A stretch of DNA of 64,000 bases from contig NZ_CP027858.1 of the NCBI RefSeq assembly GCF_005519465.1, positions 3,100,001 through 3,164,000 of the forward strand. The letters are read 5' to 3'. Positions within the stretch are counted from its first letter, which is position 1. Each line of letters opens with the position of its first letter. Made by a program: the position numbers and the translations under genes. The notes beneath the pieces are model-generated. The model made no database searches, was not told the DNA's origin, and was given only the letters and a program-made list of their open reading frames with translations. The stretch comes from Streptomyces clavuligerus (lineage in GTDB: Bacteria; Actinomycetota; Actinomycetes; Streptomycetales; Streptomycetaceae). Positions 1-64,000 of the stretch are shown here, one piece after another.

Positions 1-415
1 GCACCCCCGGGTGACCGCGGTGCCCGACACGGAGACCCTGATCCGGATCGACGGTCTCGACATCTACGCGCCCTGCGCGCTCGGCGGGGCGCTGAACGAC
101 GCCACCGTCCCGGTGCTCACCGCCCGGGTGGTCTGCGGAGCGGCGAACAACCAGCTCGCCCACCCCGGGGTGGAGAAGGACCTCGCCGACCGCTCGATCC
201 TCTACGCACCTGATTACGTGGTGAACGCGGGCGGGGTGATCCAGGTCGCCGACGAACTGCACGGCTTCGACTTCGACCGTTGCAAGGCGAAGGCCGCGCT
301 GATCCACGACACCACGCTGGAAATATTCGCACGAGCAAAGAGTGATGGCGTTCCGCCGGCCGTGGCGGCCGACAGGATCGCGGAGCAGCGCATGGCGGAG
401 GCCCGCACACGCTGA
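1..415 (+). CDS. vdh: Valine/leucine (Glu/Leu/Phe/Val-family) dehydrogenase, C-terminal part
   Basis: Reading frame 2 is open from the window edge to a TGA at 413-415, so only the C-terminal ~137 residues are present; the start lies upstream of the window. The family oxidatively deaminates branched-chain amino acids with NAD+. Visible signatures of the C-terminal Rossmann domain are the [21 protein letters not shown] segment (cofactor and subunit contacts) and [13 protein letters not shown], typical of valine/leucine dehydrogenases. A position just upstream of DUF3073 and purM matches the streptomycete vdh locus, which supports valine dehydrogenase over leucine or glutamate dehydrogenase. An internal GTG at position 11 is not the real start, because homology continues to the edge. 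Substrate preference cannot be read from this fragment. Confidence 0.85.
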
Positions 416-695
416 TCCTCGCCGGAGGCTCGCCCGCCGCCCGGGGGACGAAGACTCACCCCGGTCGGCGGGTCGAGTGCCAAGAAGAGGTTAATATCGC
501 AGTTGACCAGCGAGGACAGGGCTCCTCGCGGGTTCTGCGGAGTGGCACGTCATGCGGGCGGCGTACCGTATGGCTGCGGAAGCAGGTACCGTTGAAGCCC
601 TACGGGCCGGTCTCTCCACGGAGAGTCCGTTCCGACTCATGAACGCGTGTCAAGACTCTGGGGCCGTCGAGCCCCGTCACCGAGGGGGTCGAGCC

Positions 696-944
696 ATGGG
701 GCGCGGCCGGGCCAAGGCCAAGCAGACAAAGGTCGCCCGCCAGCTGAAGTACAACAGCGGCGGGACTGACCTGTCGCGTCTGGCCAACGAGCTGGGCGCT
801 TCGACTTCGAGCCAGCCTCCGAACCCGGAGCCGTTCGAGGACGACGACGAGGAAGACGACCCGTACGCACGGTACGCGGACATGTACAACGACGATGACG
901 ACGACGATGGGTCGGACGCGTCGCCGCAGCGCCGGGGCGCTTGA
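696..944 (+). CDS. DUF3073 family small acidic protein
   Basis: An 82-residue protein begins MGRGRAKAKQTKVARQLKY and ends in a strongly acidic tail with runs of Asp. The basic N-terminus and poly-Asp C-terminus are characteristic of DUF3073, a small actinobacterial family with no known function that normally sits beside purM. The ATG at 696 is preferred over the longer upstream frame (from 552) because a purine-rich Shine-Dalgarno sequence (GAGGGGG, near 682-688) precedes it and the family starts here. A strong hairpin follows at once (962-989). The gene converges on purM, which is on the other strand. Function unknown. Confidence 0.88.
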   Translation: MGRGRAKAKQTKVARQLKYNSGGTDLSRLANELGASTSSQPPNPEPFEDDDEEDDPYARYADMYNDDDDDDGSDASPQRRGA

Positions 945-961
945 CGTCGTTCCGATCACTG

Positions 962-994
962 ACCCGGTCCGGGAGACTCCGGACCGGGTTCTGT
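962..994 (+). terminator. Hairpin terminator after the DUF3073 gene
   Basis: A perfect 11-bp stem (962-972 with 979-989) encloses a 6-nt loop and is followed by a short T-rich stretch. It lies 18 bp after the DUF3073 stop and before the convergent purM end, so it probably stops transcription in both directions. Confidence 0.75.
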
Positions 995-1116
995 GCTGTT
1001 CGGCTGTGGATCGTCCGCCCATCACCGGAGTGATCACCCCGAAGTCGGTGTGCTCCACCCCGAGGTGACCCAGGACCGGGGCCGGTCCGGGTACGTGTCC
1101 CGCCCGGCCCGTTCGC

Positions 1117-2220
1117 TCAGCCCGCGTACTCCCCGACCAGCTCCGCGCCCGTGGTGTGCGCGCCGCGCTCGGTGATCTCACCCGCGATCCAGGCGTCCAC
1201 TCCCCGGTCGGCCAGCAGGGTCAGCGCCACATCGGCGGTCTCCCCCGGGACCACGGCGATCATGCCCACGCCCATGTTGAGGGTCTTCTCCAGCTCCAGA
1301 CGCTCGACCTGACCGGCCTTGCCCACCAGGTCGAAGATCGGCCCGGGGGTCCAGGTGGAGCGGTCGACGACGGCGTGCAGCCCGTCGGGGATCACCCGGG
1401 CGAGGTTGTTCGCGAGACCACCGCCGGTGACATGGCTGAAGGCGTGGACCTCGGTGGTCCGGGTCAGCGCCAGACAGTCCAGCGAGTAGATCCGCGTCGG
1501 TTCGAGCAGCTCCGCGCCGAGACTCCGGCCGAACTCGGCCACCTCGGCCTCCAGTGCCATCCCGGCCCGGTCCAGCAGGACATGGCGGACCAGCGAATAC
1601 CCGTTGGAGTGAAGGCCGGAGGAGGCCATCGCGATGACCGCGTCCCCCGTACGGATGCGATCCGGGCCGAGGAGCCGCTCCGCCTCCACCACACCGGTGC
1701 CCGCGCCGGCGACGTCGAACTCGTCCTCGCCGAGGAGCCCGGGGTGCTCGGCGGTCTCGCCGCCGACCAGGGCGCAGCCCGCGAGGACACAGCCCTCGGC
1801 GATGCCCTTGACGATCGCCGCGACCCGCTCGGGGTGCACCTTGCCGACACAGATGTAATCGGTCATGAACAGGGGCTCGGCGCCGCAGACCACGATGTCG
1901 TCGACGACCATGCCGACCAGGTCGTGACCGATGGTGTCGTACACCCCCAGCCGCCGGGCCAGATCGACCTTGGTGCCGACGCCGTCGGTGGCGGAGGCGA
2001 GCAGAGGACGCTCGTACCGCTTGAGGGCGGAGACGTCGAAGAGCCCGGCGAAGCCGCCCAGGCCGCCGAGGACCTCGGGCCGGTTGGTCCGCTTGACCCA
2101 CTGCTTCATCAGCTCGACGGCGCGGTCGCCCGCCTCGATGTCGACCCCGGCACCGGCGTAGCTGGCGCCGGTGGCAGCGGCGTCGGACTGCGGAGCACGG
2201 TCGAAGGACTCGGCTGTCAT
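1117..2220 (-). CDS. purM: Phosphoribosylformylglycinamidine cyclo-ligase (AIR synthetase)
   Basis: A 367-residue protein of normal family length. It converts FGAM to AIR with ATP, the fifth step of purine synthesis, in the cytosol. The N-terminal segment SYAGAGVDIEAGDRAVELMK, the loop LLASATDGVGTKVDLA and the C-terminal GGGLANNLARVIPDG are hallmark PurM/AIRS motifs. It lies 78 bp downstream of purF on the same strand, so the two are probably co-transcribed. The start ATG at 2220 has only a weak upstream purine stretch, but the N-terminus fits streptomycete PurM. Identification is secure. Confidence 0.97.
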   Translation of the reverse strand: MTAESFDRAPQSDAAATGASYAGAGVDIEAGDRAVELMKQWVKRTNRPEVLGGLGGFAGLFDVSALKRYERPLLASATDGVGTKVDLARRLGVYDTIGHDLVGMVVDDIVVCGAEPLFMTDYICVGKVHPERVAAIVKGIAEGCVLAGCALVGGETAEHPGLLGEDEFDVAGAGTGVVEAERLLGPDRIRTGDAVIAMASSGLHSNGYSLVRHVLLDRAGMALEAEVAEFGRSLGAELLEPTRIYSLDCLALTRTTEVHAFSHVTGGGLANNLARVIPDGLHAVVDRSTWTPGPIFDLVGKAGQVERLELEKTLNMGVGMIAVVPGETADVALTLLADRGVDAWIAGEITERGAHTTGAELVGEYAG

Positions 2221-2298
2221 GGCGATGAGAACTTTCGTGTCGTTACTGCGGAGCGGGGCACCGGGAGGGGAGGGGAAAAGGGGGGGAACGGGCAGGGA

Positions 2299-3816
2299 TC
2301 AGGGACGGCGGAGCGCGTCGGCGGCGTCGGTGCCGCCCGCCAGCTCCGTTTCGAGGAGCTGCTTGCCCAGCAGCTCGGGGTCGGGCAGCTCCATCGGGTA
2401 CTCGCCGTCGAAGCAGGCACGGCAGAGGTTCTTCCGGTCGATGGTGGTCGCCTCGGTCATCCCGTCGAGGGAGATGTACGCGAGCGAGTCCGCGCCCAGC
2501 GAGGCGCCGATCTCCGCGATGCCCATACCGTTGGCGATCAGTTCCGCGCGGGTCGCGAAGTCGATGCCGAAGAAGCAGGGCCACTTCACGGGCGGGGAGG
2601 AGATCCGGATGTGGACCTCGGCCGCACCGGCCTCACGGAGCATCTTGACCAGCGCGCGCTGGGTGTTCCCGCGGACGATGGAGTCGTCGACGACGACCAG
2701 CCGCTTGCCCTTGATGACTTCCTTGAGGGGGTTCAGCTTGAGTCGGATGCCGAGCTGGCGGATGGTCTGCGAGGGCTGGATGAAGGTCCGCCCGACATAG
2801 GCGTTCTTGACCAGACCGGAGCCGTAGGGGATGCCGCTCGCCTCGGCGTAGCCGATCGCCGCGGGGGTCCCCGACTCCGGAGTGGCTATCACCAGATCCG
2901 CTTCGGCCGGAGCTTCCGCGGCCAGTTTCCGGCCCATCTCCACCCGGGAGAGATAGACGTTCCGCCCGGCGATGTCGGTGTCGGGGCGCGCCAGATAGAC
3001 ATACTCGAAGACACAGCCCTTGGGCTTTGCTTCTGCGAAGCGGGAGGTCCTGATCCCGTTCTCGTCTATCGCGATCAGCTCGCCCGGCTCGATCTCCCGG
3101 ACATAGGTGGCACCGCAGATGTCGAGGGCGGCGGACTCGCTCGCGACCACCCAGCCGCGGTCGAGCCTGCCGAGGACGAGCGGGCGGATGCCCTGCGGGT
3201 CCCGCGCCGCGTACAGCGTGGACTCGTCCATGAAGACCAGCGAGAAGGCGCCCCTGACCGCGGGGAGCACCCGGGCCGCCGCCGCCTCCGTGGACAGCGG
3301 CTTGCCGTCCTCGTCGACCTGGCCCGCGAGCAGCGCGGTGACCAGGTCGGTGTCGTTGGTCGCGGCCACCTGGGTCGCCCGGCCGTCCTGACGGGGCAGG
3401 TCCGCCACCATCTCCGCGAGCCGGGCGGTGTTCACCAGGTTGCCGTTGTGACCGAGGGCGATGGAGCCATGGGCCGTGGCCCGGAAGGTCGGCTGCGCGT
3501 TCTCCCAGACCGAGGCTCCGGTCGTGGAGTAACGCGCGTGTCCGACCGCGATATGACCGCGGAGGGAGCCGAGGGATGTCTCGTCGAAGACCTGCGAGAC
3601 GAGGCCCATGTCCTTGAAGACGAGGATCTGGGAACCATTGCTGACCGCGATACCCGCGGATTCCTGGCCCCGATGCTGGAGGGCGTAGAGCCCGAAGTAC
3701 GTGAGCTTTGCGACCTCTTCACCCGGAGCCCAGACACCGAAGACGCCGCAGGCGTCTTGAGGGCCCTTCTCTCCGGGGAGCAGATCGTGATTGAGTCGAC
3801 CGTCACCACGTGGCAC
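2299..3816 (-). CDS. purF: Amidophosphoribosyltransferase
   Basis: First committed enzyme of purine synthesis: glutamine plus PRPP gives phosphoribosylamine. It is a class II (Ntn) glutamine amidotransferase with a short propeptide before the nucleophilic Cys in GPQDACGVFG, followed by a C-terminal phosphoribosyltransferase domain with the PRPP loop VVVDDSIVRGNT. The frame is open up to a GTG at 3879, but I place the start at the GTG at 3816 (VPRGDGRLNH), where homologues begin. No Shine-Dalgarno precedes that GTG; instead a TACACT hexamer ends 7 nt before it, which suggests a leaderless mRNA. Length from this start is 505 residues, normal for the family. purM follows. Confidence 0.96.
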   Translation of the reverse strand: MPRGDGRLNHDLLPGEKGPQDACGVFGVWAPGEEVAKLTYFGLYALQHRGQESAGIAVSNGSQILVFKDMGLVSQVFDETSLGSLRGHIAVGHARYSTTGASVWENAQPTFRATAHGSIALGHNGNLVNTARLAEMVADLPRQDGRATQVAATNDTDLVTALLAGQVDEDGKPLSTEAAAARVLPAVRGAFSLVFMDESTLYAARDPQGIRPLVLGRLDRGWVVASESAALDICGATYVREIEPGELIAIDENGIRTSRFAEAKPKGCVFEYVYLARPDTDIAGRNVYLSRVEMGRKLAAEAPAEADLVIATPESGTPAAIGYAEASGIPYGSGLVKNAYVGRTFIQPSQTIRQLGIRLKLNPLKEVIKGKRLVVVDDSIVRGNTQRALVKMLREAGAAEVHIRISSPPVKWPCFFGIDFATRAELIANGMGIAEIGASLGADSLAYISLDGMTEATTIDRKNLCRACFDGEYPMELPDPELLGKQLLETELAGGTDAADALRRP

Positions 3817-3823
3817 GGCACCG

Positions 3824-3829
3824 AGTGTA
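3824..3829 (-). promoter_or_regulatory. Predicted -10 element of a leaderless purF promoter
   Basis: On the minus strand TACACT is followed by exactly 7 nt and then the purF GTG (3816). A TTCGGA hexamer lies 18 nt upstream as a possible -35. This spacing would place the transcription start at or next to the start codon. Inference from spacing only. Confidence 0.45.
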
Positions 3830-4026
3830 GGCGAGGTCGACCACTGGTCCGAATTGGGGAGGGGGTCTTTTCGGATCACCTTTTGGCCACGCGGACCGGG
3901 TCGGCGCCGGTCGGGCCGGGTACGCGGCCCCCGTACGGCCGGGGCGCGGCCCCGGGACCGGTCCGCCCGGGACCACCCGGCCCGGTGCCCAGGACCGCTC
4001 GGGGACCGTTCGGGGACCGTCCCCCG

Positions 4027-4857
4027 CTACCGTGCGGCCACCGCGTGGACGCCCGCCCCGGTCGCTCCGGTGAGGGCGAGTTCCCGACCCTCCAGCCGAT
4101 AGGTCACCGTGCCGTCGAGCACCTTCAGCAGATGGGCCTCGACCTGTCCGCCCGTACCCATGCAGAGCCTCTTGGTGCTGACGAGGTCCTGAACGGTGAT
4201 CTCCTGGCCGGATATCTTCCCGGTGCCCCGGAAGGTGTTGCAGCCGAGCCGCCCGCCGATCCGACCGTTCTTCGCGAAGGTCAGATGCGCGGAGCCCTCC
4301 GTCCCGGCGGGCAGCGACTCGGAGACATCCCGCGTGGTCAGGGAGGTGACCGTCCAGGTGGTGCCCGTCAGCGGGGCGGGGCCCTCGTCGACGAGGGCGA
4401 CGGTGTCCCCGGCGGGCGAGGTGAGCGTGAGCCGCTTGCCGTCGAGCCGGGCGGTCAGCCGGCCGGTGAAGACGCCCGACAGGGTCTTCTCGAAGCCATG
4501 GATCTCGTCGGAGCAGGCGACCGTGGTCAGCTCGGCGGGTGCGACGGTGAGGGTGGCGCCCCGGAGCACGGCCTCCGCGCCGAAGCGGTTGCAGCCGTAG
4601 CTGCCCTGCGCCCGGCCCTTCTCCGTCAGCTCGATGTACGCCCCGGGGGGCGCGGTGGAGCGGCGGCCGTCGGCGGTGACGCTGTCGACGGTCCAGCGCA
4701 CCCCGGTCAGCGGCAGCCCGGCCCCTTCGGCGGTCCGCGCGGAGTCGTTCCGGCCATCCGCACCACCACCCCCGGACCCGGAGCCGGACTCGGTGCCGCA
4801 GGCGGCGAGGGCGAGCAGGGCGATGGCGGTGAGGGTGGCGCTCAAGTGACGACGCAT
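4027..4857 (-). CDS. META-domain lipoprotein (two META domains)
   Basis: A 276-residue protein with a lipoprotein signal: basic MRRH, a hydrophobic stretch and lipobox LALAAC with Cys at about 20, then a Gly/Ser-rich linker. Two META (HslJ-like) repeats follow, at about residues 50-155 and 160-265, each with the family's GCNxF core (SYGCNRFGAEA and RLGCNTFRGTG) and a later conserved Cys (VACSDE, KRLCMG). META domains occur in secreted bacterial proteins linked to stress or heat-shock phenotypes; the ligand is unknown. The protein would be anchored to the outer face of the membrane. A short inverted repeat (4869-4885) lies just upstream of the start. Confidence 0.88.
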   Translation of the reverse strand: MRRHLSATLTAIALLALAACGTESGSGSGGGGADGRNDSARTAEGAGLPLTGVRWTVDSVTADGRRSTAPPGAYIELTEKGRAQGSYGCNRFGAEAVLRGATLTVAPAELTTVACSDEIHGFEKTLSGVFTGRLTARLDGKRLTLTSPAGDTVALVDEGPAPLTGTTWTVTSLTTRDVSESLPAGTEGSAHLTFAKNGRIGGRLGCNTFRGTGKISGQEITVQDLVSTKRLCMGTGGQVEAHLLKVLDGTVTYRLEGRELALTGATGAGVHAVAAR

Positions 4858-4868
4858 GCCCCTGGGAC

Positions 4869-4885
4869 GGAACGGGTGCCGTTCC
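4869..4885. promoter_or_regulatory. Inverted repeat upstream of the META lipoprotein gene
   Basis: GGAACGG, 3-nt spacer, CCGTTCC, lying 12-28 bp before the ATG of the META gene, with a further GGAACGG copy near 4900. It could be an operator or a small hairpin in the 53-bp gap to the upstream gene. Seen directly; role unknown. Confidence 0.35.
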
Positions 4886-4910
4886 GGTTCCCCGGGCCGG
4901 AACGGGCGCG

Positions 4911-5771
4911 TCAGCTCAGGACCGGCAGCAGCTCCGTCAGATCGGCCCGCTCACCGCTCGCGGCGACCCGCGCGGCGTCGACGGCCGGGGCCCAGGCGAG
5001 CCGCCCGGTGGCGAGCCGTGCCCAGGTCAGCGGATCGGTCTCCACGACGTTCGGCGGGGTGCCCCGCGTATGCCGGGGCCCTTCGACGCACTGCACCACC
5101 GCGAACGGCGGAATCCGCACCTCCACCGCCCCGCCGGGGGCCTTCACCGCCAGGGCGTCGGCGAGCGCCCGGGTGGTGGCGGCGAGCGCCTGGCGGTCGT
5201 ACGGAAGCTCAAGACCGGTCGCGGCGTTGAGGTCGTCGGTGTGGACGATCAGCTCCACACAGCGGGTGACGAGGACGTCCACGAGACGCATGGACGCCGG
5301 GCGGATCTGTGTCGGCCGCTCGCCGTCCACCACCCCGGCCAGGGCCTGTTCCAGCCGGTCGGCCGCCCGGCGGTACTCCTGGACGACGCCGCCGCCCGCC
5401 TCACCCGTCCCATCCGCCGTGCCTGCCCCGTTCACCTCGTTCAATTCATTCAACTCGTTCAACTCGTTCACGAACGTCCGTACGCGCTCGTCCACCGCGT
5501 CCGCCACCGAGCCGGTGCGAAGGGCCCACTCCGGCAGGCTCAGCTCCGCCTTCGGCGGCGCGGGCAGCGCGAGGCCCCGGGCCACGGACCCGAGCACCAG
5601 GGCGAGATGGGCGACCAGCTCCCGGACGGTCCACTCGCCCAGCCGGGTGGGCAGGGCGAGTTGTCCGGGGGTGAGGGTGCCGATGCCCTCCCGCAGCGCC
5701 GCGCTCTGCGCGAGCACGGCGGTACGGGTCCGGGCGAAGTCGTGGACGCGGGCGCGTTTGGCCGGGGGCAT
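4911..5771 (-). CDS. Maleylpyruvate isomerase/DinB-like protein with SCP2-like C-terminus
   Basis: A 286-residue protein. The N-terminal half has the four-helix mycothiol-dependent/DinB-like pattern, including LGEWTVRELVAHLALVLGSVARG, where the HxxxxxxG region holds the usual metal-ligand His. The C-terminal 100 residues (from about PPGGAVEVRIPPFAVVQCVEG to LTWARLATGRLAWAPAV) resemble the sterol-carrier-like domain commonly fused to this family in actinobacteria. Substrate unknown. In the middle, residues near 103-115 form a tandem NEL/NEV repeat encoded by near-identical 9-bp DNA repeats (about 5438-5472). It probably shares a transcript with the META lipoprotein gene 53 bp downstream. Confidence 0.75.
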   Translation of the reverse strand: MPPAKRARVHDFARTRTAVLAQSAALREGIGTLTPGQLALPTRLGEWTVRELVAHLALVLGSVARGLALPAPPKAELSLPEWALRTGSVADAVDERVRTFVNELNELNELNEVNGAGTADGTGEAGGGVVQEYRRAADRLEQALAGVVDGERPTQIRPASMRLVDVLVTRCVELIVHTDDLNAATGLELPYDRQALAATTRALADALAVKAPGGAVEVRIPPFAVVQCVEGPRHTRGTPPNVVETDPLTWARLATGRLAWAPAVDAARVAASGERADLTELLPVLS

Positions 5772-5881
5772 GCCCCGAGACTAGGCCCTGCGGTCCCGGC
5801 CCGGCCGGGGTACGCACCGGACGGGTCCGGACGGCAGGGCCACCGGGGTGGGTCACCGGCCGTCCCCGGCGATCGGCGTGC

Positions 5882-6781
5882 TCACCCGCCGTCCCGGGTC
5901 AGCAGCGACTCGTCGACGGTGAAGAACTCCTTCGCGGCGGGGACGCCCACCCCGCGCCAGCGGAAGGGGACGCCCCGGGCGGTGTCCAGGTCCGTGCCGT
6001 CCATCAGATGGAAGTGGACATGCGGCTCGGTGGAGTTGCCCGAGTTCCCGACGCGGGCGAGCGGCTGGCCCGCGCGGACCCGGTCCCCCTCCTTGACCAG
6101 CAGGGAGCCGCGCCGGAGATGGGCGTACAGGGCGTAGGTCCCGTCCCCCAGGTCCAGGACCACATGGTTGCCGACGATCAGGCCCGGACCGCCGATGTCA
6201 CGGGCCGGTGCCTCCAGCAGCATCAGATAGGCCAGCATCGGCAGCGAGGTGCGGCTGAGATGGTCGCGCTGCCGGTCGGACGCGTGGACGACGGTGGCGT
6301 CGGCCACCGCGTACAGCGGCTCGCCGAAGGCGGGGAAGGCGGAGTTGCGCCGGACCAGGGGCCACAGCGGGGAGAACCCGGGCCGGGTGCTCCCGCCCTC
6401 CGCTCCCTCCGCGGGGCCGCGCTCCGGCTCCGGTTCGGCCGTCAGATCGATGGCGTAGGTCTGCCCGTAGACATGGGTGCCATGGCTCGGGACGGTGTCG
6501 GCCGGACTGTTCGTCGCGGACCAGCGGCCCAGGACCGGCGGTCCGGTCTCCACGGCGGCGGGGCGCTCCGCCGCGGCGTGCTCCCGGGCGGCCCGCCGGG
6601 TCGCGACCAGGCCGGAGCCGAACATCGCCGTCCCCGCGGCCACCACCGTCCACCAGGGGACGGGCAGACCGGTGAGCAGGTCGCAGACGATCAGCACGGC
6701 GAAGAGCCTGCCGGTGGTCCGGTACAGGACCATCAGCGCCTTGCGGCCCGTCCTCGGTGTCGCTGCCGCGCGCTCCTCCAT
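5882..6781 (-). CDS. M23 family metallopeptidase (LytM-like), membrane-anchored
   Basis: A 299-residue protein. A hydrophobic segment near residues 18-55 (VLYRTTGRLFAVLIV ... WWTVVAAGTAMFGSGL) should anchor it, and a C-terminal peptidase M23 domain follows. Zinc-site residues are visible: His and Asp in THVYGQTYAIDL, and the HxH of EPHVHFHLMDG, with the intervening LYAHLRRGSLLVKEGDRV typical of M23. These enzymes cut peptidoglycan cross-bridges or stems outside the cell. The ATG at 6781 has a strong GGGGGGAA Shine-Dalgarno 5 nt upstream; the longer open frame beyond it is antisense to purL. The ArsR-like regulator lies 62 bp upstream on the same strand, so the two may be co-transcribed. Confidence 0.88.
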   Translation of the reverse strand: MEERAAATPRTGRKALMVLYRTTGRLFAVLIVCDLLTGLPVPWWTVVAAGTAMFGSGLVATRRAAREHAAAERPAAVETGPPVLGRWSATNSPADTVPSHGTHVYGQTYAIDLTAEPEPERGPAEGAEGGSTRPGFSPLWPLVRRNSAFPAFGEPLYAVADATVVHASDRQRDHLSRTSLPMLAYLMLLEAPARDIGGPGLIVGNHVVLDLGDGTYALYAHLRRGSLLVKEGDRVRAGQPLARVGNSGNSTEPHVHFHLMDGTDLDTARGVPFRWRGVGVPAAKEFFTVDESLLTRDGG

Positions 6782-6843
6782 GTGTTCCCCCCGTGTGGTG
6801 TGTGCCTGTGTGCCCGTATCCGTGCGCGTTGCGCGCGGCGGCC

Positions 6844-7362
6844 CTACTCCGGGCGGGCCGCCGTGAGCATGACCAGCAGGGGGACCATCCGCCGGGGCGG
6901 CACCTGATAGCGGCCGCGCCCCGCGGTCCGCAGCCAGCCCGCGCCGGTGAGCTGGCGCAGATGGTGGTAGATCTGGCCGGTGGTCCCGAGGTCCTCCAGC
7001 TCCGCCAGCGCGGCGGCGGTGTCCCGGCCGCCGACGACCTCGTGGAGCAGCCGCAGCCGGACGGCGTTGCCGAGGGCGGCGAAGGCGTCGGCCGTCTCCG
7101 TCCAGTCCGCTTCGAGCAGTTCGCCGGTGAGGGCGCCGTACTGCCACTCGTAGCGCTCGTCGTCCCGCAGCCGCACGGAGCCGGTGAAGAGCACCCCGCC
7201 GCCATCGGCCGCCGCTCCGGCGCCGGTCAGCCGCTCCTTGAGCCCTTCCAGCGCCCAGAAGACCTCGGCCGTCGACGCGGGTGGCGGCGGCGTCCGCCGG
7301 GGCTGTTCCTCCAGTGCGGCCACCCGGCGCTCCAGCGCGGCGAACCGTTCCTCCCACTCCAT
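6844..7362 (-). CDS. ArsR-like winged-helix regulator with N-terminal coiled coil
   Basis: A 172-residue protein with an N-terminal heptad-like segment (MEWEERFAALERRVAALEEQ), a Pro-rich linker and a C-terminal winged helix-turn-helix. DAFAALGNAVRLRLLHEVVGG and GQIYHHLRQLTGAGWLR match the ArsR/HTH-20 pattern. No metal-binding Cys motif is seen, so it is not an obvious metal sensor. The 14-bp palindrome TACGTAATTACGTA sits 12 bp before its start codon and probably serves autoregulation. It lies upstream of and in line with the M23 peptidase gene, its likely target. Confidence 0.82.
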   Translation of the reverse strand: MEWEERFAALERRVAALEEQPRRTPPPPASTAEVFWALEGLKERLTGAGAAADGGGVLFTGSVRLRDDERYEWQYGALTGELLEADWTETADAFAALGNAVRLRLLHEVVGGRDTAAALAELEDLGTTGQIYHHLRQLTGAGWLRTAGRGRYQVPPRRMVPLLVMLTAARPE

Positions 7363-7373
7363 GATTTTGAAGA

Positions 7374-7389
7374 TACGTAATTACGTAAT
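7374..7389. promoter_or_regulatory. Overlapping palindromic operator of the ArsR-like gene
   Basis: A perfect 14-bp palindrome TACGTAATTACGTA (7374-7387) overlaps a second one, ATTACGTAAT (7380-7389). This AT-rich dyad stands out in GC-rich DNA and lies 12 bp upstream of the regulator's ATG, where an autoregulatory operator would be. Inference from position and symmetry. Confidence 0.6.
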
Positions 7390-7418
7390 CCCGCGCAACC
7401 CCATGAGCGCCACCGGAA

Positions 7419-7476
7419 ACGGCCGAGCCCCCGCTCCCGCCCGGAGATCCGGGACAGGGAGCGGGGGCTCGGCCGT
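7419..7476 (-). terminator. Strong terminator after purL
   Basis: A perfect 20-bp inverted repeat (7419-7438 with 7457-7476) with an 18-nt loop, followed on the minus strand by TTT. It lies 40 bp beyond the purL stop codon and separates the purL transcript from the ArsR-like/M23 unit. Confidence 0.8.
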
Positions 7477-7515
7477 CGATCGACGCGCGGGACAGGTGGG
7501 CCCGCGCGGGTGCGC

Positions 7516-9765
7516 CTACGCGAACAGCGCCGGAACGGTCTCCTCGTGCGCGGTCCGCAGCTCGTCCAGGGAGAGCGTGAACTCGCCCTGGATCTCGATC
7601 CCGTCGCCGTCCACGACCCCGATCCGGGTCGCGGGCAGCCCCCGGGCGCCGCACATGTCCGTGAAGCGCAGCTCCTCGCTGCGCGGCACCGAGACCACCG
7701 CCCGTCCCGCCGACTCGGAGAAGAGGAAGGTGAACGCGGACAGACCGTCGGGGACGACCAGCCGGGCGCCCGTGCCGCCGCGCAGGGCGGACTCGGTCAC
7801 GGCCTGGATCAGACCGCCGTCCGAGAGGTCGTGGGCAGCGTCGATCATCCCGTCCCGGGAGGCTGAGATCAGGATCTCGCCAAGCAGCCGCTCCCGCTCC
7901 AGGTCGACCGCGGGCGGCAGTCCGCCGAGGTGGTCGTGGACCACCTGCGACCAGGCCGAGCCGCCGAACTCCTCCCGGGTGTCCCCGAGGAGATAGAGGA
8001 GCTGGCCCTCCTCCCCGAAGCCGATCGGGGTGCGCCGGGTGACGTCGTCGATCACGCCGAGGACCGCGACCACGGGCGTCGGGTGGATCGCCGTCTCGCC
8101 GGTCTGGTTGTAGAGCGAGACATTGCCGCCGGTGACCGGGGTGCCGAGCTGCTGACAGGCGTCGGCGAGCCCCCGGGTGGCCTCGGCGAACTGCCACATG
8201 ACCCCCGGGTCCTCCGGGGAGCCGAAGTTCAGGCAGTCCGAGACCGCGAGCGGCCGGGCACCGGACGCGGCGACATTGCGGTACGCCTCCGCCAGCGCGA
8301 GCTGCGCCCCGGCGTAGGGGTCCAGCTTCGCGTAGCGGCCGTTGCCGTCGGTGGCCATGGCGACGCCGAGGTCGGTCTCCTCGTCGATCCGGATCATGCC
8401 CGCGTCCTCGGGCTGCGCCAGCACGGTGTTGCCCTGGACGAAACGGTCGTACTGATCCGTGATCCACGCCTTGGACGCCTGGTTCGGCGAGGCCACGACC
8501 TTCAGCACCTGCGCGCGCAGCTCCTCGGCCGTCTCCGGCCGGGGCAGCTTCCCCGCGTCGTCGGCCTGGAGGGCGTCCTGCCACGCGGGGCGGGCGTAGG
8601 GGCGCTCGTACACCGGGCCCTCGTGGGCGACGGTCCGCGGCGGTACGTCCACGATCTGCTCGCCGTGCCAGAAGATCTCCAGCCGGTCGCCGTCGGTCAC
8701 CTCACCGATGACGGTGGCGATGACGTCCCACTTCTCGCAGATCTCCAGGAAGCGCGCGACCTTGCCGGGCTCGACGATCGCGCACATGCGCTCCTGCGAC
8801 TCGCTCATGAGGATTTCCTCGGGCGAGAGGGAGGCGTCGCGCAGCGGCACGGTGTCCAGGTCGACCCGCATACCGCCGTCACCGGCGCTGGCCAGCTCGG
8901 AGGTGGCGCAGGAGAGTCCGGCGCCGCCGAGGTCCTGGATGCCCGCGACCAGCTTCTCCGCGAAGATCTCCAGGGTGCACTCGATGAGCAGCTTCTCCTG
9001 GAACGGGTCACCCACCTGGACGGCGGGCCGCTTGGCGGGGCCGGTGGACTCGAAGGTCTCGGAGGCGAGCACGGAGACGCCGCCGATGCCGTCGCCGCCG
9101 GTGCGGGCCCCGTACAGGATGACCTTGTTGCCGGGGCCCGAAGCCTGCGCGAGGTGGATGTCCTCGTGCTTCATGACCCCGATGCAGCCCGCGTTGACCA
9201 GCGGGTTGCCCTGGTAGCAGGGGTCGAAGACGACCTCGCCGCCGATATTGGGCAGGCCCAGGCAGTTGCCGTAGCCGCCGATGCCCGCGACCACGCCGGG
9301 CAGCACCCGCTTGGTGTCGGGGTGGTCCGCGGCGCCGAAGCGCAGCGGGTCGACCACGGCGACGGGACGGGCGCCCATGGCCAGGATGTCGCGGACGATG
9401 CCCCCGATCCCGGTCGCGGCGCCCTGGTAGGGCTCGATGTAGGAGGGGTGGTTGTGCGACTCGACCTTGAAGGTCACCGCGTACCCCTGGCCGACGTCGA
9501 CGACTCCGGCGTTCTCCCCGATGCCGACGAGCAGGGCGTCGTTCTCGGGCGCCTTCTCACCGAACTGCCGCAGATGGACCTTGCTGGACTTGTACGAGCA
9601 GTGCTCGGACCACATGACGGAGTACATCGCCAGCTCGGCCCCGGTGGGGCGGCGGCCCAGGATCTCCCGGATCCGCTCGTACTCGTCCTGCTTCAGCCCC
9701 AGTTCGGCCCAGGGCTGTTCGGCCTCGGGGGTGTCGGTGGCGTGCTTGACGGTGTCGAGGCTCAT
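7516..9765 (-). CDS. purL: Phosphoribosylformylglycinamidine synthase, large subunit
   Basis: A 749-residue small-type PurL, which with PurQ (glutaminase) and PurS makes FGAM from FGAR, ATP and glutamine. Signatures include [12 protein letters not shown] near residue 45, [34 protein letters not shown], and the second-half repeat [12 protein letters not shown] and [12 protein letters not shown]. The ATG at 9765 ([12 protein letters not shown]) is chosen because a GAAAGG ribosome-binding site precedes it; the open frame to 9906 overlaps purQ antisense-free sequence without homology. Order purS-purQ-purL, with a 91-bp gap after purQ. A strong terminator follows. Confidence 0.97.
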
Positions 9766-9856
9766 GCCGAGCACCTTTCGTTCGCTGCTCCGCCCGCGCG
9801 GCCCGGAGGCCCGGCGTCGTTCTCGGTCCGCGGCCCGGCAGCCGCGCGTGCGCCGC

Positions 9857-10573
9857 TCACAGAGCGGCCAACTTCTTGATGACGGAGGTGAAGAAGGCGA
9901 GCCCATCGGTGCCGCCGGTGCCGATCAGCGGCTCCACGGCGTGCTCGGGGTGGGGCATGAGGCCGACGACGTTGCCCTCGGCGTTGGTGATGCCGGCGAT
10001 GTCCCGGAGGGAGCCGTTCGGGTTGAGGTCCCGATAGCGGAAGACGACACGGCCCTCCGCCTCCAGCTCGTCCAGCACCCGCTCATCGGCGACATAGCGG
10101 CCGTCGATGTTCTTCAGGGGGACGGAGATCTCCTGGCCCTGCTCGTAATCGGAGGTCCAGGCGGTGTCCGCGTTCTCCACCCGCAGCCGCTGGTTACGGC
10201 AGACGAAGTGGAGATGGTTGTTCCGGAGCATGGCACCGGGCAGCAGATGCGTCTCGGTGAGGACCTGGAAGCCATTGCAGATGCCCAGGACCGGCATACC
10301 GGCCCTGGCCTGGTCGATGACCGTCTCCATGACGGGGGAGAACCGGGAAATGGCCCCGGCCCGCAGATAGTCGCCGTAGGAGAAGCCGCCGGGGAGGACC
10401 ACGGCGTCGACCTGCTTCAGGTCCTTGTCCCGGTGCCAGAGGGGGACCGGCTCGGCCCCCGCGAGCCGTACGGCCCGCAGGGTGTCCCGGTCGTCGAGCG
10501 TCCCCGGGAAGGTGACGACTCCGATCCGGGTGTTCCCGGAGGGGGCTCCCCCGGGGGTGGTGGTGACCGTCAC
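9857..10573 (-). CDS. purQ: Phosphoribosylformylglycinamidine synthase, glutaminase subunit
   Basis: A 238-residue class I glutamine amidotransferase that supplies ammonia to PurL. The nucleophile elbow [12 protein letters not shown] holds the catalytic Cys, and [12 protein letters not shown] holds the His/Glu of the triad. The [14 protein letters not shown] segment is diagnostic for PurQ. Its start overlaps the purS stop by 4 nt (ATGA, 10570-10573), which indicates translational coupling. Normal length. Confidence 0.97.
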
Positions 10574-10815
10574 GACTCCACCTTCACGATGAAGTCCTCG
10601 ATGACGGTGTTGGCGAGGAACGTTTCAGCCATCTCGTGGATGCGGGCGAGGGCGGCCTCGTCGACCGGCCCCTCCACCTCCAGCTCGAAACGCTTTCCCT
10701 GACGGACGTCCGCGATGCCGTCGAATCCCAGGCGGGGCAGTGCGCGCTGCACAGCCTGTCCCTGCGGGTCGAGGATCTCGGGCTTGAGCATGACGTCGAC
10801 TACGACGCGTGCCAC
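10570..10815 (-). CDS. purS: Phosphoribosylformylglycinamidine synthase subunit PurS
   Basis: An 81-residue protein, the small subunit that bridges PurL and PurQ in FGAM synthase. The sequence [21 protein letters not shown] is the standard PurS N-terminus. I choose the GTG at 10815 because a GGGAG sequence sits 6 nt upstream; a GTG two codons earlier (10821) is the alternative. It is the first gene of purS-purQ-purL. A hairpin-like dyad lies about 60 bp upstream (10874-10889), and the divergent lsr2 gene begins at 11183. Confidence 0.95.
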
Positions 10816-10873
10816 GGGCACTCCCGGTGATGTGTTGCGCTAGGGCGGTTCGCTCAGCGTACCCGGCCCAGAA

Positions 10874-10889
10874 ATCTACTCGCGTAGAT
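10874..10889. promoter_or_regulatory. Inverted repeat upstream of purSQL
   Basis: ATCTAC, 4-nt spacer, GTAGAT, about 60 bp before the purS start in the divergent purS/lsr2 intergenic region. Position suits an operator or promoter element for the purine genes. No regulator can be named from sequence. Confidence 0.4.
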
Positions 10890-10899
10890 ATGGGTGGAT

Positions 10900-11182
10900 A
10901 TAGGAACTGGGCAAGAAGGAACGCGGCCGGGCGGCGGAGTGCAAAAATCCGGTAGAAAATTCCGGTCTTCATTGATCGGACACGCGCACATAATTGGGTG
11001 GGCTTCACAATGCACCGCCCCGCGCTGTACAAAGGAAAGCAGAGGACAGCACCTTTAACCCCTCGACAGCCGGAATGCCGGTATCCCAGCATGTCAGCGT
11101 GGGCGAGCACCCGACGGAGACCCTCCGGGTGACCTTGTCGCCCGGTGGATGCGCGGGAGACCGCGGGAAAGGACCGATATCC
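10900..11182. other. AT-rich divergent intergenic region between purS and lsr2
   Basis: A non-coding gap with a relatively AT-rich patch (about 10925-10995, with A-runs and TAGAAAATT) that is unusual for this genome. Lsr2 binds AT-rich DNA, so an autoregulatory site here is plausible. An open frame covers part of it in phase with lsr2, but it lacks coding character, and a clear Shine-Dalgarno supports the internal GTG at 11183. Confidence 0.4.
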
Positions 11183-11518
11183 GTGGCGCAGCGAGTAGTG
11201 GTCACACTCTCCGACGACATCGACGGCGGAGAAGCAGCGGAAACGGTCAGGTTCGGCCTGGACGGGAAGACGTACGAGATCGACCTCAATCCCGCCAATG
11301 CCAAGAAACTGCGCAAGGCCCTGGCGCCGTACATGGCGGCGGGCCGGAAGCAGGCCGGGGCACAGGGGCGGCGCCCGCGTGCCGCCGCCTACACGCACAC
11401 CGCGCTGGAGCCCGCCCCGGCGGCGGTCCGCGCCTGGGCGCAGTCCAACAAGATGGACGTGCCGGCCCGGGGGCGTATCCCCAAGGCGGTCTACGAGGCG
11501 TTCCGCAAGGCGAGTTGA
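11183..11518 (+). CDS. lsr2: Nucleoid-associated protein Lsr2
   Basis: A 111-residue actinobacterial H-NS analogue that bridges AT-rich DNA and silences acquired genes. The N-terminal dimerisation part (AQRVVVTLSDDIDGGEAAETVRFGLDGKTYEIDL) and the C-terminal DNA-binding part with the RGR hook (VPARGRIPKAVYEAF) are both present. The GTG at 11183 has GGAAAGGA 10-17 nt upstream. It is divergent from purSQL. A GC hairpin follows the stop (11526-11545), and tRNA-Gly genes lie downstream. Confidence 0.95.
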   Translation: MAQRVVVTLSDDIDGGEAAETVRFGLDGKTYEIDLNPANAKKLRKALAPYMAAGRKQAGAQGRRPRAAAYTHTALEPAPAAVRAWAQSNKMDVPARGRIPKAVYEAFRKAS

Positions 11519-11525
11519 GATCGCC

Positions 11526-11545
11526 CGGGGCCCGGACGGGCCCCG
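11526..11545 (+). terminator. Hairpin after lsr2
   Basis: CGGGGCCCG, 2-nt spacer, CGGGCCCCG, located 8 bp after the lsr2 stop. There is no clear T-run, so it may be a weak or factor-assisted terminator. Confidence 0.5.
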
Positions 11546-11559
11546 GTCCCGATCTTGAG

Positions 11560-11590
11560 TTGCGCCGCACCCCCCACCGTGGGCTAAAGT
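11560..11590 (+). promoter_or_regulatory. Possible promoter for tRNA-Gly(UCC)
   Basis: TTGCGC (11560-11565) and TAAAGT (11585-11590) with a 19-nt spacer, about 50 bp upstream of the tRNA. A moderate fit to a housekeeping promoter with a slightly long spacer. Confidence 0.4.
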
Positions 11591-11639
11591 ACGGAACACG
11601 CCGAGGGGCCAACCCGAAAGGGAAGAACCCGAGGATCGT

Positions 11640-11711
11640 GCGGGTGTAGTTCAGTAGCAGAACATCCCCCTTCCAGGGGGAAGGCGCAGTGTGCAATTCC
11701 TGTCACCCGCT
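11640..11711 (+). tRNA. tRNA-Gly(UCC) with non-canonical D and T loops
   Basis: A 72-nt cloverleaf. The acceptor stem GCGGGTG/CACCCGC is perfect, the D stem GTTC/GAAC is perfect, and the anticodon stem TCCCC/GGGGA carries loop CTTCCAG (anticodon TCC). No CCA is encoded. The D loop AGTAGCA lacks the usual GG pair, and the T arm reads GTGTGCAATT where GGTTCRANT is expected, so the G-T-psi-C motif is missing and the T stem is imperfect. Both halves of the D-loop/T-loop contact are therefore altered together. This matches staphylococcal glycine tRNAs reserved for cell-wall synthesis, which have GUGC in place of GT-psi-C. Streptomyces peptidoglycan has a glycine bridge, so a cell-wall role is plausible; a decaying tRNA is the alternative. 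Confidence 0.8.
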
Positions 11712-11786
11712 CTCATCGCCTTACCGACCACCGATGTGGATCAGGTAGAGTGGTGGACGCACCGCTCAGTGAGAGCTGAAGCGGCA

Positions 11787-11895
11787 GCACTGCGGACGTA
11801 GCTCAGTTGGTAGAGCGCAACCTTGCCAAGGTTGAGGTCGCCAGTTCGAACCTGGTCGTCCGCTCAGATTGAAGGCCCGGTTCCGATTTTCGGAA
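11787..11895 (+). repeat. 109-bp direct repeat, copy 1 (tRNA-Gly plus half terminator)
   Basis: Identical to 15959-16067. It covers the whole tRNA-Gly(GCC) and most of its terminator. The two copies lie 4,172 bp apart and flank the ABC transporter and two-component genes. Confidence 0.9.
11792..11864 (+). tRNA. tRNA-Gly(GCC), copy 1
   Basis: A 73-nt canonical cloverleaf: acceptor GCGGACG/CGTCCGC, D loop with GG, anticodon loop TTGCCAA (GCC), T arm with GTTCGAAC. CCA is not encoded. A strong terminator begins 8 bp downstream. An identical copy lies at 15964-16036. Confidence 0.97.
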
Positions 11896-11906
11896 CCGGG
11901 CCTTTT
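11872..11906 (+). terminator. Terminator after tRNA-Gly(GCC) copy 1
   Basis: A long perfect stem built on GGCCCGGTTCCGA/TCGGAACCGGGCC with a 3-nt loop, ending in a TTTT run: a classic intrinsic terminator. Confidence 0.92.
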
Positions 11907-11991
11907 CTGTCTCGTTGCCCCGCCCACCCGGCTGTTTCGGGACGGCTCCCGCTTTTCGCGGCGGCACCGGGCACCCGGGGCGCGCACGACC

Positions 11992-12007
11992 CATGACATG
12001 TGTCATG
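11992..12007. promoter_or_regulatory. Inverted repeat CATGAC-N4-GTCATG upstream of the ABC/two-component operon
   Basis: The 16-bp dyad (arms extend to 7 bp, CATGACA/TGTCATG) lies about 60 bp before the ABC ATPase start. Its form suits a NarL-type response regulator dimer, and one is encoded at the end of this operon, so autoregulation is likely. Inference. Confidence 0.55.
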
Positions 12008-12064
12008 AGCACCAGTGACAGTGCGCACTGCCCACTCCCCCGGGGCGGCGGAATGCTTCCGTAC

Positions 12065-13018
12065 ATGACCACAGACCAGTACGTGATCACGGTGGACGAG
12101 CTGCGGCGGAGGTACGCGGGCGGCTTCGAGGCCGTGAGCGGGATCACTTTCTCCGTGGCGCGCGGCGAGATCTTCGCCCTCCTCGGGACCAACGGCGCGG
12201 GCAAGACCTCCACCGTCGAACTGCTGGAAGGTCTCGCGGAGCCCGCGTCCGGCACCGTACGGGTGCTCGGACACGACCCGTACCGCGAGCGGAGCGCCGT
12301 ACGGCCCCGGATCGGGGTGATGCTCCAGGAGGGCGGCTTCCCCTCCGATCTGACCGCGGCCGAGACCGCGCGCATGTGGTCGGGGTGCACCAGCGGGGCG
12401 CGCCCGGTCGGTGAGGCGCTGGAGCTGGTGGGGCTCGGCCATCGCGCCGACGTCCGCGTCAAACAGCTCTCCGGCGGTGAGCGGCGGCGGCTCGATCTGG
12501 CGCTGGCCCTGCTCGGGCGGCCCGAGGTGCTCTTCCTGGACGAACCCACCACCGGACTCGACGCCGAAGGGCGCCGCGACACCTGGGACTTGGTGCGGGC
12601 GCTGCGCGACACCGGCACCACCGTGCTGCTGACCACGCACTACCTGGAGGAGGCCGAGGCGCTGGCCGACCGGCTGGCGATCATGCACCGGGGCCGGATC
12701 GTGGCCTCGGGCACCCCGGCGGAGGTCACCGCGTCCCGGCCGGCCCGGATCCGGTTCGAGCTGCCCCACGGGGTGCAGCCCGGCCGGCTGCCGCTCGCCC
12801 TGCGCGCCGCGGCCGACGGTCGGCGGATCGAGATCCGGACCCATCAGCTCCAGGAGGCGCTGACCGAGCTGCTGCGGTGGGCGGAGCGGGAGGGCGTGGC
12901 GCTGGCGGCGCTGGACGCCCGGTCCGCCTCGCTGGAAGAGGCGTTCCTGGAGATCGCGCAGACGGAACTGGACATGAGCACGGGCACGGCGACGGGGATG
13001 GCGGGGGCAGGACGATGA
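12065..13018 (+). CDS. ABC transporter ATP-binding protein (ABC-2 drug/lipid exporter type)
   Basis: A 317-residue ATPase. It has Walker A GTNGAGKTS near residue 42, the signature LSGGERRRLDLALALLG, Walker B VLFLDEPTTGLD and the switch His in LLTTHYLEEAEAL. The C-terminal extension (about residues 220-310) is typical of the DrrA/NodI-type ABC-2 family. The ATG at 12065 is chosen by homology, with in-frame ATGs at 12053 and 12005 as alternatives. The stop overlaps the permease start by 4 nt. Substrate unknown; these pairs usually export lipophilic drugs or envelope components. First gene of a four-gene operon ending in a two-component system. Confidence 0.92.
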   Translation: MTTDQYVITVDELRRRYAGGFEAVSGITFSVARGEIFALLGTNGAGKTSTVELLEGLAEPASGTVRVLGHDPYRERSAVRPRIGVMLQEGGFPSDLTAAETARMWSGCTSGARPVGEALELVGLGHRADVRVKQLSGGERRRLDLALALLGRPEVLFLDEPTTGLDAEGRRDTWDLVRALRDTGTTVLLTTHYLEEAEALADRLAIMHRGRIVASGTPAEVTASRPARIRFELPHGVQPGRLPLALRAAADGRRIEIRTHQLQEALTELLRWAEREGVALAALDARSASLEEAFLEIAQTELDMSTGTATGMAGAGR

Positions 13019-13833
13019 CGACAGCGAACAGCACGGCGGGAGCCCGCGGGAAGCGCGGCGGGGCCGCCGGGACCACCGCAGCGGGCCGGCTCGCCGCCCT
13101 CGGACGGGCCGAGTTGACCCTCCTCGTCCGCAACCGCACCGCGCTTCTGATGGCGCTGCTGATGCCGCTGGTGATGGTGTTCGCCGCCCAGGGCTCCCTG
13201 GAGCGGATCGACCCGGAGAAGTCCGGCATGAGCATCGCCGAGGCGTCGATGACCGCCGGGATCGGCATGGTCCTGATCCTGGTGGTCCATGTGAACCTGG
13301 TCTCCGCCTACACCGCCCGCCGGGAGGAACTGGTCCTCAAGCGGCTGCGCACCGGTGAGGTGACGGACCGCGAGATCCTGGCCGGGACCGCGCTGCCCGC
13401 CGTCGGCATCGCGCTGGCGCAGTGCGCGCTGCTGGTCGTGGCCGGAGTCGCCGCCATGGACCTCGGCGCGCCCGCACGGGCCGATCTGCTGCTCGCCGGG
13501 ATCGCCCTGGGCGTCGTCGTGTGCGTCGCGCTGGCCGCGGTGACCTCCGCCTTCACCCGGACCGTGGAGAGTGCCCAGATCACCACGATGCCGATGTTCC
13601 TGATCTCCCTCGGCGGCTCCGGCCTGCTCGTCCCGCTCTCGGTGATGCCGCCGACGATGGAGCGGATCTGCGAAATCCTCCCGCTCACCGGGGTGATGAC
13701 CCTTGTCCGGGCGGGCTGGCTCGGGGGCGTGGACAGCCGGGACCTCACGGTCGCGGCGGTGGGCGCCTTGGTCTGGACGGCGGTCTCGGTGTTTGCTGTG
13801 CAGCGGTGGTTCCGCTGGGAGCCCCGACGCTGA
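13015..13833 (+). CDS. ABC-2 type permease
   Basis: A 272-residue membrane protein with about six hydrophobic segments (near residues 44-58, 85-105, 135-155, 165-185, 205-222 and 245-262). An ABC-2 domain is suggested by LLVRNRTALLMALLMPLVMVF near the N-terminus and REELVLKRLRTGEVTDREILAGTALP in the centre. The ATG at 13015 overlaps the ATPase stop (ATGA), with GGGGCAGGA upstream, so the two halves are translationally coupled. It should form the membrane channel of the exporter. Confidence 0.92.
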   Translation: MTTANSTAGARGKRGGAAGTTAAGRLAALGRAELTLLVRNRTALLMALLMPLVMVFAAQGSLERIDPEKSGMSIAEASMTAGIGMVLILVVHVNLVSAYTARREELVLKRLRTGEVTDREILAGTALPAVGIALAQCALLVVAGVAAMDLGAPARADLLLAGIALGVVVCVALAAVTSAFTRTVESAQITTMPMFLISLGGSGLLVPLSVMPPTMERICEILPLTGVMTLVRAGWLGGVDSRDLTVAAVGALVWTAVSVFAVQRWFRWEPRR

Positions 13834-13967
13834 TGACCGTCCCGGGGCGGCTCGGCGGAACCGGCGCGCGTGCGGCAGCGATACGCGGCCACGGGCACAG
13901 CCGTGCGGACGCACACGGACGTGGGCGTGGGCGCGGCGGCCCGCGCGCTCCGGCAGGGACCGACGTC

Positions 13968-15332
13968 ATGGAGCAGTGGGGCAGCGCAGTGCGGGTGAAG
14001 GGTTTGAGCGGTCGCTGGAGCGAACGCAGCAGACTGGTCAAGGTCGACCTCTACACCCGGGGCACGATCTATCTCGTCATCTGGTCCGCGGTCTCCGTGG
14101 TGGCGGCGCTGCTCGTCCTCCAGAGCGCCACCGGCACGCTCTCCCCGCTCCCGGCCCTGGCGGCGGTGGCCCTCACCCTCGCCCACGGTCTCGTCTGCGC
14201 CCGGCTGGCCCGCCGGGCGATGGACACCTATCTCGGACAGGACGAGGTGCCCCGTGGGCTGCTCGGCTGGGCGACGGCCCTGACCTGCGCCGAGAGCTTC
14301 GTGGCCCTGCTCCTGGTGCGGTCGGGCACGCCCGAGGCACTGGAGGCCCTGCCGGGTCTGCTCTCCTGTGTGGTCCTGCCCCTCAGCGCCGGATACGCCC
14401 TGCTGGTGCGGAACCGGGTCACCGCGCTGGCCCATCTGGGGGTGCTGGCGGCGGTCTTCGCCCTGACCTCCCTGACCGGGATGGGGCTGGGGCAACGGAT
14501 CTTCACCGCCGTGTTCGTCACCTTCGCGAGCGCGTGGCTGGCCTGGACCGGCCGGGCCTCCCTGTGGGTCCTGGCGGTGATGTGGGAACTGCGGGAGGCC
14601 CGCGATGTGCAGGCGCGGCTCGCGGTCGCCGAGGAGCGGCTGCGCTTCGGCCGCGATCTCCATGACGTCCTCGGGCGGAATCTCGCCGTCGTCGCGCTGA
14701 AGAGCGAACTCGCGGTGCAGCTCGCCCGGCGGGGCCGTCCCGAGGCCGTGGACCAGATGCTGGAGGTCCAGCAGATCGCGCAGGACTCCCAGCGTGAGGT
14801 GCGGGAGGTCGTGCGCGGCTATCGCGAGGCCGATCTGCGGGCCGAGCTGGAGGGCGCCCGGAGCGTGCTGGAGGCGGCCGGGATCACCTGCACCGTCGTC
14901 CTGGGCCGGCTGGAGCTGCCGGGGGAGGTCGAGTCGACGCTGGGGTGGGTGGTCCGCGAGGCCGCGACCAACGTCCTGCGGCACGGTGACCCCCGGCGGT
15001 GCACCATCTCGGTGGGCGAGGTCGACGGCACGGCGCTGCTGGTCGTCGAGAACGACGGAGCGGGGCCGCACCCGGCCCCGGCCGCTTCGGCCACCCCGGC
15101 CGCTTCGGCTGCTTCGGCACCGGAACGTCCGGGCACCGGCCTCGCGGGGCTGCGGGAGCGGCTCTCCGCCGTGGGCGGGGAGCTGGAGACCGACTCCGGC
15201 CGGACGGGGCGCTTCCGGCTGCTGGCCCGGATACCCCTCGACCCCACCGGTACGGGTACGGGTGGCGGCATCGGCCGCGAACGGGCGGCCGACGGCGGCG
15301 GAAACACGACCATCGGGGGAGGCACCGGGTGA
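13968..15332 (+). CDS. NarL/DesK-type sensor histidine kinase
   Basis: A 454-residue membrane kinase. Several hydrophobic segments in the first ~210 residues form the sensor. The HisKA_3 box RFGRDLHDVLGRNLAVVALKSELA holds the phosphorylated His, and REAATNVLRHGDPRRCTI with GTGLAGLRERL are the N and G boxes of the HATPase domain. I choose the ATG at 13968 (GGGAC upstream); an in-frame ATG at 13833 that overlaps the permease stop would add a 45-residue Arg/Gly/His-rich leader. It should phosphorylate the adjacent response regulator and control the exporter. Signal unknown. Confidence 0.9.
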   Translation: MEQWGSAVRVKGLSGRWSERSRLVKVDLYTRGTIYLVIWSAVSVVAALLVLQSATGTLSPLPALAAVALTLAHGLVCARLARRAMDTYLGQDEVPRGLLGWATALTCAESFVALLLVRSGTPEALEALPGLLSCVVLPLSAGYALLVRNRVTALAHLGVLAAVFALTSLTGMGLGQRIFTAVFVTFASAWLAWTGRASLWVLAVMWELREARDVQARLAVAEERLRFGRDLHDVLGRNLAVVALKSELAVQLARRGRPEAVDQMLEVQQIAQDSQREVREVVRGYREADLRAELEGARSVLEAAGITCTVVLGRLELPGEVESTLGWVVREAATNVLRHGDPRRCTISVGEVDGTALLVVENDGAGPHPAPAASATPAASAASAPERPGTGLAGLRERLSAVGGELETDSGRTGRFRLLARIPLDPTGTGTGGGIGRERAADGGGNTTIGGGTG

Positions 15333-15940
15333 CGGTGGTACGCGTACTGCTCGCCGACGACGAGCATCTGATCCGGGGGGCGCTGGCGGCGCTGCTCTCG
15401 CTGGAGGACGACCTCGACGTCGTCGCCGAGGCGGCGTCGGGCACGGAGGCGCTGGCCATGGCACGGGCGCACCGCCCCGATGTGGCCGTCCTCGATCTCC
15501 AGATGCCGGGCGCCGACGGTGTGAGTGTCGCCACATCGCTCCGGGGGGAACTGCCCCACTGCCGAACGATGATCGTCACCAGCCATGGGCTGCCGGGCCA
15601 TCTGAAACGGGCCCTGGAGGCAGGTGTGCGGGGGTTTGTCCCGAAGACCCTCAGCGCCCAGCGGCTCGCGGAGATCATCCGTGCCGTCCATGCGGGAAGC
15701 CGCTATGTGGACCCGGAGTTGGCCGCCGACGCGATCTCCGCCGGGGACTCGCCGCTGACCGCCCGGGAGGCCGAGGTGCTGGCGCTGGCGGCGGACGGGG
15801 CCCCCATCGCGGAGATCGCCGAGCGGGCCTCGCTGTCGCAGGGGACCGTACGGAACTACCTCTCGTCGGCCGTGTCGAAGCTGGGGGCCGAGAACCGTCA
15901 TACGGCGGTGCGTCTCGCCCGTCATCGCGGTTGGGTATAG
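15329..15940 (+). CDS. NarL/FixJ family response regulator
   Basis: A 203-residue protein with an N-terminal receiver (LLADDEHLIRGALAALL, phospho-acceptor Asp in VAVLDLQMPG, Lys in FVPKT) and a C-terminal LuxR-type HTH (LTAREAEVLALAADGAPIAEIAERASLSQGTVRNYLSSAVSKLG). The GTG start overlaps the kinase stop (GTGA), with GGGGGAGG 7-13 nt upstream. It probably binds the CATGAC-N4-GTCATG site at 11992. The second tRNA-Gly(GCC) begins 23 bp after the stop. Confidence 0.94.
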   Translation: MTVVRVLLADDEHLIRGALAALLSLEDDLDVVAEAASGTEALAMARAHRPDVAVLDLQMPGADGVSVATSLRGELPHCRTMIVTSHGLPGHLKRALEAGVRGFVPKTLSAQRLAEIIRAVHAGSRYVDPELAADAISAGDSPLTAREAEVLALAADGAPIAEIAERASLSQGTVRNYLSSAVSKLGAENRHTAVRLARHRGWV

Positions 15941-15941
15941 T
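15936..15941 (+). promoter_or_regulatory. Predicted -10 (TATAGT) for tRNA-Gly(GCC) copy 2
   Basis: TATAGT overlaps the response-regulator stop and lies 23 bp before the tRNA, a good distance for a tRNA promoter. The -35 region is not obvious. Confidence 0.45.
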
Positions 15942-15958
15942 GGTCATCGCGCCACGGC

Positions 15959-16067
15959 GCACTGCGGACGTAGCTCAGTTGGTAGAGCGCAACCTTGCCA
16001 AGGTTGAGGTCGCCAGTTCGAACCTGGTCGTCCGCTCAGATTGAAGGCCCGGTTCCGATTTTCGGAA
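15959..16067 (+). repeat. 109-bp direct repeat, copy 2
   Basis: Identical to 11787-11895. Identity breaks upstream of the tRNA and at one base inside the terminator stem (C in copy 1, T here). Confidence 0.9.
15964..16036 (+). tRNA. tRNA-Gly(GCC), copy 2
   Basis: Identical in all 73 positions to the copy at 11792-11864, with anticodon GCC and canonical D and T arms. It is followed by the same terminator with one G-T wobble. Confidence 0.97.
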
Positions 16068-16077
16068 TCGGGCCTTC
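16044..16077 (+). terminator. Terminator after tRNA-Gly(GCC) copy 2
   Basis: The same hairpin as after copy 1 (AAGGCCCGGTTCC/GGAATCGGGCCTT), but with one G-T wobble and a shorter T-run. Confidence 0.85.
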
Positions 16078-16176
16078 GGCGTTTTCCCGTGCCCTCTCCA
16101 CCACCCCGGTTCCTCCCGGGGGTTCTTCCGGCGCGCCTCGGGCCGAGGCGCGCCGGGGCCGTCCCGGCCGGCCGGG

Positions 16177-17079
16177 TCAGGCCCAGGGGGTGCCGGTGAG
16201 CATCTCGTACGCCTCCAGGTACTTCGCCCGGGTCGCCGCGACCACCTCGTCCGGGAGCGCGGGCGGCGGCTGCTCACCGCGGCGGTCCCAGCCGGAGGCC
16301 GGGGAGGTCAGCCAGTCGCGCACATACTGCTTGTCGTACGAGGGCTGGGGGCGGCCCGGCTGCCAGGAGGCCGCGGGCCAGAAGCGGGACGAGTCCGGCG
16401 TCAGCACCTCGTCGGCGATGACGAGGGTGCCGTCCTCGGTGTGCCCGAACTCGAACTTGGTGTCCGCGAGGATGATCCCCCGGTCCCGGGCGATGTCCCG
16501 GGCCCGGCCGTAGACGGCGAGGGTCGTCTGCCGCAGCACGGCCGCCGTCTCGGCGCCGACCTGCCGGGCCACCTCCTCGTAGGTGACGTTCTCGTCGTGG
16601 TCTCCGACGGCCGCCTTGGTGGCGGGGGTGAAGATCGGCGCGGGGAGTTCGGAGCCGTCCGACAGCCCCTCGGGGAGCGTGATCCCGCAGACCGTGCGGG
16701 ACTCGTCGTACTCGACGAGGCCGGAGCCGGTCAGATAGCCGCGGGCCACGCACTCGACGGGGACCATCCGCAGCGAACGGCAGACGAGGGTGCGGCCCTC
16801 CCAGTCGGCGGGCGCGCCATCGGGAAGGTCGGTCGAGACGACATGGTGCGGAACGAGGTCCGCGAGCCGGTCGAACCACCAGAGGGAGAGCCGGGTGAGG
16901 ACCCGGCCCTTGTCGGGGATCTCGCTGGGCAGCACCCAGTCATAGGCGGAGATACGGTCGCTGGCGACCATGATCAGATCGCCCGCCTCGTTCCGGTAGA
17001 GATCACGCACCTTGCCGGTGTGCAGATGCAGCAGGCCGGGAACCTGCTGCGGTTCGGGCTTTTCTACGAATCCGGACAC
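16177..17079 (-). CDS. purC: Phosphoribosylaminoimidazole-succinocarboxamide synthase (SAICAR synthetase)
   Basis: A 300-residue protein that joins CAIR and aspartate with ATP. Motifs include LHTGKVRDLY near the N-terminus, VASDRISAYDWVLPSEIPDKG, VPVECVARGYLTGSG and LADTKFEFG, all diagnostic of PurC. The GTG at 17079 (VSGFVEKPE) has a GGGGAGG Shine-Dalgarno and fits homologues; the frame is open to 17163 but without family similarity. It is the longer (~300 aa) SAICAR synthetase type. Monocistronic on the minus strand. Confidence 0.97.
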   Translation of the reverse strand: MSGFVEKPEPQQVPGLLHLHTGKVRDLYRNEAGDLIMVASDRISAYDWVLPSEIPDKGRVLTRLSLWWFDRLADLVPHHVVSTDLPDGAPADWEGRTLVCRSLRMVPVECVARGYLTGSGLVEYDESRTVCGITLPEGLSDGSELPAPIFTPATKAAVGDHDENVTYEEVARQVGAETAAVLRQTTLAVYGRARDIARDRGIILADTKFEFGHTEDGTLVIADEVLTPDSSRFWPAASWQPGRPQPSYDKQYVRDWLTSPASGWDRRGEQPPPALPDEVVAATRAKYLEAYEMLTGTPWA

Positions 17080-17208
17080 GGCGCCTCCCCGTGGTTCTGA
17101 ACGACTGGTGCCGATTCTCTCGTACCCGGGGACGACCGCTCGGGCGGGGCCCTCGGAGGCCACCGGGGCGGTCGGCCCGGCGGCCCGCCGGGCCGCAGCG
17201 GCGGGGGC

Positions 17209-18663
17209 TCAGTCCCGTTTGCAGATGCGGTCGAGGAGGTTGGCGGTGGCCCGCTGGACACGGGGGTCGACATGGCCGGGCCGGTCGAGCGCGGGCGACC
17301 AGGCGAAGGTGCCGGAGGCGAAGACCAGGGCCCCGGACGGCGCGCGGTAGAGGGAGGTCTCCTGGTGCCGGGTCGTCCCCCTGGCGTCCCGGTACGGGGA
17401 GTGGGCGAGCAGGATGCGGCGCAGATGCGGGGGAAGCGAGGTGCGGGGGAAGTAGCGGTCGGCCTCGCCCGCGACCAGGCCGGGCAGTTCGTCGCCCTCC
17501 CCCGCGCCGGTGGATTCCCAGAGCCAGTGGTCGGCGTTGCGTACGACCATGGGGTGCGGCTCGGGGACCCGGCCCGCGTACTGGATGCCGAGCAGATGCT
17601 GTTCGGCGCGGTCCGCCTCCCGCCAGAGCGCGGACTTCCCGGGGCCGCGCCGTTTGCGGCAGGTGAGCAGCCGGTCGGGCACCCCGGACGGGGACGGGGA
17701 GAGTTCCACCTGCCAGTACATGGTGTTCGCGGAGAGGAAGACCAGGGAGGTGCCCTGGTCGCGGGCGGCCTCGACGGTCCGGCGCATGGGGATGGACCAG
17801 TACTCGTCGTGACCGGGGAAGACCAGTCCCCGGTAGCGGCTGGGGTCGACCCGTCCGGCGTGCAGATCGCGGGCGTCGGCGTAGGCGAGGTCGTAGCCGT
17901 ACCGCTCGGCCCAGCGGACGAAGTCGTAGGCGTGGCCGATGTGGAGCGGCAGCCCGGCGCCCGCGTAGGGGCGGTCGAACGAGACGGTGACGGCGGCCTC
18001 CCGCTCCCCGAGGAGACGGCCCCGGCCGTCCCAGGCGTGGTAGAAGCTGGCGCCGGTACGGCCGTCCTCCGGGTAGAGGTTGTACGACTGCCAGGTGATG
18101 TCCGGGAGCAGGAGCAGCAGATCGGCGGGGCCGTTGTCGCGGACCGTGAAGGGGATGTGGGAGCGGTAGCCGTTGGCCGTGGTGAGGACGGCGACATAGG
18201 CGCCGATCGACCAGTACGACGGGATCTGGAGCCGCCAGGAGAGCCACCAGTGGTGGCAGGAGACGGTGCGGTTGGCGGTGAGCGGCGGCGGCTGGACGAT
18301 GCCGGAGAGGCGGGGACTCGTGGTGACCTTCGTCGCGCCGTGGCCCGCGTAGTGGCCGATGCGGTAGACGTCGATCGAGAACTGCTGCGGCGGGTCCACG
18401 GTCACATGGAAGTCGATCGACTCGCCGGGGGCGACGGCTCCGGCCGAGGCGAAGCCCTTGATCTGGCGGTTCACATCGTTGGCGCTGCGGGGGCCCCGGC
18501 AACCGGGCCGCTCCGGCTCGGCGTACCAGGGGATGAGGCGGCCGGTGTCGGAGAAGTAGTGCTCGTTCCCCCGCAGCCAGGGCAGGGGGCCCTGCCCGAA
18601 GGGGTCCGACACGGCATGGGCGAGGGCGCCCGACTCCCATCGGCTGATGTGCTCCGCCCCCAT
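17209..18663 (-). CDS. N,N-dimethylformamidase beta-subunit-like protein
   Basis: A 484-residue protein resembling the C-terminal domain of the dimethylformamidase large subunit (DMFA2_C-like). Recognisable pieces are IGHYAGHGATKV, the FTVRDNGPADLLLLLPDITWQSYNLY region, and VFPGHDEYWSIPMRRTVEAARDQGTSLVFLSANTMYWQVE, which holds the conserved HDEYW and N-x-M-Y-W signatures. No signal peptide. Such proteins are common next to purC/purD in streptomycetes and have no proven substrate there; amidase activity is family-based inference. The ATG at 18663 (MGAEHISRWESG) is the likely start. Confidence 0.75.
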   Translation of the reverse strand: MGAEHISRWESGALAHAVSDPFGQGPLPWLRGNEHYFSDTGRLIPWYAEPERPGCRGPRSANDVNRQIKGFASAGAVAPGESIDFHVTVDPPQQFSIDVYRIGHYAGHGATKVTTSPRLSGIVQPPPLTANRTVSCHHWWLSWRLQIPSYWSIGAYVAVLTTANGYRSHIPFTVRDNGPADLLLLLPDITWQSYNLYPEDGRTGASFYHAWDGRGRLLGEREAAVTVSFDRPYAGAGLPLHIGHAYDFVRWAERYGYDLAYADARDLHAGRVDPSRYRGLVFPGHDEYWSIPMRRTVEAARDQGTSLVFLSANTMYWQVELSPSPSGVPDRLLTCRKRRGPGKSALWREADRAEQHLLGIQYAGRVPEPHPMVVRNADHWLWESTGAGEGDELPGLVAGEADRYFPRTSLPPHLRRILLAHSPYRDARGTTRHQETSLYRAPSGALVFASGTFAWSPALDRPGHVDPRVQRATANLLDRICKRD

Positions 18664-19241
18664 ACGCCCTCCCCGGTGCCCCCGGACACATGTGATGCGC
18701 CGTTCAACCGACGCCGAGGCTCCAGCACATCACATAACGCATGCGAGCGGTCACCCTTCGTCGCGAATTGGTACGGGCGTGACCGATTCACGGGGGTCGG
18801 TTTCACGGGGCGCGAAGCCGTGGAAGTGCGCAAACGCACGGACCGTGGCGGAACGGTGCGCGCCGGGGCGCCGGGGCGTGGGGGTGCGCGGAGGCACGGA
18901 CGCGGGGCTCCGGGGGCTCAGCGGCGCGCAGGCGCGGAGCACCGACGCGGCGAGACAAGCGGGGCGGGGGGCTGGGCCGGGGCGGCTTCGGGTGAGGGCG
19001 CGGACCGCCGCCGGGGAGGGGCCGGGCGCGGGTGGGGCCGCGTCCTGGGGCGGCTCGGGCGGACGTGCAGTCCGCGGAGCGAGGCGGCCGGGCGGGCGTG
19101 GCGGTGGTGCGGAGCGAGACGGCCCAGGGACGGGCGGGCCCGGGGCGCGGGTGCGAGTGGTCCCCCGGGGGGCGGGTGCGGGTGCGTGGGGGAGGCGGGT
19201 GCGTGGGGGCGGGCGCGTGGGGGCGGGCGCGTGGGGGCGGG
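18664..19241. other. Intergenic region, GC-rich
   Basis: 578 bp between the start of the formamidase-like gene and the end of the membrane protein gene. It must hold the former's promoter (a less GC-rich stretch at about 18690-18790). I see no convincing gene: open frames here are shadows with repeated Arg/Gly/Ala. The right end holds tandem GC repeats. Confidence 0.6.
19197..19241. repeat. Three tandem copies of a 14-bp GC-rich unit
   Basis: The unit GCGCGTGGGGGCGG occurs three times in succession, directly after the end of the 565-residue protein gene. Its purine-rich strand carries runs of five G. Confidence 0.7.
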
Positions 19242-20939
19242 TCAGACCAGCCGGACGGGTTTCTCCGCGCGGACGCCCACCCCGGCGAGCCAGGCGCGCA
19301 GCGGCCTCGGGTCGCCGTCCTCGGTGAGGCTCAGCACCGGCGGGATCAGGTCGGGGCAGCGCTCGCCGCGGATCAGCAGTGTGGGCCCGTCCAGCCAGTC
19401 GAGCCCCGGCACGGCACCGGCGGTGTCGACCGCCGCGCAGCACACCATCGCGGTGACGTGGTCCGCGAGCAGTTCCCGCCCGGTCCGCGGCGGCTGGAGC
19501 GGGAAGAGGGGCAGCGGGTCCGCGCCCCAGCCGATGAGCGCGTCGTCCTGGCTCTTGGCGACGGGTGCCGCCGCGGCACCCGCGCCCACCCCGGCCCCGA
19601 CGCGCTGGCGGGACGCCTCCTCGCGGGCGAGTGCCGCGCTGATCCCGGCCGCCAGATTCTCCCCGGCGTCCTCGCCGGTCTCGGCGAGGACGTTCATCAC
19701 CCGGGCGAGGGTGGGGCCGCCGGGCCCGTCCGAGGGGGCCGTGCCGAGCTCGTCCAGGACCCGGTGGAGGCGGGCGGCCTCCGTGCGCCACTTCCGGTCG
19801 ACGACTTCCTCCGGGTACTGCTGCCAGTCCACCGGGGACCAACTCGCCCCGGTCTCGGCGGGCCCTCCGTGGAACAGCCGCGCGGCCAGCAGGGACGCGG
19901 CCTCGTCGATCAGTCCGGGCTCTTCGAGGAGATCGCAGGCGGGCCGCTCCCCGAGCCGGGAGGCGAAGCCCTCGGCGAGCCGGTCCCTGCGGGACAGCTC
20001 GGTGAGGGCGGAGACGACGCCCGCGTCCAGCCGGGAGGGCCAGCGGCCCATCCGCCAGGCGGGCAGCGCCACCCGGGTCAGCAGCCGGTCCCAGCCCGCG
20101 TAGGCGAGGCCGACCTGCTCCTGGGCGACGATCCGCAGTCCGTAGTCCACCGCCTGGGCCCGCTCGGAGGCAGCGGCGGCGACTCCGCGCTCCATCTCCC
20201 CCGCGTAGCTCTGGCAACTGTGGAGCAGCAGCCGGGCGATCCTGCCCACCAGGCCGAGCACCGGTCCGCGCAGATACCGCAGGGGGCCGCGCGGGCCCGG
20301 GGAGGCGGCCACGGCGACGGCGGCGTCGAGCCCGCGGACGAAACGGCGGGCGGCGGCTATGTCGGGGTGGGCGGAGGGCGCCGTTCCCGCGACGACGGGC
20401 GCGAGCAGGGCCCTCAGCTCGGCCACCCGCATCCACCACAGGAAGGGTGAGCCGATCACCAGGACGGGGGCCTCGGTGCTCCGTCTGCGGCGGCGGCCCC
20501 GTATCGCCTGGGGTATCGCATGGGCCGGATGGGTGCGGTCCTCAAGCCAGCTGTCGCAGTCGGGGGTGAGCGCGAGCGCGGAGGGCGCCGGTACGTCGAG
20601 ACGCTCGGCCAAATCCCTGACCAGGCGATACAGATCCGGGGCCGCACGCTCCGGCAGTTCGACGGTGGGGCTCAGGGCGGGCGACGCCCGGACGATGACA
20701 GCGGCGACGACGGCCGCGACCAGCAGTACCGCCACGGCCGCGCTCCCGGCGATCCAGCGCAGCACGTCCCAGCCGGCCCCGCGCATATGGCCGGTGGAGT
20801 CTCCCGTGAGCAGCACGATGGTGACCGCCGCGGGCAGCAGGGCGACCGCGAGTGCTCTGCTGCGGACACGCAGCACGGCGAGCGCCCGCGAGCGTGCGGC
20901 CTGGGCGCCGATGGAATCACCGATCCCGTTGACGGACAC
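19242..20939 (-). CDS. Membrane protein, possible degenerate M48-like domain
   Basis: A 565-residue protein of unknown function. Two hydrophobic segments lie near residues 28-45 and 62-85 (LAVALLPAAVTIVLLTG and GSAAVAVLLVAAVVAAVIV), followed by a large soluble part. The order (two N-terminal TMs, then LPERAAPDLYRLVRDLAERLDVPAPSALAL, then PVLVIGSPFLWWMRVAELRALLAPVVAGT) recalls M48 metallopeptidases, but the HExxH zinc motif is replaced by APVVAGT, so it is unlikely to be an active peptidase. Family resemblance is my inference. It sits between purD and the formamidase-like gene, where streptomycetes often carry such a protein. A monocistronic minus-strand unit with its promoter in the 20940-21100 region. 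Confidence 0.65.
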   Translation of the reverse strand: MSVNGIGDSIGAQAARSRALAVLRVRSRALAVALLPAAVTIVLLTGDSTGHMRGAGWDVLRWIAGSAAVAVLLVAAVVAAVIVRASPALSPTVELPERAAPDLYRLVRDLAERLDVPAPSALALTPDCDSWLEDRTHPAHAIPQAIRGRRRRRSTEAPVLVIGSPFLWWMRVAELRALLAPVVAGTAPSAHPDIAAARRFVRGLDAAVAVAASPGPRGPLRYLRGPVLGLVGRIARLLLHSCQSYAGEMERGVAAAASERAQAVDYGLRIVAQEQVGLAYAGWDRLLTRVALPAWRMGRWPSRLDAGVVSALTELSRRDRLAEGFASRLGERPACDLLEEPGLIDEAASLLAARLFHGGPAETGASWSPVDWQQYPEEVVDRKWRTEAARLHRVLDELGTAPSDGPGGPTLARVMNVLAETGEDAGENLAAGISAALAREEASRQRVGAGVGAGAAAAPVAKSQDDALIGWGADPLPLFPLQPPRTGRELLADHVTAMVCCAAVDTAGAVPGLDWLDGPTLLIRGERCPDLIPPVLSLTEDGDPRPLRAWLAGVGVRAEKPVRLV

Positions 20940-21603
20940 GGCCGGTCCTCACCTCCTCTGCCCTGCGTCGGTGTTGGTCACTCCCCCACTGTGGCACCCG
21001 TCACTGACATCGCAATGCCGGTGGGCCAAGTGCCGGAACGCCTGCGCCGCACCCTAGTTGGGGCTGTGGCAGCCGTCATCCGGATGGCTCAGTCGTCACC
21101 CGATGGAATGGCATTGGCCAATGGTGATGACGGATGGCGGGCGTCGCTGGTTCACGTATGCGCCACAGGTGTACTGGAGCCACACTGAAGCGCCACGGGA
21201 GCGTCACGGTAGTGGGGAGGATGAAGCCTCACGGGTTGCTTTGTGCCGCATGAACCCCATGGGCCACTTGCTTTTCTCGGGGCTCCTGGAGCTGTCGAGA
21301 GCATGTCGACCCCGGGCGTCACGAACGTCCCACCGGGGTCACCGGGGGCCGTCAACAGGCCCGCGGAGGGGGTTCCGGGCGGCGCACCCGCGTACGGCCG
21401 CCGCGGACGCCGGGAAGCCCGGAGGGGATCTCCGCCGGGGCGGCCCGGGACAGCGTTCAGGGGTGTACCCCGTACGAGTACACCCCTGATCCACCGGCCG
21501 GGCCCGGCCGGTGTCCGGCCAGGCCCGGTTCCTGTGTCATGTCGCGGCGCCGTTGCCGTCCGCGTCTGCCGCTGTGCCGCTGTGCCGTGTCGCGGTGCCC
21601 CGC
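20940..21603. other. Non-coding region with several palindromes
   Basis: 664 bp between the 3' end of purD and the start of the membrane protein gene. It contains CATCCGGATG (21077-21086), CATTGGCCAATG (21112-21123), repeated ATGG/CCAT words, and a 10-bp perfect stem at 21458-21488. Open frames across it have poor third-position GC, so I do not call a gene. It should carry the promoter of the membrane protein gene and the purD terminator. Confidence 0.5.
21458..21488. terminator. Hairpin downstream of purD
   Basis: CAGGGGTGTA pairs perfectly with TACACCCCTG across an 11-nt loop. It lies about 116 bp past the purD stop on the minus strand. No T-run follows, so a terminator role is likely but not certain. 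Confidence 0.5.
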
Positions 21604-22854
<1,251 letters not shown>

Positions 22855-22912
22855 GGCGTCAGCCTAACCGGCGCCGTCCGCGGTCCTGTACTCCCCTCCT
22901 AAGGACCACCGG

Positions 22913-25072
22913 CTACTCGTTCGTATATTCCTCCACAACCGTGGCTCCCAGCTCACGCACGATGAGGTCGTGCCCGGAGAGCGCGGAGTCGACGAGGTCC
23001 GGGTCGTCGTCCTCCGGCATGTCGTCCTCGGGGGAGACCGGCGGCGGGGTGTGGACCGGCCGCGGGGCCGGGGCGGCGGACGGTGCCTGGGGCGGAGCCG
23101 CGGCGGGGGCCGCCGGGGCGGCGGGCCGGGCCGCGGCGGGCGGCGGGGCCGGTGTCTGGGGTGCTGCGGCCTGATAGGGGCGACCGGCGGCGGGGGGCGC
23201 CGGGGCGCCGACCCCGCCCGAGGGGTCGATGATCGCCTCGATCTTCCACTGCACATGGAACTGCTCGGAGAGCGCCTGCCTCAGCACTTCCTCGCTGCCG
23301 CTGCTGCTGAAGGTGTCGCGGGCCCCCGCGTTGAGGAAGCCGATCTGGAGGGTGGTGCCGTCGAACCCGGCGACCTGGGAGTTCTGGCTCAGCAGAATCC
23401 AGGTGAAGCGACGGCGGTTCTTCACGGCCTCCAGGACGTCCGGCCACATGCCGCGCACCTGGGCGGCGCCCTGGGCCGCTCCCGGGGCCGGGGCGGCGGC
23501 GGGGGCCGCCTGCGGCTGCGGAGCGGCGGGGGCCGCCGGAGCGGGTGCGGCGGGCCGGGGGGCCTGGCCGGGCGTGGAGGCGGTGGGCCAGCCACCGGGC
23601 CGCCGCTCGGCGGCCGTGGCGGCCGGCGGCTCCGGAGCCGCCGGGGAAGCGCCCGCGGGGGCGGCGGTGGGCCAGCTTCCGGGGCGGGCACCCGGGGCCT
23701 GCTGCGGAGCGGTGCCCTCGGTCGGCTGCGGGGCGGCGGGCGCGACCGGGGCGGTGGCCGCCGGGGGCGCGGGCGGCTGCGCCGGGGCGGCGACGGGGCC
23801 GTCCGGTCCCGGCATGTGGGGGGCGGCGCCCGGACCGGGGATGTACCCCATCGCGGGGGCGCCGGACCCGGGGAAGGTCACGGCCGGTGCCGCCGGGGCG
23901 GCGGCCGTGAGGGCCGCTCCACGCTCCAGCCGGTCGATCCTGGCCTGGAGCGAACGCTCGTCCCCGAACGCCGCGGGCAGCAGCACCCGCGCACAGATCA
24001 GCTCCAGCTGGAGCCGGGGGGACGTCGCCCCGCGCATCTCCGTCAGCCCCGCGTTGACCAGGTCCGCGGCCCGGCTCAGCTCGGCCGCGCCGAAGGCGGA
24101 CGCCTGCGCCTGCATCCGTTCGACCACATCGACGGGGGCGTCGATCAGCCCCTTCTCGGCCGCGTCCGGCACGGCGGCGAGGATGACGAGATCCCGCAGC
24201 CGCTCCAGGAGGTCCGTGACGAAGCGCCGGGGGTCGTTGCCGCCCTCGATGACCCGGTCGACGACCTCGAAGGCGGCGGCCCCGTCCCCGGTGGCGAACG
24301 CGTCCACGACGGAGTCCAGCAGCGAGCCGTCGGTGTACCCGAGCAGGGCGGTGGCCATGGCATAGGTCACACCCTCGTCGGTGGCGCCCGCCAGCAGCTG
24401 GTCCATGACCGACATCGAGTCCCGCACCGACCCCGCACCGGCCCGCACCACCAGCGGAAGCACTCCGTCCGCGACCGGGATCTTCTCGTGCCCGCACACC
24501 TCGCCCAGGTACTCCCGCAGGGTGCTGGGCGGCACCAGCCGGAACGGGTAGTGGTGGGTCCGCGAACGGATGGTCCCGATGACCTTCTCGGGCTCGGTGG
24601 TGGCGAAGATGAACTTCAGATGCTCCGGCGGCTCCTCGACCACCTTCAGCAGGGCGTTGAAGCCCTGCGGGGTGACCATGTGGGCCTCGTCGATGATGTA
24701 GATCTTGTACCGGCTGCTCGCCGGCCCGAAGAACGCCTTCTCCCGCAGCTCACGGGCGTCGTCCACACCACCGTGAGAAGCGGCGTCGATCTCGATCACA
24801 TCGATCGACCCCGGCCCGTTGCGCGCGAGATCACGGCAGGACAGACACTCCCCGCACGGCGTGGGCGTCGGCCCCTGCTCGCAGTTCAGACAGCGGGCGA
24901 GGATGCGCGCACTGGTCGTCTTGCCGCACCCGCGCGGCCCGCTGAACAGGTACGCGTGATTGACCCGGTTGTTCCGCAGGGCCTGCTGCAACGGGTCGGT
25001 GACATGCTCCTGCCCGATGACCTCGGCGAAGGACTCGGGACGATAGCGGCGGTACAGCGCAAGAGACGACAC
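22913..25072 (-). CDS. dnaX: DNA polymerase III subunits gamma/tau
   Basis: A 719-residue clamp-loader ATPase. The AAA+ domain has Walker A FSGPRGCGKTTS near residue 45, a four-Cys zinc site (CLNCEQGPTPTPCGECLSC) and Walker B IYIIDEAHMV. Domain III follows to about residue 370, then a Pro/Ala-rich linker and a C-terminal tau domain (WPDVLEAVKNRRRFTWILL) that should contact polymerase and helicase. I see no A-rich slippery site, so a separate gamma by frameshifting is not suggested. The GTG at 25072 lacks a Shine-Dalgarno but follows TAACCT by exactly 7 nt, suggesting a leaderless mRNA. The open frame beyond the GTG runs through the SRP RNA gene and is not coding. Confidence 0.95.
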   Translation of the reverse strand: MSSLALYRRYRPESFAEVIGQEHVTDPLQQALRNNRVNHAYLFSGPRGCGKTTSARILARCLNCEQGPTPTPCGECLSCRDLARNGPGSIDVIEIDAASHGGVDDARELREKAFFGPASSRYKIYIIDEAHMVTPQGFNALLKVVEEPPEHLKFIFATTEPEKVIGTIRSRTHHYPFRLVPPSTLREYLGEVCGHEKIPVADGVLPLVVRAGAGSVRDSMSVMDQLLAGATDEGVTYAMATALLGYTDGSLLDSVVDAFATGDGAAAFEVVDRVIEGGNDPRRFVTDLLERLRDLVILAAVPDAAEKGLIDAPVDVVERMQAQASAFGAAELSRAADLVNAGLTEMRGATSPRLQLELICARVLLPAAFGDERSLQARIDRLERGAALTAAAPAAPAVTFPGSGAPAMGYIPGPGAAPHMPGPDGPVAAPAQPPAPPAATAPVAPAAPQPTEGTAPQQAPGARPGSWPTAAPAGASPAAPEPPAATAAERRPGGWPTASTPGQAPRPAAPAPAAPAAPQPQAAPAAAPAPGAAQGAAQVRGMWPDVLEAVKNRRRFTWILLSQNSQVAGFDGTTLQIGFLNAGARDTFSSSGSEEVLRQALSEQFHVQWKIEAIIDPSGGVGAPAPPAAGRPYQAAAPQTPAPPPAAARPAAPAAPAAAPPQAPSAAPAPRPVHTPPPVSPEDDMPEDDDPDLVDSALSGHDLIVRELGATVVEEYTNE

Positions 25073-25079
25073 ATCTACG

Positions 25080-25085
25080 AGGTTA
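25080..25085 (-). promoter_or_regulatory. Predicted -10 element of a leaderless dnaX promoter
   Basis: TAACCT on the minus strand followed by 7 nt and the dnaX GTG at 25072. The -35 region is weak. Same arrangement as at purF and the macro-domain gene. Confidence 0.4.
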
Positions 25086-25179
25086 TCGGCCCCCACCGAC
25101 AACCGTCCCCGGCCCGCTCGCCCCGCGATCACTCCCCCACCGGGCCTCCCGGCCCCGGACCCCGCCCCCCAACGCAAGC

Positions 25180-25267
25180 GCCCCCCACGCACCCGCCAGA
25201 GCCGACCTACCCTTGCTGCCTTCCGGCCCTGGGGGAGTTCAGTCAGATAGCGCCACGTGAGGGGCTC
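25180..25267 (-). ncRNA. ffs: Bacterial small signal recognition particle RNA (4.5S RNA)
   Basis: The minus strand carries the conserved apical SRP motif GGGCCGGAAGGCAGCAAGGG (about 25204-25223), which binds Ffh, flanked by long complementary arms; the ends CCCCTCACG and CGTGGGGG pair. The location, between dnaX and tRNA-Ser, is where streptomycetes encode this RNA. It forms the SRP with Ffh for co-translational targeting. Ends are estimated from pairing and may be off by several bases. Confidence 0.9.
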
Positions 25268-25341
25268 CGCACAGGGTACCCGATCGGCGGGGGTGGGAAC
25301 GAGTTCGCGAGCACTCCTCAACGTCTTGTATTGTTTGCCGC

Positions 25342-25429
25342 GGAGGATTCGCCTAGTGGCCTAGGGCGCACGCTTGGAAAGCGTGTTGGGGGCAACCCCT
25401 CACGAGTTCGAATCTCGTATCCTCCGCCA
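25342..25429 (+). tRNA. tRNA-Ser(GGA)
   Basis: An 88-nt class II tRNA including an encoded CCA: acceptor GGAGGAT/ATCCTCC, anticodon loop with GGA, a long variable arm (TTGGGGGCAACCCCTCA) and T arm with GTTCGAATC. TATTGT at 25329-25334 may be the -10. Its 3' 56 bases are duplicated at 36224, marking it as the integration target of a genomic island. Confidence 0.97.
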
Positions 25430-25489
25430 GTGCCTCACCGGGCACTAACGTCGAAGGGCCCCGCTGCTTGCAGCGGGGCCCTTCGACGT
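25374..25489 (+). repeat. attL: tRNA-Ser 3' end and terminator
   Basis: Matches 36224-36320 plus 37671-37693. The repeat starts in the anticodon loop (TTGGAAA), as is usual for tRNA-targeting tyrosine integrases, and runs through the downstream hairpin. Confidence 0.88.
25448..25489 (+). terminator. tRNA-Ser terminator hairpin (intact copy)
   Basis: A perfect 19-bp stem (ACGTCGAAGGGCCCCGCTG and its complement) with a 4-nt CTTG loop. The same hairpin at the right att site has the IS30-family element inserted exactly in this loop. Confidence 0.85.
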
Positions 25490-25518
25490 GTCTGGACCTC
25501 CGTTGCGCGGGCACAGCC

Positions 25519-25725
25519 ATGGTTCTCCACGGACAGGTTCGAATATTCCCCGTCGACGATCAGGGCACCGGGGTCGCGATCGACGACTGCATCGAGACCA
25601 AGATCCTCCTGGATGACCACCATGAGGCATCCCGGCAACACACGGGCCTCACCAGCCCGAGCCGACTGCTTGAACCGACCAGCGGGGAGGTCGACCGCCA
25701 CTTCATTGCCAGGCGGTCAAAATAG
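25519..25725 (+). CDS. Hypothetical small protein at the left end of the island
   Basis: A 68-residue open frame (MVLHGQVRIFPVDDQGTGVA...HFIARRSK) with high third-position GC over its central part. It begins 30 bp inside attL. No Shine-Dalgarno is evident, and an opposite-strand frame (25435-25701) competes, so this is tentative. It could be the 3' remnant of a larger island gene. I recognise no family. Confidence 0.35.
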   Translation: MVLHGQVRIFPVDDQGTGVAIDDCIETKILLDDHHEASRQHTGLTSPSRLLEPTSGEVDRHFIARRSK

Positions 25726-26080
25726 GACGCCCCCCAGACGCTGCCGAGGTGTTCCGGTCGGGAGCGCGGGTGCACAGCAAGGCGAGCGGGGCCACGTCCT
25801 GCGGCCACATCCACAGCGCCTTGCGACAGGTGGCCCCGGCGTCCTTCATCAGGGTCCATAGGGTCCACCCGGCATCCCGGCCAGCGATCATGGCGCGGAG
25901 AGCCAGTACGTTCCCGAGGAGGGTGAAGGCATGCGGTGAGCGGGGCTCGGCCTTCGCCCAGGTACCGGCGAATCTCAGCCGTGCCCCGGCTTCCGCGAGG
26001 ACCTGGAGGCGGAAGATCCGTCGGTCCCAGTCCGGACCGGTGAAGATCAGCAGGTCGCGCGGGCCTTCCCAGCGGCCCAT
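25703..26080 (-). CDS. Hypothetical protein, possibly N-terminally truncated
   Basis: About 125 residues from the ATG at 26080 (MGRWEGPRDLLIFTGPDWDRRIFRLQVLAEAGARLRFAGTW). Trp/Arg-rich helical repeats suggest a TPR-like fold of the kind seen in streptomycete hypothetical proteins whose N-termini precede this point. The in-frame sequence upstream (RGDDALRRALEDAS) continues the helical pattern without a start codon or Shine-Dalgarno, so the 5' end may be lost. It is divergent from the T-box/AspRS unit. No function assigned. Confidence 0.5.
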   Translation of the reverse strand: MGRWEGPRDLLIFTGPDWDRRIFRLQVLAEAGARLRFAGTWAKAEPRSPHAFTLLGNVLALRAMIAGRDAGWTLWTLMKDAGATCRKALWMWPQDVAPLALLCTRAPDRNTSAASGGRPILTAWQ

Positions 26081-26174
26081 GGAGGCGTCTTCGAGCGCCC
26101 GCCGCAGTGCGTCGTCGCCCCGGGCCGTATGTGATTGCGAGCGCGGTCGCGCGGTCCGTATCCTGCTGGGCAAC

Positions 26175-26437
26175 GCGTTGACGGAGACGAGTAGCCAGGG
26201 TTCACGCGAGCAGAGAGAGCCGCCGGTAGCTGGGAAGGCGGTCTCGCGCCCCGAGGTGAAGACCCTCCTGAGCGCGGGGAGGAACGGCCGCGCCCAGTGG
26301 CCCCATGCCCCGCCGGCCGACCCCCGTGACCGGGTCCGAACGAGGCCGCCACCTGGTGGCGGCGAAAGTGCGGTGGTACCGCGAGTTGCCCTTCTCGCCC
26401 GCACTCCCAAGGGATCATGACGAAGTCCTTCGGAGGA
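26175..26437 (+). promoter_or_regulatory. T-box riboswitch leader of the AspRS gene
   Basis: The hallmark AAAGTGCGGTGGTACCGCG (26365-26383) is the T-box. It folds as an antiterminator: AGTGCGG (26367-26373) with CCGCACT (26399-26405) and GCGAG (26381-26385) with CTCGC (26394-26398), leaving the UGGU bulge that pairs with the uncharged tRNA 3' end. Upstream is a stem I-like domain with AGTA (26190-26193), the AGAGAG motif (26213-26218) and CCGCC/GGCGG distal stem. GAC after GAA (26261-26263) is a candidate Asp specifier. There is no U-run terminator; a hairpin GTCCT-TCGG-AGGAC covers the Shine-Dalgarno (26432-26436), which suggests translational control. Predicted effect: more AspRS when tRNA-Asp is uncharged. 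Confidence 0.85.
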
Positions 26438-26442
26438 CCGAA

Positions 26443-27753
26443 ATGATCCACAGCCGCGTACACGTCTCCGACCTGCGAGAACACATTGGCCGTACCGTCT
26501 CCGTCTGCGGGTGGGTGAACACCCTCCGCCTCCAGAGCACGATGCAGTTCGTCGTCGTACGGGACGGCACCGGCATGGTGCAGGTGACCCACAGGCGCGA
26601 CAACGGACCGCTGGAGGCCCGGCTCGAATCCCTCACCCCCGAATCCGCCGTCCGCGTCACCGGCCGCGTCGTCGACGCCGCCCAGGTCAAGCTCGGCGGC
26701 CTGGAGATCGTCCCCGAAGCGGTCGAGATCCTGAACCCGGCCGCCACCCCGCTGCCGATCGACGAGCACACCGGCCTGGAGCAGCGGCTGGACTGGCGGT
26801 TCCTGGATGTACGCCGCCGCCCCGCCACGCAGCTGATGTTCGCCGTGCAGACCACCCTGGAGCAGGGCATGCGCGAGTATGCCTACGCCCAGGGCGCCAC
26901 GGAGATGCACACCCCCAAGCTCATGGGCACCGCCTCCGAGTCCGGCGCGGAGGTCTTCAAGCTGGGCTACTTCGACCGCAGCGCCTATCTGGCGCAGTCG
27001 CCGCAGTTCTACAAGCAGATGGCGATCTCGGCCGGGATCGACAAGGTCTTCGAGATCGGGCCGGTCTTCCGCGCGGAGCCGTCGTTCACCTCCCGGCACG
27101 CCACCGAGTTCACCGGTGTCGATGTCGAGCTGGCGTGGATCGACGGTGTCGAGGACGTGATGGCGTTCGAGGAACGGATGCTCGCCCACGCGATCGCCAA
27201 GGTCGCCGACGCCCACGGTGAGGCGATCGCCGAGCGTTTCGGCGTCGAGGTCACCGTCCCCACGACGCCGTTCCCCCGGATCACCATGGCGGAGGCACAG
27301 AAGATCCTGCGCGAGGGCGGCTGGGACCCGGAGGGGATCAAGGAGGACCTGGACCCGGAGGGCGAGCGGAGCATCTCCGCGCATATCAAGGAGGCCACCG
27401 GGCACGAGTTCGTGTTCATCACGCACTACCCGGTGGGCATCCGGCCCTTCTACCACATGCGGCCGGCCGACGACCCAGGCGTGACCCTGAGCTTCGACCT
27501 GCTGTGGAAAGGGCTGGAGGTCACCACCGGTGCCCAGCGTGAGCACCGGTACGACGTCCTGCTGAAGCAGGCCGCAGAGAAGGGCATGAGCCCCGAGCCG
27601 CTGCGGGACTACCTGAACGCGTTCCGGTACGGGTGCCCGCCGCACGGCGGCCTCGGCATGGGGCTCGGGCGGGTGCTGATGGTGATGCTCGGGCTGGACT
27701 CCATCAGGGAAGCCAGCTTCCTCTTCCGGGGGCCGAACCGGCTCACCCCGTAA
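26443..27753 (+). CDS. aspS2: Aspartyl-tRNA synthetase, archaeal type (possibly non-discriminating)
   Basis: A 436-residue class IIb synthetase, the length of archaeal/Deinococcus-type AspRS2 and far shorter than the ~590-residue bacterial AspRS, whose GAD insertion it lacks. An N-terminal OB fold (HIGRTVSVCGWVNTLRLQSTMQFVVVRDGTG) binds the anticodon. Motif 2 is FEIGPVFRAEPSFTSRHATEFTGVDVE, motif 3 GLGMGLGRVLMVMLGL. GWVN lacks the Trp of discriminating archaeal enzymes at that point, so it may also charge tRNA-Asn; that is inference. The ATG at 26443 has a GGAGG site 6 nt upstream. It follows a T-box leader in an acquired island, so it is a second copy beside the housekeeping enzyme expected elsewhere. 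Confidence 0.92.
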   Translation: MIHSRVHVSDLREHIGRTVSVCGWVNTLRLQSTMQFVVVRDGTGMVQVTHRRDNGPLEARLESLTPESAVRVTGRVVDAAQVKLGGLEIVPEAVEILNPAATPLPIDEHTGLEQRLDWRFLDVRRRPATQLMFAVQTTLEQGMREYAYAQGATEMHTPKLMGTASESGAEVFKLGYFDRSAYLAQSPQFYKQMAISAGIDKVFEIGPVFRAEPSFTSRHATEFTGVDVELAWIDGVEDVMAFEERMLAHAIAKVADAHGEAIAERFGVEVTVPTTPFPRITMAEAQKILREGGWDPEGIKEDLDPEGERSISAHIKEATGHEFVFITHYPVGIRPFYHMRPADDPGVTLSFDLLWKGLEVTTGAQREHRYDVLLKQAAEKGMSPEPLRDYLNAFRYGCPPHGGLGMGLGRVLMVMLGLDSIREASFLFRGPNRLTP

Positions 27754-27811
27754 TCGGGCGGGAGCCACGTCCCACGGCACGGGCGAGTGCCCCGTGCCGG
27801 GGGACGCGGCA

Positions 27812-27946
27812 TCAGTAGCGGACATGACGCAGGTCATGGGTCCACGCCTCGCCGGGGTTCTTGTCCCAGTAGGACCGCAGCGCCAGCTCCCGTTCGGAGA
27901 AACGGCCCTGATGGCACAGACCGCCGTGAGAGAGGGTGACGCTCAT
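27812..27946 (-). CDS. Hypothetical 44-residue protein
   Basis: The frame MSVTLSHGGLCHQGRFSERELALRSYWDKNPGEAWTHDLRHVRY has good codon bias but no clear Shine-Dalgarno. Its coding sequence extends upstream without a stop, so the start is uncertain. It is convergent with the AspRS gene. I recognise no family. Confidence 0.4.
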   Translation of the reverse strand: MSVTLSHGGLCHQGRFSERELALRSYWDKNPGEAWTHDLRHVRY

Positions 27947-27987
27947 GGCGAGCGCCGATTCGGTGGTGACCCAGTGGGTGTCAACGT

Positions 27988-28023
27988 GTGACTCTGCAGC
28001 TGACCTCCGGGCTGCAGAGTCAC
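27988..28023. terminator. Hairpin between the island's AspRS and NUDIX units
   Basis: A perfect 13-bp stem, GTGACTCTGCAGC with GCTGCAGAGTCAC, and a 10-nt loop. It lies downstream of the NUDIX pair (minus strand) and probably ends that transcript. Confidence 0.6.
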
Positions 28024-28076
28024 GGACTAATAGTCGGCCTCGTCGCGCTCGGACAGTTCCCGCCAGTGGTCTGCGC

Positions 28077-28490
28077 TCAGGCGTCCAAGGCGCCGTCGAG
28101 GTAATCCTGGACGGGCCCGAATAGACCGTACGGCACGTACTGCGGGATCTCCCTATGAGCGACCCAAGCCAGTTCGGCCAGCTCCTCAGTGTCCGCGACA
28201 TGGGCCGTACCGTTCAACACCTCGCACGCGGTGTACGACATCAGCCGGCCGGTCTTCGGATGGACGCGCTCGCCGAGCAGCTTCACGGCCGCCACGGTCA
28301 GCCCGGTTTCCTCCTGGGTCTCCCGCACAGCGGCGTCTTCGCGCGCCTCGCCGGGCTCGACCTCGCCGGCCGGGAACTGCCAGGAGAGCTGTCCCTCGCT
28401 GACCCGGCGGCGCACCATCAGCACGCGTCCCTCGTTCACCACGATGGCGGCGGCGATGCCCGGGCGCTCGTCCGTGTTCTGGTTCGTCAC
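28077..28490 (-). CDS. NUDIX hydrolase
   Basis: A 137-residue single-domain NUDIX protein. The Nudix box is FPAGEVEPGEAREDAAVRETQEETGLTV, near residues 40-67, close to the GX5EX7REUXEEXGU consensus and with the catalytic Glu residues present. The family hydrolyses nucleoside diphosphates linked to another moiety. The GTG at 28490 overlaps the stop of the upstream HTH-NUDIX gene by 4 nt, so the two are coupled. Substrate unknown. Confidence 0.88.
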   Translation of the reverse strand: MTNQNTDERPGIAAAIVVNEGRVLMVRRRVSEGQLSWQFPAGEVEPGEAREDAAVRETQEETGLTVAAVKLLGERVHPKTGRLMSYTACEVLNGTAHVADTEELAELAWVAHREIPQYVPYGLFGPVQDYLDGALDA

Positions 28491-29146
28491 GTCTGCTCCT
28501 CCAGGACGGCCAGGATGGGTGGGAAGATCGTATCGACGGGGATGAAGCGAGGCACCGAGTTTCTGGGGACCCACATGACGTCGATGTTCTCGGCCGCGTC
28601 GCTGTTCGTGGCCGCGCCGGCCAGGTACTCGCAGAGGAAGTACTCGCACAGCACGCCGGTCACGGGGTGAAGGCGGTTCCCAAGGTGCTGCCGGATCGCG
28701 CAGTGGACACCAGTCTCGTCCAAGGTCTCCCGCACGGTGGTGGTCTCCGCCTTGCCTCCCGGCTTGATGACGCCGGCCGGGAACTGCCACGTGATTCCAG
28801 CGGCGTCGTCGTCCCGTCGGCACACCAGGAGGACATCGCTGTCGCGGACGACCACCGCGATGGCCACCCGCAGCGCCTGTGCGCCGGGCGGCGTCGAGTC
28901 CGCTGGGGCCTGTTCCTTCGCCAGCAGGAGCGCGAAGCGCTGTCGCCCAGCCGCAGGAGCCTGCTCATGGGCTGTGTCGAGGAGCTGCTGCATCTCCCTG
29001 CGAGGCACGAGGGCCGCGTCGGCGTGCCAGGTGGCCACCGTCCTCACGGCGATGCCGAGGTGGGCGGCAAACTGTTCGTTGCCGAGCCGTAGGGCGGACT
29101 GCAGCAGGCAGGCGTACCGGCCGCTCCAGCGCTCGATCACGTCCAC
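28487..29146 (-). CDS. HTH-NUDIX fusion protein
   Basis: A 219-residue protein. An N-terminal helix-turn-helix-like region (LGNEQFAAHLGIAVRTVATWHADAALVPRREMQQLLD, near residues 20-56) is fused to a C-terminal NUDIX domain whose box is FPAGVIKPGGKAETTTVRETLDETGVHC. Here the usual REUXEE is REtlDE, so catalysis may be altered. Such fusions may be nucleotide-responsive regulators. The GTG at 29146 has GAGGGGAC upstream. A GCACT-rich dyad sits about 50-75 bp upstream. It pairs with the NUDIX gene downstream. Confidence 0.82.
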   Translation of the reverse strand: MDVIERWSGRYACLLQSALRLGNEQFAAHLGIAVRTVATWHADAALVPRREMQQLLDTAHEQAPAAGRQRFALLLAKEQAPADSTPPGAQALRVAIAVVVRDSDVLLVCRRDDDAAGITWQFPAGVIKPGGKAETTTVRETLDETGVHCAIRQHLGNRLHPVTGVLCEYFLCEYLAGAATNSDAAENIDVMWVPRNSVPRFIPVDTIFPPILAVLEEQT

Positions 29147-29193
29147 AAGGCTGTCCCCTCGTCGCCGCCCCGGGGCAGGAATCCGCGCGCCGA

Positions 29194-29220
29194 AAGTGCA
29201 CTCCCACTGCACTGGCACTT
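29194..29220. promoter_or_regulatory. GCACT-rich dyad upstream of the HTH-NUDIX gene
   Basis: AAGTGC, 15 nt, GCACTT, with a further GCACT inside the spacer. A reasonable operator for the HTH-NUDIX protein. Inference. Confidence 0.4.
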
Positions 29221-29500
29221 CATGGTCACGCGGGAAGGGCCCCGGAAGAATCGGAGTCACCAGGGGCCAAGGAATCACCCGTCGAAGGCTCAGTCCCTGG
29301 GAGGCGTATGAGAGGCGCGAGAGCGCCAGACGACCACAGGAAGATTTTAGGTGCGTACCCCCAGCGGATAGTGGAGACAGAGAAGTTGGCCGAATCGGGC
29401 CTCTCGTTGGGCTGATCGGCCGTACCTTGGCCGGCATTCGCCCGTCCGGGGCATTGCCCGCACGCCCGAACCGCCCTGCCGGCGCCGGTAACCTCAGCAG

Positions 29501-29522
29501 ATGACGGCTGATCGTCCGTCAT
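29501..29522. promoter_or_regulatory. Inverted repeat before ndk
   Basis: ATGACGG, 8 nt, CCGTCAT, 32-53 bp before the ndk start in the divergent NUDIX/ndk region. A possible operator or 5'-leader hairpin. The rest of 29147-29553 shows no gene. Confidence 0.35.
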
Positions 29523-29553
29523 GTTCGGTTGCTAGCAAGGCGAAAGGGAGTCA

Positions 29554-30063
29554 ATGGCCGAGGTTCAGGCACACACTGTCGAGCGCACGCTCGTCCTGCT
29601 CAAGCCCGATGCGCTGGCGCGTGGCCTGGCAGGAAGGATCATCACTCGATTCGAGGATGCCGCGCTGAAGATCGTCGGCACGAAGATGAAGTGGATGGAC
29701 GAGGAGTTCACCCGCAAGCACTATTTCGATCTTGAAGAGCGGCTTGGTTCGGAGGTCTACAACCTCACGGCGTCGTTCATGCAGCAGGGCCCGGTCATCG
29801 CCCTGGTACTGGAAGGCTTCGACGCCATCGCCACCGTCCGCAAGATCGTCGGCAGCACGTACCCGAACCAGGCTCCGGCCGGCACGGTGCGGGGCGACTT
29901 CTCGCACTACAGCGCGGCGGCCAGCATCGCTTCCGGCAAGGCGGTCGCGAACCTCGTGCACGCCTCCGGCAACGCTGAGGAGGCCAAGCAGGAAGTGGAG
30001 CTGTGGTTCGACAAGGACGAGTTGCAGGACTACAAGACGCTGGCCGAGATCTACACGTACTAG
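29554..30063 (+). CDS. ndk: Nucleoside diphosphate kinase (long form)
   Basis: A 169-residue enzyme that moves phosphate from ATP to other NDPs through a phospho-His. It opens with ERTLVLLKPDALARGLAGRIITRFE, and the catalytic His is in NLVHASGNAEEAKQEVELWF. Typical bacterial Ndk is about 137-140 residues with RGDF leading directly to the His loop; here RGDFSHYSAAASIASGKAVANLVHASG has a longer insertion, seen also in archaeal-like forms. It is therefore probably not the housekeeping copy. AAAGGGAG precedes the ATG. First gene of the plus-strand cargo operon. Confidence 0.88.
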   Translation: MAEVQAHTVERTLVLLKPDALARGLAGRIITRFEDAALKIVGTKMKWMDEEFTRKHYFDLEERLGSEVYNLTASFMQQGPVIALVLEGFDAIATVRKIVGSTYPNQAPAGTVRGDFSHYSAAASIASGKAVANLVHASGNAEEAKQEVELWFDKDELQDYKTLAEIYTY

Positions 30064-30143
30064 CAGCGGGTCAAGGCGTCACCGCGGGGGCACCAGGGCG
30101 TTGATCACCACTGGGGCACTACCGTTTGAACCGAGAGGGCACC

Positions 30144-30443
30144 ATGACCAACCAGACCCGCCTGGCCTCCACCGACGAGCTGGAGTCGATCTTCCAGCGT
30201 GAGCTGGCGACCGACCGGTGGGCCGCCACCGAGACCGCGTACGCCCTGGCCGTGCGCCACCGCGACCTGGGTGACTGGCCCGCGTCGCAGGAATGGGCCC
30301 AGCAGTGCCTGCGTCTGCTGGAGGGCTTTCCCAGCGAGACGGAGGAGCAGGTCGCCACCGGCCGTACGTCGGTGGGAGGCGTCCAGCTGCCGACCTACCT
30401 GCACTCGGGAGTCGTCGAGGAGCGCTTCGGCACCCTCGGCTGA
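30144..30443 (+). CDS. Hypothetical 99-residue protein, TPR-like
   Basis: MTNQTRLASTDELESIFQ...VVEERFGTLG. The helical, Trp-containing segment AYALAVRHRDLGDWPASQEWAQQCLRLLEG has TPR-like spacing, suggesting a small protein-binding module. The ATG at 30144 follows GAGAGGGC. It lies 80 bp after ndk in the same direction. No function known to me. Confidence 0.65.
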   Translation: MTNQTRLASTDELESIFQRELATDRWAATETAYALAVRHRDLGDWPASQEWAQQCLRLLEGFPSETEEQVATGRTSVGGVQLPTYLHSGVVEERFGTLG

Positions 30444-30601
30444 CACCCACCGATCCACCGGGGTGATGCGGCCGGCACCCGCATCGGCCGCATCCCCCCA
30501 CGCTCGACCACCAACCCCATAGCGATCGCCCGACCGGACAGGCCCCGCACGGCAGGGTCCGGCTGGCTTCGCCATGCCTGAAACGAGGAGGCAGCAGCCC
30601 C

Positions 30602-31186
30602 GTGGCCGTCGAGATCGAGATGCGCGCCCGCTTCACCAAGGAGGTCCACGACCAGCTCGTCACCCGCCTGAAAGCGGACGGAGAGGACCTGGGCCCCGAC
30701 GACAAGCACATCTACTTCTACGTGCTGCCCGACCAGCTCCTGAAGGTCACCGACAACACCGCCGCCGGGACTGCCAAGATCACCCTCAAGGGGAGCAAGC
30801 TCGGGCAGGGAGCGGCCTTCGCGGAGACCGAGTTCACCATCGCCCCCGCCGACGTTCCCGCCGCGGTGAAGGTGTTCAACGCCCTCGGGTTCGAGACGGC
30901 GATGCACGAGGCGTTCAACTTCCGTCACAACTTCCGCTTCGACGACGTCGAGATCGCGGTCAAGTGGAGCGAGGCGTGGGGTTACCACGCCGAGTTCGAG
31001 GTCCTGCTGGAGGACGGCGCCTCGGGCGCCGCCCGCGCCAAGGCCGAGACCAAGATCACCGACGTCGCCACGACGCTCGGCGTGACCCTGATGACGGAGC
31101 AGGAGCTGGCCGACTTCACCGCAGCCTTCGAGGCCGCCGAGCAGGAGCGCAAGGAGCGCGAGCAGCAGGCCGCGCCGATCCGGTAG
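30602..31186 (+). CDS. CYTH-domain protein (class IV adenylate cyclase/thiamine triphosphatase type)
   Basis: A 194-residue protein. The ExExK-like motif is VEIEMRARF at the N-terminus. It also has YFYVLPDQLLKV, TLKGSK, FAETEFTIAP, FRHNFRFDDVEIAVKWSEAWGYHAEFEV and a C-terminal acidic/basic helix. This order of alternating basic and acidic strands forms the CYTH tunnel that binds triphosphates and two metals. Activities in the family are triphosphatase (tripolyphosphate, thiamine-PPP) or adenylate cyclase; no choice can be made from sequence. The GTG at 30602 has GAGGAGG 10 nt upstream. Confidence 0.8.
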   Translation: MAVEIEMRARFTKEVHDQLVTRLKADGEDLGPDDKHIYFYVLPDQLLKVTDNTAAGTAKITLKGSKLGQGAAFAETEFTIAPADVPAAVKVFNALGFETAMHEAFNFRHNFRFDDVEIAVKWSEAWGYHAEFEVLLEDGASGAARAKAETKITDVATTLGVTLMTEQELADFTAAFEAAEQERKEREQQAAPIR

Positions 31187-31217
31187 GGAACGGAGACCAC
31201 CAAGGGGGTGGGCACGA

Positions 31218-31982
31218 GTGAGCACGACCCCGTTGACCGCAAGTCTGATCGACCTGGCTGCCCGAGGGCAGCTCCCGCTCCACCAGCACATGGACCACGC
31301 CACTGTCGCGTGGATCAGCGACAACAGGCCCGACCTTCCGCTGGCCTCGGCTCCGATCTTGCGAACGCGGTCGAAGGAGCTGCTCACCCACGGCGAACTG
31401 CCGTCCCGATGGTGGGCGAACCCCCGGCTGTACACGTCGGTCCATGGCGTCCGGCACGCCATGAGGACGGCGGCGCTCGCCGCCGTCCTCGCCGAGACGA
31501 ACGGCCTCGACGACGCCGACGCCGCCACGGCGATCCTCGCCGCCGCCGTACACGACTGCCAACGGCACCACGACCAGGACGACCGCGGACATGGCGCCCG
31601 CGCGGCCATCTGGCTCGCCGCGAACGCCGACACCGTCTGGGGCCACTTCGGCCTCGCCACCACACCTCGACGGATCGTGCAGGCGGCCACCGCCGTCCGA
31701 CTGCACGACGTCCCGTACGAGGCGTTCACCGCGGGCGACCAGTCCGACCACGCCCGGGCCGAGCGCATCACCGACGTGGTCAAGGCCGCCGATGCCCTGG
31801 ACCGCTACCGCCTGCCGAAGCTGAAGTGGTGGCCGGACGCCCGGTACGTCCGCGAGTCCGCCTTCGATGAGCTGCGCGGCCTCGCCTTCGACCTGGTCCT
31901 CATCTCGGAGCGGGCCTACCTCGCCGGGGCCAGCGGCACCGCGGCCGTCCGCTACGCGCTCGCCGAGAAGGGCCTGGTCTGA
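31218..31982 (+). CDS. HD-domain phosphohydrolase
   Basis: A 254-residue protein. HD superfamily metal ligands are visible: His in SVHGVRHAMRTA (near residue 76), HD in ILAAAVHDCQRHHD (near 112-113), a downstream His in DRGHGARAA, and a final Asp in VVKAADALDRYRLPK. HD proteins cleave phosphoester bonds in nucleotides such as dNTPs, (p)ppGpp or cyclic nucleotides. With Ndk and CYTH next to it, a nucleotide substrate is likely. The GTG at 31218 has AAGGGGG upstream; the next gene starts 3 nt after the stop. Confidence 0.85.
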   Translation: MSTTPLTASLIDLAARGQLPLHQHMDHATVAWISDNRPDLPLASAPILRTRSKELLTHGELPSRWWANPRLYTSVHGVRHAMRTAALAAVLAETNGLDDADAATAILAAAVHDCQRHHDQDDRGHGARAAIWLAANADTVWGHFGLATTPRRIVQAATAVRLHDVPYEAFTAGDQSDHARAERITDVVKAADALDRYRLPKLKWWPDARYVRESAFDELRGLAFDLVLISERAYLAGASGTAAVRYALAEKGLV

Positions 31983-31984
31983 CC

Positions 31985-33379
31985 ATGGACTTCCTCGACG
32001 CCTACCACCTGTGGGCCGACGCCCACGCCTTCTTCGACTCCACCCTCATCCCCAGCCCGTCCGACCACACCGACCCGCTCGCCGCCCAGACCGCGGGCTG
32101 GGACCGACGTCTCGCCGAGGAGACCCCGAACGGCCACCTGCTGCGGCAGAACGCCCTCTTCAAGGCGCTGAGCGGAAACGGCAAGCTGCACCTGCTGCAC
32201 GTCACCCACGCTCTGGAGGAGATCAGCCGGCAGGGAATGCTCTACCCGTCGGGGGGCTGCCTCGTCGGAAGCATCTACTGTGCTCCGCTCACCGCGACCG
32301 ACCAAAGCTTCCGCATGCACAACCTCGGCGAGTACGTCCTGACCAAGGAAGCGCCGACCTTCCTGGCCAAGCTCGGCGTCACCGGCCGAGTCCCCATCCC
32401 GCTGATCTTCGAGATCGACACCCCGCCGCAGGCGTACCGCGGTCTCGCCGGCGTGGACTACCTGCGGCTCGGCCTCATTCACCTTCAGGTCTACAGCCAC
32501 CTCGAATACCTGCTGAGCAAGAACGAACGGCACCAGCTGCGTGAGACCGTCGTGAGCCGGGTCAAGAACTCGGCCGCGTTCCTCGCTACCGCTGCCGCCG
32601 TCGCCTACCAGGGCACCCAGGTCGATGCCGAGCCATTCCTCAAGCTGCTCGACGAGACGATCCCCCGCCTGCCGATCCTCGGTTATCTGTACTTCGAAGC
32701 GGTCGCCGAATACCTGATGCTCCACTCGGCCTCCCGCCACACCTGGCGCCTGGCCGAGCTCGGAGAGCTGAACAACTGGCTGTACAAGGAGATGCTCTTT
32801 GCCTCGTTCCCCGCCATGGCCGGCAAGTTCGACCTGGCGAGGTTCCGTCCCCGTCCGAAGCAGCTGGCCGCGCTCATCCACCGCGTCGACCCGACCATCG
32901 ACACCAGCCATGCGAGCGCGTACCTGGTCGAGCGGATCAGCTACCTCGCCGCGGCCCGCCTCTTCGCGCCCGGTGACGCCCCCGAAGCCTGGCACCACGC
33001 ACGCTGGGAGTTCGACTCCCTCGCCACCCAGCTCGGCCCGCTCCTCGGGCACCTCATCCACCGGGAACTGCGCACCTTCGGCCGCTACCCCGACTTCTAC
33101 TTCTACTTCGACCAGCACAAGGCGCTGCAAGCCTGGAACTACTGGAACCACATGGACATCGTCGCTCCGTTCAACGGCACGATGCCCAAGGGCGAGGTCG
33201 GCATCAACCCGGCCTACCCCAACCTCGACTACCGCGTCTGGCGCGCCGAGCAGGACGACGCCGGCCACCTCCACCCGGCCGAAGAGCTCGCCCTGACCAT
33301 CGCCCCGCGGCTGGTGGACATCAAGTACACCCTCATGCGCAACAACCAGTGGTCCGCCCCCGCGCCCAGCGCCGCCTGA
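31985..33379 (+). CDS. Unrecognised 464-residue protein in the island operon
   Basis: I do not recognise a family with confidence. The N-terminal part carries LLHVTHALEEISRQGMLYPSGG (residues 70-91) and GSIYCAPL, which loosely recalls the opening HxT block of DarT-like/ART-fold proteins that ADP-ribosylate nucleic acids; this is a weak resemblance. The rest is helical and rich in Tyr, Trp and His (LIHRELRTFGRYPDFYFYFDQHKALQAWNYWNH). No signal peptide or TM segment. It begins 3 nt after the HD gene and is probably translated with it. Good codon bias makes it a real gene. Confidence 0.8.
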   Translation: MDFLDAYHLWADAHAFFDSTLIPSPSDHTDPLAAQTAGWDRRLAEETPNGHLLRQNALFKALSGNGKLHLLHVTHALEEISRQGMLYPSGGCLVGSIYCAPLTATDQSFRMHNLGEYVLTKEAPTFLAKLGVTGRVPIPLIFEIDTPPQAYRGLAGVDYLRLGLIHLQVYSHLEYLLSKNERHQLRETVVSRVKNSAAFLATAAAVAYQGTQVDAEPFLKLLDETIPRLPILGYLYFEAVAEYLMLHSASRHTWRLAELGELNNWLYKEMLFASFPAMAGKFDLARFRPRPKQLAALIHRVDPTIDTSHASAYLVERISYLAAARLFAPGDAPEAWHHARWEFDSLATQLGPLLGHLIHRELRTFGRYPDFYFYFDQHKALQAWNYWNHMDIVAPFNGTMPKGEVGINPAYPNLDYRVWRAEQDDAGHLHPAEELALTIAPRLVDIKYTLMRNNQWSAPAPSAA

Positions 33380-33442
33380 TCACCGCCGCCGCCATCCGCG
33401 GCCCGCCCCATCCCGAGCAACCTCACACGCAGGAGATCCGTG

Positions 33443-34180
33443 ATGAGTCCCTCCGGCATGCCCTCCGTCGACCTCCTCGGCGAGCAGATCGCCTCCGTAC
33501 TCGCCGACCCCGCCACCACCCACGGCCTCGCCCGCACCCTCCGGGCCGCCGCCAAGGAGATCGAACTCCACCGCTACCACCACTCCAGCCGACGCGCCTG
33601 GCCCAACGGCCGGATCGACGACCAGCCCGCCAAGGTCCAGATCGGCGGCGGAGCCCACCGCATCGGTGGCTTCTTCAACATCGACCTCGTCCCGCCGGCC
33701 GACCTCCTCTGGGACATCCGCGAGGGCGTCCCCCTCCAGGACGACAGCACCAAGGAGATCTTCTCCGAGCACTTCCTGGAGCACATCGACTACCCGCGCT
33801 CGGCCAAGCACTACGTCCGCGAGGCCCACCGCGTCCTCGTGCCCGGCGGCCGGATCGTCACCGGCGTCCCTGACGCCACCTTCGCCCTGAACCAGTACCC
33901 CGGCCCCTTGGACCCCACCGACGAGACGACCGAGCGCTGGTACGCCAAGCGTGACTGCCACGGTGACATCAACACCCGGCTCGACCTCGTGAACCTCGTC
34001 TTCCGCGACCAGGACGACGACCCCATGTACACCCCGCACCTGTGGGCCTACGACCACGAGAAGCTCGTCCAGCTCTTCACCGAGGCTGGCTTCACCGCCG
34101 TCGAGCCCTGGACGTTCGATCCCGCCATGGCCAACCCGAAGCGCCGCTGGGGCAGCGTGTACGTCGTCGCCACGAAGTAG
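33443..34180 (+). CDS. Class I SAM-dependent methyltransferase
   Basis: A 245-residue protein with a Methyltransf_11-type core. Motif I is VQIGGGAHRIGGFFNIDL, near residues 60-77, then LLWDIREGVPLQDDSTKEIFSEHFLEHI with the acidic/EHxLEH block, and HRVLVPGGRIVTGVPD as motif post II. The IGGGxxxxxxFxNIDL form is common in methyltransferases linked to glycan or small-molecule loci. Substrate unknown. The ATG at 33443 has AGGAG 7 nt upstream. Next to last in the plus-strand operon. Confidence 0.85.
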   Translation: MSPSGMPSVDLLGEQIASVLADPATTHGLARTLRAAAKEIELHRYHHSSRRAWPNGRIDDQPAKVQIGGGAHRIGGFFNIDLVPPADLLWDIREGVPLQDDSTKEIFSEHFLEHIDYPRSAKHYVREAHRVLVPGGRIVTGVPDATFALNQYPGPLDPTDETTERWYAKRDCHGDINTRLDLVNLVFRDQDDDPMYTPHLWAYDHEKLVQLFTEAGFTAVEPWTFDPAMANPKRRWGSVYVVATK

Positions 34181-34294
34181 CGCCTCAAGCAGCCTGCGGG
34201 GCCGGGACGCCCCGTCCTCAGCCGTCCCGGCCCCGCGGGCCTCCGCCACAGCGCCCCACTTCCGTACGACAACACCGTCGGGGGAGCTACCCGC

Positions 34295-34821
34295 ATGAAC
34301 CAAGTCCCACTGACCATCAGCGAGCTGACCCTCGCCGCCACCCCCAACGCGCCTCCTGGGCCCGCCGCCACGCCGTCGACGTCCTACAGCGCTGGCGCTT
34401 CCCCGACGAGGGCATCGAAGTGGCCCGACTCCTCGTCTCGGAGCTGGCCACCAACGCGATCCAGCACGCACGCCCCGCGAAGACGTCTGGAGCGGCCTCT
34501 CATTCCGTCGGCATCGGCACGATCGTGCTCATGCTCTGGCCCACAGACGGCGGTATCGTCCTCGCGGTCAGTGACCCCGACCCGCGACCGCCAACGCCTC
34601 GGGCCCATGACACCAGCGCCACCGGGGGCCGGGGACTTGCGCTCGTCCAGACCATGGCCAGCCGCTGGGGCTGCTCTCCCACACAGCCACACCCCGGGAA
34701 GATCGTCTGGGCAGAGGTTCCTGCTTGTCCCGACGGCGCCCTGGGTGAGCCATGCTTCGGCGGTCGTCAGGCAGCTCCCATGCTCATCGGTCGGGCCCTG
34801 ACGAACCTACGCGAGCTGTAA
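34295..34821 (+). pseudogene. RsbW-like HATPase protein, frameshifted
   Basis: The N-terminus (ATG at 34295, MNQVPLTISELTLAATPNA, with GGGGAG upstream) and the remainder (SWARRHAVDVLQRWRFPDEGIEVARLLVSELATNAIQHA ... GGRGLALVQTMASRWG) lie in different frames. The switch falls near 34345-34365 and equals one missing or two extra bases. The N box (ELATNAIQHA) and G box (GGRGLAL) of an anti-sigma-factor-type HATPase are intact in the second frame. Either a recent pseudogene or a sequencing error. Streptomycetes have many such regulators. Confidence 0.7.
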
Positions 34822-34915
34822 CCGAGCCGATCAGTAGTCACGGCGAACTACATACTGTCCAGCGCCATTCAGGAGACAAGCCGTTGAGGCCCCGATCCGA
34901 GTCGTTCATCATCGG

Positions 34916-35923
34916 TCAGGGGCTCGCTGGCCTAGCCGCTTCCGAGTTGGTGGCGAGACGAAGGATATTGCCCCAGATAGTCACTACTACCGCAGCGGCG
35001 GCCGTGGCCAAGGCAACGCCCACAGCTGACGAGGCCAGGGCAAAGACGATGCCAGCGAGACACAGGGTGAACGCAGATCCCCGCAGCGCCTGCTGCCGCC
35101 ACGCTCTGCGCTCGCGGTGACTGTGCAACAGTCCATCGGCGGATACGGCTCCGGGGGCGAGATCTTGCAGTCGGCCGCTGGCGAGCACTTTCAGCATTCG
35201 CTCCACTTCGAGCAGAGCACGCTTCGCACCGTCGATCCGATCGAGCTCAACCCCTTCCCCAAGCTCACGCACGAGGGCGGCGGCAGCTGCGAACCGGGCC
35301 ACGACCTGGGGCATGGGGTTACGGCCGTCAGGAAGAGCACGTTGCACGGCATACCTCTCCAGCGCGATGGCGAAGTCTTCCAACGCTCGCACTGCCACAA
35401 CGTGCGGAGAGTTGAAGGGCGACACCATCGGAGGCTCCTTCCCCGTTACCTCCAACGGCTGGAGAAGTGCCTCATAGGCCCTACGCACCGTGACCGTCAC
35501 AGCCTCGGTTGTCCACCGTCGCATGCCCTGGTTTGCGACAAGTGAGGCGATCGCGTCGCGCCAAACGTGCCAGCTTGTGCGTTGAAGAGCGGCTGCCGCA
35601 AGTGCAACACCCGCTGAGACGGACGTCGAGACAGGGACGATCATCTTGAGAGCGAGTGCTCTCCGGGACACCTGATACAGGACGTCTTCGCGCTGCAAGT
35701 AGTCCAGCGTCGGATGGTCTGGACGCGTCGCCAAAGGGCTGTCGCGTACCTGGCGCACCAGGTACGCGCGGCGCCGTCTTGCGCGTGCCCGCGCGTGATC
35801 CCAGCAGATCCGTTCCAAGAGCGTTCTGTTCTGTCGGCGCTGCGACGTTGCCGTCGTGGTCAGGGCCCATATCGACACTGCCCAAGCAGCGACGACGAGC
35901 GCCCCAAGATCGGTTTTCGACAC
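34916..35923 (-). CDS. Membrane protein of unknown function
   Basis: A 335-residue protein with hydrophobic segments at the N-terminus (LGALVVAAWAVSIWALTT), near residues 95-113 (IVPVSTSVSAGVALAAAAL) and as a C-terminal pair (GSAFTLCLAGIVFALASSAVGVALATAAAAVVVTIW). The middle is soluble and helical. Codon use is less GC-biased than that of the neighbours, which suits acquired DNA. It reads toward the methyltransferase operon and lies closest to the right att site. I recognise no family. Confidence 0.65.
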   Translation of the reverse strand: MSKTDLGALVVAAWAVSIWALTTTATSQRRQNRTLLERICWDHARARARRRRAYLVRQVRDSPLATRPDHPTLDYLQREDVLYQVSRRALALKMIVPVSTSVSAGVALAAAALQRTSWHVWRDAIASLVANQGMRRWTTEAVTVTVRRAYEALLQPLEVTGKEPPMVSPFNSPHVVAVRALEDFAIALERYAVQRALPDGRNPMPQVVARFAAAAALVRELGEGVELDRIDGAKRALLEVERMLKVLASGRLQDLAPGAVSADGLLHSHRERRAWRQQALRGSAFTLCLAGIVFALASSAVGVALATAAAAVVVTIWGNILRLATNSEAARPASP

Positions 35924-36223
35924 GTTCTACTCCTCCGGAACGTCGAGGGACACGGCCACATCGCGGGTTCCTATGCCCTGAGGAAGTTCACCAATGCCAC
36001 ACTGTCGGTACGCAGCCCTGTTCGAGCTGAACACCATCGATCTGGCCGCCACACGTCGTGACCGGCTAAGGAGCCGGGCTGCCGACCCGGCAGATTGACC
36101 CGGCTTTGTGGTCTCAGTTCTGGTCTCATTCCCCTACGTACGGGGCCGTTTAGGGGGCCGTCGACCAGCGCCTCTCCTGCAGGTCAGAACGTTCCTGATC
36201 TTCCCCGGACCCCGTACGAACAT
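35924..36223. other. Non-coding right end of the island
   Basis: 300 bp without a convincing gene, where an integrase would usually be expected beside the att site. It contains an 8-bp direct repeat TGGTCTCA (36109-36116, 36121-36128) spaced 12 bp apart, resembling integrase arm-type sites, and a GCCGGG/CCCGGC dyad near 36073. Confidence 0.5.
36109..36128 (+). repeat. 12-bp-period direct repeat near attR (possible arm sites)
   Basis: Two TGGTCTCA words with 12-bp period, about 100 bp inside the right att site. A similar arrangement with another word (CCGTCCCAGT) lies just outside at 37697-37718. Confidence 0.45.
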
Positions 36224-36320
36224 TTGGAAAGCGTGTTGGGGGCAACCCCTCACGAGTTCGAATCTCGTATCCTCCGCCAGTGCCTCACCGGGCGCTAACG
36301 TCGAAGGGCCCCGCTGCTTG
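36224..36320 (+). repeat. attR, left part (tRNA-Ser 3' end copy)
   Basis: A copy of 25374-25470 with one mismatch (36294). It includes the 3' half of tRNA-Ser from the anticodon loop, so it is a tRNA fragment and not a functional gene. It is cut off by the IS at 36321 and resumes at 37671. Confidence 0.88.
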
Positions 36321-37670
36321 GCGAATTCCAGGGATCGTTGCAACACGTGATCACTGACGTGTGGTGGCGAGCAGTTTAGACAGACGCTCGGCTGGGGTTT
36401 CCCAGCCGAGCGTCTTGCGTGGGCGGCTGTTGAGTTCGGCTGCGACTGCGTCGAGGTGGTCGCGGGTGTGGCCGGACAGGCTGCTGCCCTTGGGAAAGTA
36501 CTGCCGCAGGAGGCCATTGGTGTTCTCGTTCGAGCCTCGCTGCCAGGGGCTGGCGGGGTCGCAGAAGTAGACCGGCACGTCCGTGGCGACGCTGAAGGCG
36601 TGGTGGGCAGCCATCTCGGGGCCCTGGTCCCAGGTCAAGGACCGCTTCAGGTGGGGCGGCAGGGTTTGGACCGTGTCGACCAGTGCCTTGCGGACGGCGG
36701 CGGCTCCGTGGCCGTTGGGAAGGTGGACCAGCATCAGGTAGCGGGTGCTGCGTTCGACCAGGGTGGCGATGGCGGAGCGGGAGCTGCTGCCGACGATCAG
36801 GTCGCCCTCCCAATGTCCCGGGACGGCTCGGTCAGCGGCTTCTGCGGGCCGTTCGCTGATCATGACCATTGGGTGGGGGAACCGCTTCCTGCGGCGTGCT
36901 GAGTGGCGGTGGGGCTGGCGTACTGCGCGTCCGGTCCGCAGAGCGCGGGTCAGTTCCCGCTTCAGCTCGCCGCGGCCCTGGACGTAGAGCGCCTGGTAGA
37001 TCGTCTCGTGGACCACGTGCATCTCCGGCCGGTCGGGAAAGCGTCTGCGCAGAACGTGGCAGATCTGCTCCGGGCTCCAGCGCAAGGCCAGGTGATGCTG
37101 GACGAAGTCACGGAGCTCCGGGTTCTGGCCGATCTTGCCGACTTTCGGCCGAGGCCGACGCCGGATTGCCCGCCGGTGGGCCGCGTGCGGTCGGTAGTAC
37201 CACTGGCCGCTGGGCAGGACCGTGCGGTTGCGGCGGATCTCCCGGCTGATCGTGGACGGGCTGCGTCCCAGCTCGGCGGCGATCGTGCGGACTGATGCCT
37301 TTTCCCGGAGGCGGTCGGCTATGTGAATCCGGTCCGCCTCGCACAGGTAGCGCGAAGGAGCGTCGTCCTCGGGGGCAGTCGCCGGTTCTGGGTCCTCGGT
37401 GTACCGCCACGGCCCCGTTGCCACGAGGGGCGGCGCCGCTTTGTTCTTCCCGGACGCCTGCCGGCCATTACGCCATCGCCTGCCTGTCCGGTCGTTGATG
37501 CCAACGATCCGGCAGGCGTCCAGGTGAGTAGTTCCTTGATCCACGAGCAGAAGGTAAGTCTCCCGCTCGCGGCTCAACTTCTTGGGCCCCTGTGGCCGTC
37601 GATCCGCCCGAACCTCGAAGTCCATCGCATCCCCTGAGCTGGGGTGTTGCGACGACCACTAGAACTCAAG
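36321..37670 (-). mobile_element. IS30-family insertion sequence
   Basis: About 1,350 bp with imperfect terminal inverted repeats: ends share GANTTC-N-AG-N-G-N-TCGT-N-GCAACAC over about 26 bp. It is flanked by CTTG (36317-36320 and 37671-37674), the loop of the tRNA-Ser terminator hairpin, which was duplicated on insertion (4 bp, or 5 bp GCTTG if the IS ends at 37669). One intact transposase gene. Confidence 0.88.
36351..37625 (-). CDS. IS30-family transposase
   Basis: A 424-residue DDE transposase, intact. An N-terminal HTH (IADRLREKASVRTIAAELGRSPSTISREIRRN) binds the ends. The catalytic acidic residues appear in PGHWEGDLIVGS, SLTWDQGPEMAAH and NENTNGLLRQYFPKG (the E of the IS30 DDE set), with the family's TPAERL-like end. 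A CAGGGGAT sequence precedes the ATG at 37625. Full length, so the element may still be active. Confidence 0.95.
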   Translation of the reverse strand: MDFEVRADRRPQGPKKLSRERETYLLLVDQGTTHLDACRIVGINDRTGRRWRNGRQASGKNKAAPPLVATGPWRYTEDPEPATAPEDDAPSRYLCEADRIHIADRLREKASVRTIAAELGRSPSTISREIRRNRTVLPSGQWYYRPHAAHRRAIRRRPRPKVGKIGQNPELRDFVQHHLALRWSPEQICHVLRRRFPDRPEMHVVHETIYQALYVQGRGELKRELTRALRTGRAVRQPHRHSARRRKRFPHPMVMISERPAEAADRAVPGHWEGDLIVGSSSRSAIATLVERSTRYLMLVHLPNGHGAAAVRKALVDTVQTLPPHLKRSLTWDQGPEMAAHHAFSVATDVPVYFCDPASPWQRGSNENTNGLLRQYFPKGSSLSGHTRDHLDAVAAELNSRPRKTLGWETPAERLSKLLATTRQ

Positions 37671-37693
37671 CTTGCAGCGGGGCCCTTCGACGT
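37671..37693 (+). repeat. attR, right part (terminator half)
   Basis: CTTGCAGCGGGGCCCTTCGA and the next few bases match 25467-25489 and finish the hairpin interrupted by the IS. Homology with attL ends at 37693, the island/chromosome boundary. Confidence 0.8.
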
Positions 37694-37936
37694 CCTCCGT
37701 CCCAGTTTCCGTCCCAGTCAGCCTGTGGCGGGCCTCTGCGGTGAGGCGGCAAGCACGTGCAGTGACCGCGACCGGCTCGTGGACTCGGCGGCGCCTGGGG
37801 ATCGCATGATGATCGCCCGGCGCGGACCGGCCGGCCGGCCGCAGCCGATGGGCGTGGAGGCGAGGTGGTGGCGGCTCCGGGTCGCCGGGCACGCCGCCGA
37901 GAGGCCCCACCGTTCGTGGTGCGGCCCTTCGGGTGG

Positions 37937-38323
37937 TCAGAGGTCGCCCTTGATGTAGGAGCGGGCGGCGGCCATGACGTCCTTGTGGCGGTCGGCGGCG
38001 ACGGCCTGGATGGGGGAGTCGTCTTCCAGCTGGGGGTTCATGCCGATCATCCAGGCGCGGGCCGTGTGACAGTTCTCGGCGAGGGTGATCATCTGGAAGA
38101 CCTGGTAGGCGGCGCGCAGACGCAGCTCGGAGTCGACCCGTGGGGCGTTCTGGGAACTGCACCACTTGCCGACCTGCTTGGGGTCCTCGATGCCCGCGAT
38201 GAAGGCCGCCAGGCGTTGGCCGAAGTTCTCCTGGAGGAAGCGCGCGATGTCGGCGATCGTCGTCTGAACGGTGTCCGCGTGGGCGGCGGCCTCGGTTCCG
38301 GGGTCTCGCAGGGTGGTTTCCAT
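37937..38323 (-). CDS. Xre/MbcA/ParS-like antitoxin-type protein
   Basis: A 128-residue protein. A helical N-terminus with a weak HTH (LAAFIAGIEDPKQVGKWCSSQ) is followed by a ParS/MbcA-like C-terminal domain (AYQVFQMITLAENCHTARAWMIGMNPQLEDDSPIQAV), the region that binds RES-type toxins in characterised pairs. The ATG at 38323 has GAGGAG upstream. A RES-domain gene lies 620 bp upstream on the same strand (38946-39638). It is outside the island repeat, but its neighbourhood is accessory. Assigned by pattern, moderate confidence. Confidence 0.7.
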   Translation of the reverse strand: METTLRDPGTEAAAHADTVQTTIADIARFLQENFGQRLAAFIAGIEDPKQVGKWCSSQNAPRVDSELRLRAAYQVFQMITLAENCHTARAWMIGMNPQLEDDSPIQAVAADRHKDVMAAARSYIKGDL

Positions 38324-38945
38324 GATCTCCTCGTTCCTCCTCGCCGGGGCAGCACTGGGCACCTCGGCGAAGGGTGATCAGCGGCCTGCCGCCCGGGGCC
38401 GGTTCAGGGACGAGGGCGGTCCGTGGGATTCCGCGCCGTCGGCTCGCTCAAGCCCTGGTCGGGGCGAGCGAGAGCCCTGTCGGCAGGCCGTGGGTGACGG
38501 ATGGTCACGGATTCCCGAGAGCAGTGACGGTGGGTAGTCCGTGGCGCCCGGCCACCGTGCTGCGGACGGGCGTGCCGATACTGCCGAGGAAGGCATGGAG
38601 ACACGGAGCCGGTGACGCCGCACACGAGTCGCCCGGGGTGGACGGCGGTGTGGACATGAGCAACTGGCGATGCGTCAACATGACGTCTCCTCAGGTCTGT
38701 CTTGGGGGAGTCTACCCATCAACACCCTGATCACTCCACCCCCTTCCCCCCTTTAATCCCACCGGAAATCCCTCCCCAAAAGCCGGTCACACCCTTCCGA
38801 CCTCGGGGTCCGCGGCGAGGGGACGGATGATCTGTGACCGAAGTCGCTTCCGGCGGCTCCTCCGGCCGTCTCCGATCACCGCCCGATCGGGCGATCCCGG
38901 GGATCCCGGACGGCCCGAAGGGCTCGGTCCGGGCCCGGCCGGGGC
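38324..38945. other. Intergenic region between the ParS-like and RES genes
   Basis: 622 bp. Open frames on both strands have low-complexity shadow character and lack Shine-Dalgarno sequences. The segment 38730-38770 is a C/T-rich patch that stands out. I see no gene here. Confidence 0.5.
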
Positions 38946-39638
38946 TCAGAAGAGCCGGAGGCCGTACTCCCTCGCGACGTCCTGGAGGTCGGGGTCCTCC
39001 AGCCGGATGGCACGCTGCTCGGCCGGTTCCAGGTCGACATCGCTCAGGACCGCCCAGCACTGGCGGCCCCCGTAGCCGGAGCGGTAGGCGATGCCATGGG
39101 CCAGCCGATGGCCGTCCGGGTTGCGCTGGGCGACGGTCCAGGCGGCTATCTGGCGGGCGATCCTGCGGTCACGGCCGTGGATGTGCTCGTCGGAGAGCGG
39201 GCCCTCGACCCCCCACGCCCCCAGCTCGCCGTGGAGTTCCTCCGTCAGCACCGCGCGGGTCGCCGGTGAGTCGACGTCGAGGAACCACGTCTCCTCCGTG
39301 GCCACGATCCGGACCAGGATGTGGTCCTGGCGCCAGCCCGAGGTGAGCTGGCCGAGCTTCATGGTGCTCGGGCGGCCGTCCCAGTCGCCGCCGATGAGGG
39401 CCCGCATCTCCGGGTGCACCCGGAAGTGGGCCAGGGCCTCGGCGTAGCAGCCGGCCGGGTCGGCCGCGCAGTAGAGCATTCCGTAGGTGGCGAGGCTGAA
39501 GCGTCCGGCGCTGGAGCCCTGGCTGGTCTCCGGTTCCAGCGTGTTGTACTCCACCGGGTTCCTGCGCTTGCCCAGGCGCCACACACCGCGTTCCGGCGCC
39601 GGGAGGAGGGTGACCGAACCGTTGTCGGACGACGGCAT
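38946..39638 (-). CDS. RES-domain protein
   Basis: A 230-residue protein. The RES-fold signature residues are present: Arg in WRLGKRRNPV and GRFSLATYGMLYCAADPAGCYAEALAHF (conserved R, Y and E), and a late Ser in AYRSGYGGRQCWAVL. RES toxins of toxin-antitoxin pairs degrade or modify NAD+. The ATG at 39638 (MPSSDNGSV) is chosen where homologous sequence begins; an open Gly/Thr-rich extension to 39947 is probably not translated. A separated ParS-like partner lies downstream. Some actinobacterial RES proteins are solitary, so toxin function is inference. Confidence 0.75.
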   Translation of the reverse strand: MPSSDNGSVTLLPAPERGVWRLGKRRNPVEYNTLEPETSQGSSAGRFSLATYGMLYCAADPAGCYAEALAHFRVHPEMRALIGGDWDGRPSTMKLGQLTSGWRQDHILVRIVATEETWFLDVDSPATRAVLTEELHGELGAWGVEGPLSDEHIHGRDRRIARQIAAWTVAQRNPDGHRLAHGIAYRSGYGGRQCWAVLSDVDLEPAEQRAIRLEDPDLQDVAREYGLRLF

Positions 39639-40063
39639 CAGATCCGCACCCCCGGCTTCCGTGTGTCCCGTCTGCCCTGGCTGCCCCACGTGCCCCGCGT
39701 ATCCCCCGCGGCTTGTGCGGCCGGTCCCGCCGGTGCGGCCCCCGCGTGCCGCACCCGCTCCGCCTGCCGCACCTGCCCTCCCTGTCGCACGCGCGGCACG
39801 GGCCGCATCAGGCGCACCGGGCGTATCCGCTGTGCCCAGAGGACCGGGAGTAATGGGAGCAATGGGAGGAACGGTAAGGAAGCGGCTTTCGTCGCCGCGG
39901 AGCCGGGGTTCATGCGTCCTCGCTGCTGGGCCGGTGGTCGCTGGCACGCCGGAACAGGCGGGCGATCATTCTCGCGCAGGGTGTTCCGAGGGGTGGCCGG
40001 TTCGCCGGGACCGGGGAGGCGCACCAGGGGGGCGCGGAGGCACCGCGGCGGCGCATGCCCGTC

Positions 40064-42577
40064 TCACCGGCGCTCCAGGTCCAGGCCGAAGACACAGACG
40101 CCCGCCTTCCCCGCCACGAGGAGGACGGGGCTGCCGCCGCCCGCCCCCGGCCCCGGCGCGTTCGGCTCCCGTACCGCGAGCGTGTTCAGCGGGGCGCCGG
40201 TCACCAGCCGCAGCAGCCGGGTCCGGCCGGGGACGTCCCACAGATGCACGGTGCCGCCGGGGCCCGCCGCCGCGAGACAGGGGTGGCCGGAGGGGGTGCG
40301 GAAGGACGCGAGCGCCGTCACGGGGCCGTCGGCGGCGTCCAGGGGCGCGCCCACGGGCGACAGGGTCGCGGAGTCCCACAGGCGTACGGTGCCGTCCTCG
40401 CCGCCGGAGGCGACGAGGGGGGCACCGCCGTCGCCGGTCGCCACGGCCGCCACAGCATGGACACCGCGCTGGCCGCAGTGGACCGGCGGTCGCGCGAGCA
40501 GATCGGCCGAATCGCCCGCCGTGTCCCAGAGCCGCAGGGTCCCGTCGGCCCCCGCCGACACGACGAACGGCCCGCCTCCGCCGCCGTCGCCCTCGCGGGC
40601 GCCGGTGTCGAGCACGGTGAGTCCCCGGACGCTGAGCATGTGCCGGTCCGACGCGCTCAGCAGACGGCGTTCCACCAGGTCCCACAGGCATACGGAGCCG
40701 TCCGCCCCGCCGGTGGCGAGCAGTTCCCGCCCGGTCGGTCCCCGTTCCCGGAAGGCGACCATGGCCCGCACCGGCAGGCTGTGGCGCACCAGCTCGCCCC
40801 GGTGGGCCACGGCGCCGTCCCCGCCGATGGACCACAGCCGCAGCCCGGCGTCGCTGTGCGCGCTCAGCAGCAGGGGTTCGCCCCCGACCGTCGTCCAGGC
40901 GAAGGCGGTCACCGTCGTCCCGTCGGCGGGCAGGGCGAGGCTCCGGCCCGTCTCCGCGTTCCACACCCCGGCCGTGTCGGCGTCGGCCACGGCGACGGGC
41001 AGCCCCGGGCCCGCGGGGACCTCCGGGCCGGGCAGGGCCGCGGCGGTGACCGGGCGGCGGGCGGGCCGCGCGGGGCGGCTGCCGTGGCCCGCCGCCCGCC
41101 AGCGGCGCAGTGTGCCGTCCATCCCGGCGGAGACGAGGTGCCGGGCCTCGTCCGGCAGCGCCGTCAGCGCCACGGGGGAGGCGGTGTGCCCTTCGAACGG
41201 GGCGCCGATCGGGCGGCCGGTACCGGCGTCCCACAGCCGGAGGGTGTGGTCGACGCCCGCGGAGACCACGGCGGGGCGTCCGTCCACGCGCAGCGCGGCG
41301 AGGGCGGTGACCGGGACGCCCGGGGACGGGTCGGCCGCCGCCGTCTCCCGGCCGCTCGCCGCGTCCCAGAACCGGATGGCCCCGGATTCGTCGCACGTCG
41401 CGAACCGGCCATCTCCCCCGGCGTCAGGGGACAGCGCCACCGCCGCCCGCACCTCGTCCCGGTGCTCCGCGATCCGGGTGACGGCGTCCTCGCCCGGCCG
41501 CCAGCGACCGACCCCCTGTCCCTGTGCGACGACCAGGCACATGTCCCCGCGCATGGCACTGTCGGCGCTGTCGGCACTGTCGGCACCGGTGGCTCCGCCC
41601 ACGCCGACGACGATCGCCGGAGCCTCGTCGAGTTCCGGGAGGGACAGGTCGACAGGCCGGAAAGCGACGGTGTCCAGCGCCATGAGCCGCCCGTCGCTGT
41701 GGGCGACGAGGAGGCACAGCGGTGGATGCGGAGGCGGCGGCGCGAACAGGGTGAGGCCGCTGACCCAGGTACGGGGGCGGTGCGCGGCCTCGGTGAGCAA
41801 CTGTCCGCGGACGGCGTTCCAGACGCGTACCGCCCCGTCGGCCCCGCCGGACACCAGCAGTTCGCCACCGAGGGGCAGCAGATGCTGAACGGCCCCTCCG
41901 TGCGCGCGCAGCGGGGCGCCGAAGGTGCCGCCGTGCGTCTCCCATCTGCGGATGGTCCCCTCGCGGTCCCCGCTGACGAGCAGGGTCCGGCCGGGGGAGG
42001 ACGTGAGGTGGGTCAGCGACTCGACGGGGGCTCCGCAGACGGCCAGGACATTGTCCGGGGCGGTCCAGTCGCTCCACAGCGGGGTGACGCGCGAACCCGC
42101 CGCCGGGGCCCCGCCCGCCGCCGCCGTCGGAGCCGCTGCCGGAGCGGTGAACGGGGTGCGGGGCCGGGTGGCGGTGTGGTGGGCCAGATGCAGACTCGTG
42201 AGCCGGGACTCCGGGTCGGCGTCCCGGACGAACGGCTCGATCCGGGCCCATGCCTTCAGCCACTCCCGCTGGTTCCCGGGGCCCGTCCGGCGCAGCAGGG
42301 CGCGTACGTTCCGGCTCGTCTCCCAGGGGAGCAGGGCCGGGGGGACGTGGTCGTCGTCGAGCACTTCGCCCCGGGCGGCGTGGGCGGCGAGGTGCCGGCT
42401 GAGGTAGGGGTGCGGCGGGACGGCCGGGTCCTCGGCCACGAGGTCGGCCAGCGCCTTCGCGATGAGCCGGTGGGCCTCGTCCGGCGCGTCCCAGGCGCCT
42501 GCCCCGCCTTCCGGCCGGCCGCCGGGCCCGGGTCCCGGTGCCGGCCCTGGGCCCGGTCCCGATCCTGGTCCGCTCAT
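40064..42577 (-). CDS. WD40 double-propeller protein (C-terminal half of a split STAND system)
   Basis: An 837-residue protein. Residues 30-100 (AHRLIAKALADLVAEDPAVPPHPYLSRHLAAHAARG) look like the helical arm that normally ends a STAND NTPase core. Fourteen WD40-like blades follow, with terminal strands such as SGGADGAVRVWN, SAGVDHTLRLWD, TGGADGSVCLWD, SAGADGTLRLWD and SGGEDGTVRLWD, enough for two seven-bladed propellers. These usually sense a ligand and release autoinhibition. Its ATG overlaps the stop of the caspase-NACHT gene by 4 nt with GGAGGCGGA upstream, so both are made together. Confidence 0.9.
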   Translation of the reverse strand: MSGPGSGPGPGPAPGPGPGGRPEGGAGAWDAPDEAHRLIAKALADLVAEDPAVPPHPYLSRHLAAHAARGEVLDDDHVPPALLPWETSRNVRALLRRTGPGNQREWLKAWARIEPFVRDADPESRLTSLHLAHHTATRPRTPFTAPAAAPTAAAGGAPAAGSRVTPLWSDWTAPDNVLAVCGAPVESLTHLTSSPGRTLLVSGDREGTIRRWETHGGTFGAPLRAHGGAVQHLLPLGGELLVSGGADGAVRVWNAVRGQLLTEAAHRPRTWVSGLTLFAPPPPHPPLCLLVAHSDGRLMALDTVAFRPVDLSLPELDEAPAIVVGVGGATGADSADSADSAMRGDMCLVVAQGQGVGRWRPGEDAVTRIAEHRDEVRAAVALSPDAGGDGRFATCDESGAIRFWDAASGRETAAADPSPGVPVTALAALRVDGRPAVVSAGVDHTLRLWDAGTGRPIGAPFEGHTASPVALTALPDEARHLVSAGMDGTLRRWRAAGHGSRPARPARRPVTAAALPGPEVPAGPGLPVAVADADTAGVWNAETGRSLALPADGTTVTAFAWTTVGGEPLLLSAHSDAGLRLWSIGGDGAVAHRGELVRHSLPVRAMVAFRERGPTGRELLATGGADGSVCLWDLVERRLLSASDRHMLSVRGLTVLDTGAREGDGGGGGPFVVSAGADGTLRLWDTAGDSADLLARPPVHCGQRGVHAVAAVATGDGGAPLVASGGEDGTVRLWDSATLSPVGAPLDAADGPVTALASFRTPSGHPCLAAAGPGGTVHLWDVPGRTRLLRLVTGAPLNTLAVREPNAPGPGAGGGSPVLLVAGKAGVCVFGLDLERR

Positions 42578-44985
42578 TCCGCCGCCTCCGGTTCCCGCGG
42601 CCCGGCCGCGTTCCGTCCGTCCGGGTCCTCCGTCCGCGACGCGCCCGGCGCCGCGCCCGCCGCGCCCGCCGCCGATGCCTCCGCTGCCTCCGCTGCCTCC
42701 GCTGCCTCCGCTGCCGCCATGAGCAGATCCTGGCGGGGGTCCTGGAGCACCTCCGCCAGTCTCTGGTGCGCGGGCCGGTACACCAGCCGGTCGTCCTCGT
42801 GGTCGTGCGCCAGATACCCGGCGAGACGGCTCCTCAGCAGGGTGGCGATCGCCTCGTCCGGCTGCTCGACCGGCCGTCCCAGCAGTGCTCCGGCCATCGC
42901 GGGCCAGACGTTCGACCAGGGGATGCCCGCACCCAGGGCGAAGGCCCCCGCCCGCAGCAGGGCCAGCGCCACATCCGCCGGCAGGCCCTCCTCCGCCACC
43001 AGCGCGAGATCCCGCCGAAGCAGCCCCTTCGTGCCTTCGTGCAGCAGATCCAGCCAGCCCGGACCGGCGATCAGCGCGTCCGGGTCCGCCGCCGCCCGTA
43101 GCTGCTCGCCCGCCAGCCGGGCGTCCAGGAACGACGGCCAGACCGCGGCGGCCACGGTCAGCGCCGCACGGCGGGCATCGCGCCCGCCGCCCGGGGGGAC
43201 CGGGGCCGCCCCGTCCGCGCCGGGCCCGTCCGTACCTGTACCCGCGGCCGCGGCCACGTCAACAGGTGGTGACTCCATGAGCGCCCGCACATAGTCGGCG
43301 ATGTCCTCACGGCTGCCGGTGTCGTCCGTCCGCAGCACCGACGCCCCCGGGAAGACCTCCAGTACCGCGGCGAGCAGCCCCGGTTCGCTCAGCACGCCCG
43401 GCCGTTCCTCGTCCGGGCGGCTGCTGCGCACCCCGATCAGCAGCCGCACCGGCCTCCCGCCCCCGGGCGCCGCACCGGCTCCGCAAACGGAACCGGAACC
43501 GGAGCCCACACCCGCAGCCGCACCCGCACCCGCACCCGCACCGCAGTGCTCCGTCAGCGGGACGAGGACGCTCTGCACCGTCTGGAACGGTTCGAGCGCC
43601 TCGTCCAGTCCGTCGATCACCACCGTGAGCGTGTCGCCCGGCTTCCGCAGAAAGCCGTCGAGCTGCGCCGCCCACAGCTCCGCCGGGTCGTCCGCGGGAC
43701 CGGCGGCCCGTGGCTCGATCTCCAGCCCGAGCAGCACCTCCCGCAACAGCTCGGCGGCCGAGCGCCGACGGGCGGGCACGGCCACGGACACGGAGCCCTC
43801 GGGCGGGACGGTGCCCGGCGGCGCCGACGCGAGGGCGGCGCGGTAGCGGGGGTGGTCGCGGAAGGACGGGTCGCTGAGGGTCACGGCCCGCCCCAGGACG
43901 GCCGACTTGCCGCTGCCCGCGCTCCCGGTCAGCAGCAGCACTCCCCGGGGGCCGGTGAGGAACGCCGTCAGCTCCCGGTTGAGGCGTCCGCGCCCGCTGA
44001 AGTACCAGCCGGGGTCGGTGTCCCGGGTCCGTCCGCTGGCCCGTGCGAGCCAGATGTCGATGTCCTCCACCGGGGTGGCGACCTGTCGGCGGGCGGGCCC
44101 CACCGGGGAGCGCACGGGCCGGAATCCCGGGTTCGGCAGACAGGGGGTCGGTGTGGTGAAGCCACCGCCGTCGAGCACGTGGTGCAGCCGGTGCTTGCGC
44201 CGTTTCGCGTCCGTCCCCAGCTCGTTCTCGAACTCCGTCAGCAACTGGCCCACGCTCAGCCACTCGGTGGTGATCTGCGCGCTGGTGCGCAGCCGTTCCA
44301 GGACCCGCCGCATCACCGAGGGGAACTGGCGGACCTGGACGAGCTGGTCGTGGTCGCAGGTCGCGACGACGTCCAGTCTGCCGCCGCGTCTGCGGTTGGC
44401 GTGGATCTCCTCGTGGAGCCGGTTCAGTTCCCCGGCGATGCCCCGTGCGTAGCAGGTGTTGACGATGACGAGGACGTGCTCGGCACGGCTGTCGAGCGCG
44501 GCGGCGACGATGTCGCTCGTACGGAAGGCGGTCGCGAGCTGCCGTGGGGATTCTGTCAGGGGCAGTTGCAGGAAGTGCGATCCCGCGGCGCCACGTCTGC
44601 CGTGGCCGGTGATGAAGAGGACCAGGGCCTCACCGGCGATCTCCCGTACGGCTTCCTCGTGCAGAAACCGCTCCACGTCATGGCGTTCTCTGAGTTCCGG
44701 CGGGGGAACGCGGTGGAACGGCCGCACCGCCGCCCCGGGCGGGCCCCACCACTCCGCGACCAGGGCGAGCTGTTCGTCGATGCCCTCCGCGAACTCCGGG
44801 TCCTCGTCCGGGTAGTCACGGACGGCCACGGTCAGCAGCGTGCGCGGCGGGCTCTCCCGCTCGCCGGGGCCGCCGCCCCCCTCGCCCGGACCACGGCCCC
44901 CGTCCCGCCGACCCGGGCTCCGCCCGTCACCACCGGGTAAGACGTCCTCCTCGATTCCGGCAAGTCCGCCCGTCCCCCGTCCCAT
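42574..44985 (-). CDS. Caspase-like-NACHT STAND NTPase
   Basis: An 803-residue protein from the ATG at 44985. Residues 48-270 form a caspase/C14-like domain with the dyad His128 (LFITGHGRRG) and Cys178 (VLVIVNTCYARG). A NACHT-like ATPase follows with Walker A TGSAGSGKSAV (354-363) and Walker B VVIDGLDEAL (455-464), then winged-helix/helical regions to VYRPAHQRLAEVL. The C-terminus is an Ala/Glu-rich linker. Such proteins behave as NLR-like sensors that switch on a protease effector. The sensor WD40 is encoded separately by the overlapping next gene. The ATG at 45006 is in frame but lies in the divergent gene's promoter. Confidence 0.88.
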   Translation of the reverse strand: MGRGTGGLAGIEEDVLPGGDGRSPGRRDGGRGPGEGGGGPGERESPPRTLLTVAVRDYPDEDPEFAEGIDEQLALVAEWWGPPGAAVRPFHRVPPPELRERHDVERFLHEEAVREIAGEALVLFITGHGRRGAAGSHFLQLPLTESPRQLATAFRTSDIVAAALDSRAEHVLVIVNTCYARGIAGELNRLHEEIHANRRRGGRLDVVATCDHDQLVQVRQFPSVMRRVLERLRTSAQITTEWLSVGQLLTEFENELGTDAKRRKHRLHHVLDGGGFTTPTPCLPNPGFRPVRSPVGPARRQVATPVEDIDIWLARASGRTRDTDPGWYFSGRGRLNRELTAFLTGPRGVLLLTGSAGSGKSAVLGRAVTLSDPSFRDHPRYRAALASAPPGTVPPEGSVSVAVPARRRSAAELLREVLLGLEIEPRAAGPADDPAELWAAQLDGFLRKPGDTLTVVIDGLDEALEPFQTVQSVLVPLTEHCGAGAGAGAAAGVGSGSGSVCGAGAAPGGGRPVRLLIGVRSSRPDEERPGVLSEPGLLAAVLEVFPGASVLRTDDTGSREDIADYVRALMESPPVDVAAAAGTGTDGPGADGAAPVPPGGGRDARRAALTVAAAVWPSFLDARLAGEQLRAAADPDALIAGPGWLDLLHEGTKGLLRRDLALVAEEGLPADVALALLRAGAFALGAGIPWSNVWPAMAGALLGRPVEQPDEAIATLLRSRLAGYLAHDHEDDRLVYRPAHQRLAEVLQDPRQDLLMAAAEAAEAAEAAEASAAGAAGAAPGASRTEDPDGRNAAGPREPEAAE

Positions 44986-44991
44986 GCTTCC

Positions 44992-44997
44992 TATTGT
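44992..44997 (+). promoter_or_regulatory. Predicted -10 (TATTGT) of a leaderless promoter for the LCAT-like gene
   Basis: TATTGT is followed by exactly 7 nt and the ATG at 45005. It overlaps the 5' end of the divergent caspase-NACHT gene, so the two promoters interlock within about 20 bp. Confidence 0.45.
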
Positions 44998-45004
44998 TCT
45001 CGCC

Positions 45005-46552
45005 ATGCCCGAACGCCCGCAGCCGGATACGGCGAATCAGCGTCCCCGTCCCCCCTCCCCCGACCCTCCCCCCGTGTCCCCCAACGCGACCCAGGACGCC
45101 GTGGTCGTGGTGCCCGGGATCATGGGCAGCGAGCTGTACGACACAGAACAGGACCGCGTGGTCTGGGGCCTGTCGGACAGCCGCTGGCTGCTGCGGGCGT
45201 GGACGCTGCCGGGCGGCCTGGACCGGCTCCACGTCACCCCCGAGGAACGGGAGGGGCGCCTCGGCCGCATCCGGGCCCGGCGGCTGCTGCGGGTGCCCGC
45301 GTGGAGTCCCGTGCTGCGCGGGGTCGAGCCGTACGGCGCGCTCGTCCGCACGGTCACCAGGAGTGCGGCCTCGCCCGACGCCGTCCTGGAGTTCCCGTAC
45401 GACTGGCGGCTGCCCGTCGCCGTCAACGCGCGCCTGCTCGCCGGGGCGGCCCGCGCGCACCTGGAGCGGTGGCGGCGGCACCCCGCGCACACGGCCGCCC
45501 GCAGGCACCGGGTCGACGAACGGGAGGGCAGGCTCGTCTTCGTCGCGCACTCGATGGGCGGGCTGCTCACGCTCGCGGCCCTCCGCGACGGACCGGACGC
45601 CGACCTGGCCCGCGACACCCGGGGGGTCCTCACCCTCGGGACGCCCTTCCGGGGCGCGGTCGCGGCGGCCGTCATCCTCAACTCGGGGCGCGGCGCCCCC
45701 GTTCCGCTGCCGCACGGCAGGCTGCGCCGACTCGCCGCGACCATGCCGGGGCTGCACGACCTGCTGCCGTCGTTCACCTGCCTGGGGGAGGGCGCGGACG
45801 CCCGGAAGCCGACCCCGTCGGACATCGTCGCGCTCGGCGGGGACGAGGAGCTGGCCCGCCGCTCCCGGGAGCTGCACGAGCGGCTGGCCGCGCACCCGCT
45901 GCCCGGGCACCGCGCCGTCATCGGCGTCAGCCAGCCCACCGCGCAGTCGCTGGAGCTGCGCCAGGGCGTGGTGGTCCCGCACGAGCTGTCGTACCGGCAC
46001 CACGGCGACGGCGGGCTGATGCGGCACGAGAACGGGGCGCCGCGCCGCTTCGATGTCGGCGGCGACGGGACCGTGCACAAGGAGTCCGCCGCTTTGACGC
46101 GTTCGTCCGTGCCGTTCGCCCTCCAGCACGGTTCGCTGGCCAAGGGCGAGGCGGCGCTGGAGGCGGTGACCTCGTTCCTGGAGGAGGACGAGCATCTGGG
46201 CCCGCCGCAGGCCGCCGCCCGCCTGGGGCTCCAGGTGCCGGACTTCGTCGCTCCCGGGAAGCGCTGGACGCTCCGGGTGCACGGCGCGGACGGGCCCGCG
46301 GGCCTCGACTGCGTGGTCGAGAAGGTGGCGGAGGAGAGCGCGCCGGGGGGTGCCTTCCGGGTCCGCGCGGCGCTGTACGGGGACGACGAGGACGACCGCA
46401 GCGGCGGCGGCAGCGGTGACGCGCTCGCGGCGCGGGTCGCGGTGCCGTCGGAGGGGCTGTACCGCGTGAGCCTCGACTCGGGGGACGGGGCTCCGCTGTC
46501 GCAGCTCGTGCTGGCGGGGGCGGACGGTCCGCCGGCGGAAGCGGAAGCCTGA
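45005..46552 (+). CDS. LCAT-like alpha/beta hydrolase (phospholipase/acyltransferase type)
   Basis: A 515-residue cytosolic protein. The N-terminal DAVVVVPGIMGSELYD (residues 31-46) is the LCAT-family oxyanion region, LEFPYDWRLPV is a family block, the nucleophile elbow is FVAHSMGGLL (Ser183), and GDGTVHKESAA with a later QHGSLAKGE supply the Asp and His. A C-terminal beta-rich domain (about 405-500) is not part of the hydrolase and may bind a target. The gene is divergent from the caspase-NACHT gene and shares its promoter region, so a lipase-type effector is possible. No signal peptide. Confidence 0.85.
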   Translation: MPERPQPDTANQRPRPPSPDPPPVSPNATQDAVVVVPGIMGSELYDTEQDRVVWGLSDSRWLLRAWTLPGGLDRLHVTPEEREGRLGRIRARRLLRVPAWSPVLRGVEPYGALVRTVTRSAASPDAVLEFPYDWRLPVAVNARLLAGAARAHLERWRRHPAHTAARRHRVDEREGRLVFVAHSMGGLLTLAALRDGPDADLARDTRGVLTLGTPFRGAVAAAVILNSGRGAPVPLPHGRLRRLAATMPGLHDLLPSFTCLGEGADARKPTPSDIVALGGDEELARRSRELHERLAAHPLPGHRAVIGVSQPTAQSLELRQGVVVPHELSYRHHGDGGLMRHENGAPRRFDVGGDGTVHKESAALTRSSVPFALQHGSLAKGEAALEAVTSFLEEDEHLGPPQAAARLGLQVPDFVAPGKRWTLRVHGADGPAGLDCVVEKVAEESAPGGAFRVRAALYGDDEDDRSGGGSGDALAARVAVPSEGLYRVSLDSGDGAPLSQLVLAGADGPPAEAEA

Positions 46553-46562
46553 GCGGCGGAGT

Positions 46563-46592
46563 CCACCCCGGGCCCGGCCGGGCCCGGGGTGG
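46563..46592. terminator. Perfect 30-bp palindrome between convergent genes
   Basis: CCACCCCGGGCCCGG and its exact complement with no loop bases, 10 bp after the LCAT-like stop and just past the small membrane-peptide gene on the other strand. A likely bidirectional terminator. Confidence 0.75.
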
Positions 46593-46604
46593 GCGTTCAC
46601 CGGG

Positions 46605-46799
46605 TCAGACAGGGTCGTTCCGCTGGGCGTCCGTCAGCGGAGCCGCCACCGGAACGTTCCCCTTCGTTTTCATCCCCGCAGCACTGCCGCCGGACGTGGG
46701 AATGCATATGGCAACCGCCAAGGCGAACACAAGCAGGGCATAGGGCCCCCGCGATCCCGAGTCTTTCTCTTCGAGCCGCACCCCAGAGCGTGCATTCAT
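46605..46799 (-). CDS. Small membrane or secreted peptide downstream of the SARP gene
   Basis: 64 residues with a single hydrophobic helix (GPYALLVFALAVAICIP, residues 18-34), a polar 30-residue tail and no Cys lipobox. The ATG at 46799 follows AGAGAAGA. It lies 127 bp after the SARP regulator on the same strand, a layout that recalls afsR-afsS, but the sequence does not resemble AfsS. Third-position GC is modest. Probably real. Confidence 0.55.
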   Translation of the reverse strand: MNARSGVRLEEKDSGSRGPYALLVFALAVAICIPTSGGSAAGMKTKGNVPVAAPLTDAQRNDPV

Positions 46800-46925
46800 T
46801 CTTCTCTTGTACTCGTTTCACTTGCACATGCGGCCTCCTGATGGGCCGCCCTCGTCCATGCTTACAGCAGGCTGATCAAGGTGGCAAATCGCCGCGGCCG
46901 GATTTCGGCACCTTACGGCCGGGCA

Positions 46926-49900
46926 TCATTCCCCGGTGGCGCAGAATTCCCCGGACGAGTAGCCCTCGGACATCCGTCCGGTCAGTCGGGCCAGGCTCGC
47001 CCGGGCCCGGTCGGCCTCGTGGCCCACCCCGGTGCGGACGGCCACCTCGACGGCGGCGGCGATGTGTCCGACGGCGGAGCCGAGGTCGCCCAACTCCTCC
47101 TCGGCCAGGCCCAGTCCGTGGAGCGCCTGCATCTCCTCGTGGGCCGCCCGGATGCCGCGCGCCACGTCGAGGGCGCGCCGATGGTGGTCGGCGGCCGCCC
47201 GGTGCCGACCCGCCGCGTGCAGAGCGCGCCCCATTCCATGGAGGGTCTTGGAGGCATTGCGCCGATCCCCGAGCAGCCGGAAAGTCCGGAGGGATTCCCG
47301 ATACAACTCCATCATGGAATTCAATTCGGCAGGGGATTCCATGGTGTCGGCAATATTCGTCCGAGCGATGGTGACATCCGACCGGCTGCCGAGTTCGGTG
47401 AAGATATCCACGACCCGATAGAGAATCGCGCGGGCCGCGAGCATATTTCCGGCCCGCGTGTGGAGATCCGCGAGATTGTTGAGCGCACTGGCCGCCTTCT
47501 GGGCGTCGCCGACGGTCTGGAACCCTGTGAGCGCGGCCTCGAAATACTCCTGGGATTCCCCGAAGTCACCGAGGTAGAGATGGGTGATCCCGAGGTTGTT
47601 CCGGCAGCGGGCGATCTGGAGGGTGTCCCCCGTGCGGAGCACGAGCGCCAGGGTGCCGAGCTGGCGCTCCAGTGCCTCCCGCAGCCGCCCGAGGTGCCAC
47701 AGCACCAGTGCCATGAGATGCACCGCCTCCGTGGACAAGGCCGTGTCCCCCAGCTCCCGGCCCCCCTGGATCGCCCGCTCGTACGCGGTGAGCGCCTCCT
47801 CGTACTCCCCCCGGGACGACAGCGCGGTGGCCAGCTCCATCAGGGAGTGGGTCTCCGCCCGCCGGTCGCCCGAGCGCTGCCAGTGGTGGGCGGCGGCCAG
47901 GTGCATCTGCTGGGCCTCCACCGTGGCGCCCTCCTCCGTCAGGAAGCCGGCCAGGGAGTCCGCGAGGAGGGCCGCCTCGCGGTCGTGGCCGGTGGCGCGG
48001 CAGTGGCGTTCCGCCGCGATGAGACCGGTGCGTTCCGCCGCGATCCAGCGGCGGGCCGCGTGCGGGCCGTCCCACGGGGGTGGGGCGACGGCGGAGGCGG
48101 GCCGGGAGAGGACGGGCCGGAGCCGGCGGGGGTTGATCAACAGGTCCGCCGCGTGGGTCGCCCGGACATAGAAGACGACGAGCCGGTGGACGGCCCGCTC
48201 GCGTGCCGCGGGCGGGTCCTCGGCCGCCACCAGGTCACGCGAGAACTCCGCGAGCAGATCGTGCAGGGCAAAGCGCTCCGGTGTCGGCTCCTGGAGAAGA
48301 TGGGCGTCGAGGAGCGTTTCCAGGACGCGTTCCGCCCGGTCGACGGGGAGGCCGGCGAGAGCGGCGGCCACGTGGACATCGACATCGATACCGAAGCGCA
48401 GTCCGAGAAAACGAAAGAATTCTTTTTCTTGGGTGCTCAGATCGCGGTAGGACACGTCGAAGGTGAGGGCGACCGCGCGATCTCCGTCACGGAATTCTTT
48501 GAGCTTGCTTTCGCTGTTCGTGAGCTTGTGCAGAAAGTAGGTCGTCGTCCAGGTGGGCCGGGAGGCGAGACGACCGGCGGCGATCTCCAGGGCCAGCGGC
48601 AAGCAGCCCGCGAGCCGTACCAGCTCCAGGACTTCGCCGGTGTGCGGAGTGCGGTCCTCCCCGGCCACCGAGCGGAAGAGCGCGATGGCGTCCTGCTGGG
48701 GCAGCACCCCGAGCCGGATGGACCTGATGCCGGGAATGCCGGTGATCCGCCGCCTGCTGGTCACGATCACCAGCGAGGGCGAGGGCCCCGGCAGCAGGGG
48801 GTCGAGCTGTTCGGCGCTCGCCACGTCGTCGAGGACGATCACGGCCCGCCGGGAGCTGAGGAGCGTGCGCCAGAGGCCGACGAGGGCGTCCCGGTCGTCG
48901 GGGATGTCCGCGGGCGGGACCCCGAGGACGCGCAGCAGCGCGGTCAGCGCCTCCTCGGCCGTGAGCGGGGGCTGTCCGGGGACATGGGCCCGCAGATGCA
49001 GATGGATCTGCCCGTCGGGGAAGAACGGCTCCAGCCGTCGCGCGGCATGGCACGCCAGCAGGGTCTTCCCGACCCCGGGCATGCCGGAGACCGCCTGGAG
49101 CGCAATGATCCCGCCACCCGCCGCGCGATCGAAGGACCCGGCGGACCCGGACCCGGACCCGGCACCACCACCGCCACCACCACCGCCACCGCCACCGCCG
49201 ACACCAACGGCACCAACGGCACCAACGGCACCAACGGCCTCCCGGAGGATCGCCGCCAGCTCCTCCTCCCTGCCCACCAGATCGGCGTGGCGGGGCAGTG
49301 TCCGGGGGACGGCGGGCGCGGGCTCCGGGGAGCGCGTCAGCTCATGGACCGGACCGCCGCCCAGGATGTGGGCGTAGACACCGGCGAGGTGCTCCCCCGG
49401 GTCGGTGCCCGCCTCGTGGCGCAGGAGACGGCGGACGGTGTCGTAGCGGTGCAGCGCCTCCTCGCGCCGTCCACGGCCGTACGCCGCGATCATGTACTGC
49501 GCGACGAGGGTCTCGTCCATGGGGTGATCGTCGAGCAGCGCCGTCAGCTCGGGGACGAGTTCGGTGAAGTGCCCGAGCCGGAGGCCGACGTCGACCCGGG
49601 TGATCTGGGCGGCGAGCCGCTTCCCGGTCAGCAGGGCGCGGATGTGCTCCGCCCAGCGGCCCGTGAGTCCGGCCAGCGGCTCGTCCCACAGTTCCTCGCC
49701 GCGCCGCAGCAGCTCCAGCGCCTCCGCGTCGTTCCCCTCGTCGATCAGGGCGCGGGCCCGTTCCGTCAGGGTGCGGAAGAGATGGCAGTCCACCCGCTCG
49801 GGCGGGATCTCCAGCGTGTACGTATGGCTCGCCCGGCTGACCCGGGCGCACTCCCCGGCCTCCGCCAGGCGCTTGCGCAACCTGGCGACGTGCGGATACA

Positions 49901-50090
49901 GACTCTCGTACGGCTTGTCGGGCAGCACGTCGCCCCACAGCCGCCGGGCCAGGGCGTCCCGGGAGACCGGGCGCCCGGCGTCATAGGCGAGCGCGGCGAG
50001 AAACAGACGTTCCTTGGGCGTTCCGAGGGGGACGGCACCGGCCCCCCGGCCGAGTCGCACAGGTCCCAGAAGGTGAATGTCCACATCCAT
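46926..50090 (-). CDS. SARP-family regulator with NB-ARC and TPR domains (AfsR type)
   Basis: A 1,054-residue regulator. An N-terminal OmpR-like winged helix (residues 1-95, VSRDALARRLWGDVLPDKPYESLYPHVARLRKRL) and BTAD (100-245) form the SARP. NB-ARC follows with P-loop GMPGVGKTLLA (336-346) and AVIVLDDVAS, then C-terminal TPR helices (about 690-1040). The linker before the P-loop has an AVG repeat and 12 consecutive Gly residues from tandem DNA repeats. It probably activates promoters of neighbouring or secondary-metabolite genes upon ATP-dependent oligomerisation. The ATG at 50090 has GGGGGC upstream; an in-frame TTG (50105) is less likely. Confidence 0.9.
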   Translation of the reverse strand: MDVDIHLLGPVRLGRGAGAVPLGTPKERLFLAALAYDAGRPVSRDALARRLWGDVLPDKPYESLYPHVARLRKRLAEAGECARVSRASHTYTLEIPPERVDCHLFRTLTERARALIDEGNDAEALELLRRGEELWDEPLAGLTGRWAEHIRALLTGKRLAAQITRVDVGLRLGHFTELVPELTALLDDHPMDETLVAQYMIAAYGRGRREEALHRYDTVRRLLRHEAGTDPGEHLAGVYAHILGGGPVHELTRSPEPAPAVPRTLPRHADLVGREEELAAILREAVGAVGAVGAVGVGGGGGGGGGGGGAGSGSGSAGSFDRAAGGGIIALQAVSGMPGVGKTLLACHAARRLEPFFPDGQIHLHLRAHVPGQPPLTAEEALTALLRVLGVPPADIPDDRDALVGLWRTLLSSRRAVIVLDDVASAEQLDPLLPGPSPSLVIVTSRRRITGIPGIRSIRLGVLPQQDAIALFRSVAGEDRTPHTGEVLELVRLAGCLPLALEIAAGRLASRPTWTTTYFLHKLTNSESKLKEFRDGDRAVALTFDVSYRDLSTQEKEFFRFLGLRFGIDVDVHVAAALAGLPVDRAERVLETLLDAHLLQEPTPERFALHDLLAEFSRDLVAAEDPPAARERAVHRLVVFYVRATHAADLLINPRRLRPVLSRPASAVAPPPWDGPHAARRWIAAERTGLIAAERHCRATGHDREAALLADSLAGFLTEEGATVEAQQMHLAAAHHWQRSGDRRAETHSLMELATALSSRGEYEEALTAYERAIQGGRELGDTALSTEAVHLMALVLWHLGRLREALERQLGTLALVLRTGDTLQIARCRNNLGITHLYLGDFGESQEYFEAALTGFQTVGDAQKAASALNNLADLHTRAGNMLAARAILYRVVDIFTELGSRSDVTIARTNIADTMESPAELNSMMELYRESLRTFRLLGDRRNASKTLHGMGRALHAAGRHRAAADHHRRALDVARGIRAAHEEMQALHGLGLAEEELGDLGSAVGHIAAAVEVAVRTGVGHEADRARASLARLTGRMSEGYSSGEFCATGE
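49202..49237. repeat. Tandem 9-bp repeat inside the SARP gene
   Basis: Four copies of CACCAACGG, encoding the AVG repeat on the minus strand, next to a CCACCACCG-type tract that encodes poly-Gly. A length-variable linker is likely. Confidence 0.75.
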
Positions 50091-50418
50091 GCGCGCCCCC
50101 GTCAACCGGTCGCCTCACGCTCTGGTGGACGTCAAATGCTCCCATAGGATTAATGAGTTCAGAACAGCGGAGTTACCTTTCTGCACGGATGAATCCGGCA
50201 GTGAATTCGAACGCTCAAACGGAATGCCGAGAATGCGGCGGTCATCGGAATCAATGGGGGATGAACGGTGAATGCCCAGGGCACGGCGGAGCGTCCGGTT
50301 CCCTGACCGACCCGGGTGCCCTCCCCTCCCTCCCGCACCCTCCGGGCGACAAGCGGAAGCAAAGACTCCACCGCGTGGGCGGGTGCCGGGCACAGCTTTG
50401 TCCGCCATACTGCTCGCC
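50091..50418. other. Divergent intergenic region with lower GC
   Basis: 328 bp between the SARP gene and the 237-residue gene. The first half (50130-50260) is relatively AT-rich. A plus-strand frame from 50153 encodes CRECGGHRNQWGMNGECPGH, which looks zinc-ribbon-like, but its codon use is poor, so I do not call it. CATACT plus 7 nt before the GTG at 50419 suggests a leaderless promoter. Confidence 0.45.
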
Positions 50419-51132
50419 GTGGAGCAGCAGCACATAGGTCAGAGCACCCCGCCGACGCACGCGGCCGGAGTCGACCCGGCGTTCATCCCCGGGCTCGTTC
50501 CCGCACGCCCCGACCAGGGCGCTGCACGGGAGACGGAGCAGCCCGAGAGCCCGGAGACCCCCGAGACCGGTGCCCCGGCGGACGACAGCGGTCCCCAGGA
50601 CGAGGCTCCCCGGGGGGAGGTGGCGGAACGGGAGCAGCAGCAGGACGAAGGACCCGTCTTCGAGGCGAGCGACCGGCGCGGCGCGATCGTCGTCGACGGC
50701 TCCGGCATCGTCTTCCGGCTGGACACCGAGGAAGCGCAGTTCGGCTGGGACGAGATCAAGGCCGTGGAGATCGACACTCCGCGGTTCGGACGGCGCTTCG
50801 GCGTCGTCGTGTACACCTCGCCGCAGCGCTGGTTCGAGAATGACGTCGAGGCGTCCAACCGCGAGCAGCTCAAGCAGTGGGCGGCCGAACTGGACGCTGT
50901 TCTGGACGTCCGGTTCGACGACGGTGGCGACAGCGGCGAGGCGCCCGCGGCCGGGAAAGCGGCGAAGGCGGTGAAGGCGGTGGAGCCGGAGGCCGACGAC
51001 ACGTCCGAAGCCGAAGCCGAAGCCGAGCGCGCCAAGAACGCCGACAGCGCCGACAGCACGGACAGCGCCGACGGCGTGGAGAAGGCGGAGAAGGCAGAGA
51101 ACGCAGAGAGCACGACGGACAGCAAGGCGTAG
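50419..51132 (+). CDS. Hypothetical 237-residue protein with acidic low-complexity tail
   Basis: A short N-terminus (VEQQHIGQSTPPTHAAGVDPAFIPGLVP), an acidic linker, then a compact domain (GAIVVDGSGIVFRLDTEEAQFGWDEIKAVEIDTPRFGRRFGVVVYTSPQRWFENDVEA, about residues 90-150) that resembles a PH-like beta fold, and a long Ala/Glu/Asp/Lys tail with SADSTDSAD repeats. No TM segment or signal. The GTG at 50419 follows CATACT by 7 nt (likely leaderless). Conserved-looking in streptomycetes but of unknown function. Confidence 0.75.
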   Translation: MEQQHIGQSTPPTHAAGVDPAFIPGLVPARPDQGAARETEQPESPETPETGAPADDSGPQDEAPRGEVAEREQQQDEGPVFEASDRRGAIVVDGSGIVFRLDTEEAQFGWDEIKAVEIDTPRFGRRFGVVVYTSPQRWFENDVEASNREQLKQWAAELDAVLDVRFDDGGDSGEAPAAGKAAKAVKAVEPEADDTSEAEAEAERAKNADSADSTDSADGVEKAEKAENAESTTDSKA

Positions 51133-51144
51133 ATCACCGGCGGA

Positions 51145-51180
51145 CCGTCCGTCCGGGTATCCGTCCGTCCGTCCGTCCGA
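51145..51180. repeat. TCCG tetranucleotide repeat
   Basis: Several runs of TCCG (up to five in a row) just after the preceding gene's stop. A simple-sequence repeat with no evident function. Confidence 0.6.
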
Positions 51181-51218
51181 CTGTTCCCGACGCGCGGGCG
51201 GGCGGGACGATCGTGAGT

Positions 51219-51266
51219 GACGGCGCTGTGGCCCGGCCCCTCGGGGGACCGGGCCACAGCGCCGTC
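51219..51266. terminator. Strong hairpin between convergent genes
   Basis: A perfect 18-bp stem (GACGGCGCTGTGGCCCGG with its complement at 51249-51266) plus an inner CCCC/GGGG. Between convergent genes, so probably a bidirectional terminator. Confidence 0.8.
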
Positions 51267-51285
51267 GGCCGTGCCGGTACGCGGG

Positions 51286-52899
51286 TCACACCCGTACCGG
51301 TACGGGTGCCTCCGCCAGCAGTGGCCAGCGGCGGGCCAGCCGGGTCGCCGCCTCCGTGACCGCCGGGTCCCGGGCCCCGAGCGCCACCCCGTTCAGATAG
51401 GACGCGGCGGCCGACTCGTAGAGACCGCCGACCGCGTGCAGCCGTGCCTCCTGTGCCCTCCGGCGCTCCGCCCGCCGTTCCGCGAGCGAGTTCAGCGCGG
51501 CCGACGCCCGCTCGATGTCCCGCTGGGCGTCCGCGATCTCCCGTTCCGCCGCGTCCAGCCGGGTCACGACATGGCGGTACGAGCCCAGATAGGGATGTTC
51601 GTCGCCCAGTCCGATGAGGAAGGCGATCCCGCCGGAGAGCAGAAGCAGGGCGATGAACATCGCCGACACACTGGTCTGCGACAGCTCCAGCGCGTCGACC
51701 GAGTTCTTCGGTGTGTACGTTCTGCCGTTGGTCGTTCTGGTCTCCGGCGGGGCGAAGATCAGTTTCGCCCGCAGCAGACCGAGCATCCAGGCCCCGTAGC
51801 CCCAGGCGGCGAGAATCCCCAGCGCGGGCAGGGCCGAGAGCTTGATCGCGCCGGTGGCGGCACGGCCCCGCAGGACCCGGGCCGCGCAGTGGGGCGCGAT
51901 GACCATCACCGTGGCGACGGCGAGGGTCAGACTGACGGACAGGGTCTCGCCCGTCCTGTCGTTCCCGTGCAGCCGCAGGAACACCACGTAGTAGACCGGG
52001 AGTTCCACCAGGGCGAGGAGGGTGAGCAGGGCGATCCGCGCGAGCGGGGAGAGTCCCGGGCGGGCCTTCGCCCCCTCCCACGCCGCCCGGGTGGCCTCGG
52101 CGGTGCCGTGCCCCGCTCCCGGGTCGTGTCCGGGATCGGCGAGCGACTGCCAGGTGTCCGTGCGGCGGCCGTCAGGGTGACGGGGGTCCGCGTGGCGGAG
52201 GTCCGTGCGACGGGGGTCCTCGCCGGGCCGTACGGGGACGTCCCGGCCGGAACGCGCTCCGCGGCCCGTCAGGCCCTCCGGGGCCTCCCCGGCGGCCGGT
52301 GGTGCCCCGGCGCGGCGGCGGCGCTCGTACCGCCCGACGAGACCGTCACGGAAGGCGTCCCAGCGGTCGGCGCGCCGGGCCAGCCGGTCGAGCTGGGCGA
52401 TGACGGTGTCCCGCCGGACCTCCAGCCGCTCCCGCCGCCGTTCCGCCCGCGCCCGCCGGTGGGTGCCCTCCTCGACGAGCGAGCGGAGCCGGCTCTCCTC
52501 CTGCACGGCGTCCTCGTCGGCCCGCGCCGATGCCACGACGAGCCGTGCCCGCACCCGGTCCCGCTGGTACTCCAGTGCCACGAGGTACGGAAGGCCGTCG
52601 GCGGCGGCCAGGACCCAGGGGTCGAAGACGCCGCGGGCCGCCGCCTGCGCGCCGTCCCGGCGGGCGCGCCGGACGAGCGGGTGCTCCCCCGCCTCCCGGA
52701 CGGCCCGGGACTCGACGGGCTCGGGCTGCGGCAGGGTTCCCTCGCGTGGATCACCGGTGTTCCGCCGTCCCCGGCGCGGTCCGCGGAACCGATGGGTCCG
52801 GTCCCTTCCGCCGAGGGTGCCGCGCAGCGGGCGCAACGGCCCGGGGCCGTTCCCGCCGCCGGTCCCCGTACCGTTCCTATCGATAGGTGGTGTGGACAC
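51286..52899 (-). CDS. Membrane protein with coiled-coil arms
   Basis: A 537-residue protein. The N-terminal 280 residues are Arg/Glu-rich and helical (RLRSLVEEGTHRRARAERRRERLEVRRDTVIAQLDRLA). Four or so TM segments follow (IALLTLLALVELPVYYVVFL, LTLAVATVMVIAP, LSALPALGILAAWGYGAWMLGLL, MFIALLLLSGGIAFLIGLG), then a C-terminal coiled coil (LDAAEREIADAQRDIERASAALNSLAERRAERRR). No enzyme motif. The GTG start overlaps the vWA lipoprotein gene by 23 nt. Third gene of a three-gene operon; it probably forms a membrane scaffold with its neighbours. Confidence 0.78.
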   Translation of the reverse strand: MSTPPIDRNGTGTGGGNGPGPLRPLRGTLGGRDRTHRFRGPRRGRRNTGDPREGTLPQPEPVESRAVREAGEHPLVRRARRDGAQAAARGVFDPWVLAAADGLPYLVALEYQRDRVRARLVVASARADEDAVQEESRLRSLVEEGTHRRARAERRRERLEVRRDTVIAQLDRLARRADRWDAFRDGLVGRYERRRRAGAPPAAGEAPEGLTGRGARSGRDVPVRPGEDPRRTDLRHADPRHPDGRRTDTWQSLADPGHDPGAGHGTAEATRAAWEGAKARPGLSPLARIALLTLLALVELPVYYVVFLRLHGNDRTGETLSVSLTLAVATVMVIAPHCAARVLRGRAATGAIKLSALPALGILAAWGYGAWMLGLLRAKLIFAPPETRTTNGRTYTPKNSVDALELSQTSVSAMFIALLLLSGGIAFLIGLGDEHPYLGSYRHVVTRLDAAEREIADAQRDIERASAALNSLAERRAERRRAQEARLHAVGGLYESAAASYLNGVALGARDPAVTEAATRLARRWPLLAEAPVPVRV

Positions 52900-53773
52900 G
52901 GGCCTTGAGCCTCCCTTCGAGCAACTCGGTCCAGAAGGCGTCGAAGCGCTGATAGGCGGCGGGCCGGGTCTTGTGCTTCATGCCGTAGCCCACCGGGTAG
53001 AGGTCCGCGCCCGACAGATCGGGGGTGCCGTTCGACGACAGCAGCCTCCCGATCGCCTCGGCGCGGCCCTGCTCCGTAGCCAGGTTCTGCCCGCTCATCG
53101 TGAAGTCGTCGTCGTTCTGCTCGAAGTCGCTCACCACCAGCACCGCGAAGGAGCCCTTCCGCCCCCCGGGCCCGGTGTCCGGCCCCGTGCCGGTCCCCTC
53201 ACCGGACCCTTCGGCGGGCCGCTCCCCGGACGGGCGGTGCTGCGCCATCCGGGACAGCGCCCCGACCACGTCCGAACCGGGCCGCTGCCGCTGCGCGCAC
53301 GTCAGCAGTTCACCGGCCGTCTTCAGCGCGTCGGCCCGCAACTGGCCCCGGTAGTGCTCGCGGTCCTCGGTGGCCGCGAGTTCGGGATCGAGGTCCACCG
53401 TGTTCGCCTGGCACTTTGACGACTGGGACGCCCTGGTGATCGGGGCGAAGGCGAGGGTGCGGCACCCGGTGTCGGTGAGGAACCGCTCCAGGCTGCCCCG
53501 GAGTTTGGCGCGGGCGTCGAAACCGGTCCGGCCGGCACTCCCGGAACCGGAGCCGTCGACCACGACCCCGCAGGCGCGGGTGTACCGCTCGCTCTCCTCG
53601 TTCAGGAGGCCGCAGGCGGAGCCGGTGAGCAGGGTGGTCAGGACGAGCACGAGCGCGGGTGCCGCCCGGCGGGCGGGCCGGGCGGTACGGACGGTACGGG
53701 GGAGTGCGCGGCGGCGGTGGGGGGCGGGTGCGGGGCCGTGCCGCCCCCGGCCCGCTCGGTCTCCAGCGGTCAT
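52877..53773 (-). CDS. Lipoprotein with vWA-like MIDAS motif
   Basis: A 298-residue protein. A long basic N-terminus leads to a hydrophobic stretch and lipobox LLTGSAC (Cys54), so it would be anchored outside the membrane. CGVVVDGSGSGS (Asp73, Ser75, Ser77) fits the DxSxS metal-ion-dependent adhesion motif of von Willebrand A folds, and SFAVLVVSDFEQNDDD fits the later Asp-bearing strand. A Gly/Thr/Pro low-complexity insert lies near residues 185-205. A vWA domain implies divalent-cation-dependent protein binding. Start overlaps the upstream gene's stop (ATGA). Confidence 0.75.
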   Translation of the reverse strand: MTAGDRAGRGRHGPAPAPHRRRALPRTVRTARPARRAAPALVLVLTTLLTGSACGLLNEESERYTRACGVVVDGSGSGSAGRTGFDARAKLRGSLERFLTDTGCRTLAFAPITRASQSSKCQANTVDLDPELAATEDREHYRGQLRADALKTAGELLTCAQRQRPGSDVVGALSRMAQHRPSGERPAEGSGEGTGTGPDTGPGGRKGSFAVLVVSDFEQNDDDFTMSGQNLATEQGRAEAIGRLLSSNGTPDLSGADLYPVGYGMKHKTRPAAYQRFDAFWTELLEGRLKARVHTTYR

Positions 53774-54591
53774 GACGGGGTCCTCCCTCCGGCGTGGCCG
53801 GTGTCCGGGGTGCCGGGTGTGTTGGACGTGTTGGATGGGGCGGGCGTGTTGGATGGGGCGGTCGGGGCGGCGCGGGGGCCGGGCGCGCCCGGCGCGGTGC
53901 CCGGGTCCCACCCGTGCCGGGCGTCCGGCGCGGGCCGACGGGGGCCGGGCGCGCCGCCCTGGCCGTCGAGCAGCCGCAGCGCCCGCGAGGTCGCCGTGCC
54001 CTCCCACTCGTCGTCGTCCAGCAGCCAGACGTCCGGCAGCCGCCAGGTGGTGTCCAGTTCCACCCGGCCGGGCAGCCACTCCGGCACGGGCCGCCGTTCC
54101 AGCAGGGCCAGCGGCTCGTGCTCCAGCAGCACGGACCGCCAGTACCAGGCGAGTTGCTGATTGGCCCGGTCGGCCACCGCCTGGGCGTGGGCCCGGCACA
54201 CATCCGTACGGACCCGCCACTCGCCCACCCAGCGGCCGTAACGGGCCAGCGCGGCGGGCAACGGCTCGCCCCGGACGTCGTACTGCGTGACCACCCGCAC
54301 CGACTCGGCGCGGAGTTCGGCGATACGGGCCCGCTCGCGCCGGATCAGCGCGGCCCGCATCTGTTCCGTGCTGCGCCGGGCGCTCATCCGGACCGCCGTG
54401 ACATACGGGGTCACCAGGAGCTGATCCGTCTCGGCCGGCCCGGTGGGCAGGGGCTCGCCGTCCGCACGCAGCGGCAGGCGGGGGATGCCGCGGGCCCCGT
54501 CCCGTCTGCCGCTCCATCCGGCGAACAGCCGCGCGGCACGGCCGAGTCCGCCGCGCCGGGCCACCCCGTTGACGCTGTCGGTTCTGATCAT
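53770..54591 (-). CDS. Hypothetical 273-residue protein, first gene of the envelope module
   Basis: MIRTDSVNGVARRGGLGRAARLFAGW... A helical core rich in Trp and Arg (VRMSARRSTEQMRAALIRRERARIAELRAESVRVVTQYD, YGRWVGEWRVRTDVCRAHAQAVADRANQQLAWYWR) ends in a Pro/Ala/Thr tail with PSNT repeats. No signal peptide or clear TM, so probably cytosolic. GGGGAAG lies 6 nt before the ATG at 54591. It overlaps the lipoprotein gene by 4 nt. No family recognised. Confidence 0.7.
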   Translation of the reverse strand: MIRTDSVNGVARRGGLGRAARLFAGWSGRRDGARGIPRLPLRADGEPLPTGPAETDQLLVTPYVTAVRMSARRSTEQMRAALIRRERARIAELRAESVRVVTQYDVRGEPLPAALARYGRWVGEWRVRTDVCRAHAQAVADRANQQLAWYWRSVLLEHEPLALLERRPVPEWLPGRVELDTTWRLPDVWLLDDDEWEGTATSRALRLLDGQGGAPGPRRPAPDARHGWDPGTAPGAPGPRAAPTAPSNTPAPSNTSNTPGTPDTGHAGGRTPS

Positions 54592-54927
54592 GAATGACTT
54601 CCCCCGCATTCCTCCGGACACGGAATTTCCGCGCCCGGACGAGGTATCACCATTTCTGCGCGATACGCACACGGGCCTTCGTCCGGCACCGTCAGCCGCA
54701 GGGATCGCAGGGATCACGCGGGCTTCGCACAGCCCGGCGGAGAATGCGCCGGGTGCGGTCGACGGTACCGAAGGCCCGTGCTTCCCGTACCCCTGGAGAA
54801 GCCCTTTTCCGGGTCCCGTCCGAACCCGCCCCGAAGCCGCCCGGGAATCACCCGGGAAGCGCCCGGGACAACCGTCCGGACATGGCCATACTCAAATGGA
54901 GGACGGGGAAAGGGGGGCGGAGTGGCC

Positions 54928-55803
54928 ATGGAGTCGAAGGACCGCGGGGACGGTCTCGGGCACGGTGCCGGAGACGGCGCCGGTCAGGGGCCCCGGCCGC
55001 GGATCAGGGTCGGCGACATCCGTTTCCCGGTCCGGACGCTGGGGCCGGGGGCGCGGCTCGGCATCTGGGTCCAGGGGTGTGTCCTCGCCTGCCCCGGCTG
55101 TATGTCGCGGCACACCTGGGACCCGCGCGGCGGGACCGTGCGGACGGTTCCGGAGCTGCTGGAGCTGTGGCGCACGGCGCTGGCGCGCGGGGCGGACGGG
55201 CTCACGGTCAGCGGCGGCGAACCGCTGGACCAGCCGGAGGGGGTCGCCGCCCTGCTGGCGGGGGCGGCCCGGCTGCGCACGGCGGCGGCGGGCCCGGCCG
55301 CCCCGGCCGATCTGCTCCTGTACACGGGTTACGAGGACGGCGAGATCGCCCGCGACCCGGCGCGCACGGCGGCCGTCCGGTCCGCCGACGCGCTGGTCAC
55401 CGGGCGTTTCCGGGCCGCGGAGCCCACCGGTCTCGTCTGGCGGGGCTCGGCGAACCAGCGGCTGCGGCCCCTCACCGCGCTGGGGCGGGCGCGGTACGCG
55501 GAGCACCTGGAGCGGGCCGAGGAGCCCGGTCCCCGGCTCCAGGCGGAGACGGCGGACACGGCAGGCACGACGGACACAGCGGACGCGGCTGGTGCGGCGG
55601 GCACAGCGGACACCGCCGGTGCGGCGGGCACAGCAGCCGCGGCGGACGCGGCCGAGGGGGAGGACGGAGGGAACGATGGACGGCTACGCCTCTACGGAGT
55701 GCCCCGCAGCGGTGAACTCGCCGCGCTGGAACGCGGGCTGCGGCACGCGGGCATCCGCCTCACCCGCGTGGGCTGGCGCTCCGGCAACCCACCGCCCCCC
55801 TGA
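54928..55803 (+). CDS. Radical SAM activating enzyme (NrdG/4Fe-4S activase-like)
   Basis: A 291-residue protein. GIWVQGCVLACPGCMSRHTW holds the CxxxCxxC cluster (Cys51, Cys55, Cys58), and DGLTVSGGEPLDQPEG is the SAM-binding GGE motif (96-98). It is close to the anaerobic ribonucleotide reductase/pyruvate formate-lyase activase class, but no glycyl-radical enzyme lies nearby. An inserted low-complexity ADTAGTTDTADAAGAAGT segment (about 212-250) splits the C-terminal part. The ATG at 54928 has GGGGGGCGGA upstream; GTG at 54922 is possible. Convergent with the macro-domain gene. Confidence 0.85.
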   Translation: MESKDRGDGLGHGAGDGAGQGPRPRIRVGDIRFPVRTLGPGARLGIWVQGCVLACPGCMSRHTWDPRGGTVRTVPELLELWRTALARGADGLTVSGGEPLDQPEGVAALLAGAARLRTAAAGPAAPADLLLYTGYEDGEIARDPARTAAVRSADALVTGRFRAAEPTGLVWRGSANQRLRPLTALGRARYAEHLERAEEPGPRLQAETADTAGTTDTADAAGAAGTADTAGAAGTAAAADAAEGEDGGNDGRLRLYGVPRSGELAALERGLRHAGIRLTRVGWRSGNPPPP

Positions 55804-55828
55804 GCCGTCCGCCCCGACGGCCGGAGGG

Positions 55829-56917
55829 TCAGCGGGGGCGGATGGCGTCCGCCGTCGCACGGTCGCGGACCACCAGATGCACCTGCCGGTCCGGGTCCTT
55901 GGCCAGTTCGTCGCGGATCGCCCAGCGCAGCCAGGTCGCGCTGAGGGCCCGGTCGAGACCGCCGTGGCCCGCGCCGAGGAGGGGGAAGCAGATCGAGCGG
56001 AGGGGGGTGCCCCCGCGTTCGCTCTCCTCCCGCGCGAGCGCGAAACAGGCGCTCACCGCGCGGGCGATGCTCGACGGGTCGACCCGGTAGCCGTCCTCGT
56101 GCGGGACGACCACCGCCGCGTGGTAGATCCGCCGGATGCCCCGGACCGCGAGCGCGCCCGACGACGTGGGGACCACCGTCCCCGGCCGTACGGGGAGCCC
56201 GGGGCGGCCATGGGTGCGCAGCCAGGCGCCCAGTTCACGGACGAGGACATCGTCCACGATCTCCCCGGCGGGGTCGCGCACGGCGGCGGCCAGCCGGAGC
56301 GAGCCGGAGACCGTGGGCCGGAAGGTCTTGGACATCTCCAGATAGACGTTCTCGGACGAGACCAGGACGTCGATGTCCCGCAGCAGTTCGACGGGGGACA
56401 CATGCAGCGTCACCGTGCCCCGTCCGCCCACGGGCACCTGCTCGATGCGTTTCGGGGGCCGCTCGGGCCCGGTGGCGCCGAGAGCCGCCGGGGGCAGCGC
56501 GGCGACGGGCGGCTCGCGCAGCACCGCCAGCACGGCTTCGGCGAGCTGCTGGAGGACCTGGGGTTCCTGGTGCTTGCGGAAGCGCTCGGAGGTCACCCCG
56601 TACACGGCGGCGGCCATCTTGCGGCGGTCGGGCGCGGGGGCGCCCCGGCGGTCGGGGAGGAGTCCGAAGGTGTGGGCCGCCGCCCGGCCGAGCAGATCGC
56701 CCTCGCCGAGCCGGCGCACGGCCGCCTTGAGCAGGGCCTCGATGCCCGCGGGTATGTCGTCGGGGCCGCCGCAGAAGCCACCGGCGAGCGCGGCGGTGCG
56801 CAGCGCCGTGTGACCGCCGCCGCGCAGCCCGGCGAGACCGGGCCTGCGGATGTTCCGCAGTTCTTCCAGGAGTTGGTCGTACGCGGGCGGCGAGGCGGGC
56901 AATTGCTCCTGACTCAT
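55829..56917 (-). CDS. Macro-domain protein with N-terminal helical domain
   Basis: A 362-residue protein. Residues 1-150 are helical (PAYDQLLEELRNIRRPGLAGLRGGG and a YGVTSERFRKHQEPQVLQQLAEAVLAVL segment like that of short effector-associated modules). Residues 165-355 form a macro domain: DIDVLVSSENVYLEMSKTFRPTVSGSLRLAAAV, then IYHAAVV and ICFPLLGAGHGGLD, the ligand loop for ADP-ribose-like molecules. It could read or remove ADP-ribosylation. The ATG at 56917 lacks a Shine-Dalgarno but follows TAACCT by 7 nt. It is divergent from the kinase gene. Confidence 0.85.
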   Translation of the reverse strand: MSQEQLPASPPAYDQLLEELRNIRRPGLAGLRGGGHTALRTAALAGGFCGGPDDIPAGIEALLKAAVRRLGEGDLLGRAAAHTFGLLPDRRGAPAPDRRKMAAAVYGVTSERFRKHQEPQVLQQLAEAVLAVLREPPVAALPPAALGATGPERPPKRIEQVPVGGRGTVTLHVSPVELLRDIDVLVSSENVYLEMSKTFRPTVSGSLRLAAAVRDPAGEIVDDVLVRELGAWLRTHGRPGLPVRPGTVVPTSSGALAVRGIRRIYHAAVVVPHEDGYRVDPSSIARAVSACFALAREESERGGTPLRSICFPLLGAGHGGLDRALSATWLRWAIRDELAKDPDRQVHLVVRDRATADAIRPR

Positions 56918-56924
56918 GGCCGTC

Positions 56925-56930
56925 AGGTTA
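56925..56930 (-). promoter_or_regulatory. Predicted -10 of a leaderless macro-domain gene promoter
   Basis: TAACCT, 7 nt, ATG on the minus strand, the same geometry and hexamer as at dnaX. Confidence 0.45.
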
Positions 56931-57059
56931 GCGAGCGAGCGTCCGGCGGTCGATGCCCGGAACGCAGGGAATCCGCCATTCCGCACGGCCGGGACAACGG
57001 ATTTCCCTTTTCGTCCCACGTTCCCCGGCAACTCCAGAACAGAAATTCGGGAAATCGGC

Positions 57060-57240
57060 TCCCCGGCCCCCTTCCCACCCTCTTCCGCTCTCCTTCCCAC
57101 CCTCTTCCCCTGCCCTTCAGGATCTCCACTTCCCGTTCCCTCTCGCGTGCTCCTTCTGCTCTTTGCGCTCTCCCGTTCTCCGCTCCCCGCTCCCCGCTCC
57201 CCGCGCTCTGTCCTCCGTCCTCCGCTCTCCGTTCTCCGTA
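57060..57240. repeat. Polypyrimidine tract upstream of the kinase gene
   Basis: About 180 bp of nearly pure C/T on the plus strand with repeated CTCCGTT, CTCCCCG and TTCCC words, in the divergent region between the macro and kinase genes. Nothing coding is seen. It may form unusual DNA structure or a purine-rich leader on the other strand. Confidence 0.7.
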
Positions 57241-57253
57241 CGAGGTGAACTCC

Positions 57254-59914
57254 GTGGCCCTCCCTCCGCCCACCGAGCACGAACCGCCCGACCCGCCGGT
57301 CACCGATGTCGAGCAGGCGACGGACGCCGGGCCGGTCACCGATGTCGAGCCCGTGACCGGCGTCGCGCCCGCCACGGACATCGAGCCCCGCGACCGCCCC
57401 CGGCCCCGACGGGCCCCCGGGTCCTCCCCGTCCTCCTCCTCGTCCGCCTCGTCCGCCTCGTCCCCCTCGTTTTCCTCCCGCTCCCTCCGGGGCGACACCG
57501 GCGGCCTCCCCCGCTCCCTCCACGACCGCTTCCGGCTGCTGTCCGTGCTCCGCAGGCCCGAACACCCGCACCAGGCGGCCGTCTTCCGGGTCCGGGACAC
57601 CGCCCACGGAGCAGCGATCCGGGTCCTCAAGTGGTACGACCGCGAACACGCCCCCGAACCCGAGGTGTGGGAGCTGCTGCGCACACCCCACCCCCGCCTC
57701 GCCCACCTCGTCGAGGCCGACCCCGCCGGAGCCGACGGCCACCCCTACGACCTCGCCCCCTCCTACGGGGAGACCGACCTCGCCGCACGGTCGCGCGCCG
57801 AACCCGGCCCGGCCCCGGTCCCGTTCGTCACCGCCGTCGTCCGTCAGGCGCACGAGGCCCTGACCACGCTCCACGGCCTCGGCGTCGTCCACCGGGACAT
57901 CAGCCCCGCGAACCTCGTCCTCGGCAGCCTGGACCCCGCCGACCCCGAGCTGACCCTGGTCGACTTCGGTGTCTCCGCGTACGCCCCCGACGGGCGCGCC
58001 ACCCGGGGCAGGCACTGGGTCGGCACCCTGCCCTATCTCTCCCCCCAGGCGCTGATCCGCAGCCAGTCGATCCACCGGCCCGCCGACTGGTGGTCGCTGG
58101 GAATGATCGCCGCCGAGCTGGCCGGTGGCCGCCACCCCATCCGTTACCACGGGGACGAGAACATCCAGGAGGAGATCGTCTCCCGCGCCCCCGACCTCCG
58201 CCGGGTGACCGACCCCCGGCTGCTGGTGCTGTGCCGGGGGCTGCTGACCCGCGACCCGGACCACCGCTGGGGCGCCGACGAGGTGGCCCGGTGGCTGGCG
58301 GGCGAACTGCCCCCGGTGGCGCCCCCGGCGGAGGGCCGGACGGCGGGCGCGGCACCGCACGGGACACCGGAGCGGGACGGGCTCGCCGTCGAGCCGTACG
58401 CCTTCCTGGGCGAGGAGTTCACCCGTCCCCAGGCGCTCGCCCCGGTCTTCGCCGAGAACTGGGAGAGCATGCGCAGGGCGCTGCGCGGACGCCGGGGCCG
58501 GGAGGAGTTCGTCCGCTGGCTGGGGCAGTTCGACGGGGTCGCGGGCCGGGACCCGGCGGAACGCGCCGCGCTGACAGGGCTGCTGGCCGACGCCCCCCGG
58601 CCCGCGACGCTGGTCCGGCTGGTCTCCTGGCTCGGCCCGGGGCTCGACGCCTCCTACCGGGGCCACCCGCTGGACCGGGCGGGGGTCGGGGAGCTGGCCC
58701 GCGCCGCCCTGGGCGGGGACGAACTCGCGGGCTCCGTCGTCGGGGAGCTGCGGGAGCACACCCTGCTGCCGCTGCTCGACCACCGGCCGGGCGGCGCGGG
58801 GCTCCGCCGGCTGGACCGGGACTGGGTCGCCGCGCTCTCCCACTGGGAGAGCCAGGTGGAGAACCTGTTCGCGGAGTTCCCCTCGCTGCGCGGCGCCGAG
58901 GACGTCGTCCGCCGTCTGACGGCCGTCTCCGACCACCGCAGGGCCGGTCTGCTGGCGCTCGTCGCCCATCCGGCGGCCCACCGGACCACGCTGACGGAAC
59001 GCGCGGAACGCACCCTCGCGGGGCTGCCGTGCCCGGTGCCCTGGTACGAACGTCTCGTCCGGGACCGGGACGGGGCCGCCCACCCGGACGCGGCCGACGG
59101 CACAGCCGGCGGCAGGGGCACGAGCACAGGAACCGGCAGGGGCACGGGCCCGGGCACAGGCACAGGAACCGGCAGGGGCACGGGCCCGGGCAGGGCCCCG
59201 TCGTTCCTCCCCGACCTCGTCCGGCTCGCGCTCGCCGACCGGCTCGCGGGACTCGCCGAGAACGAGTCCTGGCAGGAGCGGCACCGCGCCGACCGCGAGC
59301 GGGCGATCCACCGCGGGCTGCTGGACGAGGACGCGGCGGCGCGCTGGCTCCGCCGCCAGGACCTGCCGCCCACCCTCGGCCGGGCGGTCGCCGGGGCCCT
59401 CGCGCTCATCCTCCCCTGGATCTTCCTCATCGGCCTGAGCGACGTGCTGGGCTGGGCCCCGCCCGCGACCGTGCTGACGGCGTGGCTGCTCGCGGTGCCC
59501 GCCGCCGCCGCGACGCTGGCGATCGAACTGCTGACGGCGTACCGGATCGGCAGCCCCGCCTACCACCCCGACCGCTCGCTCGCGGGGCTGCTCGTCGACC
59601 GTGCCCTGCCCCTGGCCCGGTTCGTCCGGCAGCCGGGCGCGCGCTTCCCGGTCCGGGGGCTGCTGCTCCTCGTCCCGTTCGCGCTGCTGGGCCTCGCCGT
59701 CGTGCACGCGCCCTGGCTCTGGCCCCTCGTCACCGTCCTGGCGCTGGGCGGGTGGAGTGTGCGGCGGCTCCACGACTGGCATCGATTCACCACCGGACTC
59801 CGGGCCGGGGCGGGGGCGGGTTCGGGGGCCCGTCCCGGCCCCGGTCCGGGCAGCACCCCGGAGCGGGAACGGCCACTCCCCTCGGGGCGCCCCGGGAACG
59901 GGGGCGGAGCATGA
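57254..59914 (+). CDS. Membrane Ser/Thr protein kinase
   Basis: An 886-residue protein. Residues 1-80 are low complexity (TDVE repeats and a Ser run). The kinase domain spans about 90-315 with VAIK-like Lys in IRVLKWYD (Lys126), the catalytic loop VVHRDISPANLVL (His213-Asp215, Asn220), DFG in LTLVDFGVS (237-239) and GTLPYLSPQAL. The Gly loop is poorly conserved. A helical middle follows, with a Gly/Thr tandem-repeat linker near 615-650 and TM segments at about 705-830. GAGGTGA lies 5 nt before the GTG at 57254. The stop overlaps the next gene (ATGA). Confidence 0.87.
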   Translation: MALPPPTEHEPPDPPVTDVEQATDAGPVTDVEPVTGVAPATDIEPRDRPRPRRAPGSSPSSSSSASSASSPSFSSRSLRGDTGGLPRSLHDRFRLLSVLRRPEHPHQAAVFRVRDTAHGAAIRVLKWYDREHAPEPEVWELLRTPHPRLAHLVEADPAGADGHPYDLAPSYGETDLAARSRAEPGPAPVPFVTAVVRQAHEALTTLHGLGVVHRDISPANLVLGSLDPADPELTLVDFGVSAYAPDGRATRGRHWVGTLPYLSPQALIRSQSIHRPADWWSLGMIAAELAGGRHPIRYHGDENIQEEIVSRAPDLRRVTDPRLLVLCRGLLTRDPDHRWGADEVARWLAGELPPVAPPAEGRTAGAAPHGTPERDGLAVEPYAFLGEEFTRPQALAPVFAENWESMRRALRGRRGREEFVRWLGQFDGVAGRDPAERAALTGLLADAPRPATLVRLVSWLGPGLDASYRGHPLDRAGVGELARAALGGDELAGSVVGELREHTLLPLLDHRPGGAGLRRLDRDWVAALSHWESQVENLFAEFPSLRGAEDVVRRLTAVSDHRRAGLLALVAHPAAHRTTLTERAERTLAGLPCPVPWYERLVRDRDGAAHPDAADGTAGGRGTSTGTGRGTGPGTGTGTGRGTGPGRAPSFLPDLVRLALADRLAGLAENESWQERHRADRERAIHRGLLDEDAAARWLRRQDLPPTLGRAVAGALALILPWIFLIGLSDVLGWAPPATVLTAWLLAVPAAAATLAIELLTAYRIGSPAYHPDRSLAGLLVDRALPLARFVRQPGARFPVRGLLLLVPFALLGLAVVHAPWLWPLVTVLALGGWSVRRLHDWHRFTTGLRAGAGAGSGARPGPGPGSTPERERPLPSGRPGNGGGA

Positions 59915-61530
59915 GCACCGGTATGGGCTACTACACCGTCGACTCGGTCCTGCCCGACGTGTCCCTCCCCGTCTCCCCCTCCGTCGACGCCTCCGAAGCG
60001 GCCGGACAGGTCCTGGACGCCGCCCTGGACCAGGCACAGGACCTGCTGCTCCCCGCCCTCGTCGGGCTCGGCTCGCTCAGCGGCGCCCTGCTCGCCGGAC
60101 GGGCCGCCCTCGCCGGGACGCAGCTGCTCGCGGAGGCCGCGATCCGGGCCGCCGGGGCGCAGCGGGAGCTGCGGCGGCAGCGCGTCGACGCCTGCCGGGC
60201 CGCCGAGTGCTGGCGCCAGGCCGCCTTCGCCGCCGCCGGGGTCAACGCGCGGATCGAGACCCTGGCCGTCCGGGTGCGGAAGGCGGAGCTGCCCCCGGGG
60301 CCCGACGGCCCGCCGGTCCCGCCGCCGCTGTCCCCCGTGGGCATGACGCTGGGGCAGCTCTGGGAACGGCTCGCCGCCACCGAGCGGCGGCTGCGCTCGG
60401 CCGAGGCGGCCCAGGCCCGCGCCGAGCTGGAGCGGACGCCCCTCGTCGCCACCGGGGTCCCCGGGAGCGACCGGCTCGCGCTGCGGCTGCGGGAGCGGCG
60501 GGCCCGGGCGCTCGCGGAGTACGCGCTCACGACGTCCGCCGACGCCCCCCGCGACCGGCCGCCGGAGCGGCCCGTCGCGCCCTCCGGCGAGTCGGCCGTC
60601 TCCTTCGGCGTGGAGCTGATCGCCAGGCTTCCCCCGGATGTGGACCCCGCGGACCGGCTCCTGGTCGAGGAGGCGGTCGCCGTGGCCGCCGAGGAGGCCG
60701 CCGCCGGACGGGCCGCGGCCGCCGGACGCCATCTGCGGGAGGCCGAGCAGTTCGCGGACCGCGCGGTCCGCGCGGCCGGGCGGCGGCGGGAGGCACGGGA
60801 GTGGGCGGCCCTCCAGCTCGGCTTTCTGCGGGACGCCCCCGCCGGTCTGCCGCCGGAGGCGGCGAACGCGCTGCCCACCGCCCCGCCGGACGAGATCGCG
60901 CTGCTGGAACGGACACTGGACGGGGGAGAGCCACCGGACGAGGCCCTGCGCGCCCGGATCGGGGCCCGGGTCGGGAACCGGACCTCCGCGCTGCGGCAGC
61001 TCTACACCGCCCAGGTCGTCCGGGCGGTGCTCCGGCGCACGGCCGACGGCTCCCGGGCCGCCGCCCCGGCGCGCGAACGCGGACGGGGGACCGCGCAGAA
61101 CGCGGGGAACCCCCCGGGCACCGTGGACTGGACCCCGCCCGGCTGGGGCGGAGAGCACTGGCTGCGGCTGATCCCGACGGACAGCGGACACGCCCGCGTG
61201 GTCACCATGCACCGCGCCCGCCCGGCCGGGACGGAGACCGAGGACGACCGGGACCGCGACCGGCGGCGCTGTGCCGAGGCACCCCGTCAACTGCGCGCGC
61301 TGGAGCGGCTGCTCGACCGGGCCGAGGTGACGATGCGCCTGACGTTCGACCCGGTCCCCGTCCCGGCCCCGGTCTCCGTGCCGGAAGCGTCGGCCGCGCG
61401 GGCCCCCGTCGCGGCGGACCGCGCACGCGCCCGGCGGGGCGACGGTCCCCAGGCCCGCGCCCTCGACCGTCCCGACCGTCCCGACCGTCCGAAGCGTTCC
61501 GACCGGCCCGGACCGGAGCCCCGGCGGTGA
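59911..61530 (+). CDS. Hypothetical coiled-coil protein between kinase and AAA+ genes
   Basis: A 539-residue protein rich in Ala, Arg and Glu. Long helical stretches (AAGAQRELRRQRVDACRAAECWRQAAFAAAGVNARIETLAVRVRKAEL, LWERLAATERRLRSAEAAQARAELE, VEEAVAVAAEEAAAGRAAAAGRHLREAEQFADRAVRAA) point to an extended scaffold. A weak hydrophobic segment lies near residues 45-65. The last 100 residues contain a beta-like patch (GGEHWLRLIPTDSGHARVVTMH). It shares four-base overlaps with both neighbours, so all three are stoichiometrically linked. No known family. Confidence 0.75.
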   Translation: MSTGMGYYTVDSVLPDVSLPVSPSVDASEAAGQVLDAALDQAQDLLLPALVGLGSLSGALLAGRAALAGTQLLAEAAIRAAGAQRELRRQRVDACRAAECWRQAAFAAAGVNARIETLAVRVRKAELPPGPDGPPVPPPLSPVGMTLGQLWERLAATERRLRSAEAAQARAELERTPLVATGVPGSDRLALRLRERRARALAEYALTTSADAPRDRPPERPVAPSGESAVSFGVELIARLPPDVDPADRLLVEEAVAVAAEEAAAGRAAAAGRHLREAEQFADRAVRAAGRRREAREWAALQLGFLRDAPAGLPPEAANALPTAPPDEIALLERTLDGGEPPDEALRARIGARVGNRTSALRQLYTAQVVRAVLRRTADGSRAAAPARERGRGTAQNAGNPPGTVDWTPPGWGGEHWLRLIPTDSGHARVVTMHRARPAGTETEDDRDRDRRRCAEAPRQLRALERLLDRAEVTMRLTFDPVPVPAPVSVPEASAARAPVAADRARARRGDGPQARALDRPDRPDRPKRSDRPGPEPRR

Positions 61531-63734
61531 ACACGGCGGAGGGGAGCGGATCGCGCATGCCGCGGAACAGGGCGGGGGCGGGCCGCGAGCGGCGGCTCCC
61601 CGCCTTCACGGAGGAGCTGACCGGCACCCTCGGGGTGCACGCCCAGTACGTCCTGCACGGCAACATCCGGGACGTCCATCTCGTACGCCACGACACCGCC
61701 CCCGGCGGCGGGGACCGGCGCTCCCCCGACCGGGCCCACAGCCTCACGGAGGTGCTGTGGAACGCGCTGCGGCCCGAAGGGTACGAGGCGCTCGTCCGCT
61801 ACAACGTCCTGGACGGCTTCTCCGTGGTCACGGGCACGGCGGCGGACGAGGTCCGGGAGCTGCTGTCCGCGTCCGGCGGGAACGGGCCCGCTCCCTCCCC
61901 CGGGCCCGGTACGGCGGGCCGGGGCGCGGAGGGCTCGGGGCCGCAGCCCGGCGTGGAGCGCCTGCTCCACTCGATCGTCACCGGCTGGCGGCACCACCGC
62001 CCGCGCGGGGGGCCGTCCCGCCCGGGGGACGCGCGCCTCCCGCTCTCCCCCCGGCAGGACCCGTACCGCGTGGTCCTGCTGATCGACTACGCGGCGCGCA
62101 TCCCCACCGATGTGTCCCGGCTGAGCGACCCCGAACGGGACTTCTTCCTCGGCTGTCTGAAACTCGCCGAGGAGGCCCGGCCGCTGCCCGCCCCGGACGG
62201 CGGGCGGCGGCTGTTCAACCCGCTGATCTGGCTGGTCGAGGGCGAGCGCGATCTGCCGTCCTGGCTGGTGGCGGGCAGCGAGCGGATCCGGACGATCGGC
62301 ATCCCGCTGCCCGACCTCGGGTCCCGGCAGCGGATGGCCCGTCTCCTGGCCGCCGACCACCGGGCGTGCGCGGAGGCCGGGGCCACGGAGCCCGGGGCGG
62401 CCCCGGAGGGCCCCGCCCCCGTACGTCTCACCAAGCGGCCGACCGCCGACGCGTCCACCGCCCGCACATCCGCCGCCGACGCACTCGCCGCCCACCCGTC
62501 CACCGCCGCCGCACTCACCGACGACACGTCCACCGCCGACGCGTTCGCCGTCGACGCGTTCGCCCGGAGCACCGCCGGGCTGACCCTGCGGGCGATGCGG
62601 GAGAGTTCCCGGATGGCGCTCGACCGGGGGCTGCCGTTCAGCGCGATGCGGGACGCCGTCCGCGTCTACCAGCTCGGCGTCGAGGACAACCCCTGGCAGC
62701 GCGGCTCCGTCCGGGAGCAGATCAGAAAGGGCGAGTCGTACATCCGCGGCCGGGTGAAGGGTCAGGAGAAGGCCGTCGCGAAGACCCTCGACATCCTCAA
62801 GCGGGCGGCCCTCGGCCTCTCGGGCGCCCAGGCCTCGCACTCCGGCAGCCGTCCGCGCGGCGTCCTCTTCTTCGCCGGGCCGACCGGCACCGGCAAGACG
62901 GAGCTGGCGAAGTCGGTGGCCACGGTCCTCTTCGGCACCGAGGACGCCTGTCTCCGCTTCGACATGAGCGAGTTCTCCGCCGCGCACTCGGTGGACCGGC
63001 TGGTGGGCGCGCCGCCCGGATATGTGGGGTACGAGGCGGGGGGCGAGCTGACGACGGCGGTGCGCAACGACCCGTTCCGGGTGGTGCTGTTCGACGAGAT
63101 CGACAAGGCCGACCGGGGCGTTCTCGACAAGTTCCTCCAGGTCCTGGAGGACGGACGGCTGACCGACGGCCAGGGTGTGACCACGTACTTCAGCGAGTGC
63201 GTGCTCATCTTCACCTCCAACCTCGGGGTACGGGGCGGGGGCCCGGCGGGCGGCACGGGGCGGGTGGCGCGGCCCGGCATGCCGTACGAGGAGCTGGAGG
63301 AGGTCGTCCTCGGCAACGTCAAACACCACTTCGTGGAGGAGATCGGCAGGCCCGAGCTGATGAACCGGCTCGGCGGCAACGTGGTCGTCTTCGACTACAT
63401 CGCGGACCAGGTCGCCGCGGAGATCTTCGATGTGCAGATCCGCAATATCCAGCGGGTGCTGCGGGACGAGCAGGGGGTGCTGCTGCGGCTGACGGAGGAG
63501 GCCCGGCACACCCTCTCCGCGCGGTGCACGGCCGACACCGACAACGGCGGACGCGGTATCGGCATGCTGCTGGAGACCCTGTTGATCAATCCGCTGGCGC
63601 GGGAGCTGTTCGACCGGGAGACCCTGTACGGGACCGAGGTCACGGTGGTGGACGTACGGGTGGGGCCGGACGGGGCTCCGGCGCTCGCGCTCCGGGTCGC
63701 GCCGCTGGACGGGACGCCGGGGGACCACCGGTGA
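61527..63734 (+). CDS. ClpB-like AAA+ ATPase with degenerate first AAA domain
   Basis: A 735-residue protein. The C-terminal AAA_2 domain is complete: Walker A FAGPTGTGKTELA (451-458 core), pore-type APPGYVGYEAGG, Walker B VVLFDEID (519-526), sensor 1 FTSNLG, arginine-finger region IGRPELMNRLGGNVVVF and a ClpB D2-small domain. The N-terminal 290 residues keep a Walker B-like VVLLIDYAAR and a sensor-like RTIGIPLPD but no Walker A, so that ring is probably inactive. The two are joined by a Thr/Ala/Asp repeat linker (about 303-345). GTG at 61527 overlaps the upstream stop; an ATG at 61557 with GGAGGGGAG is an alternative start. Confidence 0.88.
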   Translation: MNTAEGSGSRMPRNRAGAGRERRLPAFTEELTGTLGVHAQYVLHGNIRDVHLVRHDTAPGGGDRRSPDRAHSLTEVLWNALRPEGYEALVRYNVLDGFSVVTGTAADEVRELLSASGGNGPAPSPGPGTAGRGAEGSGPQPGVERLLHSIVTGWRHHRPRGGPSRPGDARLPLSPRQDPYRVVLLIDYAARIPTDVSRLSDPERDFFLGCLKLAEEARPLPAPDGGRRLFNPLIWLVEGERDLPSWLVAGSERIRTIGIPLPDLGSRQRMARLLAADHRACAEAGATEPGAAPEGPAPVRLTKRPTADASTARTSAADALAAHPSTAAALTDDTSTADAFAVDAFARSTAGLTLRAMRESSRMALDRGLPFSAMRDAVRVYQLGVEDNPWQRGSVREQIRKGESYIRGRVKGQEKAVAKTLDILKRAALGLSGAQASHSGSRPRGVLFFAGPTGTGKTELAKSVATVLFGTEDACLRFDMSEFSAAHSVDRLVGAPPGYVGYEAGGELTTAVRNDPFRVVLFDEIDKADRGVLDKFLQVLEDGRLTDGQGVTTYFSECVLIFTSNLGVRGGGPAGGTGRVARPGMPYEELEEVVLGNVKHHFVEEIGRPELMNRLGGNVVVFDYIADQVAAEIFDVQIRNIQRVLRDEQGVLLRLTEEARHTLSARCTADTDNGGRGIGMLLETLLINPLARELFDRETLYGTEVTVVDVRVGPDGAPALALRVAPLDGTPGDHR

Positions 63735-64000
63735 CCGCCGGGGCCCGCGACGCCCCCTGGTGGACCGAGCCGGACGACGGGCCGACCGGACCCGGGCGAG
63801 AGGAGACGGACACCGGCACCACCGCCGACACCGACACGAGTGGACCCGGCACCGGCACCGGCACCGGCACCGGTGGACCCGACACCGCCGACGCCGGTGG
63901 AACCGCCGCCGGTACCGGCGCCGCGCCGGAAGGGGAACGGGACCGGGCGGCGGAACCGGAACCGGAGCCGCCGGAGACCTGCGCGAACTGCCATGACCCG
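63731..64000 (+). CDS. Partial gene after the AAA+ ATPase, possible zinc-ribbon protein
   Basis: The GTG at 63731 overlaps the AAA+ stop (GTGA), and the frame is open to the window edge (90 codons seen). The visible part is a low-complexity, Asp/Thr/Gly-rich linker with GTGTGTG-type repeats, ending in PPETCANCHDP, the first half of what may be a zinc ribbon. The rest lies beyond the window. Its coupling shows that the operon continues to the right. Confidence 0.7.
   Translation, partial: MTAGARDAPWWTEPDDGPTGPGREETDTGTTADTDTSGPGTGTGTGTGGPDTADAGGTAAGTGAAPEGERDRAAEPEPEPPETCANCHDP

Follow-up and report, generated by a model that had tools for sequence, protein, structure and literature searches.

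The window analysed in this study, a 64,000-nucleotide stretch of the Streptomyces clavuligerus chromosome, holds towards its right-hand end a gene cluster that opens with an envelope operon on the minus strand. This operon encodes a coiled-coil protein with approximately three predicted transmembrane stretches (CC; 51286-52899), a vWA-like protein with a DGSGS MIDAS-type motif (52877-53773) and, as its third gene, LP (53770 to approximately 54606), in which no transmembrane stretch or lipobox was found. The divergent promoter between LP and the gene of a radical SAM/4Fe-4S protein (54928-55803, plus strand; Fer4_12 9e-24, Radical_SAM 1e-7) carries an operator-like element of tandem 11-bp direct repeats, GAANNCGNCCG (54822-54865, plus strand). 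A macro-domain protein, whose N-terminal region is conserved, is encoded on the minus strand (55829 to approximately 56938; Macro 6.6e-6), followed on the plus strand by a membrane Ser/Thr protein kinase with C-terminal transmembrane stretches (57254-59914; Pkinase 5e-22), a scaffold with one N-terminal hydrophobic stretch (59911-61530), an AAA+ protein (61527-63734; AAA_2 5e-45, ClpB_D2-small 1.5e-7) and an FHA protein (63731-64423; FHA 8e-10), each successive pair of these four genes sharing 4 bases. The scaffold, vWA-like, LP and CC proteins belong to no Pfam family, no match being obtained at E <= 1, and the gene starts given represent a choice between candidate codons.

Open reading frame coordinates and the Pfam search bear out the initial annotation in that all genes which it named are present, with the macro gene on the minus strand and the overlapping kinase-scaffold-AAA+ run on the plus strand, and the gene that it saw continuing past position 64000 proved to be the FHA gene, whose product also gives a zinc-ribbon match under the cut-off. 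Just beyond the window edge the FHA gene faces a convergent pair on the minus strand, given here in window-equivalent positions, namely a RES gene (64449-65108; Pfam RES 2.5e-18) and its partner ANTI (65102-65797), which matches no Pfam antitoxin family. A SARP-like gene at 46926-50060 was considered as cluster regulator and set aside, as it belongs to no family common to other loci.

In Streptomyces, a conserved chromosomal module made up of the vWA-like protein, LP, CC, radical SAM, kinase, scaffold, AAA+ and FHA goes together with an effector set consisting of CHAT-ANTI-RES and the macro protein. Using two peptide patterns, 70 related loci were retrieved, a collection that is not a census. 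Fifty-two other Streptomyces loci, found through the AAA+ gene, have the gene set again, apart from single losses (L064 gave no kinase match). The kinase was detected in 17, AAA+ in 18, FHA in 17 and radical SAM in 17 of 18 loci from other genera. The co-occurrence check set out in the initial annotation therefore finds the genes staying together in both groups, and a chance neighbourhood is ruled out because of these 70 related loci. RES is present in 42 and macro in 45 of the 52 other Streptomyces core loci; the remaining 10 and 7 loci, respectively, are incomplete, and none with adequate flank is without RES. ANTI is accompanied by a TPR-CHAT caspase-like gene in 28 of 29 Streptomyces core loci. 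Outside Streptomyces, RES accompanies the core in one of the 18 loci and macro in two, indicating that the toxin is not the sole output of the core; these other-genus cores include an OmpA-type lipoprotein and membrane proteins. An initial sample of 24 further genomes from the genus gave no match to the AAA+ protein at E <= 1e-60.

The macro gene is patchily distributed (19 of 150 Streptomyces genomes; four of 396 genomes in a phylum sample), and in the 150 Streptomyces genomes all 24 macro genes, matches split over two pieces being counted once, have a RES gene no more than 12 kb away. Strong RES genes, delimited at E 3e-15 (a value picked after seeing the RES list) and counted from 40 of 42 RES rows with two under the Pfam cut-off omitted, are near a macro gene in 24 of 27 cases, and one of the three without macro is still accompanied by ANTI and CHAT. 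Within core loci the macro-RES distance is approximately 4-8 kb. Macro, ANTI, RES and CHAT occur together in 22 of 23 retrieved loci, a count that omits the S. clavuligerus chromosomal locus, where CHAT is absent, and in which at least four loci (L101, L103, L104 and L115) are the same sequences as L038, L052, L030 and L047 of the 70 related loci. Thirteen of the 22 are clearly without the kinase-scaffold core; the core status of L102, which lies on a short contig, is ambiguous. In the one remaining locus, L100, the macro gene comes with a RES match, and neither ANTI nor CHAT was called.

Searching the whole genome with up to three mismatches placed the 11-bp-repeat element at two sites only, the LP/radical SAM promoter and a position upstream of ANTI-RES (C1:3165947-3165979), and a reversed-pattern control gave no match in the S. 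clavuligerus genome. Across 53 loci, 55 of 66 element matches fall in promoters of the system, the control for this count being one shuffle in 200-base blocks. A matrix derived from the LP promoters of other loci ranked the LP/radical SAM site and the ANTI upstream site first and second in the cluster's own 42-kb stretch, and, apart from the LP promoter, scored highest in the CHAT upstream region for 14 of 23 loci; in the other nine testable CHAT upstream regions the element is not the top-scoring site, and scores of 13-16 occur inside genes too (15.6 in L097, 13.7 in the S. clavuligerus macro gene). The element, a putative operator, ties ANTI-RES to the core promoter. As an operator outside Streptomyces it was rejected, with weak matches in two of 18 loci and none above the listing score in 16. 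The repeats were noticed through an intergenic ORF search for a small peptide substrate of the radical SAM enzyme, which matched in many frames, and no peptide is claimed; the nearest named family of this enzyme is NrdG, below the NrdG cut-off.

The vWA-like protein had been described as a lipoprotein, which may hold for most of its family (lipobox pattern in 33 of 45 members) but not for the S. clavuligerus protein, which reads LTGSAC and does not match; the pattern is found in none of the 44 members of the LP family. The D-G-S-G-S motif columns are at least 95% conserved among 44 aligned vWA-like members, and in a vWA-domain search the gene of the variant locus L118 reached 24.9 bits, below the cut-off of 27. 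The CC family is present in 54 loci, that of S. clavuligerus included. The catalytic K/HRD/N/D residues of the kinase are conserved across its family alignment. The single dead ring noted earlier in the AAA+ protein is a family-wide feature: of 71 proteins, 70 carry Walker A in their C-terminal half, and just one carries it in the N-terminal half. Two active rings, as in ClpB/ClpV disaggregases, are not a property of this family. The best NCBIfam models of the AAA+ protein are ClpB/ClpV/ClpA, the TssH/ClpV match being via the D2 part and below cut-off; the FHA protein weakly matches TagH (7e-4), likewise below cut-off.

The RES protein gave RES, an NAD+-phosphorylase-type domain, as its sole Pfam match at E <= 1, and the R, E and S columns, equated by eye with catalytic residues, are conserved in its alignment; its profile recovered no RES structure among solved chains, the best matches being antibody chains at E 0.015 and worse. 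The ANTI-RES gap is -7 to +5 bases in 47 of 53 pairs (44 of 50 without three twice-counted loci), and CHAT overlaps ANTI in 33 of 41 pairs (32 of 38 without them), these counts being restricted to pairs on one strand whose gap exceeds -60 bases and stays under 300 bases for ANTI-RES or 600 bases for CHAT-ANTI. This close spacing marks ANTI, not the macro protein, as the cognate partner of RES. The notion that ANTI is a standard Xre-type antitoxin was dropped, as profile support was absent: PF09722 (the Xre/MbcA/ParS C-terminal antitoxin domain) was detected in none of 14 ANTI members at E <= 5, and no PF09722 antitoxins for comparison were found in 14 genomes searched. The S. clavuligerus window holds another RES gene, with an XRE-like partner, to which ANTI showed insignificant similarity (single-sequence hhalign P 0.27). 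The macro protein scores 26.5 bits against the Pfam Macro cut-off of 22, with Macro matched by 14 of 16 family members at E <= 1, and its solved macro relatives include TTHA0132 (1.6e-5) and AF1521 (0.0055). Among the CHAT genes, Pfam CHAT matches of 9e-39 and 7e-37 were obtained, and the CHAT alignment keeps H in 33 and C in 31 of 34 members.

These features suggest, with what we judge to be an even chance, a signal-gated toxin system in which an envelope relay would free an NAD+-consuming RES via CHAT proteolysis and the macro protein would read or clear the product. By analogy with their families, RES would phosphorolyse NAD+ to ADP-ribose-1''-phosphate, as described for MbcT, and ANTI would keep RES inactive; conjecturally, a triggered CHAT protease would destroy or detach ANTI. 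The membrane kinase may signal through FHA recognition and AAA+ may remodel the complex, relaying the envelope signal to CHAT, while the macro protein would bind or hydrolyse the ADP-ribose product, either to keep damage in check or to signal RES activation, and the hyphal compartment would become dormant or die. Passages of PMC8883491 give ADP-ribose-1''-phosphate as the MbcT product and describe hydrolysis of the related ADP-ribose cyclic phosphate by the macrodomain proteins Poa1P and MacroD1/2, and passages of PMC9503650 describe NAD+ phosphorolysis by RES enzymes.

The cluster looks like a variant of toxin-antitoxin/conflict systems of which a literature search found no description. It shares with RES-Xre/MbcTA a RES-domain enzyme and a closely spaced upstream partner gene, but the partner is not recognisable as PF09722, a CHAT protease, a macro protein and a signalling module are added, and the operator-like element also lies in the envelope-operon promoter. 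TPR-CHAT proteases operate in CRISPR (Csx29) and conflict systems, and those of the cluster resemble them in their long N-terminal region and CHAT domain with a Cys-His dyad; here, however, CHAT is linked to RES-ANTI-macro and CRISPR parts were not seen. MoxR-vWA ternary conflict systems of multicellular bacteria (VMAP, iSTAND) likewise combine a vWA-like protein and AAA+ with peptidase-type effectors; passages of Kaur et al. 2020 (PMC7159879) mention kinase, FHA and macro effectors for them, and RES does not occur as a whole word in that paper. Membership was rejected because the AAA+ protein is of the ClpB-D2 type (AAA_2 5e-45, ClpB D2-small) rather than MoxR, which places the cluster outside the MoxR-vWA definition; no VMAP was identified. 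The initial proposal of a conflict or stress system linked to ADP-ribose gains strength from RES, ANTI and CHAT.

Macro domains reverse ADP-ribosylation, and RES toxins of the ADP-ribosyltransferase type have reportedly been found. It could accordingly be argued that, as in DarTG, where an ADP-ribosyltransferase toxin is paired with a macro-domain antitoxin, RES ADP-ribosylates a macromolecule for which the macro protein is the antidote, ANTI and CHAT tuning expression or stability only. The linkage of an ART-superfamily enzyme to a macro protein in all 24 cases and the relationship to AF1521 fit this reading, which we nonetheless consider unlikely: passages of PMC9503650 describe NAD+ itself as what RES enzymes act on, the closely spaced partner of RES is ANTI, with the macro gene approximately 4-8 kb away in core loci, and ANTI and CHAT are retained by one of the three macro-less strong RES genes. 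Compared with DarTG, the cluster has an enzyme of RES type, a separate and diverged macro protein, a third gene, ANTI, as the closely spaced partner, and a protease.

The post-translational switch of type VI secretion is formed by PpkA-Fha-ClpV. The kinase, FHA and Clp-type AAA+ proteins, the sub-cut-off TagH and TssH/ClpV matches, and the OmpA-type lipoprotein and membrane proteins of other-genus cores would all suit an analogous control of envelope homeostasis or secretion, with RES, ANTI and macro as passengers. This seems improbable, as neither contractile-tail genes nor a secretion apparatus was recognised among the cluster families, the predicted toxin is intracellular, RES accompanies every Streptomyces core locus that is complete, and the common element connects ANTI-RES to the core promoter. 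An anti-phage abortive-infection island, which as a biological purpose is compatible with the signal-gated toxin system, is possible if doubtful; patchy presence, the occurrence of caspase, CHAT, RES and kinase parts in conflict systems and a four-gene megaplasmid cassette speak for it. On the other hand, a PADLOC scan of ten proteins matched kinase and AAA models only, covering just those domains, no phage trigger is known, and phage carriage of the cluster RES was rejected, with no relative at E <= 1e-8 in 50,697 phage records.

A point against the signal-gated toxin system is that CHAT does not always lie beside the cluster, being absent from the S. clavuligerus locus and from L032. The likely CHAT partner of S. 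clavuligerus sits on the 1.8-Mb megaplasmid, where a CHAT protein groups with the cluster CHATs at 100/99 and retains H and C; a weak element lies 83 bp upstream of its gene, scoring at a level that 0.44% of background windows reach. The pathway would then be split over two replicons. In an extended scheme, to which we assign a low probability, kinase-FHA-AAA+ would carry an envelope signal to the caspase-like CHAT protease, which would release RES for suicide or dormancy, with ADP-ribose-1''-phosphate as an alarm read by the macro protein. The N-terminal region of the macro protein might then work as a transcription factor, acting on the 11-bp-repeat operator common to the promoters of the pathway, and in S. 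clavuligerus the protease would be megaplasmid-borne and the toxin chromosomal. If the proposed system is right, one bacterial pathway with envelope input would combine proteolysis of the caspase type with NAD+ destruction and the reading of ADP-ribose, a parallel to eukaryotic death signalling in Streptomyces, which are known for mycelial death. RES toxins would gain an upstream signalling system and ADP-ribose-1''-phosphate a proposed in-cell role. The megaplasmid also bears a four-gene cassette, in which a homologue is labelled 'RES family NAD+ phosphorylase' by RefSeq. Among 15 S. clavuligerus plasmid records with this cassette, a search at high identity found the relocated CHAT in two, both of 1.79 Mb, and no match in the other 13; if the proposed system is right, cassette plasmids with and without it would constitute a natural experiment.

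Gene calling recovered all the genes named in the initial annotation, in the order and with the overlaps described there, and Pfam backed the radical SAM, macro, kinase and ClpB-D2-type AAA+ identities. The gene crossing the window edge encodes an FHA protein that may also carry a zinc ribbon. Adjoining it outside the window, and convergent to it, are a gene with an NAD+-phosphorylase-type (RES) domain and a closely spaced upstream gene, here termed ANTI, whose product is a presumed inhibitor and which is followed at this locus by a transporter-like gene (by eye). The genome comprises 8.54 Mb in two contigs, and no CHAT gene lies beside the chromosomal cluster. An S. clavuligerus database protein spans 73% of the AAA+ and matches it there without a difference.

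Searching with an alignment of the AAA+ N-terminal region (A3) yielded 70 loci with named organisms, 52 from Streptomyces and 18 from other genera. Gene calling and clustering established the Streptomyces order as CC (coiled-coil/TM), vWA, LP (third gene of the envelope operon), rSAM, macro, kinase, scaffold, AAA+ and FHA. RES-ANTI follows FHA in some loci and lies past CC in others, and a few species have macro and rSAM swapped. RES was found in 42 of the 52 Streptomyces loci and macro in 45; the remaining ten end where RES could lie, and the remaining seven begin past the place of macro. For one of these ten (L047) a longer stretch, L115, shows RES, ANTI and CHAT. Exceptions are L064, whose macro gene is shortened and which gave no kinase match, and L040, which is fragmentary. 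ANTI is seen in 29 Streptomyces loci, 28 of which also have a TPR-CHAT gene; L032 does not. Among the loci of other genera, rSAM, kinase and FHA each occur in 17/18 and CC in 14/18, CHAT-family genes in 11/18, macro in 2/18 and RES in 1/18; another family takes the place of the scaffold, and an OmpA-type lipoprotein is among the core neighbours. A Pseudonocardiaceae version of the core (L074, L075, L076, L078, L085 and L086) has two CHAT-family genes (Pfam tested for one), an OmpA-type lipoprotein, an AAA_16 ATPase and a gene that looks sigma-like by eye (no Pfam match) around kinase, AAA+ and FHA.

Of 150 Streptomyces genomes searched, 19 contain the macro family (E up to 1e-20) and 30 contain RES, 29 of the latter above the Pfam cut-off. 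A RES gene lies within 12 kb of all 24 macro genes, and a macro gene within 12 kb of 24 of the 27 strong RES genes and of none of the 13 weaker ones, a count that left out two further RES rows, both below cut-off. As regards strong RES genes without a nearby macro gene, L123 still has ANTI and CHAT, and gene calls at L121 and L122 show no other system gene. Macro, ANTI, RES and CHAT occur together in 22 of 23 sampled loci (22 taken from these genomes, and L095 on the megaplasmid); in the 22, the kinase core is full in eight, kinase and scaffold are clearly missing from 13, and one is ambiguous. Since 13 of the 23 are without kinase and scaffold, and in two of these, L118 and L120, the set of AAA+ and rSAM genes is a diverged one (L118 also giving a weak vWA match), macro-ANTI-RES-CHAT behaves like a separate module linked with more than one AAA+/rSAM unit. 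The CHAT and ANTI genes overlap in 33/41 pairs, and ANTI-RES gaps run from -7 to +5 in 47/53 (32/38 and 44/50, respectively, after removal of three doubly counted loci), as expected of one operon.

Catalytic-type residues are kept in the RES, kinase, AAA+ and CHAT families. According to published work, MbcT makes ADP-ribose-1''-phosphate from NAD+ and phosphate, RES enzymes phosphorolyse NAD+ (PMC8883491, PMC9503650), and a related ADP-ribose cyclic phosphate is hydrolysed by macrodomain proteins (PMC8883491). Given this chemistry, the simplest reason for the RES-macro linkage would be that the RES product is the macro substrate. The domain types suggest a relay in which an envelope signal may pass through kinase, FHA and AAA+ to CHAT, which would then cleave ANTI.

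The system of S. clavuligerus appears to be split, with the cluster on the chromosome and a related CHAT on the second contig. There are three main CHAT regions in this genome: the L095 CHAT lies on the second contig in a four-gene macro-ANTI-RES-CHAT cassette with a caspase (Peptidase_C14) gene alongside (L095:7470-14885, corresponding to C2:1115470-1122885 of the megaplasmid), the L096 CHAT stands alone on the same contig, and the L097 CHAT is near a chromosome end. A tree built from the C-terminal regions of 52 CHATs places the L096 protein, which retains His and Cys, as sister (support 100/99) to eight cluster-adjacent CHATs, including those of S. inusitatus and S. violaceusniger. S. clavuligerus plasmid records bear second-contig genes at 100% identity; two 1.79-Mb records carry the L096 CHAT with 100% identity, against <60% for the remaining eight records matched, and the four-gene cassette occupies 27 places in 15 plasmid records of the species, 12 of them with two places each. 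At L097:3-5838 and 9346-13218, the third CHAT lies a few kb from genes resembling contractile-injection-system tail sheath and tube (by eye).

A search for small intergenic ORFs revealed an element of three tandem 11-bp repeats in a row, with the consensus GAANNCGNCCG. Direct repeats of 11 bp are reminiscent of SARP and PhoP sites. When ≥18 of 24 informative positions had to agree, the 53 loci (964 kb, of which ~10% is intergenic) gave 66 matches to the element. Of these, 55 lie in system promoters and 11 elsewhere (7 within genes); one shuffle gave 9 uncollapsed matches. Allowing ≤3 mismatches, the whole S. clavuligerus genome has the element at two places, as two overlapping matches in the LP/rSAM promoter (C1:3154822-3154865) and upstream of ANTI-RES (C1:3165947-3165979), and the reversed-pattern control gave none. 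As the consensus was derived from these same loci, this one included, a match here is expected and the informative part is its uniqueness. A matrix built from 35 sites in the LP promoters of other loci ranked, within the 42 kb of this locus, the LP/rSAM site first (25.2) and the ANTI upstream site second (21.4), followed by a site within the macro gene (13.7). In 14 of the 23 loci that could be tested, the highest-scoring other site was upstream of CHAT; in the other nine it was not, and five of these belong to one CHAT clade. With a repeat-averaged matrix and a threshold at the 99th percentile of 3382 background windows, 5/8 operon-first CHAT genes (that of L096 among them), 2/6 caspase genes, 4/21 macro genes and 0/3 ANTI genes exceeded the threshold. 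The LP-trained matrix scored the L096 CHAT at 15.8, against 15.6 inside a gene in L097; since scores of this size also arise inside genes, the L096 element is weak evidence.

The literature searched on combinations of RES, CHAT, macro, caspase, FHA, vWA and radical SAM, with most subscription journals outside the search, gave no recognisable description of this set, nor did the accessible portions of PMC8195603 and PMC10907252. The nearest published systems are those of Kaur et al. 2020 (PMC7159879), which rest on other cores. We rate the set as an apparently undescribed variant of toxin-antitoxin/conflict systems, for which the genomic evidence is strong and the biochemistry predicted.

Elsewhere in the window, a SARP-like regulator with NB-ARC and TPR (46926-50060, minus strand; by eye) belongs to no family common to the other cluster copies. 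A second RES gene (38946-39638, minus strand; Pfam RES 5.3e-7 on 39150-39800) has an upstream partner (37937-38323, minus strand) whose C-terminus resembles the usual RES-Xre antitoxin motif, and 37937-39638 is possibly an ordinary RES-Xre pair. An IS30-like transposase gene (36351-37424, minus strand; by eye) lies nearby. The protein encoded at 42574-44829 has a caspase-like N-terminus (by eye) and an AAA_16-type match below cut-off, and beside it is an LCAT-type alpha/beta hydrolase (45074-46552); this pair (42574-46552) resembles the caspase/hydrolase pairing of VMAP systems, as described in PMC7159879.
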